From IMG/VR virus record IMGVR_UViG_3300024054_000008, positions 1 to 64,000 of that record: a DNA stretch of 64,000 nt; one strand, 5' to 3'. The position numbers and the translations under genes were made by a program. Positions 1-64,000 of this stretch are shown piece after piece; positions within the stretch are counted from its first letter, which is position 1; every line of letters begins with the position of its first letter. This DNA is from a virus. The notes beneath the pieces are model-generated. The model made no database searches. It saw only the letters and a program-made list of their open reading frames with translations, and had not been told where the DNA came from.

Positions 1-2290
1 CTCCCTGCGGACCCGTTACTCCCTGCGGACCCGTTACTCCCTGCGGACCCGTTACTCCCTGCGGACCCGTTGCTCCCTGCGGACCAGTGACGCCGGGCGA
101 TCCCTGTGGCCCGGCGGCACCGTCTGGGCCAGTAACTCCGGGCGATCCTTGAGGCCCGGTCGAGCCAGTGACACCCGGGGGACCTTGCGGTCCAGTCGGG
201 CCGGTTGCACCAGTAACTCCACCCAAACCAGTGGCGCCCTGAGGTCCGGTTACTCCAGGTGAACCTTGAGGTCCGGTGGCCCCGGTCGGACCTTGAAGCC
301 CGGTGGCGCCTATGGCTCCGGTGGAACCTTGTGGCCCAGTTACACCCTGCGGACCTGTCGGTCCTGTCTCGCCCTGAGGTCCGGTGGCACCAGTGACACC
401 GTCCGCGCCCTGTGGACCAGTTGCACCGGGCGACCCCTGTGGACCAGTTGCACCGGGCGACCCCTGAGGCCCGGTGGCTCCAGTAGTACCGTCAGGGCCG
501 GTGGCGCCGACTCCTGGGGACCCCTGTAGCCCCATGGCGCCAGTTGCTCCATCAGGACCGGTTACACCCTGCGGCCCGGTCGGGCCGGTGACTCCTTGCT
601 GGCCGGTCGGTCCCTGCTGGCCGGTCGGTCCATGTGGACCAGTAGCCCCTTGAGGTCCGGTTGCTCCGGTGACACCCTGTTGGCCGGTTGGACCGGTTGC
701 GCCATGAGACCCTGTCGGACCAGTCGCACCCTGTGGGCCGGTGGCTCCAGTTACACCTGGAACCCCATCAAGTCCAGTTGCCCCCTGAGGGCCAGTAGTC
801 CCTGGTGAACCTTGATTCCCCTGAAGACCAGGTGAACCTTGATTCCCCTGAAGACCAGGTGAACCCTGTGGTCCTGTAGTGCCTGGTGAACCCTGTGGAC
901 CAGTAACTCCAGTAGGACCTTGAGGACCGGTTGGACCGGGTGGGCCTGTAACACCAAGACCAGGCGGGCCTACTTGACCTGTTACACCAGGAGAACCTTG
1001 TTGTCCTTGTGGTCCTGTTGGTCCTGTTGGTCCTGTTGGTCCAGTTGCTCCACGTGGACCTGTTGGTCCAGTTGCTCCGGTAACGCCAGGTGAACCTTGA
1101 GGTCCAGTGGCGCCAGTGGCGCCACTGACTCCTTGTGGCCCTTGTGGACCTGTGGCTCCCTGCGGACCTGTTACTCCTTGTGGACCTGTTGCACCAGTGA
1201 CACCAGGAGAACCTTGTTGTCCAATTTGACCTGTTGGACCCTGTGGACCAGTTATGCCATGTTGACCAGTTGGTCCAATAGACCCTGTAGTACCGGGCGA
1301 ACCCTGATTACCTTGCGGACCAGTTGCTCCACGTGGACCTGTCGGACCAGTTGCTCCAGTGACACCAGGAGAACCTTGTTGTCCTTGCGGACCAGTAACA
1401 CCTTGCGGACCAGTAACAACTGGTCCGGTTTGACCTTGTGATCCAGTTGCTCCGGTGACACCAGGAGAACCTTGTATGCCTTGTGGTCCTGTTGACCCAG
1501 TAACACCTTGCGGACCGGTTGCACCACGTGGTCCAGTTGGTCCAGTTACGCCCGTAACACCAGGAGAACCCTGTATGCCCTGTGGTCCAGTTATTGATTG
1601 GCCGGTTGGCCCTTGTGGGCCGGTTGGTCCTGTAACACCAGGAGAACCCTGTACGCCTTGTAAACCGGTTACACCAGGTGAACCCTGTTGTCCATACGGA
1701 CCAGTCGGACCAGTAGCACCAGTAACGCCAGGAGATCCTTGTATACCCTGTTGGCCTGTCTGGCCGTAAGGACCAGTAACACCTGGCGATCCTTGAGGAC
1801 CCGCTGCACCTGTAACACCACGTACACCAGTCGCTCCTTGTGGACCGGTGACACCTGGCGATCCTTGTGGACCGGTGACACCTGGGCTTCCTTGTTCACC
1901 TTGCGGACCTGTAACGCCTAAACCTGGCGGGCCTAGTTGACCTTGTGGACCAGTTGGACCAGTTGCACCTGTTACACCAGGTGACCCTTGTATGCCTTGT
2001 TGGCCAGTAGCACCTTGCGGTCCAGTAGCTCCTTGCGGTCCAGTAGCACCTGTTATGCCAGGAGACCCCTGCGCTCCTTGCGGTCCAGTAGCTCCTTGCG
2101 GTCCAGTAGCTCCTTGCGGTCCAGTAGCTCCTTGCGGTCCAGTAACACCATCTGTACCGGCTGGACCAGTTGGTCCAACTGGTCCAGTTGCACCGTCTGT
2201 ACCGGCTGGACCAGTTGCTCCTGGAGAACCTTGTGGACCAGTTGGACCAGTTGAACCTGGTGGACCAGTTGGACCTGTAACCCCTTGCCT
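1..2290 (-). repeat. Collagen-coding tandem 9-18 bp repeats
   Basis: The DNA is an array of imperfect 9-bp (three-codon) and 18-bp units encoding Gly-X-Y triplets. The extreme left end repeats an 18-bp GPQGVT-coding unit almost without change. Such arrays are prone to expansion, contraction and assembly collapse. Confidence 0.85.
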
Positions 2291-2323
2291 ACCTCGGGGA
2301 TTATTTATAGAAGAAAAGGCCAC
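1..2323 (-). CDS. Collagen-like fibre protein, C-terminus beyond the left edge
   Basis: An open frame of at least 774 codons reads Gly-X-Y almost throughout, mostly as [12 protein letters not shown] and GPTG units, so it should form a collagen-type triple helix in a phage fibre. Only about 14 non-collagen residues precede the repeats. There is no ATG: the frame opens with GTG at 2323, one base after the TAA of the upstream 406-residue gene (TAA-G-GTG) and without a Shine-Dalgarno, so translation is probably coupled. Alternatively it is a +1-frameshift extension of the upstream protein. The helix has regular breaks of the type GPVVTG or GQSITG, exactly as in the second collagen gene at 19550, so the two are paralogues. 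Function as a tail or head fibre is inferred. Confidence 0.85.
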
Positions 2324-2324
2324 C

Positions 2325-3545
2325 TTAACTTGATGCTGTTAATGTAATGCTAATAGTTCCAGGCGTACCTGAACCTCCCTCTGCAGCTAATAATCTAACC
2401 GTCTTTGTACCTCCTGGTGAAGCCGTTTCTAACATAAAACTTATCGGGTTGTTATTTATTGGAGCTGGTCCAACCAAATCATTTATAAACATATTCTGAG
2501 ATGATTCAGCAGTATTTATTTCAACAAAATTCTCGTTTATCAATGTTGACTGTGTTTCTTCAATTCCATTGCCCCACATTAATCTTAAAATTGCATGACC
2601 ACCGTATGAACCACGCGTGTAAGTTATATAAAATGCAATTTTTCTGATTCCAGATGGAATAACATATTGTGATTGATTTGTAAATATGTTACCAATTGGC
2701 AAAATTTGAGTTGACAAATGGACAACCCTATCAAGTTCGAACGGACAACATTTAGAATTTACCAATACAGTGCTACACACAATCGGTTTGGTTTGTGGAC
2801 ATGATGACATAGTAGTACCGCACGGCTGGTGTTTACGAATTGAGGAACAAATCAATGATGTTGATTGGTGGCATTTACTTACCAACAAAACACACGGCAA
2901 AAGTGGATTTATCACGCAAAAATTTTGTTTGACAGAAGTTAATGGTGCAGTTAGTGATTCTTTGTATTCCCAAATAACATAATAATTACCAGTTGTTACG
3001 TTTACAAACCATGGAGCATAATATTTACCGGTTCCAAACCTAACAGCATAAAATTTCGGCGTAATTGCTCTATCCAAAATATCATATATTGTCCAACAAA
3101 CTATGTCAGCATCTGTCAGTATGTTATTTTCATTTCTAAGAAAGAGCGCCATATCTTTTTCTGTAAGAAGAGTTCCAGACAAAAATGTGTTGAATCCTGT
3201 TGGTGGTATACCATCGTTACATACATTATCAGTTGGACATACGTAGCTATTTGGATTAACAACAAAAAACATTGATTCTTTTTTCAGAATCGGGCCTCCA
3301 AATTTTTCTTGGTACTCCCAAATGATTTTGTAACCGCCATTCTTGCTGATAACCTTCCAAGGTGCGTAATATTCACCAACACCAGACTTTGCAGCATTTA
3401 ATTTTAGGCCAGATACGCGTTCACCATTTGACGAATAAATTGTCCATTTGACTGATACAGCGTCTTTCGGATAACCAAGATCGTTATTTAACTTAAAAGT
3501 TAAATCGCATTTAGATAAACATGTGTCAGGAAAGAAAAGTGTCAT
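2325..3545 (-). CDS. Virion protein with duplicated Ig-like domain, partner of the collagen fibre
   Basis: 406 residues, unrecognised family. An internal duplication is clear: two ~70-residue beta-rich units, each with WTIY, a YYAPW motif after a Gly-rich turn, an IWEY strand and an ending like VVNPN or VINP. Then comes a Cys-rich linker and a beta-rich C-terminal ~120 residues. The start ATG overlaps the stop of the upstream gene as ATGA (3542-3545), so the two are translationally coupled. The stop is one base from the GTG of the collagen gene. The order suggests a fibre base or adaptor made together with the collagen shaft. No enzyme motif is visible; the role is inferred from context only. 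Confidence 0.7.
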
Positions 3546-3931
3546 TTTGTTGTTGATGCTATTAGGGTTCCCTTTGAAGAAGGCTCAAAAAGACCAGACG
3601 GAGCAACTTCAAATTCTCTTGGTATTTCTAGAGGAACAGAATGAACCATTATGTTTATTTTCCAAAATCCGGTTCTGTCAGGAAAAAACCGTAATGAATA
3701 ATAACCAGATGATCCAAGAATTTCGTTAAAATAAAACTTACCAGATGATATTGAAGCATCAGATGTAGATGAACCATCAAGTAACGGCCAAGGTAGCGCT
3801 ATATTATTAACAAATGCTGAAACTGTTATAGCAGAAGCAGTTAGACCTTGCATTCTGACGAATGCTTGACCAGATAAAAATATATCTATTTGATCAAATG
3901 CCAAAACACCAGCTGAAATAAGACGACTCAT
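3542..3931 (-). CDS. Small beta-rich virion protein, unrecognised
   Basis: 129 residues, not recognised. The second half (YYSLRFFPDRTGFWKINI, then EIPREFEV) looks like the same Ig-type strand pattern as the repeats of the downstream 406-residue protein, which suggests an accessory subunit of the fibre. It ends with an ATGA overlap into that gene. The 77-bp upstream gap holds an inverted repeat GGTATTA/TAATACC (3943-3949 and 3975-3981) in the presumed leader, perhaps an operator or leader hairpin. No Shine-Dalgarno is evident. Confidence 0.6.
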   Translation of the reverse strand: MSRLISAGVLAFDQIDIFLSGQAFVRMQGLTASAITVSAFVNNIALPWPLLDGSSTSDASISSGKFYFNEILGSSGYYSLRFFPDRTGFWKINIMVHSVPLEIPREFEVAPSGLFEPSSKGTLIASTTK

Positions 3932-4008
3932 ACTTGAGAAAAGGTATTAACGGCTTGTCGAATAATTAGAAAACTAATACCGTAAATTATGTTAAATTAT
4001 TTTAATCT

Positions 4009-4260
4009 TTACGAATTATCAAATAAAAGACGCTTGACAGCAACAATCTGTTGCGAATATTGATGAGCGTTAACTTTAGCTTCATTAGTAAAATATGATC
4101 TCTTTAAATCCTGAATGGAACCGCCAATATTTTTAAATATAAAATAAACCCGTTGGCCTTGTCTTCTTTCGCGAACTAACTCACAACCGCTAATTAACAA
4201 AAAAGCTGCAAAATAAATGTCATTCGTTTCAATTTCGTTTGTGTCTAAAACAGTTGTCAT
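4009..4260 (-). CDS. Small DUF5659-like protein
   Basis: 83 residues. The pattern DIYFAAFLL followed by a short Gly/Cys turn, then RVYFIFKN and, near the end, a Tyr-rich helix with VKRLLF, matches what I remember of the small DUF5659 family found in phages and bacteria, whose function is unknown. The gene starts three bases after the stop of the upstream nuclease gene, so it is cotranscribed with it. Assignment is from pattern memory and needs a profile search. Confidence 0.5.
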   Translation of the reverse strand: MTTVLDTNEIETNDIYFAAFLLISGCELVRERRQGQRVYFIFKNIGGSIQDLKRSYFTNEAKVNAHQYSQQIVAVKRLLFDNS

Positions 4261-4263
4261 TGA

Positions 4264-6057
4264 TCACACTGTACCAGTTAAATGCATAACCCAACGTGTT
4301 TTTCCAACGTCCCAAATTTGTTTATACCCTTGACTTTCCCTAAGTTGTTTTTCAGTAAGTTGCAAATTTAATTCTGATGATTTTTTACGCAAACCAGATT
4401 TGTGGTATCTAGCACCACCTTTTACCCAGTAATAATCTTGATTCAATTCGCCATCTTTTGTAAAACCGAGTTTTTCATACACTTTGCCAGTAAACAAACG
4501 ATTATCAGAGAATGAAACAATTGATAACGGTTTCATATCAGAAATTGAAACTTTAAACAATTTAGACATAAGGCCATTAATTCTATAACCAAGTTTACAT
4601 GACATTCTAATTAATTCATACTCATATTTTGATTGTCTTGTGGGTTTTTTGAAACTAATACATCCAACTAAAACGCCATCAAAAAAAGCGCCATAGTTAC
4701 GAGAAGTCCTGCATCCACCTATATAATGATTTTCTTCATAAAATTCATCAGCAACTGAAGAAGGAATTTTTTTAACCAAACACGAAGAAGCTCGCAATGT
4801 TATTGATTTATTTATCAGAAGACGGTTCAGAATTATAGATTTTATCTTATTTTGTGATCTTGACCATTCATCCTCAAACACCATCATGTATGAAAATCCG
4901 TTGTCTATTGCATTTTTATATTTATTAAAATCACGATGTTTAGATAGCACCAAACTATGATATTTAAGACCGTTGAATTCAATAACTAATTTAGAATCAG
5001 GGATGCAAATATCATAATTCAATTTACCAATTTTATACTCAAGAATAGACGACACTCCGTTGGAAACAAGAAACTCATGTATTCCTTTTTGTCCATTTGA
5101 TATGCGATATGTTACACACCCGCATGTCAAAGACTTACCGAGCCTAATCGAGTCCCAATTCGGTTTGTATGTTCTTTTGCATGCTGGACAAACAACACTG
5201 AATGGTTTTTTCGTTCTAGTTACAGATTCAAGCATAACAAATGGACTGTTCGGTAAATCTGATTGTGATATTGGTGGTTTTAATCTAGTGATTTCATTTT
5301 GATTTTCAAAATACCATTTCTGGATAGACTCACGACATTTGCCGCATGCGGTAGTTCTACCTCTTGTAACATTTTGTATAATAGCAGAAGTTATATTGCC
5401 ACAATCACAAATCCATTCAACTTTTTTGTTGGATCTCAAACCAATTGAACCTGGATTTAACATTCTTAACTTACCAAATTTTGACTCTTTCCAAAAATCT
5501 GATAATTTTATATCGCATTTTCCACAAGATTTAGAATGACCACGAATAACATCAGTAACAGATCGTAAAGACACACTGCCACAGTCACATATCCACTCAA
5601 CATGCTTATTTGAATATTTATGTATATCAATTGGATTCAACATTCTAAGCTTACCAAATTTTTTGTTTATCCAATCTTTAGCAAGAATTAGATTGCATTT
5701 TCCACAAGATTTGATAGACCCTGATGTTACTAATGCAATTGATACAATTGTATTCATACCACAATCACAGACCCATTCAACTTTTTTATTTGAACTACGG
5801 TTAATGCCGATCGGATTCAACATTTTCAGTTTACCGTATTTTATTGACTTAAAATGATCAGCTGTTAAGAAATTGCATTTGCCACATTTTTTTGTATGAC
5901 CATTAAAAACTTTTGCCCAAGTTTTGACTACATTTTTATTACCACAAGAACAATTAAATACAGCTGGTTTACAAGACCAACGCGGCAGTATGTCTTGTCC
6001 AGGCGCTAAAGTTAAAGTCATCAATTTAACCGTACATATCAAGTAAACCTTTACCAC
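4264..6057 (-). CDS. Zinc-ribbon repeat / Vsr-like nuclease / Mom-like GNAT fusion (copy 1)
   Basis: 597 residues from GTG 6057, or from ATG 6021 (the GTG overlaps the CorA stop). The N-terminal half has four ~61-residue modules, each with FGKLRMLNPI, a SNK-VEW segment, CDCG (CSCG in the first) and a closing CGKC, so each should bind one zinc; a CPAC/CGC ribbon follows. Then comes a PD-(D/E)XK core of Vsr type: YDICIPD, IEFNG and YH, followed by FEDEW. The C-terminus has a GNAT-like segment (HYIGG, YGAFFDG, LVGCISF, VSFSDN, VYEKLGF) resembling the Mom DNA-modification family. Likely role: a free-standing homing endonuclease inserted between the CorA and DUF5659-like genes. A modification activity is inferred only. 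Four relatives lie in this window. Confidence 0.75.
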   Translation of the reverse strand: MVKVYLICTVKLMTLTLAPGQDILPRWSCKPAVFNCSCGNKNVVKTWAKVFNGHTKKCGKCNFLTADHFKSIKYGKLKMLNPIGINRSSNKKVEWVCDCGMNTIVSIALVTSGSIKSCGKCNLILAKDWINKKFGKLRMLNPIDIHKYSNKHVEWICDCGSVSLRSVTDVIRGHSKSCGKCDIKLSDFWKESKFGKLRMLNPGSIGLRSNKKVEWICDCGNITSAIIQNVTRGRTTACGKCRESIQKWYFENQNEITRLKPPISQSDLPNSPFVMLESVTRTKKPFSVVCPACKRTYKPNWDSIRLGKSLTCGCVTYRISNGQKGIHEFLVSNGVSSILEYKIGKLNYDICIPDSKLVIEFNGLKYHSLVLSKHRDFNKYKNAIDNGFSYMMVFEDEWSRSQNKIKSIILNRLLINKSITLRASSCLVKKIPSSVADEFYEENHYIGGCRTSRNYGAFFDGVLVGCISFKKPTRQSKYEYELIRMSCKLGYRINGLMSKLFKVSISDMKPLSIVSFSDNRLFTGKVYEKLGFTKDGELNQDYYWVKGGARYHKSGLRKKSSELNLQLTEKQLRESQGYKQIWDVGKTRWVMHLTGTV

Positions 6058-6995
6058 AATTTTAACATTCGAATAATTGTTATGCTAACAAAAGTTAATA
6101 TAATAAACAAAGACCAAAATGGAATTTCGAACGCTTTATACTCTGGCATATAAAGAAAATTCATGCCATACACTGAAGTTAATACGTTTATCGGCATTGA
6201 TACAAGTGCGATAGCAGTTAGTTTTTTCATATTATCATTAACTTTGTGGTCTACTAACAAAACTTGGAACATAATATTGTCTGATAGTATATTTCTGTCT
6301 ACCACAGTCTCTTCCGTTATATGATCTATATTATTAACCATGTTCAACAAAAATGGCTTTGTATTTTCACTTATGTGTAAGCTGTTTCTATGGGCTAAAT
6401 GCCTTAAAGTAACTCTGAATTTATGAGCAAGATTTCTAAGGTTCAAAAGTTCCATGCTTATGACAGAAGCTTCGCCAACCAGAACTTTCATTTTTTTGTT
6501 AGAAATGTCCCACTGCATAAGTTTATGACGTAAATCGTCATGTACTTTATGATAACCATCCAAAGCATGTTGACACATTTCAAAAATTAAAAATGCCGGT
6601 CCCCGTGCTACTTTGTTAAAGTCAGTAATGTATCCATCTTTCAGTTTATTTATTATATAATTTTCGCCATTGTGAACAGTTACAAGATGTCTATACCCAA
6701 GAAGGCACCTCACAGTCTCAGTTTGAATAACATTATTGTGAAGAAAACATGTAGTTATGTTAAATAACATATCATTTTGTCGATAAACCTCAATATCATC
6801 GTATAAATTATTAACCAGATCTTTATTAATATCATTTTTAATTAAATATTCATTAATTTTTTCTGTTTTCGTAGAATCAATGTCTACCCATATAAAATTT
6901 TTCCCTAACTTTGGTATAGAAATATCGTTGTTAAAATCAACTTCTTGTTCTGATTTGTTATCAAAATCAAATTCAATAATTCTAGGTTTGTTCAC
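6051..6995 (-). CDS. corA: CorA-type magnesium transporter
   Basis: 314 residues from a GTG start. The C-terminus has the CorA hallmark: TM1 (about 256-276) running into Gly-Met-Asn at 277-279, a short periplasmic loop, and TM2 (FWSLFIILTFVSITII) followed by a basic tail. The long N-terminal part has the alpha/beta plus helical layout of the cytoplasmic funnel. Known family function: pentameric Mg2+ (or Co2+/Ni2+) influx channel of the inner membrane. It ends 7 bp inside the start of the nuclease gene. A transporter among virion genes is unusual; it may sustain Mg2+ for replication or packaging, which is inference. Confidence 0.9.
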   Translation of the reverse strand: MNKPRIIEFDFDNKSEQEVDFNNDISIPKLGKNFIWVDIDSTKTEKINEYLIKNDINKDLVNNLYDDIEVYRQNDMLFNITTCFLHNNVIQTETVRCLLGYRHLVTVHNGENYIINKLKDGYITDFNKVARGPAFLIFEMCQHALDGYHKVHDDLRHKLMQWDISNKKMKVLVGEASVISMELLNLRNLAHKFRVTLRHLAHRNSLHISENTKPFLLNMVNNIDHITEETVVDRNILSDNIMFQVLLVDHKVNDNMKKLTAIALVSMPINVLTSVYGMNFLYMPEYKAFEIPFWSLFIILTFVSITIIRMLKLW

Positions 6996-7037
6996 CTAGA
7001 ACAATACGCAGAGGTATCAGCTACTAATAAACTAACC

Positions 7038-7859
7038 TCATAGAGAGAAAACTGAAACACCATCATCTTGCAAAAACGCGGCTGCTACGCCAGCTGGCAA
7101 CCCAACTCTATCACCACCTGGTTGAAACGTAGCACTACGCATCTTTGAGAAAACACCATATGCGAATGACAATAAAACTGCCCCAGTTTCAACAAAACTT
7201 GGCGCTATAACTTCAGCTACCGCGTCAACAAGCGCGGCTTGCTTTGTTGCTGAAAGCAATGACCAAGATGATAAAGCAACTATAGCCGCAGTACTAACAT
7301 TAATCGTAGTTGGTGTTGGATAAACAGCCGCCTTAACAGACGCAACTGTGATACCTGTTACAGTAACGCCGCCGGCTGCAAACCCAACGGCGGTATTTAA
7401 AGTGCTTCCATTCACCACTGAATCAACTTGCAAACGTGCGCTTGGGCCAGCATTATCATCGGTTGTATCAATCTGAAGTTGATTAGTGCCGGCCACTGAT
7501 GCAACAAACGGTAGACCACGTGCAACGAATGCTGTGTTTAGGTCATCACGAATAGTGGTTTTAGGAACTGCAAGACCCTGAGTTACAGATATGACTTCAT
7601 AAGCATCAGCAGCGTTTCTGCGTATTCTCAATGTGTCATCTGGTCCAGTTATCGTGTCAACAGTTGCGGACATGTCAGTGCCACGCAATGACAGGAACGC
7701 AAATAAATTTAATGCTGATTCAATTTCAGCATCAGTTGGATACCGTAGAATTCTGCTTTGACCAGGTGGTTCCATAGAGAAACCGCGTTGAACACGACTC
7801 TCAACATCTGATGTGTAAAGACCTGGCCCAAGATCAGTTCTAACTATTCCTGCTCGCAT
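7038..7859 (-). CDS. Virion protein, tandem paralogue B
   Basis: 273 residues, unrecognised family, closely similar along its whole length to the next gene upstream. Both begin MR-GIVRTDLG, then VESRVQR and PPGQSR, continue through VYPTPTTINVS, and end with SFVETGAVLLSF or MFVETGAVLLSF, then FRPGG-type motifs. A good Shine-Dalgarno (GAGG, 5 nt before ATG) fixes the start. The Ala/Thr/Val-rich beta-type composition and the position in the virion block suggest a tail or baseplate component. No enzymatic motif. Confidence 0.65.
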   Translation of the reverse strand: MRAGIVRTDLGPGLYTSDVESRVQRGFSMEPPGQSRILRYPTDAEIESALNLFAFLSLRGTDMSATVDTITGPDDTLRIRRNAADAYEVISVTQGLAVPKTTIRDDLNTAFVARGLPFVASVAGTNQLQIDTTDDNAGPSARLQVDSVVNGSTLNTAVGFAAGGVTVTGITVASVKAAVYPTPTTINVSTAAIVALSSWSLLSATKQAALVDAVAEVIAPSFVETGAVLLSFAYGVFSKMRSATFQPGGDRVGLPAGVAAAFLQDDGVSVFSL

Positions 7860-7886
7860 GTTTTCCTCATGTTATAACGCATAGCG

Positions 7887-8702
7887 TCAAGGATAAGTGA
7901 ATGCCGTCACACCATCGTTCTCTACTATTGCGGCAGCAATTCCGGCTGCATGCCCAGCTCTTACTCCGCCAGGTCGGAATGAAGCCTGAATAAGCTCACT
8001 TAAGACACCGCTCTGAAATGAAAGTAGAACAGCGCCAGTTTCTACAAACATTGGTGCTATAACTTCAGCTATAGCAGTAACTAGATCGTCTTTTTGAGCA
8101 GTTGTCAAACTAGCAAAGGTTGATAAAGCTGTTATTGTGGCAGAGCTAACATTAATCGTAGTTGGTGTTGGATAAACAGCCGTTTGAAGAGCTGCGACAG
8201 ACAGACCATTAGCAGTAAACCCATCCGTAAATCCAACAGCAGTTGTCAAAGTGCAACCATTCGCAACCGTATCAAGCTCCAAATGAGCACTCGGTCCAGA
8301 ATTTGGTGAAATTGAATCAATTTGAAGTTGATTCGTACCAACAACTGACGCAACAAACGGGACGCCATCTGCTACAAACGCAGCATTCAGATCATTACGA
8401 ATAGTTGTTTTTGCAGTTGCTGCACCTGCTGTTACGGTTACTACATAAAATGAACCATTACCAGGGCCACGAATCCTCAACGTATTATTTACAGCTGTAT
8501 TAACTGAGGCAGCAAGATTTGCCCCTCTATGACTTAAAAATGCAAATTCATTTAGAACTGACTCAATTTCAGTGTTAGTTGGACGGCGAACATTTCGGCT
8601 CTGACCAGGCGGTTGAAGAACAAAGTTGCGCTGAACGCGGCTTTCTACATCAGAAATGTAGACTCCATCTCCTAAATCAGTTCTAACTATGCCAACGCGC
8701 AT
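7887..8702 (-). CDS. Virion protein, tandem paralogue A
   Basis: 271 residues, paralogue of the neighbouring 273-residue gene, separated by 27 bp. The N-terminal ~35 residues and the VYPTPTTINVS segment are the best conserved. The start has a strong GGAGG five bases before ATG. The pair probably arose by tandem duplication and may form hetero-oligomeric virion parts. Function unknown. Confidence 0.65.
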   Translation of the reverse strand: MRVGIVRTDLGDGVYISDVESRVQRNFVLQPPGQSRNVRRPTNTEIESVLNEFAFLSHRGANLAASVNTAVNNTLRIRGPGNGSFYVVTVTAGAATAKTTIRNDLNAAFVADGVPFVASVVGTNQLQIDSISPNSGPSAHLELDTVANGCTLTTAVGFTDGFTANGLSVAALQTAVYPTPTTINVSSATITALSTFASLTTAQKDDLVTAIAEVIAPMFVETGAVLLSFQSGVLSELIQASFRPGGVRAGHAAGIAAAIVENDGVTAFTYP

Positions 8703-8720
8703 ATCTTCCTCCAGTGCGGA

Positions 8721-9275
8721 TCATGTGAGCACAAACTGGTTGCTATATTTGGAGTTAGCAAAAACTCTGACTAACCAACCAGGTGTCACAGAACCAATCG
8801 TAACGGCTGCATCGGGAACAACAATGCTGACAGCAGTATGAGTCGTAAAAGACGCCTGAGAAACAAGCTGAGTAAGCCCACCCGGGCTTGTAAACTCAAC
8901 ATAAGTTAAATCAGGGGTAACAGAAAGGAAAGTCGTACCAGTCAATGTAGTGCTAGCCAAATTGACACCGGCTGTGATAACCGATGTTGCTATCAAACTA
9001 GATGTAAAGAAAAACGAACTAACGTACCCACTAGACGTTAATCCAGCTATTGTTCCACGATCAGCTGACAAAAGAACTCTGTCTGTTGGAACAAAATCGC
9101 TATACCCCTTAACAGCGGTGTTTAATGGATTCGAGTATGGAACGTAAACTTGTTGTTTTCGAAATTGTGCATACATTTCAGTATTAGACTGCCCATCATC
9201 AGCCTTATCTATCAAAATTGATCTCTGAATAGAGTCAACTTGTTCGTTGACTACTCTTAACAACGTTATAGGCAT
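8721..9275 (-). CDS. Beta-rich virion protein, unrecognised
   Basis: 184 residues. Starts MPITLLRVVNEQVDSIQ and is rich in Thr, Ser and Val, with an alternating beta pattern in the last 100 residues. It has AGGAG nine bases before ATG, like the two genes that follow it, so the three form a well-translated operon. It resembles small phage head-tail or tail accessory proteins only in composition; no family is recognised. Confidence 0.55.
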   Translation of the reverse strand: MPITLLRVVNEQVDSIQRSILIDKADDGQSNTEMYAQFRKQQVYVPYSNPLNTAVKGYSDFVPTDRVLLSADRGTIAGLTSSGYVSSFFFTSSLIATSVITAGVNLASTTLTGTTFLSVTPDLTYVEFTSPGGLTQLVSQASFTTHTAVSIVVPDAAVTIGSVTPGWLVRVFANSKYSNQFVLT

Positions 9276-9315
9276 ACTCGTCTTCTCCTAGGATGGAGAA
9301 ATTATAAAAAACACA

Positions 9316-9954
9316 TCAGGCAACAACGCTATGCTGCATTGCGCATATAGCGTTAAAAGTTGCTGCTCCAGCATCACCTCTAGCAAACAACACAGCTGAT
9401 GTAGTATCGAATAATTCCAAATATGAAGTCGGACCTATTGTGTATTCAGGACCGCCTGGGGTTATGGCTATAAACAAATTATTTCCAGATAAATTTTTGA
9501 TTATGAATTGATCACAAGTTTTTGGTAGATTAATTTCAACTGATCCAGCCAGTGAAGCTGCCATTGGAGCATCGCCATTTAAAACAGCTGGTGGGTTTGA
9601 TGTTGGATTATAAGGAACAACCATATGGTATGCACCAAGAGTACCAAATACACCGCCCAATGGCCTTGTTGCCATTTTTAAGAAAAATGGTACACCATCA
9701 GTTATTGAATAGTCACTAGGGTCAAACAAAAATCTTACCAAATCTCTAAATCTACTATCATTAAAACCAGTATCTAAAACAGACGGAGACACATACCCGC
9801 GTCTTGGAACATCTTGAATAGTGGCAGCAGCTGCATCAAAATTAGCTGCATAAGCAAATCTATACTCAACTATTGGTGGATCTCCGCCTTGGTCGGGCGT
9901 AACTAAATCGACCAACGTTGGTCTTCTTCTTGTAATACTAAAATCCCTTGCCAT
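9316..9954 (-). CDS. Virion protein, unrecognised
   Basis: 212 residues. The sequence has MARDFSITRRRPTLVDLVTP at the start and, near the end, strands INLPKTCDQFIIKNLSG and LFIAITPGG, a pattern seen in small beta-sandwich decoration or tail proteins. There is no clear Shine-Dalgarno (TTTTAAATG). It heads the virion operon 9954 to 7038, just downstream of a nuclease gene. Function not recognised. Confidence 0.5.
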   Translation of the reverse strand: MARDFSITRRRPTLVDLVTPDQGGDPPIVEYRFAYAANFDAAAATIQDVPRRGYVSPSVLDTGFNDSRFRDLVRFLFDPSDYSITDGVPFFLKMATRPLGGVFGTLGAYHMVVPYNPTSNPPAVLNGDAPMAASLAGSVEINLPKTCDQFIIKNLSGNNLFIAITPGGPEYTIGPTSYLELFDTTSAVLFARGDAGAATFNAICAMQHSVVA

Positions 9955-9985
9955 TTAAAAGTCAGAACTAATTAAAAATAGATTA

Positions 9986-11851
9986 CTATTTTAACTGCTT
10001 TGCAAAAACTGATTTACTAAATTCTTCAACTTTAAAAATATTAATTTTTTTAGCAAATTCACCCTCTTTCATTTTGAGTTTTTTAGCCATGTCCCATATT
10101 GTTTTTTTGTGTATTAAACGACCTGTTGAAACATCAACATAATGATAAGAATTACCGGTGTTATTCAATTTTTTCCAATTATCAGCTTTATATATAGTAC
10201 CAACATCACAAACAGTTGAATCAGAAAAACTTAATATAAGATTTATATTTGGCACATCAGATTTTAGCATTTTAGAAAATTGTTTTAAACAAAAGGTCGC
10301 AAGATTACCGCAAGACACATTTGGTCTAATGCAAAATCTTTTAAGTTCACGAATTGAATGTGATGTATATTTAGTATTAAATGCATTGTTTATTTTTTTG
10401 ATTGAATTATCACGGGTAACACCGCCATACACGCATACACATATTAATTTGTCATCATAATACGCACCATATATTATTGACGAATTTGTAAACCCTCCTA
10501 GATAATGATAGCTTGCAAGAAATTCAGACGCCAACTCACAATTAATTTTTGAAAATTTAATTTCGTCTAGATTTATTATTTCAATTTTTGGTTCTGTAAT
10601 TTTGTAAATATGATAATCTAATATTTTGTGAAGTCTGCCAATATGTAATTCATGCTCCCAAATCCATATCAACTTATGTGTTGTGTATTTTTCAATGTAT
10701 GTTGATTTGCCTCTATCTCTAGCGGTCCCGGAGTAACCATTGTCTTTAAAATTATGAAAATAGTCACCTTGGCATTCGATTAGCAAATTTGCTGAAGGAA
10801 TAAAAAAATCAAAAGAATAATTTTTAATCATAAATTCTCTAACAAATTCTATTTTATATCTATTTTTCAAAATTTTTTCAATTAATTGATTAGTAAATGG
10901 ATCTGACATTCTTTCAACAACTTCGGGAATTAGATTTACAGCATCAACACCGTATTTATTAATCAGTGAATGTTTGAGTTTTTCTCCCCTACAATTTGAA
11001 CAAGAAACTACCCCATTTGATTTCACAAATGACCTAAATTGGATGTTGACATCAGTCTTACAAAAATAACAATTTGCAACCACAATTGATTTTGATGATG
11101 AAGTTAAATTACTTGGGTCATATTTAAATTTGTCAATAGTATTATTTATCACACTTTTATTTAACCAACGATTCAATGATTTAAAGTTGGCGTAATAGTC
11201 ATACGGATTAGAGTTATCGTTACTTTTTAAGTATGAATAGTAAACCGGTTTGCATAACTTACAATGTAATATATTAGTTCTACATTTAATAAATGAATTG
11301 TATTTTAATTCAAAATGTGAGCCACAAAATCCGCATTTTGCTATTACAGGCTTTAATGAATTCAACGGCATGTAATATGGGTCATAACCATATGTTTGCT
11401 TTGTAGATTCGACATCTATAAGATCAAATCGAATCTTAGATTTAACATGTAGGAAAAACTCTCTTTCCGAAGAAAAAGAATCAGACAACAAAAAATTGTT
11501 ATAAATTGACTCACAATGTTTACATGAATTAGTTGATTTATGATATAGTGCATCAGACCTAATATTAAACTCGCGTAAACAAAATTTACATCTGTAAGTA
11601 TAAAATCCATTAGATTTAGAGGTTATATTTACTTCGTGATTTTTCAATTTTTCAATATGACTAACATAAAAATCGTGTTTTGATGAATCAGATTTTAATC
11701 TTGTAAAGGCACTTGATAAACCATTACACGACTTACAGTGCAATGGTTTATCAAGTGCCTTTACATCTCTTTCAAAATTGTTTAAGCAGAATTCACATTT
11801 AACCAGTTTTTTCCGACTTGACTTTGTTGTCGTATGTTGCCGCACTTTCAT
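9986..11851 (-). CDS. Zinc-finger / Vsr-like nuclease / Mom-like GNAT fusion (copy 2)
   Basis: 621 residues. The N-terminal ~330 residues carry repeated CxxC pairs (CEFC, CKSC, CKFC, CKHC, CGFC, CKLC, CYFC, CSNC) forming several zinc modules. The nuclease core reads FDFFIP, then LLIECQGDYFHNF, then a helix and WIWEHEL. The GNAT-like end has HYLGG, YGAYYDDKLI, IRELKRFCIRP, LSFSDS and GTIYKADNW, followed by a basic C-terminal helix block (KKTIWDMAKKL) shared with copies 3 and 5. The start overlaps the end of the FmdB-like gene by 53 bp, as if inserted into its 3' end. A 24-bp perfect inverted repeat lies near the start. Putative free-standing homing endonuclease. Confidence 0.72.
   Translation of the reverse strand: MKVRQHTTTKSSRKKLVKCEFCLNNFERDVKALDKPLHCKSCNGLSSAFTRLKSDSSKHDFYVSHIEKLKNHEVNITSKSNGFYTYRCKFCLREFNIRSDALYHKSTNSCKHCESIYNNFLLSDSFSSEREFFLHVKSKIRFDLIDVESTKQTYGYDPYYMPLNSLKPVIAKCGFCGSHFELKYNSFIKCRTNILHCKLCKPVYYSYLKSNDNSNPYDYYANFKSLNRWLNKSVINNTIDKFKYDPSNLTSSSKSIVVANCYFCKTDVNIQFRSFVKSNGVVSCSNCRGEKLKHSLINKYGVDAVNLIPEVVERMSDPFTNQLIEKILKNRYKIEFVREFMIKNYSFDFFIPSANLLIECQGDYFHNFKDNGYSGTARDRGKSTYIEKYTTHKLIWIWEHELHIGRLHKILDYHIYKITEPKIEIINLDEIKFSKINCELASEFLASYHYLGGFTNSSIIYGAYYDDKLICVCVYGGVTRDNSIKKINNAFNTKYTSHSIRELKRFCIRPNVSCGNLATFCLKQFSKMLKSDVPNINLILSFSDSTVCDVGTIYKADNWKKLNNTGNSYHYVDVSTGRLIHKKTIWDMAKKLKMKEGEFAKKINIFKVEEFSKSVFAKQLK
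11702..11765. repeat. Perfect 24-bp inverted repeat inside a nuclease gene
   Basis: Arms 11702-11725 and 11742-11765 are exact reverse complements around a 16-nt loop, with three more pairs inside the loop after one mismatch. It lies wholly within coding sequence near the zinc-finger N-terminus of the 621-residue nuclease. DNA cruciform or mRNA hairpin formation is expected. Confidence 0.95.
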
Positions 11852-12194
11852 TACCTTTTTCTTGTAATGCTATCGATTGGGCTTCTGCCCAACTCTCAGT
11901 AACTTTACCACCAAAATTCGGGTTCAATTGCTTTGGTTCTCCATAACGATCTCTTTGACGTTTTTTCATTTTTTCATTTTGTTGTCTTCTGAAATTTTGG
12001 TAGTGTATGCCTTTTGATGGCCATGATCCTGTGGCCCCATCCTTAAAAACAACTTGCGGAATTGATGGTGTAAAAACATAATTGCATTGTCCACCACAAT
12101 TTTCACAATTAGGTTTAAATGTTAACCTATCATCTACTTTGCATTGTTCTTCTTGAATGTTCCCGCATTTGGAGCAAAGAAAATCATATATCAT
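11799..12194 (-). CDS. FmdB-like zinc-ribbon protein
   Basis: 131 residues. The first ~45 residues form a two-knuckle zinc ribbon: YDFLCSKCG, about 20 residues, then CENCGGQC, matching the FmdB/CxxC regulatory-protein pattern common in phages and bacteria. The rest is polar and helical, with a basic segment (KKRQRDRYGE). FmdB-family proteins are proposed regulators with no firm biochemical role. It follows the SWIM-finger gene by 14 bp, so it is probably in the same operon. Confidence 0.65.
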   Translation of the reverse strand: MIYDFLCSKCGNIQEEQCKVDDRLTFKPNCENCGGQCNYVFTPSIPQVVFKDGATGSWPSKGIHYQNFRRQQNEKMKKRQRDRYGEPKQLNPNFGGKVTESWAEAQSIALQEKGNESAATYDNKVKSEKTG

Positions 12195-12208
12195 ATAAAC
12201 GATACAAT

Positions 12209-13408
12209 TTATGGTTTTTCTTCAAATTCTTCTACAACTTCTTCTTCTAACTCAGGTTCTTCTGTCTCTTCTCCCTCCTCTTCTAACTCAGGTTCTTCTG
12301 TCTCTTCTGTCTCTTCTGTCTCTTCTGTCTCTTCTGCCTCTTCTGCCTCTTCTTCTAACTCAGGTTCTTCTGATACCTCTTCTGCCTCTTCTTCCTCCTC
12401 TGTCTCTTCTTCTGTCTCTTCTTCAATTTCTATATCTGTTTCTGGGTGTAATTCATCAGTTTCGCTCAATGCAATACGCGAAACTGATTCCATATCGCCC
12501 CAATTTTTGTCTATTTCTTTAAGAAGTTCTTCATCACTAAGTTCCCAGTTATCTTCGAGTATGTCTTGAACAAACGAATCAAGACGTTTTATGGTTGCAT
12601 ACGTATGCTTACACAGCCAATATTTTCTATCCGGGTCTCTAACATTCGGTGGAGATGCAGTCCCATTTGGTTTATCTAATAAATAATTTTTTTCTTTAGC
12701 ATGATATTCTGGACCATTCCATCGCCAAAATGGACAAGAACACGTAAGTGCAACGTCATCCACATCCGACAATGCAACACGAACAGTTCGTTCTGGTTTA
12801 CCTTCACCAGAACTAACACCAAAAGTAAAAATCCTGCCGCGCTTATCGTACGATATTAATCTAACATCACAATATTCAGCATTATCTTTAATTTTAGTAG
12901 GTGTTCTTGGTATTAAACTTTCTGGTTTTAAGGCTAGTTTTGTGAAAAAAACCTGCGATGAATGACGAACCGGCTTTTCTTTTGTATAATATGGATATTC
13001 TTGATACCCAGTTGGATCAACATCGCTCATATATGATGTATCAGTTGGGTCTTGTATATTTTCGTCTATTTTAGTCCCATCTTCTTGGTGTTTTGTTTTT
13101 TTCCAGTAACCGTCAATGTCAAACATTGATCCTTCTTCTGTGTCGGTAACAGTTGGTTTGTCATCTTCGTCCATAACGAATGTTTTTGCGCCGAATAAAT
13201 CGCCATCTGGTGAATATGCAATTTTAGAAGCAACACGACTCGAAGCAGTCGTTACAGACTCAACTGCTATTGGTATTAAAAACATTGGTTTTAAATGATC
13301 GGGTATAGCTATGGCAAAACTTAATATATCAGGAAATACATTCTGGCACTCGTAAGCATAGAATGCACTGTCGCTAAGTATGAACCCACGAGGCGTTAAT
13401 TCACTCAT
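12209..13408 (-). CDS. SWIM-type zinc-finger protein with Glu-rich acidic tail
   Basis: About 399 residues from ATG 13408, which lies four bases after the upstream stop. An ATG at 13450 would extend it by 14 residues but overlaps the neighbour. The middle part has CSCPFW, about 40 residues, then CKH: a CxC...CxH arrangement of SWIM type with an enlarged insert. SWIM fingers bind DNA or proteins. The last ~75 residues are nearly all Glu with Thr, Val, Pro and Ala in repeated EETEE and EPELEEE units, an extremely acidic tail that could mimic DNA or bind basic partners. An IAS-like motif (SRVASKIAYS) is present. Neighbours suggest a virion or DNA-metabolism role; unproven. Confidence 0.6.
   Translation of the reverse strand: MSELTPRGFILSDSAFYAYECQNVFPDILSFAIAIPDHLKPMFLIPIAVESVTTASSRVASKIAYSPDGDLFGAKTFVMDEDDKPTVTDTEEGSMFDIDGYWKKTKHQEDGTKIDENIQDPTDTSYMSDVDPTGYQEYPYYTKEKPVRHSSQVFFTKLALKPESLIPRTPTKIKDNAEYCDVRLISYDKRGRIFTFGVSSGEGKPERTVRVALSDVDDVALTCSCPFWRWNGPEYHAKEKNYLLDKPNGTASPPNVRDPDRKYWLCKHTYATIKRLDSFVQDILEDNWELSDEELLKEIDKNWGDMESVSRIALSETDELHPETDIEIEEETEEETEEEEEAEEVSEEPELEEEAEEAEETEETEETEETEEPELEEEGEETEEPELEEEVVEEFEEKP
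12215..12440 (-). repeat. Simple-sequence repeat coding the acidic tail
   Basis: The coding strand is a purine-rich array of GAA/GAG-based units (GAAGAGACAGAAGAGACAGA type) encoding Glu-Thr and Glu-Pro runs. Expect slippage polymorphism in length. Confidence 0.8.
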
Positions 13409-13412
13409 TGTT

Positions 13413-13799
13413 CTACCATGAAATGTCATCTTCTGAAGATTGTTCATCAAAACGAATTTGTAAACCAGTCCTACGTGGTATATTTACCCTTATGTCTTCA
13501 AGCATTTTCTCAAGTTGGTCAATTTTTTCAGGCCTAAGTGATTGTTTTATTTCTTCTGAATCAAGTCTATTAACAGCGAATGCAGCAGCGTCCAAAGATT
13601 TTTCGAGTTTTAAAAGTTCCATAGGCGCTGCGTGTATTAAATCACCAGCAACTGCATAAAAATGGTCCTTTTTTTGACTACTGTTTATTAACTCAAGAAC
13701 CTTTACAACAATTCTTTTTAACTCATCACAATGCAGACGAGCATCAGAAAGCTCTTCTTGAATATATACACTAACGTTTGCTTTATGACTACGACTCAT
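13413..13799 (-). CDS. Helical protein, unrecognised
   Basis: 128 residues from ATG 13799, preceded by a TTG in frame. It is almost all predicted helix with charged heptads (ELSDARLHCDELKRIVVKVL; EKIDQLEKMLEDI). No motif recognised. It ends four bases before the SWIM-finger gene start. Probably a small structural or assembly protein; function unknown. Confidence 0.5.
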   Translation of the reverse strand: MSRSHKANVSVYIQEELSDARLHCDELKRIVVKVLELINSSQKKDHFYAVAGDLIHAAPMELLKLEKSLDAAAFAVNRLDSEEIKQSLRPEKIDQLEKMLEDIRVNIPRRTGLQIRFDEQSSEDDISW

Positions 13800-13835
13800 C
13801 AATATAATTAATCAATAAGAAATTAATTATTAATT

Positions 13836-14831
13836 TCAACGAAACTGTTTCGGAAATTCTTTTTCTAAAGCCCGCCTGAAATTATCACCCTCAGCTGCAT
13901 AAACAGCTTCAAGCGTCTGAGGATCAGTACCATATGATTTCAAAGTGTTCATCCTCTCTGATAATTTACCGTCAAAGCTCCAATCAATTGGAAAATCAGG
14001 CTTAATATGACGTGCTATGCGTATTCTGGTTGGGATTTTCATGTCAATTTTCAAACCATTTGAATTAAGATGTAAACCTGGTTTAGATTGCCTTGAACTA
14101 GTATCTTCAACTGAAATTCCCTCAGAACTTATTTTCTCAGATTTTCTTACTTTGCCTATTACTGTTCCTTCATTTTCTTCTTCATTTATAGTGGGAGACA
14201 CACTGCCGACATTTGTTTTTATTTCGACACCTTCTTTAAGAATAACGTTTTGATTTGGCTTTTTGCCAATTGGCTTTGGCATCTCCAATTCATTCAACTT
14301 TTTCCCATAATCAGTGTCTCTTGAAACATCGACAGATTCAGCTTTTGCTGGCGATCTGATCCTTCCTACAACTTCGCCATCTTGGTCTTGTACGCCTTTT
14401 TTAACAGACGCGGTTAATTTGCGCGGTTCTGGACGTTCAGTAACACCGGGTTTACCTTTGTCTTGCCTGTCGCTAATACTAAGAATAGTTTGTTCATCAA
14501 TATCAGCAGTTTCTAAAACTCCACTATCTGATCTTTGAACTTTCGACAGATCAGTGTTTATTGTTTGAGCTTTTGCTATTTTACGATGTGGTTGAACAGA
14601 TTGTGGTAAATCACTGATATCATTACCAACTGATACTAACCACCCAGTTTTTATTGCACCACGCAACGACGGGCTAGTAATTTCAGCTCCAGCGTATTTT
14701 AATATAGTACCATCATATTCAATTTCATCGCCCTGTTCAATTTGCATTATACCTTGTGAATTTTGACCAATGCGAATTTTCATACGGGCTAAAAATTTGT
14801 GATAATTACCCCTCTGCCATTGGATATCCAT
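13836..14831 (-). CDS. Protein with N-terminal barrel-like domain and long disordered middle
   Basis: 331 residues with a strong AGGAG ten bases before ATG. The first ~75 residues (IQWQRGNYHKFLARMKIRIG, then EIEYDGTILKYAG and LRGAIKTGWLV) look like a small SH3- or OB-type beta barrel. Residues ~80-260 are polar, rich in Lys, Glu, Ser and Pro, and probably disordered. The last ~65 residues are helical and basic. I do not recognise the family; the strong ribosome site argues for an abundant protein, possibly virion. Confidence 0.55.
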   Translation of the reverse strand: MDIQWQRGNYHKFLARMKIRIGQNSQGIMQIEQGDEIEYDGTILKYAGAEITSPSLRGAIKTGWLVSVGNDISDLPQSVQPHRKIAKAQTINTDLSKVQRSDSGVLETADIDEQTILSISDRQDKGKPGVTERPEPRKLTASVKKGVQDQDGEVVGRIRSPAKAESVDVSRDTDYGKKLNELEMPKPIGKKPNQNVILKEGVEIKTNVGSVSPTINEEENEGTVIGKVRKSEKISSEGISVEDTSSRQSKPGLHLNSNGLKIDMKIPTRIRIARHIKPDFPIDWSFDGKLSERMNTLKSYGTDPQTLEAVYAAEGDNFRRALEKEFPKQFR

Positions 14832-14894
14832 ATCAACAACTCCTATTTGAATATACTATACAGAATGAAGTTTATGAACTTTATTAAAAATTGA

Positions 14895-15428
14895 TTAAGG
14901 AGCAGACGTTATAACTTCTGATTCTGGCATTTCTTTTTCAGAACCTTTAAATGAATTTATAAATTTGTCTATTTGCCTCTTAAGCAATTTTAACTTAGAC
15001 TCAAGGTTTTCTTCATTATTAGTCTCTTTACGAGCATCGTCCCATTTCAGAACAGTTCTTTCACCTTCATCAAGATCCCATAAACCAAGCTCCTCAGCTT
15101 CTTGAGCAATTCGAATCATTACAGAAGCTATACGTTTGCATATATCATCAACTGCTATCTTCTTTATAGTTGTACTATCATAATTTTGGTTATTAAACCC
15201 ATCCAAAGACTTAATTATATGATCAAATTGATCATCAACAGACACATCAACAGAAATTTTGGCAGGAATGTTTGGTCCAATCCTCCTAGAAGAAGCAGTT
15301 CTAGAAAGAAGACTTAATAACACCAATTTCAGATCATTGACTACTAAATCTTGATTTGGATGTTTTGATATTTCTAATTTTGACGCAATTAACCTAAGAC
15401 GTTCCGATATTTGATTAGGAGTTTCCAT
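14895..15428 (-). CDS. Helical protein with the IAS-SKxP repeat domain
   Basis: 177 residues. The N-terminus (ERLRLIASKLEISKHPNQ, then LVVNDLKLVLLSL) matches a ~33-residue unit that occurs twice at the C-terminus of the protein encoded at 18210-18950, so the two share a small helical domain. The rest is helical with charged segments. It is divergently placed to the glycosyltransferase gene at 15483 with a 54-bp AT-rich gap between. Function unknown; likely an accessory virion or assembly protein. Confidence 0.5.
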   Translation of the reverse strand: METPNQISERLRLIASKLEISKHPNQDLVVNDLKLVLLSLLSRTASSRRIGPNIPAKISVDVSVDDQFDHIIKSLDGFNNQNYDSTTIKKIAVDDICKRIASVMIRIAQEAEELGLWDLDEGERTVLKWDDARKETNNEENLESKLKLLKRQIDKFINSFKGSEKEMPESEVITSAP

Positions 15429-15482
15429 TAGTTATAACCATCAATCAAAGTTTCAGTATAAATGTCAATGTAGTATATTTAT

Positions 15483-17459
15483 ATGACAAATAAAAATAAA
15501 TTAATATTAATAACTATAGTTTCTCTTGCAATTTATTTGTTTTTGCCGATTTTGGCAAAATTTATTTTGATTAAAAAATTGGATAGCATTGAGATACCAT
15601 CAGACGTAGAATCGGTCAACTTAACATGGTTTGGAATAAATGCAAAAAATGTTCGTTCAAAAATTTGTAACAACAAAATATATACAAATTTTGAGAACAT
15701 ATCAGTCAAAATTGGGTTAGACTTAGAAATAAAACATATAAGATTAGAAAATGGTTCTATAGACATAAAGTCTATAGAATGTGTAGACAAAAAGACCTAT
15801 GCAAAATCAAAAAGAAGAAACACCAAATTTGAATTGGTAGATTCTTCAGTAAATTTGAGTGGCAATCTACCAAATACAACATTAGAAGGTGTTAATATAA
15901 ATAAAACAGACAATAAAACAGAATTTAATATAGAAAGCGTAGACATCAAATGGAAAGCAAACATAAAGTTAAAGAACGTTCATATTCTGAAATTAGATGA
16001 TAACATACAAATAAACAGCAAAGAATTAATGGTTAATAAACTAACCACTACTCTAACCACCACTAAAACAAATGAACAATCAAATGAATTTGATAAAATT
16101 TGGAATTATGTAGACAAAACATTTCCAATAGAATCGAAATTATCAGACACAAAATATACGGTAAAATTTGAATCAGAAAATACAAAAATAAATGATAATG
16201 AATTCAGCTTGGAATTCAATTTACGAAAAAACAATATTGAATTTAAAATAACAACAAACAACAAACAACAAATAAATGCAAATATCGTTTATGAAAAAAA
16301 GAATGACACGTTAAACTATGATTTAAATTTAGACGTTAAAAACATCAACGTAAATAATAAATTGATTTCAGATGAAAATGTGATTTTGAATTTACAAACA
16401 AATTTGAAAGGAAAACTAGAAAAAAATGCGTTAATAGGAACTGGCATATTCAATGTTTCTGACACATATACGACTATGTCATATAAATTAAAACGTGAGA
16501 CAGATCAATCAATAATTGAACTTGAAGCATCGTTGCAAGATTCACCGTGCCAAAAAGTAATAAATTCAATACCAAGCGGTATGAAAGGGAAACTAGAAAA
16601 AATAGAAGTTGAAGGAACATTCGGATTCGATACAAGCATAAAATACTATAGTAAGAACAAAGAAAAATCGGACGCGAAATTAAATATAAAAATGAAATGC
16701 AAGAAATGGTCTGTACCAAATGAAATGAACGTTAAAAATTTCAAAAAACCATTTGAACATATTGTATATGATATAAATAAAAATCAAAAATCAACAAAGT
16801 TAGGCCCAGGAACAAAAGATTGGTTTCCGATTGGTGCAATGTCGAGGTTTATAACATTATCAATAACAACAACAGAAGACCCGGGTTATGGAAAACATGC
16901 TGGCGTTATACCAAAAGCATTAGAAAATTCTCTTATAGAAAACTTGAAATCTGGCAGATTTGTAAGAGGTGGCAGCACAATACCGATGCAGCTCGCCAAA
17001 AATTTGTGGTTAGGCAGAAAGAAGAATATAGCCAGAAAAATTCAAGAGTTGTTTTTATCATCTTATTTAGTTGAATCAATAACTCAAGAAGAACTATTAG
17101 AACTATATCTAAACATTATTGAATACGGGCCGAATGTATATGGTATAAAACCAGCATCAGAATATTATTTTGACAAAAACCCGTCAAACTTATCATTGAG
17201 CCAATCATTGTTTATAGCATCAATACTACCAAACCCAAACAAACAAAGATTTGACTCAGACGGAAAATTAAATCAAGGAGCGCTGTTGTGGATAAAAAGA
17301 GTCATGAAGTCAATGTTAGATAACAATAAAATATCAGAAATTGAATATGAAAGAGGAATGCAAGAATGGCCAAAATTTAAAAAATCCGATTCATCTTCAG
17401 AAAGCCAAAAATTCTCTGATGAAGAGTTAAAAATAATCAAAGAATTGGAAACACACTAA
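15483..17459 (+). CDS. Monofunctional peptidoglycan glycosyltransferase (GT51) with long N-terminal domain
   Basis: 658 residues. A signal-anchor helix (about 7-29) is followed by ~400 residues of repetitive beta-rich, Asn/Lys-rich sequence resembling AsmA-like extracytoplasmic domains. The C-terminal ~200 residues are a family-51 transglycosylase: TTEDPGYGKHAG with catalytic Glu465 (family motif EDxxFxxHxG), RGGSTIPMQLAKN, the basic RKIQE helix, then ELYLNIIEYGPNVYG. This family polymerises lipid II into glycan strands on the outer face of the inner membrane. There is no transpeptidase domain. The key residues appear intact, so it is probably active. A cell-wall synthase in a phage is very unusual. 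It overlaps a convergent gene by 4 bp at its 3' end. Confidence 0.88.
   Translation: MTNKNKLILITIVSLAIYLFLPILAKFILIKKLDSIEIPSDVESVNLTWFGINAKNVRSKICNNKIYTNFENISVKIGLDLEIKHIRLENGSIDIKSIECVDKKTYAKSKRRNTKFELVDSSVNLSGNLPNTTLEGVNINKTDNKTEFNIESVDIKWKANIKLKNVHILKLDDNIQINSKELMVNKLTTTLTTTKTNEQSNEFDKIWNYVDKTFPIESKLSDTKYTVKFESENTKINDNEFSLEFNLRKNNIEFKITTNNKQQINANIVYEKKNDTLNYDLNLDVKNINVNNKLISDENVILNLQTNLKGKLEKNALIGTGIFNVSDTYTTMSYKLKRETDQSIIELEASLQDSPCQKVINSIPSGMKGKLEKIEVEGTFGFDTSIKYYSKNKEKSDAKLNIKMKCKKWSVPNEMNVKNFKKPFEHIVYDINKNQKSTKLGPGTKDWFPIGAMSRFITLSITTTEDPGYGKHAGVIPKALENSLIENLKSGRFVRGGSTIPMQLAKNLWLGRKKNIARKIQELFLSSYLVESITQEELLELYLNIIEYGPNVYGIKPASEYYFDKNPSNLSLSQSLFIASILPNPNKQRFDSDGKLNQGALLWIKRVMKSMLDNNKISEIEYERGMQEWPKFKKSDSSSESQKFSDEELKIIKELETH
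15755..15779. repeat. Perfect 10-bp inverted repeat in coding DNA
   Basis: Arms 15755-15764 and 15770-15779 (TTCTATAGAC / GTCTATAGAA) with a 5-nt loop, within the GT51 gene; shows that these hairpins occur in plus-strand genes too. Confidence 0.95.
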
Positions 17460-17860
17460 TCAGCTCCGATTTCCGATTTAATTTTATTACAAAATGCAGC
17501 CGGGTCACCAACATCCGGCATGTCATCTTTAACTTTTTTCATACACTTTGTCATAGTTTCTCCAACTGATTCCCAAAATTTTCTCTTTGATTTTTCAGTC
17601 CAATCTTCTAAACCTTTAGCATATCTCATTGAAGAAAACCTGAACAAAGCACGCTTAGCAATATCAGATAAAGGAAATTTTGGCGCACCATAAGAAGACA
17701 CAGAAGCAATTTTCGGGCACGGGCATGAACACTCAGGACCACAAGTACAATATCCGCCATTTTCGCAAGCACACCCAGTTGCACAGTGTCCAACACATTC
17801 TTTAGAAATTTGTTTTTTAGTAAATTTGTAAACTGCATTTAAAGCGGTATTGTTAGACAT
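17456..17860 (-). CDS. Metallothionein-like Cys-cluster protein
   Basis: 134 residues from ATG 17860, chosen because GGAG lies six bases upstream; an in-frame start at 17872 overlaps that site. Residues 22-48 hold nine cysteines (22, 26, 30, 32, 38, 40, 44, 46, 48) with many C-x-C pairs and a Gly-Gly turn, the layout of small metal-thiolate proteins. Next comes KIASVSS, then a ~75-residue helical domain with two more cysteines ending AAFCNKIKSEIG. Binding of Zn, Cu or Cd is inferred from Cys spacing only. It could instead be a multi-knuckle zinc finger. Convergent with the transglycosylase gene. Confidence 0.6.
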   Translation of the reverse strand: MSNNTALNAVYKFTKKQISKECVGHCATGCACENGGYCTCGPECSCPCPKIASVSSYGAPKFPLSDIAKRALFRFSSMRYAKGLEDWTEKSKRKFWESVGETMTKCMKKVKDDMPDVGDPAAFCNKIKSEIGAD

Positions 17861-17915
17861 GATAATCTCCACGACACAAACAACATTAGAAAGTCAAACA
17901 TCAGATACATTTATC

Positions 17916-18209
17916 ATGGATAATCAATATGGATTATCAGATATAACATATGGAAATACGAATGTATTTGGAAATACAAATGTGATTAATATAACAGGAC
18001 AAAGTGTAACAAACCAAAATCAAATTTGGTGGATACCAAATGATAACTCAGTCAACGTCAACGAACCATCATTAATATATGGGTCCAACTTCGATATCAA
18101 AGAAATATTAAAAGCATATATGAAACAAGCGATACAACAATCAATGGACCCTGGTGACATCAGAAAAATGTTGGATGAAATTATTACAGAAGAAGTCGTA
18201 GATAGTTAA
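17916..18209 (+). CDS. Small Asn/Thr-rich protein, unrecognised
   Basis: 97 residues from ATG 17916; in-frame starts at 17850 and 17859 would overlap the 5' end of the divergent Cys-cluster gene, so the later ATG is preferred, though no ribosome site decides it. The first half is Asn/Thr/Gly-rich with a repeated GNTNV motif, the rest helical and acidic (DIKEILKAYMKQAIQQS, DEIITEEVV). It ends one base before the stop of a convergent gene. Not recognised. Confidence 0.45.
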   Translation: MDNQYGLSDITYGNTNVFGNTNVINITGQSVTNQNQIWWIPNDNSVNVNEPSLIYGSNFDIKEILKAYMKQAIQQSMDPGDIRKMLDEIITEEVVDS

Positions 18210-18950
18210 TTAGCTTTCAAGAACTGAAAGCAACTGTTTAATATCTTTAGCAACCAAAGCCGGGTCTGGTTTTTTAGAAGCTTCAATACCAGAAGCTATC
18301 TTACGAAGAGCTTCAACCGTATCTTTTGGAGAAAGTTCTTTTTTCTTCGGTTCTGGATTTAAGCTAGAAATGACATTTTTAATATCTTTAGCAACCAAAG
18401 CCGGGTCTGGATTTTTAGAGTTATCTATGCCAGATGCAATTCGACGAAGAGTTTCAGCTATATCTTTCGGAGTCGGTTTTGTCATATTAATATTTTTTAT
18501 TGAAATTCTAGCAGCTATTCTAGGTATTAAATTTCTGGCCAATAAATATAATTCATTAAGGTTGAGAGCATTGTTGACAGCTGATTCTATTGCGCCTGTT
18601 TCAGTTCCGGGCATGATATCTGATTCATCAGCTTCATCGGCAGTTGGAACAAATTCATGTTTGTGAGTTAACCCAAGCAAATTTTTCTTTAAATTCAAGA
18701 CTAACGGCTTTGAATCAAATGATTTTGGATTAAGCAATTCTCTAGCAATCTGGTCAGCTATATTCGTGTCAATTATTGATTCAATTTCAGAATCACTAAT
18801 GTTAGATTCAATATTGACTCTTCTAAATTCTTTGATTAAATCATCCCAATATTTATCAAGTGATTCGTAAATTCTATTTTCAACCAAATGAGTTCCATAA
18901 GTTTTATACAAAGCATCCATCATCTCATGAGAGATACTAGAAAGTCTCAT
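18210..18950 (-). CDS. Protein with two C-terminal IAS-SKxPDP repeats
   Basis: 246 residues from ATG 18950; a TTG five codons earlier is possible. N-terminal ~150 residues are helical. The C-terminus carries two near-identical ~33-residue units with LRRIASGI or LRKIASGI, SKNPDPALVAKDIK or SKKPDPALVAKDIK, and a hydrophobic end, joined by a basic Pro-Glu linker. The same unit opens the protein at 14895-15428. The duplication is also visible in DNA. Function unknown; a protein-docking repeat is plausible. Confidence 0.55.
   Translation of the reverse strand: MRLSSISHEMMDALYKTYGTHLVENRIYESLDKYWDDLIKEFRRVNIESNISDSEIESIIDTNIADQIARELLNPKSFDSKPLVLNLKKNLLGLTHKHEFVPTADEADESDIMPGTETGAIESAVNNALNLNELYLLARNLIPRIAARISIKNINMTKPTPKDIAETLRRIASGIDNSKNPDPALVAKDIKNVISSLNPEPKKKELSPKDTVEALRKIASGIEASKKPDPALVAKDIKQLLSVLES
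18237..18410 (-). repeat. Direct repeat coding the duplicated C-terminal units
   Basis: A 33-bp stretch at 18237-18269 recurs exactly at 18378-18410, within longer ~100-bp repeats that are similar but diverged. It encodes the duplicated PDPALVAKDIK segment. Confidence 0.85.
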
Positions 18951-18973
18951 AATAAATAATAACAAAAGAAGGT

Positions 18974-19243
18974 CTAATCAATAATTAAATTTAATACATT
19001 CAGTTCATTTTTTAGTTTAAAATTCTTGCCAAAATTAATTTCAAACACCAAAGTTTCACTATTAAAAAATAATGGCACAGAGAACCCGCTTGGATAGTAT
19101 TTGTGCAAATAGGATGCAACACCAATAAGATTATCTTGGACATTAAGGTATTTATCTCCATCGAAATTATCGTGGTAAGCGAATACAAATACGCCATCAC
19201 CAAGTTTAAATGAATTAGTTATGACTATTGGTTTCGGCGCCAT
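18974..19243 (-). CDS. Small protein, unrecognised
   Basis: 89 residues with a mixed alpha/beta pattern (KPIVITNSFKLGDGVFVFAYH; FSVPLFFNSETLVFEINFG). No cysteines and no motif recognised. The ATG is directly preceded by TAGT with no Shine-Dalgarno. It is followed by the IAS-repeat gene 24 bp downstream and is divergent from a small plus-strand gene, so a bidirectional promoter may lie at 19244-19307. Confidence 0.45.
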   Translation of the reverse strand: MAPKPIVITNSFKLGDGVFVFAYHDNFDGDKYLNVQDNLIGVASYLHKYYPSGFSVPLFFNSETLVFEINFGKNFKLKNELNVLNLIID

Positions 19244-19307
19244 ACTAGTACTACGTAAAAACTAATATTATTTACAGTGAGTGAGGTTTTATTGAAATAC
19301 ATATAGT

Positions 19308-19526
19308 ATGGATTTATTGTTAATAGCATCAAAAATAACTTGGATGGAATTGTCACAAATTGAACCAAAAAAAACTCAAGAATATACAACAGAAATTGAA
19401 AACCTGGCTAAGAGTATAAATTCATTCACAAGATATTATCAAATCAACAATGTAGGAGGTCCACAAAAAATGCTGAAAATGATGGACGACATAGACAAAA
19501 TTTCAAAAGAATTAAAAGCCGCATAA
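19308..19526 (+). CDS. Small helical protein, unrecognised
   Basis: 72 residues: an N-terminal LLIASKITW segment, then a charged coiled helix (IENLAKSINSFTRYYQ) and a Lys-rich end. It precedes the collagen-like gene by 23 bp and is probably cotranscribed. The upstream sequence ATATAGTATGG has no Shine-Dalgarno. The IAS motif links it to other small proteins in the window. Function unknown. Confidence 0.45.
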   Translation: MDLLLIASKITWMELSQIEPKKTQEYTTEIENLAKSINSFTRYYQINNVGGPQKMLKMMDDIDKISKELKAA

Positions 19527-19549
19527 TTTAATATAAGGTATTGTCCATC

Positions 19550-22468
19550 ATGGCTGTTACGGTTGGAGTTCAAAAGGTTGCTTCAGAACAAGCAGATGTT
19601 GTTCAAGCAGTCGTGTTATTAAATTCAGATATTGAACTAAAAAATCCGTTATTGTCATTATCTGAACAAGAAAATTTAAACAAAATTTTCACAGCACTTG
19701 GCATAAATTCATCAACGCATGATTTAGCTCAAGTTTCATTAAATACAGTACAGGTCCCATTCTATAACCACTTCACATACAATTTCTCAGTACGTTTCAT
19801 AAAGAAAAACACACCAAATGTAAATCTTCAATTCCAAGGACCGCCTGGTATACAAGGAAAACAAGGAAAACAAGGTGTGCCAGGAAATCCTGGTGGTCCA
19901 CCAGGACCACCAGGAGCAACAGGACCAAAAGGACAAACTGGACCTACTGGGCCACAAGGGGCGACCGGTCTTCAAGGCGCTACCGGCATAACTGGTGCTA
20001 CTGGTCCACAAGGTGTAACCGGACCAAAAGGTGCTACTGGACCACAAGGAGCTACAGGTGTACAAGGACCAACTGGAGTTACTGGTCCAACTGGTGCACA
20101 AGGAGCGACTGGACCGTCTGTAACAGGACCGCAAGGTGCTACAGGTGTACAAGGGCCAACCGGCCCGACAGGACCACAAGGTCAAACTGGTCCGGCAATT
20201 ACTGGGCCACAAGGTGCTACAGGTGTACAAGGTCCAACCGGACCAACTGGTTCACAAGGAGCGACTGGTCCAGTAGTAACTGGTCCACAAGGTGCGACCG
20301 GGTTACAAGGAGAGACTGGTGCAACTGGTCCTACTGGCCAACAAGGTGCAACTGGCCAACAAGGTGCAACTGGCCAACAAGGTGCAACTGGTGCAACTGG
20401 TCCTACTGGTCCGCAAGGTGAGACAGGTCCAGTTGTAACCGGGCCACAAGGTGCCACCGGGCCACAAGGTGCCACAGGTGTACAAGGGCCAACTGGTTCA
20501 CAAGGTGAGACTGGGCCAGTAGTAACTGGGCCACAAGGTCCAACAGGCGTACAGGGGCCAACAGGCGCTACCGGTCCTACTGGGCCACAAGGTGCTACTG
20601 GTCCAGTTGTAACAGGTCAACAAGGTGCTACCGGCGTACAGGGCATACAAGGTTCACCAGGTGTAACCGGAGCAACAGGACCGACTGGAGCACAAGGAGC
20701 AACAGGAGCGCAGGGACCAACAGGTCAAAATGGTCCTACTGGGCCGCAGGGTGCTACTGGTCCAGCTGTTACTGGACCACAGGGGGCAACCGGAGAACAA
20801 GGTGTTCAAGGTTCACCAGGTGTTACTGGTGCAACAGGTGCGACTGGGCCGCAGGGTGCTACTGGACAAGGCGCAACTGGTGCACAAGGACCAACTGGTG
20901 CACAGGGTGAAACTGGACCAGTAGTAACTGGTCCGCAGGGTGCTACTGGTCCACAAGGATCAACTGGGGCTATTGGATCTACCGGTGCTACTGGGCCACA
21001 AGGAGCTACTGGGCCGCAGGGTGCTACTGGGCCGCAGGGTGCTACTGGATTACAAGGACCAACGGGTGTACAAGGAGAGACCGGACCGCAGGGTGCAACC
21101 GGGCCGCAGGGGGCCACTGGCATACAAGGAGCTACTGGACCGCAGGGTGCTACTGGACCGCAGGGTGCTACTGGACCGCAGGGTGCTACTGGACCGCAGG
21201 GTGCTACTGGGCCACAAGGAGCAACTGGGGCAACCGGACCAACTGGTGCACAAGGAGAGACTGGTCCATCTGTAACCGGGCCGCAGGGTGCTACTGGATT
21301 ACAAGGGCCTACTGGTGCACAAGGAGCTACTGGTGCACAAGGAGCTACTGGACCACAAGGAGCAACTGGTCTACAAGGTGCTACCGGCGTACAGGGTGTT
21401 ACTGGTGCAACCGGACCACAAGGCGAAACCGGGCCGCAGGGAGCTACTGGACCACAAGGAGCCACAGGCATCCAAGGACCTACTGGGCCGCAGGGCGCTA
21501 CTGGGCCGCAGGGCGCTACTGGTCAACAAGGTGCTACTGGATTACAAGGGTCGACCGGAGCGACTGGGCCGACTGGACCACAAGGCGAGACCGGACCGCA
21601 GGGTGCTACTGGACAAATTGGTCCTCAAGGATCGCCAGGTGTTACTGGGGCAACTGGTCCAACAGGTGCAACTGGGCCACAAGGCGAAACCGGACCGCAA
21701 GGTGCAACTGGGCCACAAGGCATACAAGGATCGCCAGGTGTTACTGGGTCTACTGGACCGCAGGGTGCTACTGGACCGCAGGGTGCTACTGGACAAATTG
21801 GTCCGCAAGGATCGCCAGGGGTCACCGGAGCGACCGGACCACAAGGCGAAACCGGTCCGCAGGGTGCTACCGGACCACAAGGAGCCACAGGCATCCAAGG
21901 ACCAACTGGTCCTGGCAGTGGCGGTGGTGACGCAGCTTCCGTTACAGCAAATGATACAGCACCAACATTTGGATTTTCATATGTACAAGGTGCAATAGAC
22001 AAAATAAAAAATGTGCTCAATCCTGGTGTAACAGGGCCAGCTGGTGTAACTGGAACAGTTGTGCATACAATATCAAAAGTTCAACATGTTGTTGGGGTTG
22101 CTGGTAAACAATCATCAAACGCAACAGGGTTTGCATCTGTTGGTGCTATAAATTTTGATCCGCGTGATTACAGACCGGCGGTTCCAACCGCATCACAACA
22201 TATTAGATTTGCGGCTGTTATAGAATCGTCAGCAGGTCTTACTGGTACAGCTAGATTGTACGATCTAGCCGTTGGTACATATGTACCAAATTCGATACTT
22301 GCAACAGTTAATAGTACACCAACTTTATTGCGTTCTCCAGATCTTGGTTTGTCACAATTAGATAAAACATATGAAATACAAGTAAGCCTCGGAAGTTCAG
22401 CGACTGGGCCGACTGGATCTGATTCGGTTATTGTGAAATTGGCCAGGATTGAAATTCATCATGAATAA
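19550..22468 (+). CDS. Large collagen-like fibre protein
   Basis: 972 residues from ATG 19550; a TTG at 19541 is too close to the AAGG site to be used. Three parts: an N-terminal ~95-residue globular head, ~693 residues of Gly-X-Y (19838-21916) dominated by [12 protein letters not shown] and GVTGAT, and a C-terminal ~180-residue beta-rich domain after a Gly-Ser-Gly linker. Thr fills the Y position in most triplets, as in the glycosylated BclA fibre of Bacillus spores. About ten regular breaks (GPVVTGPQG or GPSVTGPQG) place four residues between glycines and may act as hinges. Likely a trimeric virion fibre for host adhesion. Sugar-modifying genes follow on the same strand. Confidence 0.88.
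19838..21916 (+). repeat. Collagen-coding tandem repeat array
   Basis: About 2.1 kb of 9- and 18-bp units coding GPQGAT-type triplets, with several 18-bp units repeated exactly in a row (for example near 21140-21210 and 20335-20390). Periodic variant units code the GPVVTGPQG hinges. Homogenisation by recombination is likely. Confidence 0.9.
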
Positions 22469-22507
22469 TTGCGGTAAATACTAATTAGCTTAATGTAATA
22501 TCGGTAA

Positions 22508-23929
22508 ATGAAAATATGGAATGTAAGACTTGGATTTGCTACAAATTCTAGCTCTTCTCACTCGTTGATTTTTCTAAAAAATATAAAAGATGATATCGAT
22601 GATAAAAACTATTTTGGATGGGAATGTTTTACAGCGGCAAGCAAAGAATTAAAACAAAATTATTTAGCTGCAACACTATACAGCAACCTTGCACACGTTT
22701 CTGATAAAAACACGGCAATTAATATAGTAAAAGAATGGTGTGCAATTAATGAAACAGAACGAGAGTTAGCAATAACTGAAGAAATTGTTGATAATGATAC
22801 TAAAGAATTCGATATAACTATAGACCATCAATCAATTTATTCTTTACCATTAAATTGGGAAGAATCATCAATAGATGAAAATTTTTTCAAAGATTTCAAA
22901 GATTTTTTATTGCAAGATGAACTTGTAATTTTAGGCGGAAACGATAATGGGGATGAACACCCTTTAAGCAATGGATCATTCAAATTAAATTTGGAAAAAG
23001 ATGTTAAACCAAGTTCGGTGGCAAAAAAGGATGACAACTTTTGGACTATCTTCAACAGAAGAAATGGAGCAAAAGTTAGACTTTCATTCGAAAAACCGGA
23101 GCAGAAACTAGAAAAACCAATCAAATCATCAACACCCGAATTAATAGACATTAAAATTACAGATTATTGCCCATTTAATTGCGAATATTGTTATCAGGGA
23201 TCAACAATAAAAGGGAGACATGCAGATCTGAACAACATTCAAAAAATCGTTGATGCAGCTGCTAATATGAAAGTATTTGAAGTAGCACTTGGTGGCGGTG
23301 AAACAACTCTGCATCCAGAATTTTTAACTATCCTTCAAATGTTTAAAAAGAAAAACGTTATACCAAATTTCACAACAAAATCATTAAAATGGTTAAAGTC
23401 TGAGAACGCAGACGAAATATTAAAAACATGTGGTTCGTTTGCATTTTCTGTTGAATGTATTAATGATATAAACGAATTATCGAAATACGAATTCGGATAT
23501 GGTTCGGAAAAACCATCTATTCAATATGTAATGGGGTCTACTGATATTGAAACATTCAAAAAAATTCTTGATATAACGGCAAAATCTGGGCATAAAATAA
23601 CACTCCTAGGATATAAACAAACAGGAAGGGGGCATAACTTTAAGCCATTCAATTATTCTAATTGGTTTGAGATTGTAAAAGAAAAAACAGAATCAGAATA
23701 CATTAGAATTGCGATTGACACGGCGTTAGCATCAGAATCAATTCACACACTTCAAGAAGAAGTATACGAATTTTCGTATTTTACAGATGAAGGTAAATTC
23801 TCCATGTACATCGATGCTGTTGAAAACAAAATTGGGCCGTCATCATATTGTGAACAATTGAAAATGAAAAAATTAAATAAAGACGAAAATTTCACTGCTC
23901 AAATTCTCAATCATTATTCAAAATGGTAA
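22508..23929 (+). CDS. Radical SAM enzyme with FATNSSSSHS N-terminal extension
   Basis: 473 residues. The radical-SAM signature is clear: ITDYCPFNCEYCYQ with Cys221, Cys225 and Cys228 (CX3CX2C, [4Fe-4S] cluster), followed ~35 residues later by the SAM-binding GGGET. The rest fits a partial TIM barrel ending YCEQLKMKKL. The N-terminal ~200 residues are an added domain opening RLGFATNSSSSHS, a motif I associate with phage-encoded proteins of unknown role. No SPASM-type Cys cluster is obvious. It lies 39 bp after the collagen gene and upstream of sugar-metabolism genes, so a peptide- or sugar-modifying role is possible; the substrate is unknown. Confidence 0.85.
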   Translation: MKIWNVRLGFATNSSSSHSLIFLKNIKDDIDDKNYFGWECFTAASKELKQNYLAATLYSNLAHVSDKNTAINIVKEWCAINETERELAITEEIVDNDTKEFDITIDHQSIYSLPLNWEESSIDENFFKDFKDFLLQDELVILGGNDNGDEHPLSNGSFKLNLEKDVKPSSVAKKDDNFWTIFNRRNGAKVRLSFEKPEQKLEKPIKSSTPELIDIKITDYCPFNCEYCYQGSTIKGRHADLNNIQKIVDAAANMKVFEVALGGGETTLHPEFLTILQMFKKKNVIPNFTTKSLKWLKSENADEILKTCGSFAFSVECINDINELSKYEFGYGSEKPSIQYVMGSTDIETFKKILDITAKSGHKITLLGYKQTGRGHNFKPFNYSNWFEIVKEKTESEYIRIAIDTALASESIHTLQEEVYEFSYFTDEGKFSMYIDAVENKIGPSSYCEQLKMKKLNKDENFTAQILNHYSKW

Positions 23930-23930
23930 T

Positions 23931-24362
23931 TTACACACCAAGCAAATCTCTAGTTATTTTTTCATTCCAAGCGGCCTCAATTAATTCTTTCCAATCATCA
24001 AGCGTGATACCTTTATTATAATTATGACCAACCAATTTTTCTAAATTTGATATTAATTTTCGTCGTATGTATTTATTTCTTAAATCAACAGCTTCGTCTA
24101 TTGATATATTTTTTGGTGAACCACCAATATCAACAAACATAACTGATTTTAAAACATCACTTCTATTAATTACAGAATGTTTTTCACAAAGACCTATTGG
24201 TCGATCTAGACCCTCAGCACCAAGGTTGTAACTAAACGCAATTGTTGCTAATTTCTTACACCGTTTAATTAAGCCTTTACTATATCCACCAAGGACTAAT
24301 TTAGCTTCTAAATCAGATCTATTCAATACATAAGCACATTGCATGTACCTCACGCCTATCAT
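23931..24362 (-). CDS. Small basic/helical protein, unrecognised
   Basis: 143 residues (or 137 from the next Met). It opens with CAYVLNRSDLEAK and GGYSKGLIKRCKK, and ends with a Trp-containing helix pair (LDDWKELIEAAWNEK). Three cysteines are present but spaced unlike a zinc ribbon. It is convergent with the radical-SAM gene, stops 1 bp apart, and starts 15 bp after the gene upstream of it. No family recognised. Confidence 0.45.
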   Translation of the reverse strand: MIGVRYMQCAYVLNRSDLEAKLVLGGYSKGLIKRCKKLATIAFSYNLGAEGLDRPIGLCEKHSVINRSDVLKSVMFVDIGGSPKNISIDEAVDLRNKYIRRKLISNLEKLVGHNYNKGITLDDWKELIEAAWNEKITRDLLGV

Positions 24363-24377
24363 GTTTAAAATTTACAT

Positions 24378-25157
24378 TTATGTCGTAACAGAGGCCATCT
24401 GAGCCTTTTCCTCTTCAAGATAAGGCGAGACAGCGTTAAAAAATTCTTTTAACAAACTCTTCGATTTTGTTGGGTCACCAGAATGTTCTTTTAATATGTC
24501 AGAATAATGGTCAATAGCACCTTCCAAACTCATAGTCGGTTTAGTTGATGGCTTGGTCTCAACTTTGTCTTCTTCAAGTTCAATACGAGCAGCAGGTTCG
24601 AGCAAATGTTTATATAAACCCTTTTTAATACTTTCTCCAGATTTAACCAAAATGTCAATTTTTGACATCAAATTATCAATTGATGGTTTAGATGGTTTAA
24701 TACGAATCTTCTCCATAGATTTCAAAACATCAGAAACACCATCAAAAAACAATTTGTTATCTTCACGTTCTTTTTCCATATAATAAGAAGGATCAGCCCA
24801 TTCAGATTTACCCTCAACAAATTCATCAACATCCATCATGTATGATGGATGTATTGAAGTGTCTTCTTCAACATCTTTTGGTTTTTTGAAAAACCACTTT
24901 AATTTGTCCCAAATACCAGCCACAACAACACTGGCTGATTTTGACTTTTGCAAAAGTTTTTTAAGTTCTTCCTCTTCAGCCAACTCTTCTTTGAAGAATT
25001 TTGAGAATTCTTCAACATCTTCGTAGTCAGCCAGAGCCTTATTTAAATCTTGTCGCAATGATTTTAATACACCAAGAGCGTCATCAACATGCTCTTCTAG
25101 CCGCTTAAATTCTGGGTTAACCACGGCTATGCGGCATGCTATACGACTAAAATTCAT
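24378..25157 (-). CDS. Helical acidic protein with N-terminal IAS-type motif
   Basis: 259 residues from ATG 25157; a TTG five codons upstream is an alternative. It starts MNFSRIACRIAVVNPEFKRL, the same type of short amphipathic opening as the proteins encoded at 31845 and 32619. Most of the rest is charged helix with coiled-coil character (EEELKKLLQKSK). No enzyme motif. Two perfect hairpin-forming inverted repeats lie in the coding sequence (24829-24852 and 24991-25015). Likely an internal virion or assembly protein, from composition only. Confidence 0.5.
   Translation of the reverse strand: MNFSRIACRIAVVNPEFKRLEEHVDDALGVLKSLRQDLNKALADYEDVEEFSKFFKEELAEEEELKKLLQKSKSASVVVAGIWDKLKWFFKKPKDVEEDTSIHPSYMMDVDEFVEGKSEWADPSYYMEKEREDNKLFFDGVSDVLKSMEKIRIKPSKPSIDNLMSKIDILVKSGESIKKGLYKHLLEPAARIELEEDKVETKPSTKPTMSLEGAIDHYSDILKEHSGDPTKSKSLLKEFFNAVSPYLEEEKAQMASVTT
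24829..24852. repeat. Perfect 11-bp inverted repeat in coding DNA
   Basis: Arms 24829-24839 and 24842-24852 are exact complements with a 2-nt spacer (ACATCCATCAT / ATGATGGATGT). Confidence 0.95.
24991..25015. repeat. Perfect 10-bp inverted repeat in coding DNA
   Basis: Arms 24991-25000 and 25006-25015 (TTGAAGAATT / AATTCTTCAA) with a 5-nt loop, in the same gene as the 24829 hairpin. Confidence 0.95.
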
Positions 25158-25180
25158 ACCAAACAAATTCAAAAATAGAT

Positions 25181-25489
25181 TTATGAATTTACAACTTCTT
25201 CAGTAATTTCAATTGCGCAATGTTGTTCGATTGATTTTAAAGAAATTGCAACAGCGTCCTTAAAATCAGACGGTAAATCACCATTAATTAACCATTGACC
25301 AAAATCATATAATTCAACAACATCTATGGTATGTTTACCAGACGGTAATTCTGTAAAACTTTTCATATTTTGTCTAAACCATGCCGCACCACATCCTTGA
25401 CATATCGGATTAGGACAATAATATATGCCAGCGCATTCGACATCTTCACTTTCATATCCACAAAAGGAACATCTAGAAATATCGTCCAC
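25181..25489 (-). CDS. Zinc-ribbon protein, unrecognised
   Basis: 102 residues from a GTG start. The first ~40 residues hold CSFCGY, a Cys-Ala-Gly segment, CPNPIC and CGAAWF, enough cysteines for one or two zinc sites. The remainder is alpha/beta with an acidic end. It is divergent from the epimerase gene by 29 bp and followed by the IAS-type helical gene. It may be a small regulator; function not known. Confidence 0.5.
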   Translation of the reverse strand: MDDISRCSFCGYESEDVECAGIYYCPNPICQGCGAAWFRQNMKSFTELPSGKHTIDVVELYDFGQWLINGDLPSDFKDAVAISLKSIEQHCAIEITEEVVNS

Positions 25490-25518
25490 ATAAGATTTTA
25501 CATTTGTAATGTGTTAAT

Positions 25519-26559
25519 ATGTCTACTTGGTTTGTAACTGGTGGATTAGGTGTGATAGGTTCAAAATTTGTTGAAATAATCATAAACAAAGGAGACAAAT
25601 CAATCATACTCGATGCAGCAGAAGAACCGAGAAACATATGGATTGCTGACAAATTAAAATCAAAATTTAAAGACCGTGTTGAAATTATAACATCAAGATT
25701 AGAAAAAGAACCGTTGGATGAAATAATTAAAAAAAGTGATGCAATTTTACACGCCGCAGCTCATACCGGGATACCACATAGTACAGATTTTCCTTCAGAC
25801 GATTGGATATCGAATGTTGATGCAACAAGACTGTTGTTAGAATCAATAAGAAAAACAAAACCAAACACACCAACTATAATGTTATCAAGCGTAAAACCAT
25901 ATAAAACGGACCATATCAAATGTAAACCTGGAAAATCAAGAATGATATGGAATGATAATTTTAATGGTATAGATGAATCTGTCATATTAGAACCAGATGA
26001 ACCGTATGCTGCATCCAAAATGGCGCAATCCGCACTTGGTATGGCATACGGTAGAACTTACAACATTCCAGTAACAGTGTTGCGCTGTTCAAATTTGTAT
26101 GGAGATGCTCCATGCCACGGCCCAAGACACGGATGGCTAACATGGTTTTGTATATCAGCCGCTCTTGATTGGCACATAGAACTACAAGGGTCTGGAGTTC
26201 AAACTAGAGACATGTTGTTTTCAAATGACGTGGCAAGTGCCGTATTAGCGTCATATGAAAACATAGGCAATATGAAAGGCAATGTATATAACATAGGAGG
26301 AGGAGCAGAAAACACCATAAGCTGTATAGAAGCAATTCACTTATTACAAGATATAACAAAAAAAGAAATGAAGATAAAAACTAAACCGAGTCGAAAAAAC
26401 GAAGATTTATTATTTTTAACAAATTTTAACAAATTTAATTCAATTACAAATTGGAAACCAACAATAGGAGTTAGAAAAGGAATAGAATTTATTTATAATT
26501 GGGCAATTTCTAATAAAGAAGACCTAGGTAAAATTTATGCTGAAGTTAAACCTAGCTAG
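25519..26559 (+). CDS. NAD-dependent sugar epimerase/dehydratase (extended SDR)
   Basis: 346 residues. Extended short-chain dehydrogenase: Rossmann motif TGGLGVIG (about 7-14), HAAAHTG, serine region SSVKPY, and catalytic YAASK with Tyr163 and Lys167; later RCSNLYG, a DMLFSNDVASAV segment and a C-terminal substrate region. These enzymes act on nucleotide-activated sugars (4,6-dehydration, 4-reduction or 2-/3-/4-epimerisation). It resembles the CDP-tyvelose and GDP/dTDP-sugar epimerase group in general form, but the exact sugar cannot be read. It overlaps the methyltransferase gene by 23 bp, so they form an operon. Confidence 0.88.
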   Translation: MSTWFVTGGLGVIGSKFVEIIINKGDKSIILDAAEEPRNIWIADKLKSKFKDRVEIITSRLEKEPLDEIIKKSDAILHAAAHTGIPHSTDFPSDDWISNVDATRLLLESIRKTKPNTPTIMLSSVKPYKTDHIKCKPGKSRMIWNDNFNGIDESVILEPDEPYAASKMAQSALGMAYGRTYNIPVTVLRCSNLYGDAPCHGPRHGWLTWFCISAALDWHIELQGSGVQTRDMLFSNDVASAVLASYENIGNMKGNVYNIGGGAENTISCIEAIHLLQDITKKEMKIKTKPSRKNEDLLFLTNFNKFNSITNWKPTIGVRKGIEFIYNWAISNKEDLGKIYAEVKPS

Positions 26560-27049
26560 TGGAACTGACATAAGAGATGGGTGGTTGAACCTTGATATTG
26601 TTAAGAAATGGCCGTTGGCTAAAAGAGAATGTGATATAATATGGGACGCTAGAAAAGATAAAATTCCATTTCAAGATGACTCCGTATCAGAGATATATGC
26701 TGGTTATTTACTTTTGCATTTAGCACCACGATATCATGAAAAAGTGTTACAAGAAATAAGACGTGTTTTACTACCGACCGGTATATTAACAGTTGGTGAA
26801 GTTGATATGAAAATCGTTATGAAAATGTGGTTGGAAAATCCGGAGTCGGTTAATTTATCGGAGTTGATTTGGGGTGAACAAGGATCAACACACGGGGAAG
26901 AATTATCTGATTACGACAAACATTGCTGGGGTTGGACAGAAGAAAAACTGACGAAATTTTTACATTCTAATGGGTTCAAAAATATAAACAGAACGAAAAT
27001 TCATTGTTCAGAAGTTTTTTACGAATTGACATTAACATGCCAGAAATGA
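26537..27049 (+). CDS. Class I SAM-dependent methyltransferase
   Basis: 170 residues. It opens with LKLNLASGTDIRDGWLNLDI, the truncated motif I of small methyltransferases found beside glycosyltransferases, then CDIIWDARKDKIPFQDDS, a YLLLHL helix and the motif IRRVLLPTGILTVGEVD. These enzymes usually methylate sugars or related small metabolites. It sits between the epimerase (23-bp overlap) and the glycosyltransferase (ATGA overlap), so sugar methylation is the natural guess; the substrate is not shown. Confidence 0.82.
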   Translation: MLKLNLASGTDIRDGWLNLDIVKKWPLAKRECDIIWDARKDKIPFQDDSVSEIYAGYLLLHLAPRYHEKVLQEIRRVLLPTGILTVGEVDMKIVMKMWLENPESVNLSELIWGEQGSTHGEELSDYDKHCWGWTEEKLTKFLHSNGFKNINRTKIHCSEVFYELTLTCQK

Positions 27050-27972
27050 CACCATACGTATCAATAGTTGTACCAACCATAAGAGTGGGCGGGCTTGATG
27101 TTTTATTAAACAGCTTGAATGGTCAAACATTTAAAAATTTTGAATTAATTCTAATAGATGGAATATTTGATTATAGACATGAATTGATATCAAACAAACT
27201 AGAGAAATTTGATTTCAAAATTGTGCATAAACCGCCATTTAATAATCCTTTCCCAATAAACAGCTTTTGCAAATTCGCAAATACTGGACTTGTTCACGCA
27301 AATGGAGAAATTGTATTATTCGTTACTGATTACACATGGTTATTAAACAATTGCGTTGAGATTCACGCTAATTTTCATAAATCTAACAACGATTTACAAG
27401 CCTTAATGTGCCCACACAATTATTTCGAACCACCAACGTTAAAAAAAGATTTTCCAATATACAAATTAGAGACTGTTCTAGATCACAAACAAGAACAAAT
27501 TGATATTTATATCGATGATTTAAAATCTGGAAAATTAAATAATTATATGTGGAGCATATTCGAACAAGAATTTTCTAATATTGAAAATTTGCATCCAGAT
27601 CAAGTTTTTTGGAATACAGACCCAAAATTAACACACCAAAAAGGATGTATACAACCAATATTTTTCCATGCAAAAAATGAAAGCTGTAAACTTGAAAAAG
27701 TAATGCGAATAAACGGTTGGGATGAAGATTTAGATGGATCACATTGCTATCAAGATTCAGACTTAGCAGAAAGATTATCACAGATTTCAGGATTAAACTG
27801 GCATTGTGATCCAACAAACATTGCGTACATAATAAACCCAAGAAAACACATTCCGCGTGCCAGACGGTTAAGACCAATAGAAACAAATCATACAATGTGG
27901 ATGAATAAAAAATTGTCAGGGTATCCAACACCTAATTCTTGGAGTTTAATTGAAAAGAAACAACAGATGTAA
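27046..27972 (+). CDS. Family 2 glycosyltransferase
   Basis: 308 residues from ATG 27046, chosen because it overlaps the upstream stop as ATGA; an ATG at 27037 is also possible. GT-A features: YVSIVVPTIRVGGLDVLLNSL at the start, FELILIDG, and FVTDYT as the metal-binding DxD-like element. A later segment (INGWDEDLDGSHCYQDSDL) is typical of the GT2 acceptor/base region (ED motif). It transfers a sugar from a nucleotide donor in the cytoplasm. Last of the three-gene sugar cassette; it may glycosylate the collagen-like fibre, DNA or a host surface glycan, and the context favours the fibre. Confidence 0.82.
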   Translation: MTPYVSIVVPTIRVGGLDVLLNSLNGQTFKNFELILIDGIFDYRHELISNKLEKFDFKIVHKPPFNNPFPINSFCKFANTGLVHANGEIVLFVTDYTWLLNNCVEIHANFHKSNNDLQALMCPHNYFEPPTLKKDFPIYKLETVLDHKQEQIDIYIDDLKSGKLNNYMWSIFEQEFSNIENLHPDQVFWNTDPKLTHQKGCIQPIFFHAKNESCKLEKVMRINGWDEDLDGSHCYQDSDLAERLSQISGLNWHCDPTNIAYIINPRKHIPRARRLRPIETNHTMWMNKKLSGYPTPNSWSLIEKKQQM

Positions 27973-27980
27973 TATTTAAT

Positions 27981-28460
27981 ATGAATAAATGCAAAGTTTT
28001 ATCAATAAACGGGAATTGTATAACAGCAGCCGATTTTAAAAACAAAAGAGTTTATACTTTCATATCAATTAATGAAAATAAAGATTTGGGTGAGAATATA
28101 GACATATTTTTAGATGTAAAAGGTCTTCTTAACGGAACCACGGTCATAAAAGCAATACAAAGAAAAATTGGAAACATTGATTCAGAGTGGAAACATTATT
28201 TTCTGGGACCAACAATTTGGTTAACAAATGATCCAAATGATAAGACTAAATTTGTTAGACAAGAAGATATTATTAACGATGTCAGTATTGGTTCAAAATG
28301 GGCAAACAAAGAAAACAAATCTAAAATTATTGAAATAGTAAAAATGACCGGGAACGACATGGATGATATAATAATGGTTAAATTATTGGATACAAACAAT
28401 AACTTCATAGCCAGATCTATGAAAATTGACAGCCTATTGCGTAGTTACACAAAGTGCTAA
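27981..28460 (+). CDS. Unrecognised protein
   Basis: 159 residues, mixed alpha/beta with an N-terminal KVLSINGNCITAADF segment and a middle LGPTIWLTNDPND; no motif recognised. The start ATG follows TAATATTTAAT, lacking a Shine-Dalgarno but with a -10-like TAATAT at -11 to -6, so a leaderless transcript is possible. It follows the glycosyltransferase gene by 8 bp and overlaps the next gene by 7 bp. Confidence 0.45.
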   Translation: MNKCKVLSINGNCITAADFKNKRVYTFISINENKDLGENIDIFLDVKGLLNGTTVIKAIQRKIGNIDSEWKHYFLGPTIWLTNDPNDKTKFVRQEDIINDVSIGSKWANKENKSKIIEIVKMTGNDMDDIIMVKLLDTNNNFIARSMKIDSLLRSYTKC

Positions 28461-28738
28461 AGACTGAATTAATACTTTATGCAATAACTTCAAAATATAA
28501 TAATGAAAATTTATTCATATTAGTTAATAAATCAGATTATAAAATTATGAAAACTGATTTTATAAACATTCGTACTGGACCTGTAACTTTTATAGCAGGA
28601 CTTCCAATGATAATATCAAATGATGTTAAAGAAGGTTATTTTTATGTTTTAGATGTCCCAGAGTTTGAGTTAATTCATGCTATAAATAACGAATACAAAT
28701 ATAGTGATGTATTAGCAGAATTTCAATCTACACAGTAA
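28454..28738 (+). CDS. Small unrecognised protein
   Basis: 94 residues from GTG 28454, overlapping the end of the preceding gene by 7 bp and so probably coupled. Beta-rich with short hydrophobic strands (ELILYAITSKY, LFILVNKSDY, GYFYVLDVPE). Last gene of the plus-strand run; it ends 5 bp before the convergent lipoprotein gene. Function unknown. Confidence 0.45.
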   Translation: MLKTELILYAITSKYNNENLFILVNKSDYKIMKTDFINIRTGPVTFIAGLPMIISNDVKEGYFYVLDVPEFELIHAINNEYKYSDVLAEFQSTQ

Positions 28739-28743
28739 TAAAT

Positions 28744-29019
28744 TCAGTCTGTGGAAGAAGAATCAGACTGTGCATCAGATCCAGAATCTGACATAGACCC
28801 AGCTGACCCACCGGTTGAAGATCCTGACGATCCACCAGAAGATGACCCAGCGGCGCCGTCCGTTGACGTTCCGGCTGCGCCACCAGTGGCCGAACCGGCT
28901 GAACCACCAGTTGAAGCTCCGGCCGCTCCTCCAGTACCACCAGACTTCTTATCTTCATCATCACTGCCGCAGTTAACGACAGCCAAACCAACTATTAAAG
29001 CCACGGTGAATTTCTTCAT
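28744..29019 (-). CDS. Short Gly/Ala/Ser-rich lipoprotein
   Basis: 91 residues. A bacterial lipoprotein signal is visible: basic MKK, a hydrophobic core, and Cys17 in VVNCGS (Asn at -1 is atypical). The mature part is an acidic-basic hinge (DDEDKK) followed by ~60 residues of GGTGGAAG, GGSAG and GSSSGG repeats. This composition is a hallmark of Myxococcota surface lipoproteins. The ATG has GGAG upstream at good spacing and an AT-rich -10-like TATAAAAT further up. In a phage it might block superinfection or anchor to the envelope; it may also be a host-derived gene. The gene is GC-richer than its neighbours. Confidence 0.7.
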   Translation of the reverse strand: MKKFTVALIVGLAVVNCGSDDEDKKSGGTGGAAGASTGGSAGSATGGAAGTSTDGAAGSSSGGSSGSSTGGSAGSMSDSGSDAQSDSSSTD

Positions 29020-29074
29020 AGTCTACTCCAAGCTATTCCTACATGTTTAATTTTATAAATGCTTGGAAATTAAA

Positions 29075-29321
29075 CGGGCCGGGAGTTCAGACTGAAATGG
29101 TCGTTACTAACAGCTGACACCTAAAGACTTGGGGCTTTGTGCTTATGGCTGACAAGTCTGAGTGCTAAATGCTACAATATCAGTGCCAGTGTAGATCGAT
29201 GATTCCACAGAGTGCTTCAAGCTGAGCGTACCATACGCCCAGCTCAGAACTCCATGGACAACCATTCATATCATCCCTCCCGGTCCGGAACGCATATCAC
29301 AGCAAAACTGTGATATGGTTC
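29075..29321 (+). ncRNA. Candidate structured non-coding RNA
   Basis: This 277-bp gap is GC-richer than its surroundings and folds on paper into nested helices. A closing stem of 11 bp pairs 29075-29085 with 29277-29287. Inside are hairpins at 29086-29096, 29125-29131/29153-29159 (AGACTTG/CAAGTCT), 29172-29176/29190-29194, and 29222-29230/29234-29247 (CTGA-GCGTA with TACGC and TCAG). A 14-bp hairpin with one bulge follows at once (29288-29302/29308-29321). The closing stem contains one G-U pair on the plus strand that would be C-A on the minus strand, favouring plus-strand transcription. It does not match tRNA, tmRNA or 6S features I know. The 3' hairpin is antisense to the end of the next gene. 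Confidence 0.45.
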
Positions 29322-29800
29322 ATCTTCTCGACCGAATTATTTAAACGGTCGAATTGATCTTGGAGCTTCTCAACAAATGCTGAGCGTTCTGCTTCTGGTA
29401 AATCACATTTATAATGTGTAGTTGTTCTAATACGCTTGCCATCGTCATTATAGTCCCAACTATCATCTTTGGTGTCAACATGGGCACGACACGGCAAACC
29501 TTTCACCCAAACAATTTGACCTTTCAATTCCTGAAGGGTGCGAACTGCTTCAGCAAGATTTGTGGTTTTACCTTCAAAATCGAACGTAGTATTAGCATTA
29601 GTAATATAAACCATAGACTCTAGTTTTATAAGCTGATTCCTAATTTCATCAGACTTTTCAAGAGTTGCTTTAAATGAAAAAGCGGGCTTATTATCAACTA
29701 CATATGAAACGGACGAAGAAGCCCTAGCAAGATTGTCAGACAATTGACCCTTGAGCTTTTTAATTTGACGAAGAGCTTGTGAAATAGTTAGATTAGCCAT
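29297..29800 (-). CDS. DIP1984/septicolysin-like helical protein
   Basis: 167 residues. The organisation fits the DIP1984 family as I remember it: a long N-terminal helix (ISQALRQIKKLKGQL), a short IESMVYITNANT-like strand (here LIKLESMVYITNANT), FDFEGKTTNLAEAVRTLQELK in the middle, and a C-terminal helix ending VEKMNHITVLL. The family has no secure function, and the septicolysin name is historical. Its stop codon lies within the last hairpin of the candidate RNA. It is cut off from upstream genes by a ~100-bp gap containing an AT palindrome (29896-29910). Confidence 0.55.
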   Translation of the reverse strand: MANLTISQALRQIKKLKGQLSDNLARASSSVSYVVDNKPAFSFKATLEKSDEIRNQLIKLESMVYITNANTTFDFEGKTTNLAEAVRTLQELKGQIVWVKGLPCRAHVDTKDDSWDYNDDGKRIRTTTHYKCDLPEAERSAFVEKLQDQFDRLNNSVEKMNHITVLL

Positions 29801-29902
29801 GCACGATACTACACCGACTTAGTTGTCAATAGTTCAGAAACTTCAGAAACCGGCTTTTTGTTTGTCAATCATGTTCATTAGGTGTATTAAATAGACTATA
29901 TA

Positions 29903-30580
29903 TTATATAGATGGAATGTACAAACCGTGCGAAACTGAATGGTAAGGAACGTTTGAAATTTCCTTATAATCAAACCCATTTATAAGAATTTCTCTAATTT
30001 CATCGGGTATTGATTGTCTAACAAAAATATGATTTTCAATTAGAAATTTTGGTTTATGTTTTTTAATCAGATTTAAGGCTCCGTTTAATGCCTCAACTTC
30101 GGCCCCTTCAACGTCGAATTTAACCCAATCAATTTTATTTGGCTGAACGCGTTCGTGCCAAACGTCAAGCGGCTCAACTTCAATAACATATGGATCATCA
30201 ATATTATCAACTAATGTTTGTGAACACACATTCAGATGACCGGTCGATGAATACACTCCAGATTTATATATAATGCATTTATCTGACCAACCATTTAATT
30301 TAAGAGATTCTTCAAGAGTCTCTTTCTCAGTTCTTTCATTTGGTGGACCCTGTGGTGACCAAGCATAAACAAAATTTGCCCCAACAGCTAGAGCTGTCAA
30401 AGCATATGAACCATAAGCCGCACCAACATCTAAAACAACATCGCCACTTGATATATGCCAATCACGGTCACGAACCGATGATTCATCATCAAATGAGAAC
30501 CAACTAGGATGATACGGATAAGTCTCCAAGCATTCTATTTTATACGAAAAACCGCGGAATGATAACTCCCTAACTGGCAT
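29903..30580 (-). CDS. FkbM-family methyltransferase
   Basis: 225 residues from ATG 30580; an in-frame TTG lies two codons upstream. Motif I VLDVGAAYGSYALTAL, then the family-typical KFDVEGAEVEALNGA followed by PKFLIENH, identify an FkbM-type SAM-dependent O-methyltransferase. Such enzymes methylate sugars, polyketides or lipid-linked glycans. It begins 11 bp after the RtcB stop, so the two are cotranscribed. In this window it could act with the sugar cassette at 25519-27972, although it lies on the other strand. An AT-rich hairpin overlaps the stop codon. Confidence 0.85.
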   Translation of the reverse strand: MPVRELSFRGFSYKIECLETYPYHPSWFSFDDESSVRDRDWHISSGDVVLDVGAAYGSYALTALAVGANFVYAWSPQGPPNERTEKETLEESLKLNGWSDKCIIYKSGVYSSTGHLNVCSQTLVDNIDDPYVIEVEPLDVWHERVQPNKIDWVKFDVEGAEVEALNGALNLIKKHKPKFLIENHIFVRQSIPDEIREILINGFDYKEISNVPYHSVSHGLYIPSI

Positions 30581-30591
30581 CCACAACTATA

Positions 30592-31803
30592 CTATCCTTT
30601 AATGTTAACTATTTCTTTCAAAGTATAAACAATGTCAACAAGATCAGATTGTGCGGCCATGACTGCGTTTATGTCTTTATATGCGGCTGGACTTTCATCG
30701 AGAACGCCGCTATCTTGACGACAAATTGTTCCAGAAGTTGCCTCTTTGTGCTGTGCTAACGTTATTGAACGTTTAGCATCACCACGGCTCATTACTCTTC
30801 CAGCACCATGAGAGCAACTACAAAAACTATCCGGATTTCCTTTTCCTTTAACAATATATGAAAACCCTGACATCGCACCAGGAATAATTCCTAACTCGTC
30901 CTGTCTGGCACTGATTGCACCTTTACGTGTTATCCAAACTTGCTCACCGAAATGTTCTTCTTTTCTAATATAGTTGTGATGATTATTTATAACTTCACCT
31001 TTTAAAGTGAATTTTGGGATACCGCTCTTCCTCATTGCGTCAATAACTGTTCTCAAGATTAGCTCACGATTAACTCTTGCGTACTCTTGACACCAATCAA
31101 CTGCATTCACATAATCATTAAAATGTTCAGCATCTTCTTCAAAATACGCGAGGTCTTTGTTTGGAAGTCTTACACCGAGACGTTCCATATCTTTTTTAGC
31201 AAGCTCTATGAAATGAGAACCAATTTTATTGCCAACGCCACGTGAACCGGAGTGGATCAAAATCCATACATTATCATCTTGATCTAAATTGATAGACACG
31301 AAATGGTTGCCACCACCAAGCGTTCCAAGTTGTTCAACGACTGGAGCTATTTTTGATCTACCATGGCGTCCAACAATTCCATCAAAATCAGGCTTCAGTT
31401 TCTCCCAGGCGTTATTGACGTAGCCTGGGGTTTTGCCCCATTGTCCTTCTCTGGCCTTATCAGCACTACCAACCGGCAAGACTTTTGATATGTGGTCATA
31501 TAAAAGTTGATCAGCTTTATCCTGGAGTTTATCGGCAGTCAATGAAGTCTGAATACTAATTACACCACAACCAATATCAACTCCGACCATAGCAGGTACA
31601 ATTGCTTTAATTGTTGGTATGACACTGCCAACCGTCGAACCTCGGCCAAAATGGACATCTGGCATAACAGCTATATGTTTATGAATAAATGAAAGAAGGG
31701 CAGTCTGAAGTAATTGGAGCTTAGCACCAGGTTCAAATGGGACGCCCTTAGTCCATGAATAGACAGGGACGTTTCCGCCTTCTAGGATTTCATAATTACT
31801 CAC
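30592..31803 (-). CDS. rtcB: RNA-splicing ligase RtcB
   Basis: 403 residues from a GTG start, close to the ~408 of the E. coli enzyme. Family hallmarks are intact: GVDIGCGV (Mn-binding Cys), GTLGGGNHF, HSGSRGVGNKIG, HHNYIRKEEHF, RKGAISA and CSHGAGRVMSRGDAK, which contains the His that is guanylylated in RtcB. RtcB joins RNA 2',3'-cyclic phosphate or 3'-phosphate ends to 5'-OH ends using GTP and Mn2+. In phages it is thought to repair tRNAs or other RNAs cleaved by host defence nucleases. No tRNA or tRNA-processing gene lies nearby; the adjacent candidate RNA is a possible but unproven substrate. Confidence 0.95.
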   Translation of the reverse strand: MSNYEILEGGNVPVYSWTKGVPFEPGAKLQLLQTALLSFIHKHIAVMPDVHFGRGSTVGSVIPTIKAIVPAMVGVDIGCGVISIQTSLTADKLQDKADQLLYDHISKVLPVGSADKAREGQWGKTPGYVNNAWEKLKPDFDGIVGRHGRSKIAPVVEQLGTLGGGNHFVSINLDQDDNVWILIHSGSRGVGNKIGSHFIELAKKDMERLGVRLPNKDLAYFEEDAEHFNDYVNAVDWCQEYARVNRELILRTVIDAMRKSGIPKFTLKGEVINNHHNYIRKEEHFGEQVWITRKGAISARQDELGIIPGAMSGFSYIVKGKGNPDSFCSCSHGAGRVMSRGDAKRSITLAQHKEATSGTICRQDSGVLDESPAAYKDINAVMAAQSDLVDIVYTLKEIVNIKG

Positions 31804-31844
31804 GAAGGCAAGTTACATTAAACAAAAATAAATTTGCGGATAAT

Positions 31845-32588
31845 TTAATCTTCTTCTTCATCTTTACCAGCTTCTGGATTTAAATGTAAGACGCCATCAA
31901 TTACTTTATGGTTGTTATTAAATAACCAGTCAAAAAACTTGCCTTCACCCCATTCTGGGATTTCATTTTTATGTTTAGCAACCGAATCTTCAAAAACTTC
32001 TGAAGCGCGAGTTGCCAATTCTTCACCAGTATAACCAATTTCTTGCCAAGACCAATCATTGGCTTCAGCTGTCACATCTACCCCGTCAATTTCCAATTTG
32101 TGCCAAATTACAAAGCCTTGACCAGACTCGACATCCATAGAAACTTCTTCTTTTGGAGTTCTGCCAGCATCAATTTCAAACGTGATATCAATGCGCTCAA
32201 TATTAACACCGCCTTTATAATGAACGGTAAGATTATAATTACGAAGTTCATAACCTGGCCCGGAATCAGGAGCTATTCTAACGCCATCACCGGTCTTAGT
32301 TATTGCTGACGGTGGTTTACTTTTATTTTGTTTATATTCCTTTGCTGCATCATTCATAGACTTTTGTAATTTTCCATTTAAGTAAACGTCAAGAGACGGA
32401 CCAGCAAATCCGCCTTTTTGTTCTTTAACCTTTAAAGTCCAACCGGTGTCAATCTCACCTTCATATGTGTCAGGGGCAATTTCTTGCATGGCTGGCGGAT
32501 AAACGCCTTCAGATTCAAAAGCAGCTTCAACTTCATTCAGAACATATGAGCGAGAAGCAATCCTTGAAGCAATCCTGCGAAATTTCAT
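31845..32588 (-). CDS. Protein with N-terminal RIASRIAS motif, unrecognised
   Basis: 247 residues. It opens MKFRRIASRIASRS, a basic amphipathic stretch that recurs in several proteins here. The body is beta-rich (EIDTGWTLKVKEQKGG; YNLTVHYKGGVNIERIDITFEID) and the C-terminus is acidic. It looks like a virion or assembly protein whose N-terminus may be a shared targeting or processing signal. The gene is divergent from the next small gene, whose product opens with the same motif, with only 30 bp between starts. Confidence 0.5.
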   Translation of the reverse strand: MKFRRIASRIASRSYVLNEVEAAFESEGVYPPAMQEIAPDTYEGEIDTGWTLKVKEQKGGFAGPSLDVYLNGKLQKSMNDAAKEYKQNKSKPPSAITKTGDGVRIAPDSGPGYELRNYNLTVHYKGGVNIERIDITFEIDAGRTPKEEVSMDVESGQGFVIWHKLEIDGVDVTAEANDWSWQEIGYTGEELATRASEVFEDSVAKHKNEIPEWGEGKFFDWLFNNNHKVIDGVLHLNPEAGKDEEED

Positions 32589-32618
32589 ATTTAAAGTTTT
32601 TAATGCAAAGTTTAAAAT

Positions 32619-32876
32619 ATGATTTCAAAAATAGCTTCAAAAATTGCTTCATCACCGCTTTCTGAAAGATATGATTATGGAACTGAGGCTGAAACGTTCC
32701 CGTACAGTCATGAAGATTATTCATTAGAAGAATGGGACGAAATTTCTGAAAAAATACCAGAGGTTTACAAATTATTCCGTTCAACAGGGATTGACTACCC
32801 AGCACAGGACGATCCGGTGTGGGAAGACGTTATGAAATTGGTTGAAAAAGCTGACATAAAACCGGCAAGTAAATAA
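32619..32876 (+). CDS. Small protein with KIASKIAS N-terminus
   Basis: 85 residues. Opens MISKIASKIASSP, then an acidic helical remainder ending ADIKPASK. The N-terminal motif mirrors that of the divergent neighbour. It is one of the few plus-strand genes in the right half. The start follows TTTAAAAT directly with no Shine-Dalgarno. It ends 27 bp before the convergent nuclease gene. Function unknown. Confidence 0.5.
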   Translation: MISKIASKIASSPLSERYDYGTEAETFPYSHEDYSLEEWDEISEKIPEVYKLFRSTGIDYPAQDDPVWEDVMKLVEKADIKPASK

Positions 32877-32903
32877 TTATTCTTCAACAACACTCTTTGT
32901 TAA

Positions 32904-34511
32904 TTATCGATACAAAACAAATTTCAATTTTGATTTAGTTGGCTTCTTCTCATAACCAAATTTCTCTGCGTATTCACGTTCTTTCATTTTCATTTTTTGA
33001 GCATGTTCGTAAAGAGTTTTTTTGTGAACGACATATCCTTCTGGACTAATATAAAAATAACTAACTGATGTTTCTTTTAAAAATTTCCAATTTGAAGCCT
33101 TATATATGGTTCCTGTATGGCCAAATGTTGGGTCTGCAAATGATATTATTACATCAATTGATTTAAATTCATCAAATAACAGTTTTGAACATCTGGATAA
33201 AAACCAGCTTGCAAAATTTTTCTTTTGATAATTTGGATGAATACAAAAACGATCAAGCTCAATAACTTTAGATGGGCTCAAATTCATAGAAGTTGCAACT
33301 TCTTTTCTGATAATTGGCGTAAATTTACACACCGCAATAAGATCTTTTTCAAGAAAAGCACCAACCACTAATTTTTCTTTCCTACCATATTGTGCGTAAT
33401 GAAACGAATTCAAAAAATCAACATACACATGGTTTTTTGAATTTCGATTTTTATCAATTTCATTGAACTTTCTAACTATAACATTTTCAAAATCAAACTT
33501 ATGTTGAATTTCATTAAAATCCTTTAATACAAATTTAGAAATCTTTTGTTTCACAATTTCTGGGTTAAAAAAATCTCGTTCATGAAGATACAAAATACGA
33601 AAATTTTGAAAATATTTATCAATGTACGAAAATTTTGAAGAGTCTCTTCTCATACCGTCAGGGGTATCATGCCAATATTCACCTTGAACCTCCACAAGCA
33701 CAGAATGGTCTGGAATAAAAAAATCAAAAAGATAATATCCAATTGCAAATTGTTGTTCAAATTTTAAATCTAAACTTTTTAAAATGTTGCCTGTAGCAAT
33801 CTCTATATTTGAACGATATCCATCAGTTGATACCTTCTGTACAGCTTTTAAACGTATGTGTTTAGCTTTCTCGCTTATTTCATAACACGAACGACATATA
33901 TACCGAAAAGATTCCGAAGATTTTCTCTTATGCCGTCTAATAGCATTTTTTAAAGAGTCAAATCTAATTATTATCTCATTATTACAACAAGAACAAACAA
34001 CTATTACTTTTTTACCTTTATCACGATACGAACCAAATTGTTGTAATGTTTTCTCTTGATTAATGGCAGAATCAATATCTGATTGCACTGGCATAGACCC
34101 GCCTGATTTACACTTTCTGCAAACGTATTTATAAATTAATCCATTTTTCTTATATTCCCATATTCTAAATTTTAGAGAACATATCTTTATACTATGGTAC
34201 GAATTGCACACAGAACATAAAACTACTACTAAACTATGTTTATTTTTTGGAGTGCCGTGAAGAAGTTTTGTTTTTTCAACAGAAACATGAGTTATTATTT
34301 CTGGATCTAATCGATTTTTGTTTTTTCTAGTGCAATAATTACATAGTATTATAGTATTATACCCATTACGACGAAGTCTAACTTTTAAAGAATTTAAGTT
34401 TATTACTGATTCACGCCCACAAGGACAATTGATAATTACTGGTGATTTGTTTTTAGGATTTCCATATACATCAATAGTTTTATTTTTGTCATAAAATTTA
34501 GACAAATCCAT
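32904..34511 (-). CDS. Zinc-ribbon / Vsr-like nuclease / Mom-like GNAT fusion (copy 3)
   Basis: 535 residues. N-terminal zinc modules: CPCGRE, CNYC, CSVC, CRKC, CSCC and CRSC pairs over ~210 residues. Nuclease core: LFDFFIPD, then LVEVQGEYWHD, SKFSYIDKYF and ILYLHERDF. GNAT-like end: FHYAQYG, VGAFLEKDLIAVCKF, VIELDRFCIHP, ASWFLSRCSKLL, VIISFADPTFGHTGTIYKASNW, then a basic KKTLYEHAQKMKMK helix. The second half is close to copy 5 (61144). A perfect -10-like TATAAT lies at -11 to -6 of the ATG, so it may have its own leaderless promoter. It sits downstream of the capsid genes' head block, before the capsid terminator-like hairpin. Confidence 0.75.
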   Translation of the reverse strand: MDLSKFYDKNKTIDVYGNPKNKSPVIINCPCGRESVINLNSLKVRLRRNGYNTIILCNYCTRKNKNRLDPEIITHVSVEKTKLLHGTPKNKHSLVVVLCSVCNSYHSIKICSLKFRIWEYKKNGLIYKYVCRKCKSGGSMPVQSDIDSAINQEKTLQQFGSYRDKGKKVIVVCSCCNNEIIIRFDSLKNAIRRHKRKSSESFRYICRSCYEISEKAKHIRLKAVQKVSTDGYRSNIEIATGNILKSLDLKFEQQFAIGYYLFDFFIPDHSVLVEVQGEYWHDTPDGMRRDSSKFSYIDKYFQNFRILYLHERDFFNPEIVKQKISKFVLKDFNEIQHKFDFENVIVRKFNEIDKNRNSKNHVYVDFLNSFHYAQYGRKEKLVVGAFLEKDLIAVCKFTPIIRKEVATSMNLSPSKVIELDRFCIHPNYQKKNFASWFLSRCSKLLFDEFKSIDVIISFADPTFGHTGTIYKASNWKFLKETSVSYFYISPEGYVVHKKTLYEHAQKMKMKEREYAEKFGYEKKPTKSKLKFVLYR

Positions 34512-34747
34512 ATATAATTATACAAGAATGATTACGAAAAAAATTTGTAATATTATTAACATGTAAACTACAGAATTTTTACACCGAAATCTTCGATCGT
34601 ATTATATTTCAACTAAAGAAAATAGAAAAGAGAACAAACTAAAGAAAAATTAAATATACAAACTAAAATTTAAGGATGAAAACAAATACTTTTTCGCCCG
34701 AGGTTTTCGGCCTCGGGCGAAAAAGAGTTCTTAAAAGCTCAGAAAGC
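34512..34747. other. AT-rich intergenic region below the capsid gene
   Basis: 236 bp without a gene. It holds an A-rich stretch (34600-34680), a strong GC-rich hairpin at 34689-34725, and, at its left end, the promoter-like TATAAT for the nuclease gene. No other signal is visible. Confidence 0.6.
34689..34725 (-). terminator. Strong 15-bp hairpin downstream of the major capsid gene
   Basis: Arms 34689-34703 and 34711-34725 are perfect complements (CTTTTTCGCCCGAGG and its reverse complement) with a 7-nt loop. Located 23 bp past the capsid stop, it is where a late-operon terminator is expected. The U-run lies in the 5' arm, not after the stem, so it is not a textbook intrinsic terminator; it could also protect the mRNA 3' end. 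Confidence 0.55.
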
Positions 34748-35635
34748 TCACCGCGTAATGATGAGACGCACCAACCCGCGTGGGTTAAATGCTCCGATCC
34801 CGAGATTTTCGAACATACTGAAACCAATCGTGCGCTCTTCTGGATTGTCTGCCGACAATACAGTCAACTCTGTACGGACTGGTATCCGTCCAAAGAACTC
34901 TGGCTCGCAACAGACGTACACAATGCCAGCCGGAACGAGACGTGACACAATGAACTGAGCGTTCCAACCGCTCGCCATCATACCACTCTTCCACAGCGTT
35001 GCTTGACTCTCAATGTCAAGAACGTCGCGACCGAACTTACGGATATCTGCGTAATCAGTCGCGTTCATATAAACGCGAGCAACACGCAGGTCGTGGCGTT
35101 CAATTTCGGCGAACGCGTCCGCGAGGACGGCCGGAGAAACTGGCGCAACAACTGGAATATCCGGGTTCGTGCCGCCAGGCAGCGAGTCAAAACCGCTGAC
35201 CGCGATGGCATCAAGAATCGAGAACACACGGTCGTCCTCGGCAGCCTGAATCTGAGCTTTGCCCAGATCTTGCATACGCTTAAGCAGATCGTACCGGCGC
35301 TCCTTCACCTGTGTGAGCGGGGCTTTCGGCAGAGCCGCAATTTCGAAAAGCGGGAAAATCACGCGCCGTGGCTTTGCAACGGCTGTAATGCTCTCGCCTT
35401 CCTCACCAATCACGTATGCAATCACGTCCGGATCTTTGTCATAGATCGGAAGCGCTCCATCCGGAAGCTGCTCAACCAAGAAGGTCTTACGGCCTACAGA
35501 CGAGTAATCTCTGCGCTCACGCAGAGGCTGAACCATCGAAGCCGCTAAGCGACGACGGCCAGATGAACTGCCAATGTATTGGTCGACAACCTTTTCTTTG
35601 ACTGCGTTGTCGACAACCTGAACTCCAAACGGCAT
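34748..35635 (-). CDS. Major capsid protein, HK97-fold type
   Basis: 295 residues with a near-perfect AGGAGG eight bases before ATG. The layout fits HK97-type capsid proteins of jumbo myophages: an N-arm (about 1-50), an E-loop/P-domain region (PIYDKDPDVIAYVIG, RRVIFPLFEIA), a spine-like helix (RRYDLLKRMQDLGKAQIQAAEDD) and a C-terminal FENLGIGAFNPRGLVRLIITR end typical of A-domain strands in such proteins. Codon use is much GC-richer than in the flanking genes, as expected of the most abundant protein. Position next to decoration, scaffold, protease and portal genes supports the call. No N-terminal cleavage site can be proven. Confidence 0.8.
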   Translation of the reverse strand: MPFGVQVVDNAVKEKVVDQYIGSSSGRRRLAASMVQPLRERRDYSSVGRKTFLVEQLPDGALPIYDKDPDVIAYVIGEEGESITAVAKPRRVIFPLFEIAALPKAPLTQVKERRYDLLKRMQDLGKAQIQAAEDDRVFSILDAIAVSGFDSLPGGTNPDIPVVAPVSPAVLADAFAEIERHDLRVARVYMNATDYADIRKFGRDVLDIESQATLWKSGMMASGWNAQFIVSRLVPAGIVYVCCEPEFFGRIPVRTELTVLSADNPEERTIGFSMFENLGIGAFNPRGLVRLIITR

Positions 35636-35658
35636 CTTGCTATCCTCCTAAGCCTGAA

Positions 35659-36330
35659 TCAGGCGTAGAGCTCCACAAACAGCTCGGTGCTGCTGGAGTC
35701 CGGTGCAGAAAGAACAACGCCCATACGAGTTAAATCCGGTTCAATAGCAGCGCCGCCACCGCCAGAACCAGAAGTTGCAGCTGTGATCCACTGAGTCTCA
35801 TACGAATCTTGCCAACGGTTCGTTAAATAACCATTGACAGACGCGTACAGGAGCTGACCTTCATCATATGATGTCAGCGGGTTACCAATCACGCCACCGC
35901 CAACTGTTGTCTGCACCTGAGTCTCGTAGATTTTCGTTCCGATTGCACCACCACGAACAAATGGCCCTTTTCCTGAGGCCACGCCGGGTGTGTTCTCGTA
36001 CGCATTTCCAAGAGCGTCGTTGATGAAGATGCCGAGGGGGCGAACGTTTGCAATGTAGGTTGGACCAGCCGTTACCTTGGCTCCGCCTACAGTGTTCGTT
36101 CCCGCGTCAGGTCGAACCAATGCTACCGAACCGCCAAGCACGCCCAGCTTCACGTTAGCTGGCAAAGTCGTAGACCGCGCGCTTGTGGTAGTCTCAACGT
36201 TCGGGTTATTCTGCGTAAATGCATCCGATGCAAGATCCGGAATTGAATCTTTTACATAGGAATACAGAATGCGCAGCGAGCTATTCGAAAGGCGAAAATC
36301 GCCTGATGCTTGACCGCCGATGTTTCCCAT
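35659..36330 (-). CDS. Probable capsid decoration or head protein
   Basis: 223 residues, Gly/Thr/Ala/Val-rich and beta-type, with GGGAG seven bases before ATG and GC-rich codons like the capsid gene 23 bp downstream. No family recognised. An abundant head component (decoration or minor capsid) is inferred from expression signals and position between the scaffold-like and capsid genes. Contains a Gly/Ser-rich linker (SGSGGGG) near the C-terminus. Confidence 0.55.
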   Translation of the reverse strand: MGNIGGQASGDFRLSNSSLRILYSYVKDSIPDLASDAFTQNNPNVETTTSARSTTLPANVKLGVLGGSVALVRPDAGTNTVGGAKVTAGPTYIANVRPLGIFINDALGNAYENTPGVASGKGPFVRGGAIGTKIYETQVQTTVGGGVIGNPLTSYDEGQLLYASVNGYLTNRWQDSYETQWITAATSGSGGGGAAIEPDLTRMGVVLSAPDSSSTELFVELYA

Positions 36331-36524
36331 TACTATCTCCCAGATCCCAAAAGACTTGCACTTAGCTTATCAAACTGTCTAAAGTTAAACGATTTCAGTC
36401 CACCATTGGCGCGAAACCATTATTTAACTTCATTCAATTCAACCGCTTCGTTTAAATCCTCCGAAATTTCAGGCCAGGTCTGCGTCTTTGTTTCCCAATA
36501 TCACCGGCAGCATGCCGGATAATC
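36331..36524 (-). promoter_or_regulatory. 194-bp leader upstream of the capsid pair
   Basis: No gene. It holds a small GC-rich hairpin (CCGGC 36504-36508 with GCCGG 36514-36518) just after the scaffold-like gene, a GGAGG-like site with no ORF after it, and an AT-rich stretch containing TTGAAT and TAAATAAT on the minus strand that could form a promoter. A separate promoter for the capsid pair is plausible but not shown. Confidence 0.3.
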
Positions 36525-37751
36525 TCAAGCTCCTGGTCGATCCCAAAGAGCTTCTAACATTGTGTCCTCAGTTGGTTTCTTACTTGGCTGGACAGCACCA
36601 AGTTTCTTAGTTGGATTTGTTGAAGCCGTGCGACCAGCAATTGGCTGGAAGTCTTGCTCTGAGGCAGCCTTCAGCTCACGTTGCGCCTTAACTTCTTCAT
36701 GATCTGAGAAGAGACGATCTAAAGCGTCATCGTCTCCGGGCAACTTCGACGCTGTGTGGACATCGTCATCACCGCCATCGAATGAGATCTCAACCTCACC
36801 AGGTGATTTGTTTTCAGAAGCCGCAATTGGAGCAGCTGGTTGTTCAGTTGTCTGGAACAACGCATGAAGATCATCAACTGGCGCAGCCTCTGTAACTGGT
36901 GGCTGTGCGCCTGGAGCGCCTGGTGGCGGACCAAGCTCCTCAGTCAACATTTGTTCAACTTCTTTAGCTTCGGCTGAAGTAATTCCTTCGCCTTCGCCTT
37001 CGCCTTCTGGCTCTTTCTTCTCAGTCATTGTCTGAGAAGTTTTCTTCTCAGTCATTGTCTGAGAAGTTTCTGTTTCTTCTTCCTCTTCAGCTTCTTCCTC
37101 TGTCTCATCATCAGCAATTCGGACCGAAGCTACTGCTCCAATTATGCCTTTCAACACCTTATCATCAGCAGCGTAAAAAGCACGGGCGACAGTTTCAATT
37201 GCATTATCACCGGCACTCTCGCCAAGCATACGCGCTGCCAATTTAGTGCACGCCATAGCTCGATTGTAACGAGCTTTCGGCTCCATCGAATCAGGAGACG
37301 CCTCTCGCATACGTTTTAATGTAGAAACTATAACTTGATTCGGTAAACTCATAAAATCAACAATTTGATCTTCTACAACCTTGTCACTGGCAGTATGCAA
37401 AACGGCACGTGCCAGTTTCTCAACGGCCGCAGCCTTTCTTTCGGCCGCAGTACGCCGATTATCGTACTTACCTTTGCTATCACGACCCCATTTATCTGAG
37501 TCTTTGTGGTCCCAGGTGTCATTCCTAAACTCTGGGAAACCAACTTCGTTGCGCTTTACAGCGCCACCTTCATATTCTGAATCAACACGACCCGGGCCAT
37601 GCCATGACTCAGCCCACTCATCTGGATTGCCGCTCTCATACTCAACTGGAGTTGGTTGAGGATGCTCTTGATTCATGTCGTAAATATCAGCTTTTCTAGC
37701 TGTAGCAGCTTGATGAGCTTTCCCAGATTCCCAAGTTGTGCGCTTACGCAT
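36525..37751 (-). CDS. Putative scaffold / internal head protein
   Basis: 408 residues, hydrophilic, acidic, low in hydrophobics. Residues ~95-215 are helical and Ala-rich, followed by an acidic Glu-run, a duplicated TSQTMTEKK unit, EGEGEGEG, Pro/Ala linkers and a final helix. AGGAG lies 11 bases before ATG. High charge, disorder and position between the protease-like and capsid genes match scaffolding-core proteins. The TSQTMT motif also occurs in the 843-residue basic protein at 43537-46068, hinting at a common partner. The call is by context. Confidence 0.5.
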   Translation of the reverse strand: MRKRTTWESGKAHQAATARKADIYDMNQEHPQPTPVEYESGNPDEWAESWHGPGRVDSEYEGGAVKRNEVGFPEFRNDTWDHKDSDKWGRDSKGKYDNRRTAAERKAAAVEKLARAVLHTASDKVVEDQIVDFMSLPNQVIVSTLKRMREASPDSMEPKARYNRAMACTKLAARMLGESAGDNAIETVARAFYAADDKVLKGIIGAVASVRIADDETEEEAEEEEETETSQTMTEKKTSQTMTEKKEPEGEGEGEGITSAEAKEVEQMLTEELGPPPGAPGAQPPVTEAAPVDDLHALFQTTEQPAAPIAASENKSPGEVEISFDGGDDDVHTASKLPGDDDALDRLFSDHEEVKAQRELKAASEQDFQPIAGRTASTNPTKKLGAVQPSKKPTEDTMLEALWDRPGA

Positions 37752-37803
37752 GATCGTGTAATCTCCTATAGGGACTTTCCATTAAAATCATATGAAAAAT
37801 CCA

Positions 37804-40677
37804 TTAGTTTCCAATCGCCAGTGACGATATTTTACCCTTCCAAATGAAGAACCTTTCTTCATTTGGTGTTAGTTTTCGACCCAATTTGATGCTACATGCG
37901 GCCAGATATGACTGCTGACTTGGGTACAATTTCATTGGTCCAACAGCTAAAACTACTTTATAAAGACTTGATAAAGTAGAATTATCATGACCTAACCTAA
38001 TTCTATCTTCTACCCAAGATAGAAGAACCAAATCACGGCTATGCAAATGATTTGCTTTTATGGCACGCAAACCACCGTAATGAACAATTTTATAATTTTT
38101 CTCTGACCACTCAATCAATTTTTTGTTAGATCCGAATTGCTTTCGAAGCCCGTTTTTGAATTTCAAATATTTGTGATCTGCAGTTGAACCAAGCACCAAA
38201 TTATCATTGTAACCAGTAACACCGACAGGCTGCGTCGGACTTTCGGCATACCCAACATCTTCAGGTTTCGGACCAAATCTTTCTTTGATTCGGTTTGAAA
38301 GAGCCTCAACAATCGTTTCTTGTATGCTGTCTATTAATTTATCAATTTTTTCATCAACGGGAACTTCTTTTGATTCTTCTTTTTCCGGCTTTTCATCGGC
38401 CTTTTCATCAGCTGGCTTGTCAGCTTTATCAAATTCTGTCGGAGCTTCATCAGCTGGCTTATCTTCTGCCGGCTTCTCTTCAGGCTCCTGTGCAATTTTC
38501 ATTGAAGCTGCATGTTTGATACCATCAGGTAAAGGCTGAGACGATCTTACGTCATAAATTTGTTGAGATGCAGCAAATTGTGAATTTGGTACTAAAGTTG
38601 GATTCAAAAGATTGCGTTTAACAGCACCTTTGAAAGCCGGATTTTTAACCCAAGAAGCTTCAATAAATTGATTGCTCTTTGGTACAGAAACGTGACCAAT
38701 TAATTCAGAAATTTGATTCTCTGCGCCAGTATCATCAATAAATTTGTTACCTTTTCCTTCGTATAAAATGCAGGAGCAAAGATTACTATCGTCTGCAGCA
38801 ACATTCCCACACTTTGTACAAATGGTAAAAAGTGATATACAATTAGATACACCAATACCGTTTACGACATATGAATGATCATTATCAACTTGCATATCGT
38901 AAACAAACCCACGGTACTCAGTTTTATCGATTTTCTTTATACGCGAGAATAAATAACCACCAGCAATCCATCGATCTGAATTTCCTGATTTATATTGAAT
39001 TTCTGATTTATTTTTTTGGATTTTTACAGATGGAATTTTTACTGATCCGTCATTTCTAATTCTGATTTGATAATCAATACCGCTTGCATTTGGAAGTAAT
39101 TTAGTACCTTTTCTACGAATTGATGAGACAGTACTTATTATTCCACATCTAGCAAGTAGTAAGAAATACTGATTAGCTAAATTCCTATTACGAGTTGATA
39201 TGAAAACTTGTTTTGTGCCGTTTTTAGTCGTGCTAACACAACCGTCGGAATCAACAACTCCAGATAAAAATGCCAATTGATGATCAATCGGCCATGACAT
39301 GACATCCTGAGAAATCGATTTCTCAAGAGCCTTACGACCGTGCGTATAAGCGTCAATTAAATTCCGAACTGCATGACTAGAAGAAACAAGGTAATAAGCG
39401 TTCTTTCTTTGTTGGCAGGATACAGCTTTTGGTTCCTTGCGCGGATCTGATAAAAATGCTGTGCCTTTTTCTTTATAAGAATTTACCCAATTATAACCAG
39501 TTCTACGACTAACACCAGCACGTTTGCATAAACTGGCGAATGATTTATCATTCTCAGACCAAGCTGAAATGAATTGCGACCTACTAAAAAATTCACCATT
39601 TGCTACAACACGAGTTTCTTTAGACTTCCAAGAAATACGATCAATAATTGATGACATTTCCTTAGCTATGTCAGGATAGCTAACATCACAACATAAACCA
39701 ACCCCAATTGAAGAATCATGTTTATTTTCCCATTTCCAACCGTCACCAATCCAATAACCTAATAATCTAGCTTCTTCAAGTGTAACAGCAGGTTTGATGG
39801 TGTTGGTCGGGATTGGTGTAGCAATAATATCATTGATTTGAATCTTGTCAGCGTTTAATTTTTCAAAGTTATATGTAGTTTGTACAAATTTGTTGTTCTT
39901 ATAAATAACACTATCACGCGGAACAACATAAAAATCATGGTTGCTTGTAGCATTAACAACAGGAAGACCAACGGCTTTGATTTTATAAATCGACCAACGA
40001 TTTTCTCTGATTTGTAAATTGTTTACCCGACACACATTACCTTTTTGAGAAAGGACTTCCATATCAGGTCTGATATCTTCAATCGGTAGGACAGAACCGT
40101 CTCCTAAAGTAACCAAAGACCCTGGAACAAAACAGCCCATCGATTGAGCTGTTATTTCTTCAGATAAAATATCGTCAATTAATTTAGTGTGTTTTCTATC
40201 AGTTGCACAAAGAATGTCAATATAAACTGAATTGCCAACATCTCTTGCTATTGCATCAACAATGAATCCTTTTGACAACTCAGGGATCTGTATGTGCTCT
40301 AAATAAACGTTGGCACCTACAAAAGTTTTGTATGTTGCTAACAATAACGGACGCGCCCATCCGTCCATATTATTGTTCACGATGTTCAAACATTCAGGTT
40401 TAATTCTATAATCTGGATGTCTAACGTCAATCTCCATTCCTCTAACAAGTTGTTTGCCAAGTTTAACATTTTTAGGTTCATAAGTATCAACGGACGCAAC
40501 GATTGTGCTGTGTGATAATAAATATTGATTCGGGTTACATTTTCTCAATAAAGTCTTTGCAACTCTATTAGTATGATCTGACACTCCCTCATTGGGTCTG
40601 CGTAATTCCTCAACCCACTGGTCGTACTTTATATTTGGATTACATACCAAACTACTGGATGTTTTTCTAAACGCCAT
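37804..40677 (-). CDS. Prohead-protease-like protein interrupted by an intein
   Basis: 957 residues as translated, 526 after removal of a 431-residue intein (182-612). The N-extein has SHSTIVASVDTYEP, NNNMDGWARPLL, GANVYLEHIQIPELSKG and AIARDVGNSVYIDIL; spacing of His128 and Ser179 in QSMG resembles the catalytic His and Ser of HK97-type (U35) prohead proteases. After the intein come CTKCGNVAADDSNLCSC (a zinc-type Cys set), FIEASWVKNPAFKGAV, a Lys/Glu/Pro-rich linker and a helical C-terminus. It lies between the scaffold and portal regions, as expected for a head-maturation protease. The protease call rests on pattern, so moderate confidence. Confidence 0.6.
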   Translation of the reverse strand: MAFRKTSSSLVCNPNIKYDQWVEELRRPNEGVSDHTNRVAKTLLRKCNPNQYLLSHSTIVASVDTYEPKNVKLGKQLVRGMEIDVRHPDYRIKPECLNIVNNNMDGWARPLLLATYKTFVGANVYLEHIQIPELSKGFIVDAIARDVGNSVYIDILCATDRKHTKLIDDILSEEITAQSMGCFVPGSLVTLGDGSVLPIEDIRPDMEVLSQKGNVCRVNNLQIRENRWSIYKIKAVGLPVVNATSNHDFYVVPRDSVIYKNNKFVQTTYNFEKLNADKIQINDIIATPIPTNTIKPAVTLEEARLLGYWIGDGWKWENKHDSSIGVGLCCDVSYPDIAKEMSSIIDRISWKSKETRVVANGEFFSRSQFISAWSENDKSFASLCKRAGVSRRTGYNWVNSYKEKGTAFLSDPRKEPKAVSCQQRKNAYYLVSSSHAVRNLIDAYTHGRKALEKSISQDVMSWPIDHQLAFLSGVVDSDGCVSTTKNGTKQVFISTRNRNLANQYFLLLARCGIISTVSSIRRKGTKLLPNASGIDYQIRIRNDGSVKIPSVKIQKNKSEIQYKSGNSDRWIAGGYLFSRIKKIDKTEYRGFVYDMQVDNDHSYVVNGIGVSNCISLFTICTKCGNVAADDSNLCSCILYEGKGNKFIDDTGAENQISELIGHVSVPKSNQFIEASWVKNPAFKGAVKRNLLNPTLVPNSQFAASQQIYDVRSSQPLPDGIKHAASMKIAQEPEEKPAEDKPADEAPTEFDKADKPADEKADEKPEKEESKEVPVDEKIDKLIDSIQETIVEALSNRIKERFGPKPEDVGYAESPTQPVGVTGYNDNLVLGSTADHKYLKFKNGLRKQFGSNKKLIEWSEKNYKIVHYGGLRAIKANHLHSRDLVLLSWVEDRIRLGHDNSTLSSLYKVVLAVGPMKLYPSQQSYLAACSIKLGRKLTPNEERFFIWKGKISSLAIGN
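38842..40134 (-). mobile_element. Intein with LAGLIDADG endonuclease in the protease-like gene
   Basis: 431 residues. Begins Cys182 (CFVPGSLVTLGDGS, block A), has the TSNHDF block B-like segment, and ends HSYVVNGIGVSN before Cys as the +1 residue. Two endonuclease motifs are intact: LLGYWIGDG and LSGVVDSDG. The insertion lies three residues after the presumed catalytic Ser179. Protein splicing is required for a functional host protein. Terminal Ser-Asn instead of His-Asn is a permissible variant. Confidence 0.92.
39308..39325. repeat. Perfect 18-bp palindrome in intein DNA
   Basis: TGAGAAATCGATTTCTCA is a complete palindrome with no spacer. Confidence 0.95.
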
Positions 40678-40714
40678 AGTCTAAATTGACTTAATAATAA
40701 AGACCTGAAATAAA

Positions 40715-41458
40715 TCACTCAACAACTAAATCAGATGGTTTTATGCAAAATCCACATGCCTTACATTGTAATAACCTAGCTCCATGTTTATATGTTCTGG
40801 GCTTCAAAAAAGTTTTGCATCTTGGACATGATAATTTTCCACTTGATCTTTCACGCTTTGTAACTTTATACTTTCTGTTACCATCTTTCCAATAAAGCGC
40901 AATCCTTCTTCCAAGTTCATATAAATTTGATATCGTTATCCTTATAGCTTCTGACCCATGTTGATCTGAAAATAATGAACTCAAACGACGAAATGCGTCT
41001 ATTTCAGTTTCACCTGTATGCCATGCTTTGCAGGCTTGCCTCCAAACCGGCATAGTCCGTTTTTCATATCTACGAACAGCACGTTCTAAAATAGTTTCAG
41101 ACGATGCCGATTTTAATAATTTCTTTCTCCATTTTTCATCAAGTTTCAAAGTTTCTTCGTCATTGGTATGACGACTCTGGTCCAGTGATGAATAACTTTG
41201 ATCAACCCAAAGCATTGGTAATTTATCAGTCCTATCAGGATGGACTTTTACAAGCTCAGTCGGGGTCTCTTCTTCAATACCCCACGGCCACTGGACCTTG
41301 ACTCGACCAGTATCAGGATTAGATACAATAACACGGCCCAAATATGGAGTGAGGAAGAAATCGTGCAACCCGCCACGTTGCACCATATCCCCAGAATTAA
41401 ATTCCAAGGCCATTAGCTGATTATCTATATACGCAATTCTTTTATTATGTTCAGACAT
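40715..41458 (-). CDS. Protein with SH3-like N-terminus and C-terminal zinc ribbon
   Basis: 247 residues. Residues ~20-75 (GDMVQRGGLHDFFLTPYLG, RVKVQWPWG) suggest a KOW/SH3-like barrel. A helical middle with basic Arg-rich patches follows, and the last ~40 residues form a ribbon CPRC...CKACGFC. It lies between the nuclease copy 4 and the protease-like gene within the head block. Possibly a head-assembly or nucleic-acid-binding protein; no family recognised. Confidence 0.5.
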   Translation of the reverse strand: MSEHNKRIAYIDNQLMALEFNSGDMVQRGGLHDFFLTPYLGRVIVSNPDTGRVKVQWPWGIEEETPTELVKVHPDRTDKLPMLWVDQSYSSLDQSRHTNDEETLKLDEKWRKKLLKSASSETILERAVRRYEKRTMPVWRQACKAWHTGETEIDAFRRLSSLFSDQHGSEAIRITISNLYELGRRIALYWKDGNRKYKVTKRERSSGKLSCPRCKTFLKPRTYKHGARLLQCKACGFCIKPSDLVVE

Positions 41459-41484
41459 GGCTTAAATCAATTTCCATAATCTAT

Positions 41485-43008
41485 TTAAGATTTATATATC
41501 CAAAGTTTCTTACCAAGATCCCAAATTTTTCTACCATTTTGTTCATCAAATTTCAGTCTTTTCTGACCATTCACGACCCAATAGACAGGTTCAATGTTAT
41601 TAGCAAATTTAAATCCTAATTTTTGAAAAATTGACCCATCATCAATTCTGTTATCAGAATATGCATACACAAATTTTGGACAATAACTAATAACAAATTG
41701 ACTCAGAATTTTCTCTAAACCACCACAAACTTCGAATTTATTGTTAGTTGATATGGAAAGACACCAAGAATTTTGTTCTATATCAAACTCATAGAACGAA
41801 ACACACATGACTAACAAATTATTATAATAAATGCCATAATTTACATCAGTCCCATTGGTTTTGTCATAACAAAATTCTTTATAAAAAGAATTTGCCGTAT
41901 CCTTTGAAATCAAATTTATATGGTAATTATGTATCAGTTGTTCGATGTGTAATTTACCAATGATCAAATTTTTTATTTGTTTATGTTTACCAACCCATTC
42001 ATCCTCAAAAATCATTAGGTAATTAAATCCGCTTGATTTGGCCATTTCATATTTAGCAAGATCATATTTTTTAGAATTTGTTTGTGAATGCCATCGAAGT
42101 CCATTATATTCGATAAGTAAATTGTTAACCGGAACGAAAATATCGTATGTAAAATTATTAATCTTATATTCAAGCACTGGATCAACATCAAAAGAATTAA
42201 TAAAATTGAACAAGGATTGTTGTTGCCCAGAAATTTTATTATAAGAACACCCACATGTTATTGAAATTCCACGACGAATATCATTCCATCTTGGTTTATA
42301 CTTAGAATTGCAAGCATTACATACGGCCAGAAATGGCCTCATAGTTGATTTGATAGGTTCAAGAACTTCAATAAATTCTTTTATATCATCAGGAAAAATT
42401 GGAAATTTCAACGAATGTATTAATTTTTTGTTTATTTCGTATTTTTTCCATGCATTTTGATAACACTTACCACAAGTTTTTGTATCGCCACGTGTAACAC
42501 TCGAAACTGTAATACATTTTTTACCACCACAGCTACACAGCCAATTTACTTTTGAATGTGAATTTTTATGTATATCAATCGGGTTTTCTATACGAAGACG
42601 TCCGAAAGTAATAGATGATAAATAATCTTTGGACAAGACATGACACTTACCACAAGTTTTCTGGCGTTTAGAAGTAACATTTATGATATTTGCAAAAGTA
42701 TGATCACCGCAATCACAGTCCCATTTTATTTTCTTATTTGATTTAAGATGATAATCGGATGGTTCAGACATCCGAAGTGATCCAAATTTAGTTTGCTCCC
42801 AAAACAGTTTTGGGAGCACATTGCATTCACCGCAAGTTTTCTGACCACCAACTACTCTATAAACTTTTATATATTTTTCTTTGCCACAATCACAAACCCA
42901 AATTACCCCTTTATTCGATCCAGAATGAATCGGGATCGGGGTTTTCATCCTTAATGACCCAAATTTTCTTTCCCAAAACTGGGCGGGTTTCAAATTTCTA
43001 TTTATCAA
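41485..43008 (-). CDS. Zinc-ribbon repeat / Vsr-like nuclease / GNAT-like fusion (copy 4)
   Basis: 507 residues from TTG 43008, overlapping the upstream stop as TTGA. Three ~61-residue modules, each FGSLRM-type start, SNK or SHS, C-D/S-CG, then CGEC or CGKC, match those of copy 1; a CNAC/CGC ribbon follows. Nuclease core: TYDIFVPV, LLIEYNGLRWHS, then MIFEDEW. The GNAT-like end is more degraded than in the other copies (YGIYYNNLLVMCVSF, YAYSDNR, IFQKLGF). It is inserted in the head operon between two structural-type genes. Putative free-standing homing endonuclease. Confidence 0.72.
   Translation of the reverse strand: MINRNLKPAQFWERKFGSLRMKTPIPIHSGSNKGVIWVCDCGKEKYIKVYRVVGGQKTCGECNVLPKLFWEQTKFGSLRMSEPSDYHLKSNKKIKWDCDCGDHTFANIINVTSKRQKTCGKCHVLSKDYLSSITFGRLRIENPIDIHKNSHSKVNWLCSCGGKKCITVSSVTRGDTKTCGKCYQNAWKKYEINKKLIHSLKFPIFPDDIKEFIEVLEPIKSTMRPFLAVCNACNSKYKPRWNDIRRGISITCGCSYNKISGQQQSLFNFINSFDVDPVLEYKINNFTYDIFVPVNNLLIEYNGLRWHSQTNSKKYDLAKYEMAKSSGFNYLMIFEDEWVGKHKQIKNLIIGKLHIEQLIHNYHINLISKDTANSFYKEFCYDKTNGTDVNYGIYYNNLLVMCVSFYEFDIEQNSWCLSISTNNKFEVCGGLEKILSQFVISYCPKFVYAYSDNRIDDGSIFQKLGFKFANNIEPVYWVVNGQKRLKFDEQNGRKIWDLGKKLWIYKS
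42794..42818. repeat. Perfect 12-bp inverted repeat in nuclease coding DNA
   Basis: Arms 42794-42805 and 42807-42818 (TGCTCCCAAAAC / GTTTTGGGAGCA) flank a single base; sterically a 3-nt loop with 11 bp is expected. Confidence 0.95.
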
Positions 43009-43469
43009 CCCCAGGCTGTGCTCTTACCAGCCGGACCTTTTGACCAAGACGGCTGTTTCTTTGTGCCGCTAGACCATTCACTTTCTTCACGAACCGTATA
43101 TTCATCACGCTCAGTAACCTGAGAAGTATCATCAGAATCGTAAGTCGGAACTCCCTTGCCGTGGAAAGTCGGACCGGTGTGGTGCATATAAGGTTCGTCA
43201 GATTCGCCCTCAATAACTTTCTGCGGATTTTCAAAAGTTTTCATGTAGGATTCATCAGAATCCTGTTCAATAACTTTAGCCTGACGTTTTCTAAACGATT
43301 CTTCACCAAAAACTTCGGCTTCAAGTTTATCGGAGAACGAATCTATATTCTTAATAATTGAAGCTGTAACCTCAGTTTTTGGAAGCTTTTTTTCCTCAAC
43401 TAGAGCTTCAATATTGCTAGCAATATTCTCCAAAGTCGAGAGTACGTGACTGGCAACCCGCTTGTCCAT
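43005..43469 (-). CDS. Small head-region protein, unrecognised
   Basis: 154 residues from ATG 43469, chosen for GGAG nine bases upstream; ATGs at 43475 and 43520 are alternatives. The N-terminus (MDKRVASHVLSTLENIASNIEALV) is a charged helix with IAS-type motifs, followed by a polar, probably disordered C-terminus rich in Ser, Asp, Glu and Tyr with repeated DESYM and DEPYM pieces. Likely an internal or assembly protein of the head. Function unknown. Confidence 0.5.
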   Translation of the reverse strand: MDKRVASHVLSTLENIASNIEALVEEKKLPKTEVTASIIKNIDSFSDKLEAEVFGEESFRKRQAKVIEQDSDESYMKTFENPQKVIEGESDEPYMHHTGPTFHGKGVPTYDSDDTSQVTERDEYTVREESEWSSGTKKQPSWSKGPAGKSTAWG

Positions 43470-43536
43470 ATTCATAATCTCCGTTCTTTTCGGATAGAGC
43501 ATAGAAGCCCCAACATTCAAATCATTTCTTGACTAC

Positions 43537-46068
43537 TCACCAATTCATATCATCCTTAGTAATTGATGCTTTTTTTACTTTAGGTGGCTTTATTTTTGGT
43601 TTTGATTTCTCTGGTTTTTTCTCAACTTCTTTTTCTTTTTTCACTGGTGGTACCGGCTTATCTTTTTTTACTTTTTTAGAAGTCTTCTTCGGCTTCTTTT
43701 TGGAAGCAACGAACAATAACGGAAGCAACGCAGTTTTAACATGTTCATTCTTACTAGCTACACGAGCAAGAACGTTGGCGTTTACATACGTGTTAGATGC
43801 CATCTTGTTAACAATTATTTCAATTGTGTCCAAATGTTTAGAAGAGGCCCAATGGTTTTCAGCTCTTAAAGCAATAAGAGCATCATTAATTTGCTGAACA
43901 AACAAATCTGCATACATAGAGGCGGTTTTCTTTTTAATCATATCGCCCATCTCTTGGAAAGCCTCAACAAAGGCATCAACATCAAGATCCTTCAGAGCTT
44001 TATCAAACTCATCAGAAATTTTCTTAGCGTCAGTGAAAACTTCTTTTAATTCATCAACACTAAGATCAGCTAAAGATTTTGTCTCTAAAATTTCCAAACC
44101 ACCAGTCATGGTTTGCGAAGTTTGGGCCCCACCGCCACCTTCAACAGTCATAGGCATTGGAGGAACAGCCTCCATATCAGTCTTCATTGGGTCACTGGCT
44201 TTATCAGTAACAGAAGCTAATCTAGATGAAATTTTTTTAATGGTCTTTCCCATCTCTTGGAAAGCCTCAACAAACGCCTCTATATCCTCATTATCTAAAG
44301 CTTTTTTAAGCTCCTGCTGACGCTTTTCAAGTTCCTTTGTATCTAACTCAGGGTTATCTTGAGCTATTCGCATAGAATCACTTTGAGCCATTATACTACG
44401 TAAACTTTGAATTAATTTTATTGACTCAGCTGGATTTGAATGTTGCAAATCACTAGCTAACCTAAGGATATTACCTATACTTTCGCGCTTTGTCATTGAC
44501 GCCTTCTTGCTTTTATTTGAGTGCATGGTCTCAGTAAACAAATCTATGTCATCACCTGATAAACGATTCAGAAGCATGTTATAGGTTTCAACGTCTATTT
44601 TATTTTGATACAAATTATCATCAGCCAAATGTATAGCGACATCTAACGCTGCTCTAATTGGCGCGTCAGGCGACCCACTACCCCATCCGTTTTTGAACCA
44701 ATTTTCTTTCAATAAATCTTTTGCAAATGATAGTATTGATTTGTAATTATCAGATGTTAAATATCTCTTATCTAGAGATTTCCATCCGGTATTTGTTGGT
44801 CCACTTGGGTGGCCTTGCTGGATATGACCATGAAATGTCGCAGTCTTATTCATATATTTATGTGTACATTGCTTATTAGAGGCTGCTCGTTTAAATCCCT
44901 TAAATATTGCGGATAATTCGGATGGTATATTATCATATTTATTTTTCATAGAACTTTCAAATTCATCCATCAATTCATTTAATTCGAATGAATAAGGTTT
45001 ATTCTTACTTTCAATCATGTTTTCAATGCCCCTTAGGGCAGAATCATACCCCTTAGCAAATGTCCATTTCTCACCAGGCTTAATTTCACCAAGTTGCTCA
45101 ACAGATTTTTCCCAAACGTCCATAAAAATTTCTATTTCTTTAAGCTTAGTCAATTCTTTGTAAGTTCGATCAACTGCATCATTTATAGCAGTTGCAATTT
45201 TATTAAAACTTGGTTCATGTGGCATTTTTTCAAGAATGTCATGAATTACAACTAACGCAGCATGTTTAGTAGCAGTTCTGTTATCGATTCTAGATAATGA
45301 TTTCTTACCCATTCCATCTAAAATCTTCTTTAAAAATTTCCTCTCTTCTATTTCCTCAGTTGGTTTTGATTCAAGAACTAATGACAAATATTCAGGCAAT
45401 CCTTTTAGATTTGAAAATTTGTTTTTAGCGCCGTCAACAGCGCGTAAAATAGCTGATTTTTTGCCCCAATTTCCACCACCAAGTGGCCATATAGATTTAA
45501 TTATCCCATAAATTTCTTCAGCGTCCTTAGCAGACACAAGTTTAGTCTCTGTGTCTTTTACAACTTTATCGCTATTTTCATTTACTTCAGAATTAATTTT
45601 TGATTGTGATAGATTATTTTCTTTAGCGTATTTAACAAAATCGTCGCGCAAAATTTTATTAAACTTGTCTATGTCTTTTGGAAATACAATTTCTGGTTTT
45701 TTTGTCTGTTTTTCTTTTGGCTCTTCGGATTTTGGACCAGACTTTGGAAATCCTTTCATTTTTTCTAATTTTTCAAGCATAAGCTCTCTTTGGCTTTTTA
45801 CCTCCTTAGGTTTTTCAGGACTTTCTTGTGCTAAGAAGACACGAAGAGCAATATCAGCTAAAGTTGACCCACCAATATTCTTGTAATTCATTGATAAATC
45901 AGGATCTGATTTTTTTAAATCAGCATCATCAGTCTTCATTCGCTGTCTTCTATTATCTCTTTTTGGCCCTTTTTTAGGTTTATATTTCCTGCTACGTGGA
46001 GGCTTGCCCCTTTCCAAGAGCCGCTCAACTTCACGCTCTTCTTTTTTAGAAGGAGACAACTCAGGCAT
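43537..46068 (-). CDS. Large helical protein with strongly basic ends
   Basis: 843 residues, unrecognised. The N-terminus (1-50) is Lys/Arg-rich, and the C-terminal ~55 residues are a Lys-Pro tail (KKKPKKTSKKVKK, repeated VKKEKE) resembling histone-H1-like tails. The middle is helical, with a repeated ~27-residue unit containing AFVEAFQEMG (two copies), and a TSQTMT motif shared with the scaffold-like protein. Position directly after the portal gene suggests an internal head protein that could bind packaged DNA. Inference only. Confidence 0.55.
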   Translation of the reverse strand: MPELSPSKKEEREVERLLERGKPPRSRKYKPKKGPKRDNRRQRMKTDDADLKKSDPDLSMNYKNIGGSTLADIALRVFLAQESPEKPKEVKSQRELMLEKLEKMKGFPKSGPKSEEPKEKQTKKPEIVFPKDIDKFNKILRDDFVKYAKENNLSQSKINSEVNENSDKVVKDTETKLVSAKDAEEIYGIIKSIWPLGGGNWGKKSAILRAVDGAKNKFSNLKGLPEYLSLVLESKPTEEIEERKFLKKILDGMGKKSLSRIDNRTATKHAALVVIHDILEKMPHEPSFNKIATAINDAVDRTYKELTKLKEIEIFMDVWEKSVEQLGEIKPGEKWTFAKGYDSALRGIENMIESKNKPYSFELNELMDEFESSMKNKYDNIPSELSAIFKGFKRAASNKQCTHKYMNKTATFHGHIQQGHPSGPTNTGWKSLDKRYLTSDNYKSILSFAKDLLKENWFKNGWGSGSPDAPIRAALDVAIHLADDNLYQNKIDVETYNMLLNRLSGDDIDLFTETMHSNKSKKASMTKRESIGNILRLASDLQHSNPAESIKLIQSLRSIMAQSDSMRIAQDNPELDTKELEKRQQELKKALDNEDIEAFVEAFQEMGKTIKKISSRLASVTDKASDPMKTDMEAVPPMPMTVEGGGGAQTSQTMTGGLEILETKSLADLSVDELKEVFTDAKKISDEFDKALKDLDVDAFVEAFQEMGDMIKKKTASMYADLFVQQINDALIALRAENHWASSKHLDTIEIIVNKMASNTYVNANVLARVASKNEHVKTALLPLLFVASKKKPKKTSKKVKKDKPVPPVKKEKEVEKKPEKSKPKIKPPKVKKASITKDDMNW

Positions 46069-46097
46069 TTACATAAACTCTATAAAATAAATTTAAA

Positions 46098-49000
46098 TTA
46101 TTCTCCGAACCTATCACCACCATCTTTACCAGTCTTAGTAAGACCCATATTCTTAATTAAACGATCGACAACATCAGTCTTCTCAACTATAGAGGTTGCA
46201 GCTTCTTCGAGAATCTTCCTTATAACCTCATTGAAAACAGCATCCTTCGGTGTGAACATATCTGATTTCAATCTAGCATGCACATCATCAGTGTCTATGT
46301 TAATCAACTCAAGTATGTAATCAATCGGCAATGAACCCTTCTGGTATAGATTAAACATGAAATCTTGAAGTTCCGTGTTGTCACGCAGTGCTAGCCTGGT
46401 AAACTGAAGTTTTGGAAACAATAAAATTCTGTTGCCGAATTCGTCTGTCTCATAGAATCCTTTTTTATGGGCAACTGGAGCAAACAAATATTGTTCAACA
46501 TACTCAGCTAAACTTTCTCTGTATAACAAATACATAGTATTCATAACATCAAGATGAATCCGCTCACCAGCATATGTAGATTCACCAGTCAACATTGGCT
46601 CTGTAACTCTGAGACCAATAAATAATCGTTTATTTGTTATTTCATACTCAGAACTCAAATCCAGCAAACGATCGCGCGATCCAATTTCATCCCAATGAAC
46701 TTCAAAGTTTGTAACAATTGAAAAGTCAGGATCAATCAAAGCCTGGTCCACTTGATCACGTAAATCATCAGTATCAATAGTGCTCATTTTATCAGCCCAA
46801 ACAACACGCTTTGGGGTCATAGCACGAGATGCGATGCTGGTCTGTGCTTGTCGAAGTTTATCTGAGAAAATAAGGTCGTGTAGACAGTTTTTAGTTAGTG
46901 AAAAACCAGCAAAGAATGTGTGGTCAACCTCAACATTCAAGCTAAAAACATCCCCAGAGAAACGGTCTGACAATACTTCTTTTACTTTATAATATGTGTT
47001 ACCACACCAGTTCTTCGATTTTATATCCAAAGAAATGACGCATGGCGGGTCAACATTAAATTTAGACAATTTTGGTGTAAATCCAGATGATTTTATTGAT
47101 GCAACATCATTTCTAATTGAAAAATTCAACGTGTGTAATGGTTTTGGATTTTTACAATATGTGCCATTTGCTTGACGAACTGGTTTAGTTTTTGTTCTTA
47201 TTTTATAACTTGGTGATAGACCAAGCCCGGTGCACATTATGAATAATTGTTGTACCAAATTTTTGGTTGTTACAGATATATTTATGGTATTACTATTGTA
47301 CTTCCCTTTTGATACAGAGCCATCTGAATCAATTAACCCCCTAAGTATGCCAAATTTGAATGATTCAGGAGTCTCATTTATCCATTCTGGCAAACATTTA
47401 TCATTTTTATTATGTCCAAAACTTCTACCGATCCAACGGCTAAACCAGTCATCATGGAAATGCATCCACCCAAGTTCATAGTTGTGACAAGAAATGTTAA
47501 GACCTAAATTTTCTGCTATGTTAAAAATATGTTCAGCTGATTTTTGACTATTTTCAGAATCTTGTTGCCAACATATTCCGCTAGGACCATATTTAGTAGC
47601 AGATGGCTTACTTGTTTCTGTCCAACCATCGCCCAAATAATATCCAACCAAATATCCAAGATCACCATTCAGGTCTAACCATCTTGGGCAGATTTTGTTA
47701 ACACGGATTTCATATAAAATAGAAGGATCAACATGGGCAGGCCTAAACAATCTAGCTATTGGTTTGTATTTAAGATCTGATTTTATGCAAGGGATTGCAT
47801 ACCCAAGACTTTCAAGATCGCTTATAATGGATTTGTATACAGAGTCATCTGATAAATCAAATTTGCTTATAAATGCTGATGAGGTTATCTCAATTGGAGC
47901 TTCAAGATTCTTTATCCAATCACATATTTCATACAATCTTTCTTTACGAGATATTCGTTGTGGATTTTTATCGTTAAACAAATAGTGCAAAACTAAAGTA
48001 TCATCGCCAGATTCTTCAACATTAATAAATAACGGTAAATCAATCTGAGAACGACGACAACGGAATACCCATTCTTCTTCCTGGAAAAAAGTAAACAAAT
48101 CAAACTTGTTTAATAACTTTTCGGATTTAACAGAAACAACCTTTAAATAATCTCCGGGCATAACATCAATTGCTTCTGTGTCAATTAATTCATCTTGACG
48201 CAAAATTTGTAATTTATGGTCTGATGTAGACCAAATTGTACTTGGAAGTTTATGAACGTTAAGACCAGTTATTTTCCCATCGTATGAACGCTGGCCGCAT
48301 TGAAATTTCCTCCAATGTCCAGATCCGCCAAGCACTTCATCCGTTTCCGGATTAAGTTTTTCTATTGGAACCTGCAAAATTTGACCGTTTCTGCGCGCCG
48401 TGACCTCGGTCCCTGGTAGATGACATCTTTCTATTAAAGAAACACCACGATCATCATATGCTGACTTTTTATGCGCTAAGTGATAAACAAAAGATGAGCA
48501 TAAATAATCATCATATGGACTTGTATTAAGTGGTATTGGTTTGCCAGATTCAAGATTTTCGCGTATCTGTTCTGGTATATCTTCAGCTATTCTGACAGCG
48601 TCTTCGTCACCATCTTGCATAGCCTTCATAACGACAAGTCTATCTTTATCAGACGGAATTAAATCAATTTTAACTTTGTCTGTGTATTGAAAAACTTCGA
48701 GTCTGATTTGTTCTGGTGGTAAAATCCTAAGTCTTTGCCATCCTTGGTAATTTTTTATAACGTATTCTTTTATTGTTGCTATTTGTTCTTCAGCTGATTT
48801 TTCAACATATGTTTTTTCTTTGCGAGTTTGTAGAATGCCTTGCTCATCAATTTCACCAATCTCTTCTTCAACTTCATTTAATAATAATTCATCTGGTATT
48901 TCAATATCATGATCTTCAGCAAATATATAACAGTTATGAGTTGATATGAAACCAGCTTGATAGGTATGATCATCTTCAACTTCAAAATTATATACAATAT

Positions 49001-51845
49001 CACTCTGATCAGTAGTTACTGACTCAATTTTGAAACAAATTGAGTCACCAATCTTTATGAAATCTTCTACGCCATTTGGGTTTACAGTATATTGATGTCT
49101 ATTAAAATACCAGTCCCTTTTTAAACTCGGTATTTTTCCAAGCCTGAAAAATATGTCTCTGGCTAATATTGCTGAATTACGTTTATTAAACGCAAATCCA
49201 TTGTTAGTTTTATTGCAAGCGTCAATCATCCCTTGCAATACAAATTTTTGTTTTGCAATTGGAAGCACAACAATCCATTCTGGCACAGAATTTGACAAAT
49301 TTTTTAAAGCCCAATCCACAAAAATTGGGTTTTTATTTGTGTCTATATACACATTTAAATAATTTGATACAACACAATCACCAAATATCTCAGTAAGAAT
49401 ATTGTTTAAATTATTAGAAGAATTTTCATCAACACATTTTATTTCAAAGTAATTGATACCACCACGTTTAACTATTCGACCAGATGAAAGCCAATAGCCT
49501 ATAACATACAAAAGCTTATCATTCACATTGAGTGAATGCGGAAAATTAATAAATGTACCATTTGATTTAACACAATCAAACCATTCGGCCGGAATCTTAT
49601 CCAAAGGATTCCATACAGTCTTTGATCCTTGACTACCCTTAATAGACTCCTTTACGTATAAAGGAACACCAACTTCTTTAGATAGGCCGGCAATTATACT
49701 TGTTATTGTATGCAACCCAACTTTAAATTCTTTAGCAAATTCTCCACACGATTTTATGGCGGGCCCAGTCAATGATAAAACAAACCCGATTATCTTTGAT
49801 CGAATTTCGTCATTACTAATTTTATTATTTGATTTCTTTCTACGTATAGAATATCCGAAACCAGCTTGTGTGTATTTATCATTATCAATTAATTTTATTG
49901 TGTCTATGTCTATAAACTCAGTTGGCCAAGTAACACGAACATAATCATTAGAATTTAGGCTTTCGGAGTCTACAAATACAAATTCATTGTTCCTGTAAAC
50001 CTCAATCGGATGATTAAAAAACCCAACTGAATCGGGAAGTCCATTTATTTTTATATTAGATATAAATTTTGATTCTCTTGAAAATACAGCCTTAACTCTT
50101 TTGAATCTTCCTTCGTTAGTCAAAAGTCTGTCGTTTACACTTATATTTTTTGCTTGTTTAACACCATTAGATGTTCTTATAAGAGTCGATTTGCTACAAC
50201 ACATACCTTGCAACCAATATTCATGTGTAGCATCATAAAGAGTCTGGAATAGCTTTATTCTAGTACACATTTGTTCAAAAAAATGGAGTATTTGTCGATT
50301 TCGTACCTGGTCTTTTCCTTTTGGCAAGGAAAGACGAATTTTGCTCATTGGTACGTCAGTATTATGAGTCGCTAATCCATAAGCTACATAACTTTTTCTC
50401 TTTCCTTCGCCATCAACTTCAATGTTATACACGGAACCAGTATATTGAATGGCTTCGGCCTTTTCTATTTTCCTTAATGTATTAGAACCAATCCGAACAC
50501 AATATTCACGAGTTGTGTTAGCACTATAGTTACCACGCACAAAATTAGCATATTTTGAGAATTCGGTATAAAAACGATACGGAATTATTATACGATAAGT
50601 TGGTCCGTTTGACTTAAAACCAGTGTTATACTGTTTTGGTTCACTAGAATGAAGTGTTGGGGCAAATCCGACCTTTAAAGCTAAAGCATAAATTTGATGA
50701 GCCAACTGCTTTGACACTGTAGTAGCAACATACCCATTTTTAGTAAGACTTCCATCTCCATTCCAATATGCACCTAAAAACTCAAGTATGTCTTCCCTTG
50801 GTGAGTCAATTATGTCTTGGCTCAATTTCTTATTATGCGATCCACTTCCAACATGTTTAAAACAAAACTCTGCAAAATCATTCTTGTAACATCTAATTTC
50901 ACATGCATTGCAATCCTTCCTAATGTATTTCCGTGAACGATGATTATACTCAACATCAAACATTTCAGTGATTTCATTTGCAATAGTATCGAATTCATTG
51001 ATGTTTAAAGTAAATACAACCCTATCAAGTTTTCCATATTCCGTGCGCGATAATGAACCCTCAGCTGCATAATAACCAAGCAATCGCAGTTGTGCTATAC
51101 TAAAAACAGACTTAGAACTGACCATAGATGGCGAACATATATAATCACCAATCTTTAAATCTTTTGCAAACACAAATTGTGGTTCACCTATACCAAATCC
51201 TGAACATCGGTTCTGTTTACAAACAAATTTTGTACCGCTCTTACAAACTCCAACATTTTGTTTATGAAATTTGCAATCAACTTGTTCAGCACGATAAACC
51301 AAAAACGGATGATTTCCAGTACAATCAATGTTACCCTGAATACCACGAACCTTTAAACGAATTACTTCATCACATATATCATGTTTAAAAGTACGAACAA
51401 CTTTTGTTGATTCACCTAATCCGTTTATTACTTCATCACCCACATTTAATGATTCTATGGGATTGACTGACCCATCTTTCATCATAACTGGGGCGCCAGG
51501 CGGGAAACAATGAAAATCTATGGCGGCACCAACTATTGGGTGCTTTGTGTACCAAAATCTAAATAGCTCCCTTTTTTCACGTTCAGACTGTGGTTGCTCA
51601 AGAAAATCTGTAGAAAGCTGAGGGCTGTAAAACGAAAAATCGGCGCTTTTAATATTGGCATTATTAATATTAGAGAATCCACCAGTATTAGAAAAAGAAG
51701 CAACACGAATTGATTGAGCTGCTTCTCTTCTGGCTTGCTTTTCAAGACGAGTCAATCTGTTCTTAGGCACAGATTGACTATCGACTCTAATAATCTTTTT
51801 TCCACCGTTCGCGTTTGGTTTAACACCAAGTTTCTTGCCAGGCAT
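46098..51845 (-). CDS. Portal protein carrying three inteins
   Basis: 1915 residues as translated; removal of inteins at 113-495, 549-971 and 1141-1653 leaves 596 residues, a normal portal length. Extein segments fit a myophage-type portal: ELFRFWYTKHPIVGAAIDFH, then PMSKIRLSLPKG, EYWLQGM, an acidic clip-like region, RILPPEQI, SPYDDYLCSSFVYHLAHKK, then LHDLIFSDKLRQAQTS with KRVVWADKMST, IVTNFEVHWDEIG and GLRVTEPMLTGEST. The portal dodecamer forms the DNA entry vertex of the head. It sits just downstream of the terminase, as usual. All three inteins must be spliced for virion assembly. An IRVAS motif occurs at 46-50. Confidence 0.9.
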   Translation of the reverse strand: MPGKKLGVKPNANGGKKIIRVDSQSVPKNRLTRLEKQARREAAQSIRVASFSNTGGFSNINNANIKSADFSFYSPQLSTDFLEQPQSEREKRELFRFWYTKHPIVGAAIDFHCFPPGAPVMMKDGSVNPIESLNVGDEVINGLGESTKVVRTFKHDICDEVIRLKVRGIQGNIDCTGNHPFLVYRAEQVDCKFHKQNVGVCKSGTKFVCKQNRCSGFGIGEPQFVFAKDLKIGDYICSPSMVSSKSVFSIAQLRLLGYYAAEGSLSRTEYGKLDRVVFTLNINEFDTIANEITEMFDVEYNHRSRKYIRKDCNACEIRCYKNDFAEFCFKHVGSGSHNKKLSQDIIDSPREDILEFLGAYWNGDGSLTKNGYVATTVSKQLAHQIYALALKVGFAPTLHSSEPKQYNTGFKSNGPTYRIIIPYRFYTEFSKYANFVRGNYSANTTREYCVRIGSNTLRKIEKAEAIQYTGSVYNIEVDGEGKRKSYVAYGLATHNTDVPMSKIRLSLPKGKDQVRNRQILHFFEQMCTRIKLFQTLYDATHEYWLQGMCCSKSTLIRTSNGVKQAKNISVNDRLLTNEGRFKRVKAVFSRESKFISNIKINGLPDSVGFFNHPIEVYRNNEFVFVDSESLNSNDYVRVTWPTEFIDIDTIKLIDNDKYTQAGFGYSIRRKKSNNKISNDEIRSKIIGFVLSLTGPAIKSCGEFAKEFKVGLHTITSIIAGLSKEVGVPLYVKESIKGSQGSKTVWNPLDKIPAEWFDCVKSNGTFINFPHSLNVNDKLLYVIGYWLSSGRIVKRGGINYFEIKCVDENSSNNLNNILTEIFGDCVVSNYLNVYIDTNKNPIFVDWALKNLSNSVPEWIVVLPIAKQKFVLQGMIDACNKTNNGFAFNKRNSAILARDIFFRLGKIPSLKRDWYFNRHQYTVNPNGVEDFIKIGDSICFKIESVTTDQSDIVYNFEVEDDHTYQAGFISTHNCYIFAEDHDIEIPDELLLNEVEEEIGEIDEQGILQTRKEKTYVEKSAEEQIATIKEYVIKNYQGWQRLRILPPEQIRLEVFQYTDKVKIDLIPSDKDRLVVMKAMQDGDEDAVRIAEDIPEQIRENLESGKPIPLNTSPYDDYLCSSFVYHLAHKKSAYDDRGVSLIERCHLPGTEVTARRNGQILQVPIEKLNPETDEVLGGSGHWRKFQCGQRSYDGKITGLNVHKLPSTIWSTSDHKLQILRQDELIDTEAIDVMPGDYLKVVSVKSEKLLNKFDLFTFFQEEEWVFRCRRSQIDLPLFINVEESGDDTLVLHYLFNDKNPQRISRKERLYEICDWIKNLEAPIEITSSAFISKFDLSDDSVYKSIISDLESLGYAIPCIKSDLKYKPIARLFRPAHVDPSILYEIRVNKICPRWLDLNGDLGYLVGYYLGDGWTETSKPSATKYGPSGICWQQDSENSQKSAEHIFNIAENLGLNISCHNYELGWMHFHDDWFSRWIGRSFGHNKNDKCLPEWINETPESFKFGILRGLIDSDGSVSKGKYNSNTINISVTTKNLVQQLFIMCTGLGLSPSYKIRTKTKPVRQANGTYCKNPKPLHTLNFSIRNDVASIKSSGFTPKLSKFNVDPPCVISLDIKSKNWCGNTYYKVKEVLSDRFSGDVFSLNVEVDHTFFAGFSLTKNCLHDLIFSDKLRQAQTSIASRAMTPKRVVWADKMSTIDTDDLRDQVDQALIDPDFSIVTNFEVHWDEIGSRDRLLDLSSEYEITNKRLFIGLRVTEPMLTGESTYAGERIHLDVMNTMYLLYRESLAEYVEQYLFAPVAHKKGFYETDEFGNRILLFPKLQFTRLALRDNTELQDFMFNLYQKGSLPIDYILELINIDTDDVHARLKSDMFTPKDAVFNEVIRKILEEAATSIVEKTDVVDRLIKNMGLTKTGKDGGDRFGE
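46887..48425 (-). mobile_element. Portal intein 3 (513 residues, LAGLIDADG)
   Basis: Begins Cys1141 (CHLPGTEVTARRNG), has the STSDHKL block B, and ends GFSLTKN before Cys, with Lys replacing the usual penultimate His. Endonuclease motifs LVGYYLGDG and LRGLIDSDG are intact. A longer middle carries a winged-helix-like insert. The Lys-Asn end may slow or alter Asn cyclisation. Confidence 0.92.
48933..50201 (-). mobile_element. Portal intein 2 (423 residues, degenerate endonuclease)
   Basis: Begins Cys549 (CCSKSTLIRTSNG; the alignment of residue 8 and Gly13 with the other inteins puts the junction at the first Cys). Ends AGFISTHN before Cys. The LAGLIDADG motifs are decayed to VIGYWLSSG and LQGMIDACN, losing the catalytic acids, so cleavage activity is probably lost while splicing motifs remain. 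Confidence 0.9.
49020..49047. repeat. Perfect 11-bp inverted repeat in intein 2 DNA
   Basis: Arms 49020-49030 and 49037-49047 (TGACTCAATTT / AAATTGAGTCA) with a 6-nt loop. Confidence 0.95.
50361..51509 (-). mobile_element. Portal intein 1 (383 residues, LAGLIDADG)
   Basis: Begins Cys113 (CFPPGAPVMMKDGS), contains the TGNHPF block B, and ends YGLATHN before Thr as +1. Endonuclease motifs LLGYYAAEG and LGAYWNGDG are present, with acidic residues in both, so it is probably active. An inserted Cys-rich stretch (CKFHKQNVGVCKSG, CKQNRC) may bind zinc. Confidence 0.93.
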
Positions 51846-51877
51846 GATTCAACCCAAGTTCAAACTTACCACTCAAT

Positions 51878-52210
51878 TTAAGATTGATTATTGAAATTTT
51901 CTACTATGCGATCTCTGTCTGAAATAAATCTACGCACATGCTTAAATGCAGTGATAAATTTACTTCTGGAAACTAAAATAATTTTAGCTAATTCATTAAG
52001 CCTGGAATGTCTAAATGCCAATATTATTTCTGGATCACGGGAAATTTTTATAGCTGACAAAATTTTTGTTACATCGTTAGAAATGTCATTCAAAGAATCA
52101 TTCAATTTAGCAAATTTAGTATCCAATTTATCTATTGAGTCTAAAATTTGAAAAACCGAATCAGATTTTTCATGTTTCCTTAATTCGTTCTTCCTTAATT
52201 CATGATTCAT
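51878..52210 (-). CDS. Small coiled-coil protein
   Basis: 110 residues, Lys/Asp/Asn-rich with heptad-like helices (LDTKFAKLNDSLNDISNDVTKIL) and a basic C-terminal half. The start overlaps the upstream stop as TAATG. It lies between the terminase and portal genes. Not recognised; small coiled-coil proteins there can be head-assembly factors. Confidence 0.5.
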   Translation of the reverse strand: MNHELRKNELRKHEKSDSVFQILDSIDKLDTKFAKLNDSLNDISNDVTKILSAIKISRDPEIILAFRHSRLNELAKIILVSRSKFITAFKHVRRFISDRDRIVENFNNQS

Positions 52211-52449
52211 TATACAACAATACTATTATTATTTATAGAAGCTTCTATGCATGTCTCAAGAATAGAAACATGACTCATGTCACCGTCTAAAAGCAACTCC
52301 CAAGAGCCGCCATTGTGGTAAAAATTTGAGCATATGTTTAGAAATTCATTTTCATCTAACTCTTGGTCAGCACCCCATGAATGATTTATTAATTGACGAA
52401 CAATGCGCCAAGCTGACGTATCTTTTACACCAAGTTGACTAGATTTCAC
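52210..52449 (-). CDS. Small protein, unrecognised
   Basis: 79 residues from a GTG start. A helical N-terminus (WRIVRQLINHSWG) is followed by an acidic segment and strands. It starts 31 bp after the terminase stop and overlaps the next gene by one base. No motif recognised. Confidence 0.45.
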   Translation of the reverse strand: MKSSQLGVKDTSAWRIVRQLINHSWGADQELDENEFLNICSNFYHNGGSWELLLDGDMSHVSILETCIEASINNNSIVV

Positions 52450-52480
52450 ATTTAAATATTACTACTAACAATTCAATGAT

Positions 52481-54415
52481 TCAACGTCTCCTATTTTGGA
52501 TAGGAACGATTCTATTTTTGTCTGGCAACCCGTGCATTCTAGTTCTAATTCTTTGATAGTGTTTATAACTTCTGATCGGTGAAACATTCTGACCGCCTTG
52601 AGACGCAATATAATTTTCGTCAGTTAAAACATCTGGATGATCCTTTACAAATTCAGCCGCCAACAAAATGCTTCTAGCTAACGCATCAGACATATCATCG
52701 TGCTTACCTGAAACATCAGGTGCTGCTACTGTCATTATATTTTTTTCTGATGCGGTTGATTGTAGTTCTAATAATTCTTGTATCAGTGGCGAATGACGAA
52801 TCATACCACTATCATCTAATAATATCTCAGGTACTGGATAATCATATAGTCTAAGTTGTTGACTATACATAAACATCTTGAATGTTTGATACATTTGAGA
52901 CGATCCAACTTTAAAAAAATTTCTCATTTCAAATTGTGTTAAACCGCGTTTGTGTAATTCATTTTCGAAAACTATTCCGACCCATTGGTCAAACAATCCT
53001 TTTTGTATATAAAATCTTTTCGATAATGCTAATATCCAGTCCGATATTTGTTCTAGATCCAATCTTTTAATATCGTGTAAAATCTTCGCGTATGGAACTA
53101 TTGGTTCTGACAAATGGGGGTTGACTTCTTCCCATCTTTTTCCGGCATACCAAACTTCATGATATGCAAGTTCAATTTTACCTTTATTTATATGAGTTAA
53201 AGCAACTGCGGAACCGTCTTCTACGAGACCAAGATCGAACCCAAAAAAATACGGTTTTCTTGGAGAACCGCGAAATGCTGGTTTTAAATCAACATCAACA
53301 CAATTTGTCAAATCTGTTGCATTCTCTATCCAACCACGAACACGATCAGAGAATTGAGCACCAAACTCAGTCCAAAATTTATTTGGATCTTTATGATATT
53401 CTGTTTCGTAGTATTCAGTAGATATAGTTGGGTTTATTTCCCACGTTGGAGCTTGTAGCATAAGCATATTTTTTGAAGCCGCAGAATTTTCAAGCGACAT
53501 TTGATATAACTTAAAAAAGAATCCAGATTTAGCATTTGGGGACGAAATTGATATAACGCGACCATCTGATGGTCCGATTGGCACATGTTTATTGTTAATA
53601 TCTTTAGGAGAAAAAGCAGCAGTGCTTGGTGTTATAGCATTGTAAACTTTATCGGCTGACGTGCCACCCTCTTCCACGAAGTGTGCTAATTCGTCCAAAA
53701 TCAGAAGTATTGTACCACGACCACGAAGCCCTTTAGCAACAGAACTTTTGAAGGTTGCTTTAATGGTTGCTTTGCCACGACCGAAAACTACTCTATCATT
53801 TTCAGTTTGGAACCTCATATATGTTTGTGTATTGTTAAAAAGTGATTTTTTGAAAAAATCAACTCTTTCAACATGACCTTTCATATCATTGAAAACAATT
53901 GACGCTTGATCTTTATCATTTGCTATGCAAAACAACTGAATTTCTGAATTTGGTGGTATACCATAAAAACCTTGCGGGTTTCCTCTTGCTATCAATTTAT
54001 ACAGTTCATACGCAGCAAACAAAGCAACTAAAGTACTCTTTGAACCTCTTCGACCAATAACTAATATTAATTCACGTCTGTCTTTTCCGTCTTGTTCTTT
54101 TATGTTGCAACGGCCTTGATCATACAAGTACTTTAAATATTCAGTCTCAGTGAAAGAGTATAAGACTTTAGTATTAAATTTATCAGTTACATTTATGGTT
54201 TTTTCTTTATAATCTAATGGAATGTTATAATATAACTTAACTATGAATTTTTGTGCTGGATATAAACCATATGGCAATAATTGAAATCTGTCAATAAAAT
54301 CTAATACTGATAAAAACTCAGATTTATCTGTATCATAGTCAACACGTTTATCATCTAAAAATTTATTAACCGCACCAAGCAGTTGACTCTGAAAAGTCCG
54401 TTCTACACTAGGCAT
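52481..54415 (-). CDS. terL: Terminase large subunit
   Basis: 644 residues. ATPase: Walker A GRRGSKST at 121-128, Walker B LLILDELAHF with Asp241 and Glu242, then a motif III-like region (ISISSPNAKSG). RNase-H-fold nuclease: FGFDLGLVEDG near residue 395 and the C-terminal HDDMSDALA acidic motif. The protein cuts concatemeric DNA and drives packaging through the portal. No intein is present, although terminase is a common intein host. It overlaps the upstream gene by 8 bp and so is coupled to it. Confidence 0.95.
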   Translation of the reverse strand: MPSVERTFQSQLLGAVNKFLDDKRVDYDTDKSEFLSVLDFIDRFQLLPYGLYPAQKFIVKLYYNIPLDYKEKTINVTDKFNTKVLYSFTETEYLKYLYDQGRCNIKEQDGKDRRELILVIGRRGSKSTLVALFAAYELYKLIARGNPQGFYGIPPNSEIQLFCIANDKDQASIVFNDMKGHVERVDFFKKSLFNNTQTYMRFQTENDRVVFGRGKATIKATFKSSVAKGLRGRGTILLILDELAHFVEEGGTSADKVYNAITPSTAAFSPKDINNKHVPIGPSDGRVISISSPNAKSGFFFKLYQMSLENSAASKNMLMLQAPTWEINPTISTEYYETEYHKDPNKFWTEFGAQFSDRVRGWIENATDLTNCVDVDLKPAFRGSPRKPYFFGFDLGLVEDGSAVALTHINKGKIELAYHEVWYAGKRWEEVNPHLSEPIVPYAKILHDIKRLDLEQISDWILALSKRFYIQKGLFDQWVGIVFENELHKRGLTQFEMRNFFKVGSSQMYQTFKMFMYSQQLRLYDYPVPEILLDDSGMIRHSPLIQELLELQSTASEKNIMTVAAPDVSGKHDDMSDALARSILLAAEFVKDHPDVLTDENYIASQGGQNVSPIRSYKHYQRIRTRMHGLPDKNRIVPIQNRRR

Positions 54416-54992
54416 CGAAAGCCTTTAATTCTTCAATCATTTTCTGTTCCCACTCAGGAAGGTCAGATTGAATTTGACCAAATACAATATCGATGTCAGC
54501 TTTACTTATTTTTGATTTTTCCATACAATTATAGAAAAATTCCATCCAAATTTGAAACAATTTCTGCACTTTAGGCGATTTAAAATCAAGCGATTCATCA
54601 ACGAAAGTTTGTCTTTTCTTAATCAAAACTTCAGATAACGATTTTAAACTAGCGATTCTTGCTATTGTGTAATTTGATGGATTTTTACCATCTTTTATCG
54701 CCTGGCGCCGTTCCCATTTTAAATGAGCTATTTCTTCAGTTATCTCTTTAATTACTAAATCTAAAAAATTAGATGACCCGACCTTTTCATTAATTGCTTT
54801 TACTAAAGATTGTTTATTTACAAAAATTTCTCTTTCACGTAAACTTTGATCGATTTCGTCTGGATCAATTATTTCAGGAGTTGGAACTTGACCACTCTGA
54901 CCAATTACATAGTCAGCACCAATATCAGACGGATCAACTATCTGACCATCTAAAACAATTTGAACGCCATTCTGTTTTTTAGAATGGGCCAT
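54408..54992 (-). CDS. Helical protein, candidate small terminase or head cofactor
   Basis: 194 residues from ATG 54992; an in-frame TTG lies three codons upstream. Mostly helix, with ITEEIAHLKWERRQAIKDG and an ARIAS segment (TIARIASLKSLSEVLIKKR), and an acidic C-terminus with WMEFFYNCMEKSKIS. Its direct overlap with the terminase gene makes a small-terminase or packaging role plausible, but no helix-turn-helix typical of TerS is clear. Function not established. Confidence 0.5.
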   Translation of the reverse strand: MAHSKKQNGVQIVLDGQIVDPSDIGADYVIGQSGQVPTPEIIDPDEIDQSLREREIFVNKQSLVKAINEKVGSSNFLDLVIKEITEEIAHLKWERRQAIKDGKNPSNYTIARIASLKSLSEVLIKKRQTFVDESLDFKSPKVQKLFQIWMEFFYNCMEKSKISKADIDIVFGQIQSDLPEWEQKMIEELKAFDA

Positions 54993-55003
54993 TATTAACA
55001 ATA

Positions 55004-56908
55004 CTAATCTGTCAACACAAATGGTTCTATGTTAATGTCAATGTTATTACTTTTAACTGATTCGACATCAAATGACAATTCAGAAGCCAATTCATACTTT
55101 TCAATCGGATTTTCAACAGTTTCTTTTGTTATAGGAACGTTCTTTTTCTTGAATGCAACACGCGCTTCATCTGGTATGCTTCTAAGTAAATCTTTTGCGT
55201 ATTTTGAACATTTTCCAGGAACAAGTTGATAAGTGCACCCAGTGCACTTATCACCAGCAACCAAATACGGGACATTGTTCTTCTTGAACATAGAAGAACC
55301 TCTTGAACAACCTTGGCCATAATCTGGATAGACGGATGGATCTATAAAATAATAGCCCTGCACACCATCATTATTTGATGCATATAAACCAATTTCTGGT
55401 GCTCTAACCAGATCTGATTTAGTATACATATTGGTTATGGCAGCAACAAGCCTTGAACCTTTTAGACCAACATTTAAAAAATGAGAGATTGCAATTCTGA
55501 TATCATTCAAATTAACCTTTGACTCATTTGAGTCAAAGGTTTGTCTACCATGGAAGAAAGAACTAGAACCGCTGGCATATTTATTAACGCCACTAGCCGG
55601 TTCAAAAACATTAAGTTGAGACGTTAAACGTCTCCAATCCATATTATCAGTAACATTTGATGTTATCACACGAGCTTGATCAAATGTTATGCGATTTTGT
55701 TGTAAAGCCCTTTCAATTGCGCACGCAAATGAACTCCTTTCTATCTTCTTTGTATTCTTTGTTATCTTATGTGATTTACACAATATTGAACATGCACCGT
55801 CATTGAGATTTTTACAAACTTCACAAGATGAATTTCTTTTAACTATATAATCTGGGGATAAATTTCTTTCTTTAATAAATGAAAGAGTTTTTCTACATCC
55901 GCCTAAAGCATCCATATCAAGATAAGAATAACCAAGCAAGCCATATTCATTAGAAAGAGTGCGAAGTTCTGAGTCGGTTGAACTTAATAAAACATTCCTG
56001 TCATCAAACCCCGCCATCATACGGCGAGCATATGCCATATACGCTGGACCAGGCAATTTGACAGAGGCTTGTGATTGTCTATTTAAAAAATTGTTTACAT
56101 CAGTTTCTGTTGGATTATACTTAACTGGTTTATCTTGTTGTCTTACAGTTTGGACTACATCAGATCTAAACCTGATAACAGGGGACAAAAAAGAAGCCCG
56201 TAAGCGTTCTTTAACATCACCAACACTGCTGTATTTGCGACCACTCTCATCAAAATATTTAGAATAATGACCAAACAAACGTTCATCATATGGAACTGAA
56301 CTAACCAACCGTTTTTTAAACGAAGAACAAACGCCAGAATTATTACAAACACAATCAGAACATTCTTGTCTTGCTACAACAAAAACTGCATGTTTACAAT
56401 AATCATTTGCTACTTTTATATTATCGCCACCTTGTGCACAACGCGGAAAATGAGAAGAATTTATATAAACATTTCCAAGTAAACCACGTTCATCTATAAC
56501 TTCTTTAATAACTGGCAAATGTTTCCTTAATTCTGGTTCACCAAATTCCAAAGTTAGACGATTTTTAGTATCTTCAAGACCAAAACCTGACATAACATAT
56601 GAAGCAACACGATTTCTTATGGATGTTTCTGAATCAATAACACCAAGTGGGGCAGATGTTGATTTGCTATTTACTACAGTATGAGGACGAAGTGGTATTA
56701 TAGACGGAACTGGTTCATTCGGTTCTTTTCTTAAAGCATGTTGAAGTTCTGGTATAATATCAAGATTTTGTTTTGGTAACGCCTCATATTCTCTATATAC
56801 TTGTTCATCAACTGCTAACCACGATAAATCAGCAACACCTTGGTTGTGTAGGATGTCTCTGATATCATCCATACCTCTGTCAGCATCAATATCACGTTTA
56901 ATAGTCAT
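55004..56908 (-). CDS. Protein with three Cys-cluster repeats
   Basis: 634 residues, unrecognised. A repeat of ~80 residues occurs three times: a YINSSHFPRC, YLDMDALGGC or YFIDPSVYPDYGQGC segment, a spacer, then C-x2-C and C further on (ECSDCVCNNSGVC; SCEVCKNLNDGAC; KCTGCTYQLVPGKC). Four-Cys sets of this kind bind zinc or a [4Fe-4S] cluster. The linkers are helical. Located directly upstream of the packaging genes. Could be a portal-vertex or tail-completion protein; function unknown. Two perfect hairpins lie in its DNA. Confidence 0.55.
   Translation of the reverse strand: MTIKRDIDADRGMDDIRDILHNQGVADLSWLAVDEQVYREYEALPKQNLDIIPELQHALRKEPNEPVPSIIPLRPHTVVNSKSTSAPLGVIDSETSIRNRVASYVMSGFGLEDTKNRLTLEFGEPELRKHLPVIKEVIDERGLLGNVYINSSHFPRCAQGGDNIKVANDYCKHAVFVVARQECSDCVCNNSGVCSSFKKRLVSSVPYDERLFGHYSKYFDESGRKYSSVGDVKERLRASFLSPVIRFRSDVVQTVRQQDKPVKYNPTETDVNNFLNRQSQASVKLPGPAYMAYARRMMAGFDDRNVLLSSTDSELRTLSNEYGLLGYSYLDMDALGGCRKTLSFIKERNLSPDYIVKRNSSCEVCKNLNDGACSILCKSHKITKNTKKIERSSFACAIERALQQNRITFDQARVITSNVTDNMDWRRLTSQLNVFEPASGVNKYASGSSSFFHGRQTFDSNESKVNLNDIRIAISHFLNVGLKGSRLVAAITNMYTKSDLVRAPEIGLYASNNDGVQGYYFIDPSVYPDYGQGCSRGSSMFKKNNVPYLVAGDKCTGCTYQLVPGKCSKYAKDLLRSIPDEARVAFKKKNVPITKETVENPIEKYELASELSFDVESVKSNNIDINIEPFVLTD
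55227..55253. repeat. Perfect 12-bp inverted repeat in coding DNA
   Basis: Arms 55227-55238 and 55242-55253 (TGATAAGTGCAC / GTGCACTTATCA) with a 3-nt loop, over the third Cys-cluster. Confidence 0.95.
55514..55541. repeat. Perfect 13-bp inverted repeat in coding DNA
   Basis: Arms 55514-55526 and 55529-55541 (AACCTTTGACTCA / TGAGTCAAAGGTT) with a 2-nt spacer. Confidence 0.95.
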
Positions 56909-56912
56909 TAAA

Positions 56913-58058
56913 TCACGCCCTTGCCATCAGTTTGGCAACATCTGATATGCATTTCAGTAAAACATCAGACGCAGTCTTGTTTTTAGTGTTTGATATCTGC
57001 AGAGATATCAATTGTCGATGAATATCAGTCAATGAAGATTTATGTGTGGAAGCAGTCTTGGCAACTGGGAATGTGTCCATTGAATCATTCACATAAATTT
57101 GATGCCTAAGTTTCAGACATCGTATTATATCACTAGCTAAATATTGTCTAAAACCATTACCAGTTTCCTGTAAATACGAAAGAATATTTCTCCGTGTTAT
57201 ATTTTTCTTTCCGTATTTCTTAATAAAATCAGATGCAAGTTGGCCAGCAATATCAGTATTGTTGGCTGTTCTAGTATTTCTATCGTAGTTCATGGCCAAC
57301 AACTTTCCTCCAGAATCATCGTCTTGATTTGATTTTGGATAGTTAACATTCTCTGCATATTCCATTGATGGAAACCCATAAGAATCCTGTAAATCTTCTA
57401 TTTCATAACCAGACCAAAAATTACCAAGTGAACTTAAAAAGTTATCCAATGTAACATCATTCTTTCTTGGTATGGGCAAAGACTCAAGACTAGAATAAGA
57501 CCCCGAATCTTCATCTGCCCAATAATCACTTTCAGAGATATAATCTTTCAGACCAAGTACTAATCTGTCGTAATAATCAGATCTAGAAGATGGGTTTTGA
57601 TCATCTGACGGTAATTCTGAATGACGCTGTATGGTCGGTCCAGCCAAATTTCCTTCAAAATCTGAATACTCTGGCAATTTTGGCGTTGTAGGACCGGTCG
57701 GATTATTTCTCCAACCTCTCCAATGCCCCTTCTCGTTAGGTGGTAAATCATAATCACCTGGCAACATAGATGGTGACGAAACCTTAGGAGTTTGTGGGTA
57801 ACTTAAAAATTCAGGATTGCTTAATGGATTATCTGATGGACCACCATCCGGAAGGCTTTTCTTAGGTGCATCAAACTCTTCGTCATCTTCACCTTTTTTA
57901 GATGCGTCACTTACTGAATCGTATGGTCCTATACCAAAATCTTTAAGTTTCCTAAACGGGGAGATTGGAGATGGCAAATTAGATGGCACCTGATATGTCC
58001 TTATCCCATAATTTGCTATTGAACTCTTTGTGTTTGCGAATTGGCTTTGAATAATCAA
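56913..58058 (-). CDS. Ser/Pro/Asp-rich virion-type protein, unrecognised
   Basis: 381 residues from a TTG start at 58058 that overlaps the upstream gene by 80 bp; no later in-frame ATG occurs before Met98, so the true start, or a frameshift link to the upstream frame, is uncertain. Residues ~30-190 are polar, Ser/Pro/Asp/Tyr-rich and probably disordered; the C-terminal ~120 residues are helical (AGQLASDFIKKYGKKN, FRQYLASDIIRCL). Composition is like that of the upstream neighbour, suggesting related or once-joined proteins. A perfect 9-bp hairpin lies at 56990-57011. Confidence 0.5.
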   Translation of the reverse strand: MIIQSQFANTKSSIANYGIRTYQVPSNLPSPISPFRKLKDFGIGPYDSVSDASKKGEDDEEFDAPKKSLPDGGPSDNPLSNPEFLSYPQTPKVSSPSMLPGDYDLPPNEKGHWRGWRNNPTGPTTPKLPEYSDFEGNLAGPTIQRHSELPSDDQNPSSRSDYYDRLVLGLKDYISESDYWADEDSGSYSSLESLPIPRKNDVTLDNFLSSLGNFWSGYEIEDLQDSYGFPSMEYAENVNYPKSNQDDDSGGKLLAMNYDRNTRTANNTDIAGQLASDFIKKYGKKNITRRNILSYLQETGNGFRQYLASDIIRCLKLRHQIYVNDSMDTFPVAKTASTHKSSLTDIHRQLISLQISNTKNKTASDVLLKCISDVAKLMARA

Positions 58059-59013
58059 ACGTTGGATCAGACATTTGCTTCATAATAGACATTTCTTTGT
58101 CAGTCAAACCTGGTCTATACCAATCTAATGGTCGTTCATTATTTGCACCAGGCAACCATGAATATGTATCAAGTTTTGCCTTCTTTTTCCTCGCACCTTT
58201 CAAAACTGTAACATCTCCGTCAGTTGGATTTGGATTAGGCGGATTGCTCAAATCATATTCACCAGATCCTGGATATTCTGAAAAATCAGAATGTGGTGAA
58301 ATTTCATCAGACGGAAAATCTGATGGAGGATTAAATGAACCTTCATATCCTGATCCAGAAGCCGGTCCGATTCTGTCAACCCTAGGTCCAGGGAGTGTGC
58401 TGACCGGAACCGAAGAATTCCCACCAGCTAATTTTGATTTAGTTGCTGAAGTTTGAAAAAATTGATGTTCATCATCATCTTCTGATGAAGATGATGAATC
58501 ATCTGTGTCTATAATAGGGTTTTCTGGTTTTGGATTCTCGAATATTTCTTGTTCGTATTCTTGTTCAACGTGCTGTTCAGGATTAGATCGAATTTCTTGA
58601 ACGTCATCTACAATTTCTTCAATCTCATCAGATGTAGCGTTTCTCCAGTGTGGAGCACTAATTTCATCGTGGATTGTATCAGAAAATGATGACAATAATT
58701 CAACAGAATTTGCAAGAGCGGCTCTTAGGTCCTTTACTGATTGTATATACCCACGTCCACCAAGAAGTCCATCAGGGCTAAATTTTGAAGATGACATTTT
58801 AGAAAAAATTCTAAAAGCTGCAGTTGCATAACTATGTGACCTTTGTGCAGCCCACAAGATTTTAGCTAAATCTCGATGCGAATTAGAGTCAAATTCAAAT
58901 TCACGAAATCTTATATCCCTTCGTAGCGGTCCTTGGTCTTTCTTAAATTCTATTAACCCGGCTGTCCGAGTGTGTGAATTTGAGATCCGCTTTGCAATGT
59001 CTTCTAAACTCAT
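57979..59013 (-). CDS. Helical N-terminus plus disordered Ser/Pro/Asp-rich protein
   Basis: 344 residues from ATG 59013, chosen for GAGG six bases upstream and one base after the upstream stop. It starts MSLEDIAKRISNSHTRTAGL. Residues ~30-130 are helical, then acidic and Ser-rich (SSSSEDDDEHQ) and Pro/Gly/Ser-rich low complexity; a Lys-rich patch (KGARKKKAKL) follows. No family recognised. It stands in a run of virion-type genes between the BACON-like and Cys-cluster genes. Confidence 0.5.
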   Translation of the reverse strand: MSLEDIAKRISNSHTRTAGLIEFKKDQGPLRRDIRFREFEFDSNSHRDLAKILWAAQRSHSYATAAFRIFSKMSSSKFSPDGLLGGRGYIQSVKDLRAALANSVELLSSFSDTIHDEISAPHWRNATSDEIEEIVDDVQEIRSNPEQHVEQEYEQEIFENPKPENPIIDTDDSSSSSEDDDEHQFFQTSATKSKLAGGNSSVPVSTLPGPRVDRIGPASGSGYEGSFNPPSDFPSDEISPHSDFSEYPGSGEYDLSNPPNPNPTDGDVTVLKGARKKKAKLDTYSWLPGANNERPLDWYRPGLTDKEMSIMKQMSDPTFDYSKPIRKHKEFNSKLWDKDISGAI

Positions 59014-59014
59014 T

Positions 59015-59263
59015 TTAAACCTCAACTACAGGACCTTGATCATCATCAACAAGACGCTCTATGTAAGACCCGTTTTCATCTTCACCTAGTTTCCAAAAGT
59101 CATTTTTTGAAAGTCTAACTAATTTGTCATCGGCAACAAATTGAAACCCAGCCAAATCAAGTAAACCAGCAATTCTCATTCTGTTGCCAGCTTGACGAGA
59201 TTTTGGCGGATTAAAAAAATCATCAACTGAACTCGATGATAGCCTTATGTCCTCTATCTTCAT
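59015..59263 (-). CDS. Small protein, unrecognised
   Basis: 82 residues with AGGAG six bases before ATG. N-terminal Ser-rich segment, then MRIAGLLDLAGFQFVADD and LSKNDFWKLG, and an acidic end. Starts 3 bp after the Ig/BACON gene and its stop abuts the next gene. Possibly a small tail or connector protein. Confidence 0.5.
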   Translation of the reverse strand: MKIEDIRLSSSSVDDFFNPPKSRQAGNRMRIAGLLDLAGFQFVADDKLVRLSKNDFWKLGEDENGSYIERLVDDDQGPVVEV

Positions 59264-59266
59264 GAC

Positions 59267-60175
59267 TTACTCCTCTGTCACATTAAGAGTTATTGGAATA
59301 TCTATATACTGATTAGAAGCTGTTGGTGATTGAATACGGATTGTATCATTGTATACGCCAACTATTTGAGGAACAGCACCAGCAACAATAGACAACGAAA
59401 CTGTAGTTGATTCACCGCCAATAAGTGGGCCGCCAGAAATTGGGTCTATTGATAACCATGCACTAGTATTATTAACTTTTGCAACAGTAAATGTCATAGT
59501 TGACGTAACAGGGCCAACATTTGAAACAGTCAATATGCTGATACCAGACGAAGAAGAACCGACAGCTATTGAAAATGTAACTGTTAATGGCAGAACTGAA
59601 ATTACTGGTTTTGGTAACACAGTAACAACAACTGAAACGGTCGATAACATATTAGAATTACTTTGATCTGATATTGTTATTGACCCACTATAAGGTGATT
59701 CAGACGCATATAATTGTGACGGATCAACACGAACTCCAAATGTTGCAGTTAAATTTTGTGATATTCCGACGGCTTGGGTTGGAGTTGTTGATAGCCAAGC
59801 TGCGCCTGGAACAGCGTTAGCTGTTAAAAACGACCCGAATGCACCGTTGTTCATTATTATAACGTCACCAACGTCTTCAGGCGAAGATCCTTCAGTAACA
59901 GTAAGAACAAACAAAGCCGGACTTGGAGACACGAGATATATTGATGATTGAACCTGTTGAGTCATAGAAGTTATGGAATTTGCCATAGCTTCAACGACAT
60001 CACCTGGAAGTGGTAAATTTACGCTATTAAGCGGTCCAAAAGGCGACCTAATATCAATTATTTCAAATCTTTGCCCATACCCATTTATATTGTTTGCTCT
60101 CGTAGTCCATAGCCATGTGCCACCAACAGATGGTATGCTAAATTCAAATCCACCACCAGAAACAGTATAGGCCAT
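59267..60175 (-). CDS. Virion protein with two BACON/Ig-like domains
   Basis: 302 residues. After an N-terminal ~85-residue beta domain come two ~100-residue units with the BACON-type pattern: AAWLSTTPTQAVGI and SAWLSIDPISGGPLIGG, each followed by alternating strands ending VSVVVTV or IPITLNV. BACON and related Ig folds bind carbohydrates or mucins and decorate phage virions. No signal peptide. First gene of the head/packaging block; a surface-exposed adhesion role is inferred. Confidence 0.7.
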   Translation of the reverse strand: MAYTVSGGGFEFSIPSVGGTWLWTTRANNINGYGQRFEIIDIRSPFGPLNSVNLPLPGDVVEAMANSITSMTQQVQSSIYLVSPSPALFVLTVTEGSSPEDVGDVIIMNNGAFGSFLTANAVPGAAWLSTTPTQAVGISQNLTATFGVRVDPSQLYASESPYSGSITISDQSNSNMLSTVSVVVTVLPKPVISVLPLTVTFSIAVGSSSSGISILTVSNVGPVTSTMTFTVAKVNNTSAWLSIDPISGGPLIGGESTTVSLSIVAGAVPQIVGVYNDTIRIQSPTASNQYIDIPITLNVTEE

Positions 60176-60239
60176 GCCTAATTATCTACCACAATGAAAG
60201 TTTAACCAAAAAAGAAACTATAAAAATGTAAGTTCTGGC

Positions 60240-60497
60240 ATGAACGAACCACAACCGCCAAAAAACCTAAACTCTATTTTGCCATTTTGTCCATATTGCG
60301 GAAACATAGTCTATCCATTGTCTCTTGACGAATGCGTAATAAAATGTGAAGTAAGTTGTCACACTATTGGATGGAATAGACAATTATGGATACCTAAAAT
60401 TGTCGAACATTGTGAAAAATATGGATTCAATAAGTCACAATATGAAAAATATCTAAAAGAATGCGAAATAAAAACAAAAGAAATAATCGAAAGCTAA
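60240..60497 (+). CDS. Small zinc-ribbon protein
   Basis: 85 residues. Contains FCPYCGN, then LDECVIKCEVSC, giving a plausible four-Cys zinc site, and a helical C-terminus with two more cysteines. On the plus strand between minus-strand genes; no Shine-Dalgarno. Resembles small phage zinc-ribbon proteins of unknown role. Confidence 0.5.
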   Translation: MNEPQPPKNLNSILPFCPYCGNIVYPLSLDECVIKCEVSCHTIGWNRQLWIPKIVEHCEKYGFNKSQYEKYLKECEIKTKEIIES

Positions 60498-60576
60498 TCT
60501 TATTCTCAAAATTATTTCACTTTCCAATCATAACGAACAGCTATGCGAAAATCTAAGTCATATTACCATCCAATAT

Positions 60577-61122
60577 TTAACCATACAAATATTTTGATAA
60601 ATCTTCAGCCCAAACACTCAAACTCTTAAATGTTGGATGTATACCGTCAAATAACTCCATGTCTAATTTCGAAGCGTCGTGCCAACGATCAGCCCCTGAT
60701 TGCTCAACACCAGATTTTATGAAGTCAGTCTTAACCTTCTTCGGGTTTAATTTCGGTGGCAACAACCAAACAATTTCGACGTTTTGTTTATGTGCTATGT
60801 TTACGATTTTCTTAGCATTTTTTGGGAATGCCTCTCGGTTAACTTTTACGCCCCAATCGTTAACGCCAAGAGAAACCAAAACAGTTTTTGGTTTAAAATC
60901 AGACAAAGCCTGCCTAAACCATCCTTTTGTTATCCATTGATTAGTATTAGTTCCACCGCGAGAAGTGTCACGAAGAATTTGACCGTGTTTTTTACTAGCA
61001 ATTCTTAACGGCCTAGCAAGCATATAAGCTAGGCTATCTCCAATCAACAAGTTTGGTTTAGACTCTTCAGCAAAAATGTTAGGTGCAACTAATAACGACA
61101 ATAAAAAAGAACGGCGACGCAT
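60577..61122 (-). CDS. Exported SGNH/GDSL hydrolase
   Basis: 181 residues. N-terminus RRRSFLLSLLVAPNIFA is an export signal with a twin-arginine-like RRSFL; cleavage is expected near Ala18. SGNH blocks are present: block I LLIGDSL with nucleophile Ser30, block II Gly in RGGTNT, block III VSLGVND, block V DGIHPT with Asp159 and His162. Such esterases act outside the cytoplasm on acyl groups of lipids, sugars or peptidoglycan (for example O-deacetylation). A cell-envelope role in entry, lysis or receptor editing is inferred. It lies 21 bp after nuclease copy 5. Confidence 0.85.
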   Translation of the reverse strand: MRRRSFLLSLLVAPNIFAEESKPNLLIGDSLAYMLARPLRIASKKHGQILRDTSRGGTNTNQWITKGWFRQALSDFKPKTVLVSLGVNDWGVKVNREAFPKNAKKIVNIAHKQNVEIVWLLPPKLNPKKVKTDFIKSGVEQSGADRWHDASKLDMELFDGIHPTFKSLSVWAEDLSKYLYG

Positions 61123-61143
61123 TGCAAATATTACAGTTGATAA

Positions 61144-63003
61144 TCAATCACGAGTCAACACAAACTTTGTTTTTGATTTGCCAAACACCTTCATATACCC
61201 AAATTGATTAACATAATCGGATTCTGATTTTCCCATCTTTTGAGCATGATCATACAATGTTTTTTTATGTATAACAAATCCTTCTTGACTAATATAGTGA
61301 TAATCAGGTTTTGTAACATGTAGCTGTTTCCAATTTGAAGCTTTATAGATTGTACCAAAATGACCAAAGGTTGAATCTGCAAAACTGACAAGAACCAATA
61401 ATTTAGAATTTTCAGAAAATATTAGTTTAGAACACCGCGATATGAACCAAGACGCAAAATTCTTTTTTTGATATTGAGGGTGTATACAAAATCTATCCAA
61501 TTCCAACATTTGACTGAAAGCATAATTCATTGAAGTCGCTACTTCTTTTCTAACCGGTGATGCAAATTTACAAACTCCAATCAATTTTTCATCAAGAAAA
61601 GCCCCATACACAACTTTAGCTGTTCTACCATATCCAGCATAATGGAATGACTGCAAAAATTCTTCAGGAGCAGAATAATAAGAATTGGGTTCTAATTTTT
61701 TCGGATTTAATTTATTAATTCGAACCTGATCAAAAGAAAAGTCACACTGTTCAATCTGGGAGCTGTTATCAAACAATTCTTTGGTTAATTTTTGTTTGAT
61801 TAGGCCAGGATTTAAAAAATCACGCTCCCACAAATACAAAATACGATAATCAGGAAAATATTTGTCTATATATGAAAATTTTGATGCATCATCCGATTTT
61901 CGTATAGAATGCCAATACTCACCATTACATTCTACCAATAAATTATGATCAGGAACATAAAGATCAAACTCAAAATAACCAATAACATGATGTCTAACAA
62001 ATTTAATATCAAGTGATTCTAATAATTGTTGAGCAACTCTTTCAAGGATACTATCTTTACCATTGAATAAAATTGATGAACGTGCTTTCGCCATCTTTTC
62101 TTTAAAAACGGGGTCACTCCACCTACTCTTAAAAAACTCAGATACTCTAATTTTGTGTTTTGGATCTGAATAGGTTTCCTTGATTTTAGCAGTTATATCA
62201 GAACGAATCTTTTGATTTTTCCATTGATTCTTGGCATTTTCTGATTTGAGAATACATAAATTCTTATCAGAAGCCGCCTTTAGTTGTTTTTCTATGTATA
62301 TCGGATCTTTCCACAATTTTTTTACATTATCTGACACCAATTTTCTTAATTCAACATTAGACCAAACCAATTTTTGCGATTTAATAATCAAATTTCTATA
62401 TTCTAAATTTTTCCAACGCTCAATGGCTAAATCAGATTGCAAATATCTATATTCACTAGTGGATTTAAATAATCTTTGTTTTTCAACATATTCTTCATTT
62501 TTGTGTAATTTACGGATCTTTTCACGTTGAAGTTCTACATTTTTTGGATCAGACCAATATTTAACGTATTTATTTCTATATATTGGATCTTTCCATAGAT
62601 TAGAAGTCGTTATTGATGCTTGTCGTCTTTTACTTGTATCTTTCCAAACTTCACTCAAAGTTGTCCTGAGTTTTTGGACCGATTCTGGGTTTGACCATCG
62701 TTCTTTTGAAATTTCAGACTGTTTCTTTCTTTTGTCGTCAGACCAAGATTTAATAATTCCGTGTTTATGTCTTTCTTGATAAATTTTATCAGTGTGCTTT
62801 GATTTTATCCCACAGGATAAACACCTATAATGTCCAACTCTCTTAATAGTTCTTAAGATTGAGGAAATCTTTAATTTTAATTTGGTTCCACAAGAACATC
62901 TTATTACTATTTGGGATTTTCTAGATATTTTGATTATATCAGTTAAAGAATCAATATCAACAATATGCGCTGGTATGCCAATCTGTTCTAATTGTTGCAA
63001 CAT
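61144..63003 (-). CDS. W-[KS]-[DN]-P repeat / Vsr-like nuclease / Mom-like GNAT fusion (copy 5)
   Basis: 619 residues. A short Cys-pair zinc motif near the start (CSCG, then CLSCG) precedes about eleven ~17-residue helical repeats each opening with W-K/S-D/N (KRWSNPESV, LWKDPIYRN, YWSDPKNVE and so on), like the DNA-binding repeats of some homing nucleases. Nuclease core: FDLYVPD, LVECNGEYWHS, SKFSYIDKYF, ILYLWERDF. GNAT-like end: FHYAGYG, YGAFLDEKLIGVCKF, LELDRFCIHP, ASWFISRCSKL, VSFADSTFGHFGTIYKASNW and a basic KKTLYDHAQKMG helix. The second half is close to copy 3. It sits between the sigma-like regulator and the SGNH gene. Confidence 0.75.
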   Translation of the reverse strand: MLQQLEQIGIPAHIVDIDSLTDIIKISRKSQIVIRCSCGTKLKLKISSILRTIKRVGHYRCLSCGIKSKHTDKIYQERHKHGIIKSWSDDKRKKQSEISKERWSNPESVQKLRTTLSEVWKDTSKRRQASITTSNLWKDPIYRNKYVKYWSDPKNVELQREKIRKLHKNEEYVEKQRLFKSTSEYRYLQSDLAIERWKNLEYRNLIIKSQKLVWSNVELRKLVSDNVKKLWKDPIYIEKQLKAASDKNLCILKSENAKNQWKNQKIRSDITAKIKETYSDPKHKIRVSEFFKSRWSDPVFKEKMAKARSSILFNGKDSILERVAQQLLESLDIKFVRHHVIGYFEFDLYVPDHNLLVECNGEYWHSIRKSDDASKFSYIDKYFPDYRILYLWERDFLNPGLIKQKLTKELFDNSSQIEQCDFSFDQVRINKLNPKKLEPNSYYSAPEEFLQSFHYAGYGRTAKVVYGAFLDEKLIGVCKFASPVRKEVATSMNYAFSQMLELDRFCIHPQYQKKNFASWFISRCSKLIFSENSKLLVLVSFADSTFGHFGTIYKASNWKQLHVTKPDYHYISQEGFVIHKKTLYDHAQKMGKSESDYVNQFGYMKVFGKSKTKFVLTRD

Positions 63004-63037
63004 CTGATAAATACTTTACAGTGTTGCACATGATAAA

Positions 63038-63805
63038 TCAACCAATAGGTAAAATTTGTGCATCACCACGGTCTGCAAACTGAGGAAAGACAACCTCGTG
63101 TAAGAGGTTGAAATGCTTGTCACTTATAGCGAAAAATACTTTCCAATACTTAGAATATTTACTATTGTGAATACATTTTTCTAGGTCTTCTTTGGCTGAT
63201 TCTATAAGTTCTGTGTGTTCACTTTGACTAACTAACATTTGTACGTAAGTTTGTTTATCTCTAACTTCGTTGGCGATAAGTTCCTTTATACGATTTAAAG
63301 CTCTGAAAAACCTGTGACGAACCCGTCCTTGAGTCAACCCCATTTGCTTTGCTATTTCACTTTGACATGTTGTTTCATACATTCTCCATAATATTTCCCT
63401 GTCTTGTTCATTGAATTTTGGTCCAAGTTCAATGTCGAAGTCTTCTCTGTTCAGTTCCGGAATTGTTCTAAGAAACCTAATTCTCTTAATACCACGGTGA
63501 AGCCGATATGAAACAGCTGCTTGTGTTATACCAAATAACCTGGCTATCTGCTCTTGTTTTAATCTATCTTTATGATATAATTTAATTAGGTCAGCTTCGC
63601 GAGCTGGAATTCTTTCCAAATATGGCAAAATAGCATCAAAATCTAATTTCTTACCATTAAATAAATTTTCTTCTTTATCACGCTGTAAATTTTGTTCAAT
63701 TAATTGATCAAGATCAGCATCGGCTTCTTCCCAACCAAGCCTTTTTTCATTGCTAAATTTTGCAGACATATCATCCGGGCTCTGTATCAAAATGTGAGAC
63801 GACAT
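63038..63805 (-). CDS. Sigma-70 region-4-like regulator with two HTH units
   Basis: 255 residues. Two helix-turn-helix units resemble sigma region 4: LKQEQIARLFGITQAAVSYR with LHRGIKRIRFL (about 80-110), and CQSEIAKQMGLTQGRVRHRF with ALNRIKEL (about 150-175). The rest is helical. There is no recognisable region 2, so it is not a complete sigma factor; it may be a phage transcription activator or an ECF-like duplicate. It probably controls phage genes. A perfect 7-bp hairpin (63091-63110) lies in its DNA. The upstream 195 bp may hold its promoter. Confidence 0.65.
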   Translation of the reverse strand: MSSHILIQSPDDMSAKFSNEKRLGWEEADADLDQLIEQNLQRDKEENLFNGKKLDFDAILPYLERIPAREADLIKLYHKDRLKQEQIARLFGITQAAVSYRLHRGIKRIRFLRTIPELNREDFDIELGPKFNEQDREILWRMYETTCQSEIAKQMGLTQGRVRHRFFRALNRIKELIANEVRDKQTYVQMLVSQSEHTELIESAKEDLEKCIHNSKYSKYWKVFFAISDKHFNLLHEVVFPQFADRGDAQILPIG

Positions 63806-64000
63806 ACCAAGCTCCAGTGCTAGATTACTAGCAGTGATGTTGATTTAGGTATGTGTCTGCGTTTGCCCGGTTTTATTTATGTCTAAATATAACCTGCAGC
63901 TGGAGCACTGACAGGCTGATATCTAACTATACAAATCAAACCGGGTCCAAAAATCCAAGAGAATCAGAAATTATTATTTTCTTGCCAGACCCAACTTTGA
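63806..64000. promoter_or_regulatory. Non-coding region with inverted repeats
   Basis: 195 bp without a gene at the right edge. It contains a hairpin TGCTAG-ATTA-CTAGCA (63818-63833) just upstream of the sigma-like gene, and an 8-bp inverted repeat CCCGGTTT (63866-63873) / AAACCGGG (63938-63945) enclosing a 64-bp AT-rich stretch with TATA-like elements. It may be an operator/promoter region or part of an RNA that continues past the edge. Confidence 0.35.

Follow-up and report, generated by a model that had tools for sequence, protein, structure and literature searches.

Sequence comparison confirmed that the window, i.e., the whole stretch of 64,000 nucleotides analyzed here, which is part of a 182,739-base IMG/VR virus record, contains a conserved structured RNA outside every Rfam family. 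The element resides next to a gene for a protein of the DIP1984 family, and bacterial genes of this family are accompanied by a folded RNA as well. We propose, with a probability of about 0.6, that the stable structured RNA and the adjacent DIP1984-family protein form one ribonucleoprotein. The evidence, all of it derived from sequences, comprises the structure of the RNA, the periodicity of a repeat within it, its strict genetic linkage to the protein gene and the predicted fold of the protein.

The element was found as a single copy in the phage genome. It lies in a gap of 277 bp separating the ATG of a short lipoprotein-like gene (29019, minus strand) from the stop codon of the DIP1984-like gene (29297). 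The preliminary description had called this gap GC-richer, which holds for most of the surroundings (0.44-0.46 versus approximately 0.25-0.40) but not for the adjoining lipoprotein gene with its GC content of 0.55. The plus strand from 29040 to 29340 folded to -98.2 kcal/mol (z -5.8), and none of 100 shuffled sequences was as stable. The 11-bp closing stem described earlier was exact, CGGGCCGGGAG (29075-29085) pairing with CTCCCGGTCCG (29277-29287) with one G-U pair (G29078-U29284) among them. The adjacent 14-bp hairpin was likewise recovered as described, with arms at 29288-29302 and 29308-29321 and one bulged base, and does cover the stop codon of the DIP1984-like gene. Four inner hairpins, however, turned out to be a poor description of the interior, for which comparison gave a second closing helix, an array of 7-nt repeats and smaller helices. 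Also overlooked had been this heptad array and the strict tie to the neighboring gene, which was taken for a bystander. The impression that the RNA belongs to no known family was borne out by an Rfam search of the window, in which none of 4227 families gave a match at the gathering threshold and the best hit was noise (E 3.6 or worse). ARAGORN disclosed neither a tRNA nor a tmRNA in the element.

Since nucleotide BLAST against cultured phages yielded no match to the element, relatives of the phage were gathered via the major capsid protein. A homologue of the 167-aa protein was present in four of them (42-54% identity), and each time the sequence directly 3′ of its gene weakly matched the element at the nucleotide level. 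A protein profile added three phages with homologues of 30-40% identity, and the element was detected in all three by nhmmer (E 1e-11, 1e-5 and 2e-5) using a model naive to them. Including the window, the RNA was located directly 3′ of the DIP1984-like gene in eight out of eight phages, which make up the phage membership. A search of 47 whole records of phage relatives with a sequence-only RNA model matched all seven gene-positive records (E 3e-25 to 3e-4), four of which were absent from the model-building set, and none of the 40 gene-negative ones (best E 0.94). Pattern scans gave only known carriers and chance matches on viral contigs, and three chance matches, apparently within coding sequence, on genome contigs.

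Six helices (H1, H2, H3, H4, H5 and hairpin Z) were present in the same order, with differing sequences, in nearly all phages (Table 1). Because the helix arms had been picked by eye, pairing of the arms with their own partners was compared with pairing across phages as a control. The arms of H1 gave a mean of 27 within the same phage versus 19.5 across phages, the own partner ranking first in seven of the eight phages. For H2 the corresponding means were 22.8 and 15.7; this helix is weak in the window (rank 3) but strong in most other phages. A counterpart of H4 exists in seven phages out of eight. The core of the RNA is a tandem 7-nt array, of which the window contains ten copies (29106-29177), the consensus on the plus strand being G-C-U-N-A-N-N (68 units). 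Autocorrelation revealed z values of 8.1 for period 7 and 4.1 for period 14, while other spacings did not exceed 2.8. The longest exact heptad runs of the eight phages summed to 42, as compared to 13.6 ± 1.7 in shuffled sequences.

Table 1. Features of the element and its neighbors in the window (dot, plus or minus strand).
Feature	Position	Strand	Remarks
Short lipoprotein-like gene	28744-29019	-	ATG at 29019
Structured RNA element, closing stem to closing stem	29075-29287	.	conserved in eight phages
H1 closing helix, 5′ arm	29075-29085	.	pairs with 29277-29287
H2 inner closing helix, 5′ arm	29095-29103	.	pairs with ~29259-29267
Seven consecutive heptads NCUNANN (read on +)	29106-29154	.	run length, period 7; units on +: ACUAACA GCUGACA CCUAAAG ACUUGGG GCUUUGU GCUUAUG GCUGACA
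H4 helix within array, 5′ arm	29125-29131	.	AGACUUG; pairs with 29153-29159
H4 helix, 3′ arm	29153-29159	.	CAAGUCU; partner of 29125-29131
Three more heptads (read on +)	29157-29177	.	UCUGAGU GCUAAAU GCUACAA
H2 inner closing helix, 3′ arm	29259-29267	.	partner of 29095-29103
H1 closing helix, 3′ arm	29277-29287	.	partner of 29075-29085
Hairpin Z, 14-bp	29288-29321	.	overlaps DIP1984-like stop codon
DIP1984-like protein, 167 aa, proposed RNA partner	29297-29800	-	profile and predicted fold

All eight phage proteins matched the NCBIfam DIP1984 family NF038048 (best E 1.3e-11) and Pfam DUF6847 (best E 1.1e-10). The window protein scored 23.8 bits against NF038048 (E 4e-5), which is under the curated cut-off of 70 bits, and was also under the curated cut-off of the Pfam family. 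Its AlphaFold2 model (pLDDT 93) consists of helices and two beta hairpins. The best PDB match was 3kdq (TM 0.77, Foldseek E 3.9e-3, probability 1.00), the structure of a Corynebacterium diphtheriae protein without known function. Three basic residues, R11, K17 and R26, are invariant in the eight homologues, which would be compatible with nucleic-acid binding, though not proof of it. In the open full-text literature, DIP1984 appears as a hypothetical protein in one paper (PMC10889530), and no paper tying the family to an RNA was found there, descriptions elsewhere being possible. Family members are sometimes annotated as 'septicolysin'.

As direct queries against genome contigs and plasmids, the phage DIP1984 proteins gave no match, and the NCBIfam family profile was used in their place. 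Among 398 Pseudomonadota genomes it was positive in 4, and among 398 Bacillota genomes in 22. Downstream of the bacterial genes, on the same strand, we identified a conserved RNA of ~190 nt (approximately 175-220 nt) that begins approximately 10-60 nt past the stop codon. It comprises the 5′ motif GGUARC, an outer helix and a 4-bp helix with GA and UGA at its flanks. Also present are an H-type pseudoknot and hairpins, a 7-nt array that terminates in ACC and, at the 3′ end, a G-rich conserved tail, GUGAGGGUGGGNAAGGGG. An alignment of 16 sequences exhibited 102 two-sided changes, versus 43 ± 5.7 in shuffled alignments and 29-55 when the structure was slid, a control that is inflated because one member of the alignment had served to draw the structure. 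The 4-bp helix was 100% paired and all four of its pairs covary. Rfam searches of 19 bacterial loci gave no match to the RNA; the sole hit was an unrelated c-di-AMP riboswitch shortly after the RNA in a Bacillota locus (L234:2285-2459).

A covariance model run over the 398 Bacillota genomes detected the RNA in 22 of 22 gene-positive versus 2 of 376 gene-negative genomes at E <1e-7 (Fisher p 3.6e-34, not corrected for phylogeny); weaker matches, up to E 1e-3, look like noise. The two gene-negative matches, L257 (G725; E 8e-32) and L264 (G757; E 1e-12), lack a DIP1984 gene over threshold, and no DIP1984-like ORF was listed close to the RNA. On plasmids, the RNA was found downstream of annotated DIP1984 genes in Picosynechococcus sp. 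PCC 7117 (L292:1971-2171), Mycobacterium branderi and Enterococcus faecium and, weakly (E ~7e-5), in Psychrobacter and Acinetobacter baumannii; these five plasmids span four phyla. Acinetobacter accounted for approximately 344 records with DIP1984 genes in the plasmid collection. The bacterial RNAs gave z values of 3.4 for period 7 and 3.6 for period 14, but also 4.0 for period 6. When the neighborhoods of 17 bacterial loci were read by eye, no recurrent third gene was apparent and, therefore, the gene-RNA pair seems to be self-contained. Two loci (L279 and L280, from genomes G516 and G602) carry two units of DIP1984 gene and RNA about 2 kb apart, with an ORF of ~440 aa between them and a possible DNA methyltransferase gene near. 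Another bacterial locus (L221:720-805) contains perfect tandem repeats of AGTAAGC, approximately ten copies, about 700 nt upstream of the DIP1984 gene.

The RNAs of phages and bacteria have in common a tandem 7-nt array and a position 3′-adjacent to a DIP1984-family gene (in all eight phages). The bacterial covariance model (R2), also with filters off, gave no credible match in the window or in seven phage loci. The phage heptad matrix did not transfer to the bacterial RNAs (mean z 0.24), and the bacterial matrix produced mixed z values on the phage RNAs. Because covariance model and heptad matrix failed to connect them, the two kinds of RNA may be non-homologous; judged by these comparisons, they may be distantly related or may have arisen independently to serve partner proteins from one family. 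In bacteria, the RNA has the orientation of the gene; in phages, the two would be convergent if the plus strand is correct. A minus-strand phage RNA reproducing the bacterial layout received no support from the covariance model.

A single G-U pair in the closing stem had previously been read as marking the plus strand. One such pair is insufficient to fix the strand, as the minus-strand fold of 29076-29334 is no less stable than that of the plus strand (-103.7 versus -92.5). The indicators of the strand (fold energy, consensus folding, wobbles, heptad matrices and neighbor direction) contradicted each other. Consensus folding preferred the plus strand in 86 of 126 overlapping alignment subsets, and wobble pairs read on this strand amounted to 29 G-U versus 21 A-C, a difference that was not significant. 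Folding of single sequences was mixed, with half of the phages giving a minus-strand fold as good as that of the plus strand. The gene that comes next shares the strand of the DIP1984-like gene in most phages, which favors the minus strand; directions of neighbors were partly judged by eye, and automatic ORF calls are noisy in the GC-rich phages. The minus strand is also favored by the bacterial precedent of an RNA on the strand of the DIP1984 gene.

A folded RNA beside the phage gene and beside its bacterial relatives suggests a class of RNA-protein machines that has not been recognized so far. In the ribonucleoprotein that we propose, the long interrupted closing helix (H1-H2) would present the array of 7-nt units, and each successive subunit of the helical-bundle protein would dock on one unit. 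The RNA would thereby serve as a scaffold or ruler for a protein oligomer along the array. In bacteria, the co-oriented protein gene and RNA are probably co-transcribed, and phages would possess a pair of their own. Physical binding, a ratio of one subunit per heptad and oligomeric assembly are what we infer from the array and its neighbor. On somewhat better than even odds, then, DIP1984 proteins are the protein half of a new ribonucleoprotein class. An oligomer of them would be offered a 7-nt array by the RNA half, of which the phage element would be a divergent or convergent form. The family ranges over at least four bacterial phyla, many Acinetobacter plasmids and large phages, and its occurrence on plasmids and phages would fit a role in mobile elements, which is our guess. 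The pair may serve in defence, in counter-defence or in the control of RNA. DIP1984, a family with a solved structure but no known function, now has a specific candidate RNA partner, belonging to a widespread RNA class outside Rfam, and the heptad array predicts one subunit per 7 nt.

Alternatively, the RNA might be a cis-acting autoregulatory element that belongs to the 3′ portion of the mRNA for the DIP1984-family protein, and this protein might bind it to regulate its own message, in the manner of ribosomal proteins or TRAP, which act on leaders. Autoregulation agrees with the strict linkage, with the direction of the next gene in most phages and with the closeness of the bacterial RNA to the stop codon of a co-oriented gene. 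We nevertheless consider it unlikely, as the structure is bigger and more intricate than typical sites, including pseudoknots and the conserved G-rich tail, the element does not form a leader but lies beyond the 3′ end of the gene, and two Bacillota genomes contain the RNA without a detected gene. Very unlikely is a plus-strand noncoding RNA, antisense and convergent, that controls the DIP1984-like gene through the overlap of the 3′ ends. Hairpin Z covers the stop codon and was flagged as terminator-like on this strand, although flags of this kind were no more frequent than by chance and the hairpin extends into coding sequence, and the consensus folding and wobble counts point in the same direction. 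However, the overlap spans a few codons only, the bacterial counterparts are sense, sigma-70-type promoters did not occur beyond chance, and half of the phages fold as well on the minus strand. Little credence can be given to an element that works as DNA, its inverted repeats and heptads serving packaging, replication or recombination: G-U counts that favor neither strand clearly would be expected of DNA, and heptads could be protein sites on it, but there is a single copy per genome, tied to an accessory gene instead of packaging or replication genes, and the bacterial counterpart exhibits compensatory changes and pseudoknots. Chance structure or an untranslated spacer in a repeat-rich phage, which the window alone would be insufficient to exclude, can practically be dismissed, as the original claim of a structured RNA is upheld by conservation in eight phages with changing sequences along with the fold z of -5.8.

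The proposed ribonucleoprotein resembles several known systems in part. TRAP binds regularly spaced (G/U)AG-repeat RNA motifs, one per protein subunit. Spaced short RNA motifs serving one subunit each are, by hypothesis, what it shares with the present pair, whereas the units here are 7 nt long, differ in sequence, lie inside a large folded RNA and face another protein fold. In type III toxin-antitoxin systems (ToxIN), RNA repeats of approximately 36 nt precede the toxin gene. The likeness is a tandem-repeat RNA beside a protein gene, but here the units measure 7 nt and are part of a single fold on the 3′ side of the gene, and no resemblance of the protein to the nuclease was found; a Pfam search of the neighboring protein gave no ToxN match. 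Ro60/Rsr and Y RNAs are alike in that the gene of an RNA-binding protein adjoins its structured RNA partner, and an RtcB-like RNA ligase gene lies 1.3 kb from the RNA in the window (30592-31803). They differ in that no Ro protein came to light and no Rfam match was obtained here, and RtcB was discarded as an anchor for the element, the recovered RtcB relatives (L003-L026) being without the phage RNA. OLE, GOLLD and ROOL are structured RNAs without known job as well, some of them occurring in phages; the phage RNA is shorter, has no Rfam match and is marked by its heptads and the DIP1984 link. OLE RNA is reported to have protein partners (PMC12054373, PMC12286853).

A distant DIP1984-like protein of 218 aa, probably the Foldseek hit A0A514A0V3, is encoded by Aeromonas phage LAh_9 (MK838115; L288:18611-20255). 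Its gene adjoins one whose annotation reads ProQ-like RNA chaperone and is itself followed by an unannotated gap of 605 nt that revealed neither 7-nt periodicity nor unusual stability. Inspection of the window by eye also disclosed several large ORFs whose products resemble related, free-standing proteins of the homing-endonuclease type (4264-6057, 9986-11851, 32904-34511, 41485-43008 and 61144-63003). Two further large ORFs, 37804-40677 and 46098-51845, seem to be interrupted by intein-like insertions. A collagen-like protein of 975 aa with G-X-Y repeats is encoded at 19541-22468.

Follow-up and report, generated by a model that had tools for sequence, protein, structure and literature searches.

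Inteins inside a phage portal gene have been described in mycobacteriophages of cluster C1, for which one survey counts six portal (PORT) inteins and presents phages as intein reservoirs (Kelley et al. 2016, PMC5050341). Heavy interruption of core genes is also known from other large phages, namely the crAss-like zeta and Jug phages, where most of the interruptions are group I introns and a crAss zeta genome is reported to hold up to three inteins (PMC7886860, PMC12363816). The stretch of DNA analyzed here, hereafter called the window, comprises positions 1–64,000 of the virus record IMGVR_UViG_3300024054_000008 (whole record 182,739 bases). It resembles both systems in carrying inteins in a portal gene and in coming from a large phage with heavily interrupted core genes. 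In contrast to the crAss-like zeta and Jug phages, the window yielded no introns, and its inteins cluster in two head genes, which encode the portal and a prohead protease-like protein (Table 1). The original prediction had described these two genes as adjacent, but they lie approximately 5.4 kb and four ORFs apart.

Table 1 Features of the window discussed in the text (positions refer to the window; slashes mark extein junctions).
Feature	Position	Strand	Description
Second free-standing homing-endonuclease/Mom-like gene	32904..34511	-	Adjoins the major head protein gene
Prohead (head maturation) protease-like gene	37804..40677	-	957 codons; 526 aa spliced
I4	38842..40134	-	431 aa; protease site P3 (QSMG/CISLF, +1 Cys); motifs intact (GYWIGDG, GVVDSDG); ends SN
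Insert in I4	39430..39573	-	~48 codons; transposase-like helix-turn-helix (HTH_28); absent from seven other I4 alleles
Protease Ser179 codon	40141..40143	-	SMGC motif; invariant; candidate catalytic Ser; 3 residues before I4 junction
Protease His128 codon	40294..40296	-	EH motif; invariant; candidate catalytic His
Free-standing homing-endonuclease-like gene	41485..43008	-	phrog_559 (E 3e-51), phrog_3339 (E 4e-36); separates two ORFs that are neighbors in relatives
Portal protein gene	46098..51845	-	1915 codons; 596 aa without its three inteins
I3	46887..48425	-	513 aa; portal site D (SLIER/CLHDL, +1 Cys); motifs intact (GYYLGDG, GLIDSDG); ends KN
I2	48933..50201	-	423 aa; portal site C (YWLQGM/CYIF, +1 Cys); C-terminal HN kept
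I2 second LAGLIDADG motif	49212..49232	-	Degenerate, GMIDACN
I2 first LAGLIDADG motif	49479..49499	-	Degenerate, GYWLSSG
I2 block B	50010..50021	-	FFNH in place of TxxH
I1	50361..51509	-	383 aa; portal site B (AAIDFH/TDVPM, +1 Thr); LAGLIDADG motifs intact (GYYAAEG, YWNGDG)
Empty site A, +1 residue	51543..51545	-	Portal codon 101; Lys (AAG) here, mostly Thr in relatives
Third homing-endonuclease-like gene	61144..63003	-	55% identical to the gene at 32904 over the C-terminal part

The portal gene, which adjoins the terminase gene, matched the portal family phrog_16240 (E = 5e-13) and also gp14 of Bacillus phage G and the Tunturi_5 portal. The predicted fold of the intein-free portal homologue on contig L104 (pLDDT 66) matched the portals of T4, G20C, and lambda; this model had 53 PDB matches at E ≤ 0.001, and the best 50 of the 53 were portal, neck, or connector entries. 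By homology and modeled fold, the gene product is a tailed-phage portal. The protease ORF matched phrog_18299 (E = 2e-5) and head maturation protease families. For the intein-free homologue on contig L118, a model of moderate confidence (pLDDT 76) had T4 gp21 (5jbl) as its best PDB match (probability 0.99, E = 1.5e-3), and one His and one Ser were invariant across 27 homologues. Fold and invariant residues point to a T4 gp21-like prohead protease, for which proteolytic activity is predicted. A search with the spliced portal found no relative among genome contigs, and therefore no host is proposed.

Relatives were collected by a terminase search, which yielded 78 related contigs, and by a spliced-portal search, which yielded 45. 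Computed removal of the three portal inserts left the 596 residues expected for the spliced form, and residues 1–596 formed a single unbroken tblastn match to the intein-free contigs L004, L008, L030, L040, and L069; identity to intein-free homologues was 67–72%. Residues 1–523 of the spliced protease aligned at about 47–51% to L003, L004, L010, L019, and L032. The insertion-site motifs AAIDFHTDVP, EYWLxGNVF, LERCLRTL, and SMGCIS are uninterrupted in intein-free relatives, and hence the inserts are real and the predicted junctions (51509/50361, 50201/48933, 48425/46887, and 40134/38842) are correct to the residue. The intein-free homologues thus bear out three inteins in the portal ORF and one in the protease ORF, and the inserted segments were absent from homologues at all four sites. 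Insert sequence accounts for 69% of the portal ORF and 45% of the protease ORF; for the two ORFs combined the share is 61%, in agreement with the earlier estimate of more than half.

All four inserts start with the block A Cys and end with Asn, followed by a +1 Thr (I1) or Cys (I2, I3, and I4), as had been predicted. The accompanying claim of a block B Thr-x-x-His in every insert held for I1 (TGNH), I3 (TSDH), and I4 (TSNH), but not for I2, which has kept the His and lost the Thr. The penultimate residue is His in I1 and I2 only, and Lys and Ser in I3 and I4, respectively. Pfam matches to LAGLIDADG_3 and Intein_splicing back I1, I3, and I4, and homology extends to the solved inteins PI-PkoII and PI-SceI. 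Judged by these motifs and matches, the four inserts are class-1 LAGLIDADG-type inteins, and self-splicing is predicted for them. The helix-turn-helix insert in I4 suggests a possible change in DNA recognition.

I2 stands apart from the other three. Both of its LAGLIDADG motifs have lost the catalytic acidic residue, and Pfam found no LAGLIDADG domain in it even at E = 1 and Intein_splicing only below the threshold (E = 0.0028). The allele at the same site in the related contig L122 keeps TTDDH, GYWLGDG, and GLIDSDG. When I2 alone was used as the query, no relatives were found; the allele at its site surfaced through the portal search (L122) and later in the distant portals of L148 and L151. 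Because I2 has an altered block B, dead motifs, and no Pfam LAGLIDADG domain, while the L122 allele is intact, we read its sequence as that of an intein relative whose endonuclease region has decayed. I2 is probably immobile, and its splicing could be slow or fail because the block B Thr is missing.

Intein occupancy was compared across a close set of 34 portals differing by more than 1%, the window included. Inteins were present in 12 of these portals and absent from 22. They occupy four sites, located after residues 100 (A), 112 (B), 165 (C), and 334 (D) of the portal. Four of the intein-bearing portals hold B, four hold A and D, and one each holds A; B and D; B, C, and D (the window); and all four sites. 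The last of these, in contig L122 (L122:1887-8951), is a gene of 2354 codons and the most intein-rich portal found. The original prediction that three inteins in one portal gene are rare was fair, but the case is not unique, since the L122 portal has four and a distant portal, in contig L160, also has three. In L122, only 12 host residues separate the inteins at A and B. The A and B inteins form sister families (support 100/99) and are about 46% identical; comparison of their sequences suggests that one of the two probably arose from the other by local transposition. The +1 residue of the empty site A in the window is Lys, so that this site cannot currently hold an intein requiring Thr, Ser, or Cys at +1 in this genome. 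Mutual exclusion of sites A and B was unsupported (Fisher p = 1.0; both held by 1 of the 34 portals). The co-occurrence of A and D gave p = 0.0004 with a statistic that ignores shared ancestry and is not claimed here.

The protease genes of close relatives have three intein sites, P1 (NNN/SD), P2 (NY/CEH), and P3 (SMG/C), the last of which holds I4. P2 precedes the invariant His by two residues, and P3 follows the invariant Ser by three. The protease sites are among the most conserved junctions of the protein (p = 0.003) and the portal sites are weakly more conserved than random (p = 0.056), with sites C and P2 scored 1–2 residues off in this test, which does not affect the reading of P3 and D.

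Allelic inteins were found at matching sites in other contigs. Within the close group, each of the seven site groups forms a single clade (site A weakly, 71/67), and with distant phages added two or more invasions are required for the SMG/C site and likewise for site A. When occupancy is mapped onto the extein tree of the portals, sites A, B, C, and D require 5, 6, 2, and 5 changes for 6, 7, 2, and 7 occupied genes, respectively; the portal sites thus turned over, by gain or loss, almost every time. Clear recent transfer was seen for one pair only, at the I4 site of two relatives and outside the window: the P3 inteins of contigs L097 and L123 share 95.4% DNA identity, while their host genes share 71%, and the identity breaks 6 bp upstream and 4 bp downstream of the junctions. 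This pattern marks a recent horizontal transfer, of the kind that homing gives; the clean edges fit homing with little co-conversion, although other recombination is also possible. The inteins at sites C and D, which are homologous to each other along their whole length, are more diverged than their exteins, a pattern unlike recent homing. The first ~42 residues of the site D inteins (48300–48425 here) are 69–88% identical, compared with 33–61% for the whole inteins. Recent recombination as the source of this conserved start was ruled out by its saturated third codon positions.

That the locus is a hotspot of homing elements, as initially proposed, agrees with the relatives, which hold differing subsets of inteins at the same and at extra sites of both genes, and in which the ORFs split by the nuclease gene at 41485–43008 adjoin each other. 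Two further homing-endonuclease-like genes lie in the window (Table 1). A profile search with the A and B inteins led to distant inteins (64 distinct ORFs, 18 of them in genes without assigned identity), which again are often located in portal and protease genes. Among them are the distant portal of L160 (L160:2458-7326, 1623 aa), whose third intein is a 210-aa mini-intein without an endonuclease-sized insert, and a protease-like ORF with three inteins (L157:6633-11093, 1487 aa). The L148 and L151 portals have inteins at sites A and C, with the A-site junction of L151 shifted by about two residues. A 2306-aa ORF (L169:1156-8073) combines a protease-like part with an intein close to its start. 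In the genome of the window, a B12-type ribonucleotide reductase (L130:1691-5707, at about 78–82 kb of the record) houses a fifth intein; this intein (STNP/C...) apparently ends in Gln rather than Asn.

Several other observations concern neighboring genes. The terminase genes of L044, L045, L055, L056, L057, and L073 appear interrupted, with matches about 0.7–1.2 kb over the expected length. The major head protein region at 34748–36500 has mostly 52–57% G+C in a window of 37% G+C, and the MCP genes of relatives have 52–59% in loci of 40 to 53%; the high G+C content of head protein genes may reflect host-codon matching. A gene for an RtcB-like RNA ligase is located near the head genes at 30592–31803.

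We consider it very likely that these elements are selfish class-1 inteins which recurrently home into conserved sites of the head genes. Each intein would be synthesized as part of the portal or protease polypeptide and then remove itself, leaving a portal of 596 aa and a protease of 526 aa; we infer splicing of all four from their intact chemistry residues and the clean junctions in homologues. During co-infection, the intein endonuclease would cleave the uninvaded allele in a related phage, and a copy of the intein would be inserted there, the transfer itself having been seen for the one pair of relatives. The portal and protease genes would be hit repeatedly because their sites are conserved and only exact deletion restores an essential gene. 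Of the four inteins, I1, I3, and I4 appear to be mobile, and the persistence of I2 probably reflects only the continuing need of the portal to be spliced.

Alternatively, the inteins could be domesticated, with splicing acting as a timing switch that keeps the protease (and the portal) inactive until conditions or concentration permit assembly. We regard this as unlikely. The location of two of the three protease sites beside the invariant His and Ser and the invasion of the Ser site at least twice independently would fit such a role, but conserved active-site motifs are also the usual targets of selfish inteins. The same role could account for the retention of I2 despite its dead endonuclease and for the conserved start of the site D inteins with its saturated third codon positions. 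Nevertheless, the 22 intein-free portals of the close set indicate that no intein is required, and changes of occupancy are nearly as numerous as the occupied genes. Because most relatives carry no inteins, a regulatory role is possible but doubtful. Slightly less likely still is the proposal that splicing of the inteins at the catalytic center of head proteases and in portals of large phages was co-opted to gate capsid assembly or maturation, in which case the repeated invasion of the Ser site would reflect selection for the gate, beyond conserved DNA. It is very improbable that the inserts are genuine extra domains of the portal and protease or an assembly artefact. Phage proteins can gain domains, and the intein profile scores of I2 are weak, but many independent contigs share the junctions with or without inserts, the allelic inserts differ by 30–65% in protein sequence and thus are not copies of one artefact, and the intein-free homologues refute both possibilities. 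Group I introns or other RNA-level elements, frequent as such introns are in core genes of large phages (crAss-like, Jug; PMC7886860, PMC12363816), have next to no likelihood here and are refuted by the protein evidence, as the inserts are fully in frame with a Cys start, an Asn end, and Hint/LAGLIDADG domains, and no Rfam family matched in the window.

These results present the head-assembly genes of large phages as a natural hotspot for inteins. Portal genes with zero to four inteins make up an allelic series that is useful for testing how neighboring inteins coexist, compete, and decay. The inteins also account for the tendency of automatic annotation to miss or split such portal and protease genes. 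Both multi-intein genes and portal inteins were already known; a literature search confined largely to papers available without subscription gave no report of several inteins per portal, of an intein in the active site of a prohead protease, or of portal/protease clustering. Compared with the C1 phages, for which the accessible survey text reports no gene with several inteins (PMC5050341), the richest portal genes of the close set hold three to four, and the protease is invaded as well. Four inteins in one gene, as in the L122 portal, are described for Trichodesmium RIR1 in the title of Liu et al. 2003 (cited in PMC4649490), but RIR1 is a cellular ribonucleotide reductase that also carries group II introns. 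The haloarchaeal MCM inteins a–d share with the portal inteins four close sites in one gene, patchy presence, horizontal transfer, and neighbors that each have an endonuclease of their own (PMC10643990). However, MCM is a cellular helicase, whereas in this phage clade a distance of 12 residues separates the nearest sites, A and B, and the inteins they hold are sisters. The L122 pair is a natural case for the question, raised by the haloarchaeal system, of how neighboring inteins affect each other's homing.
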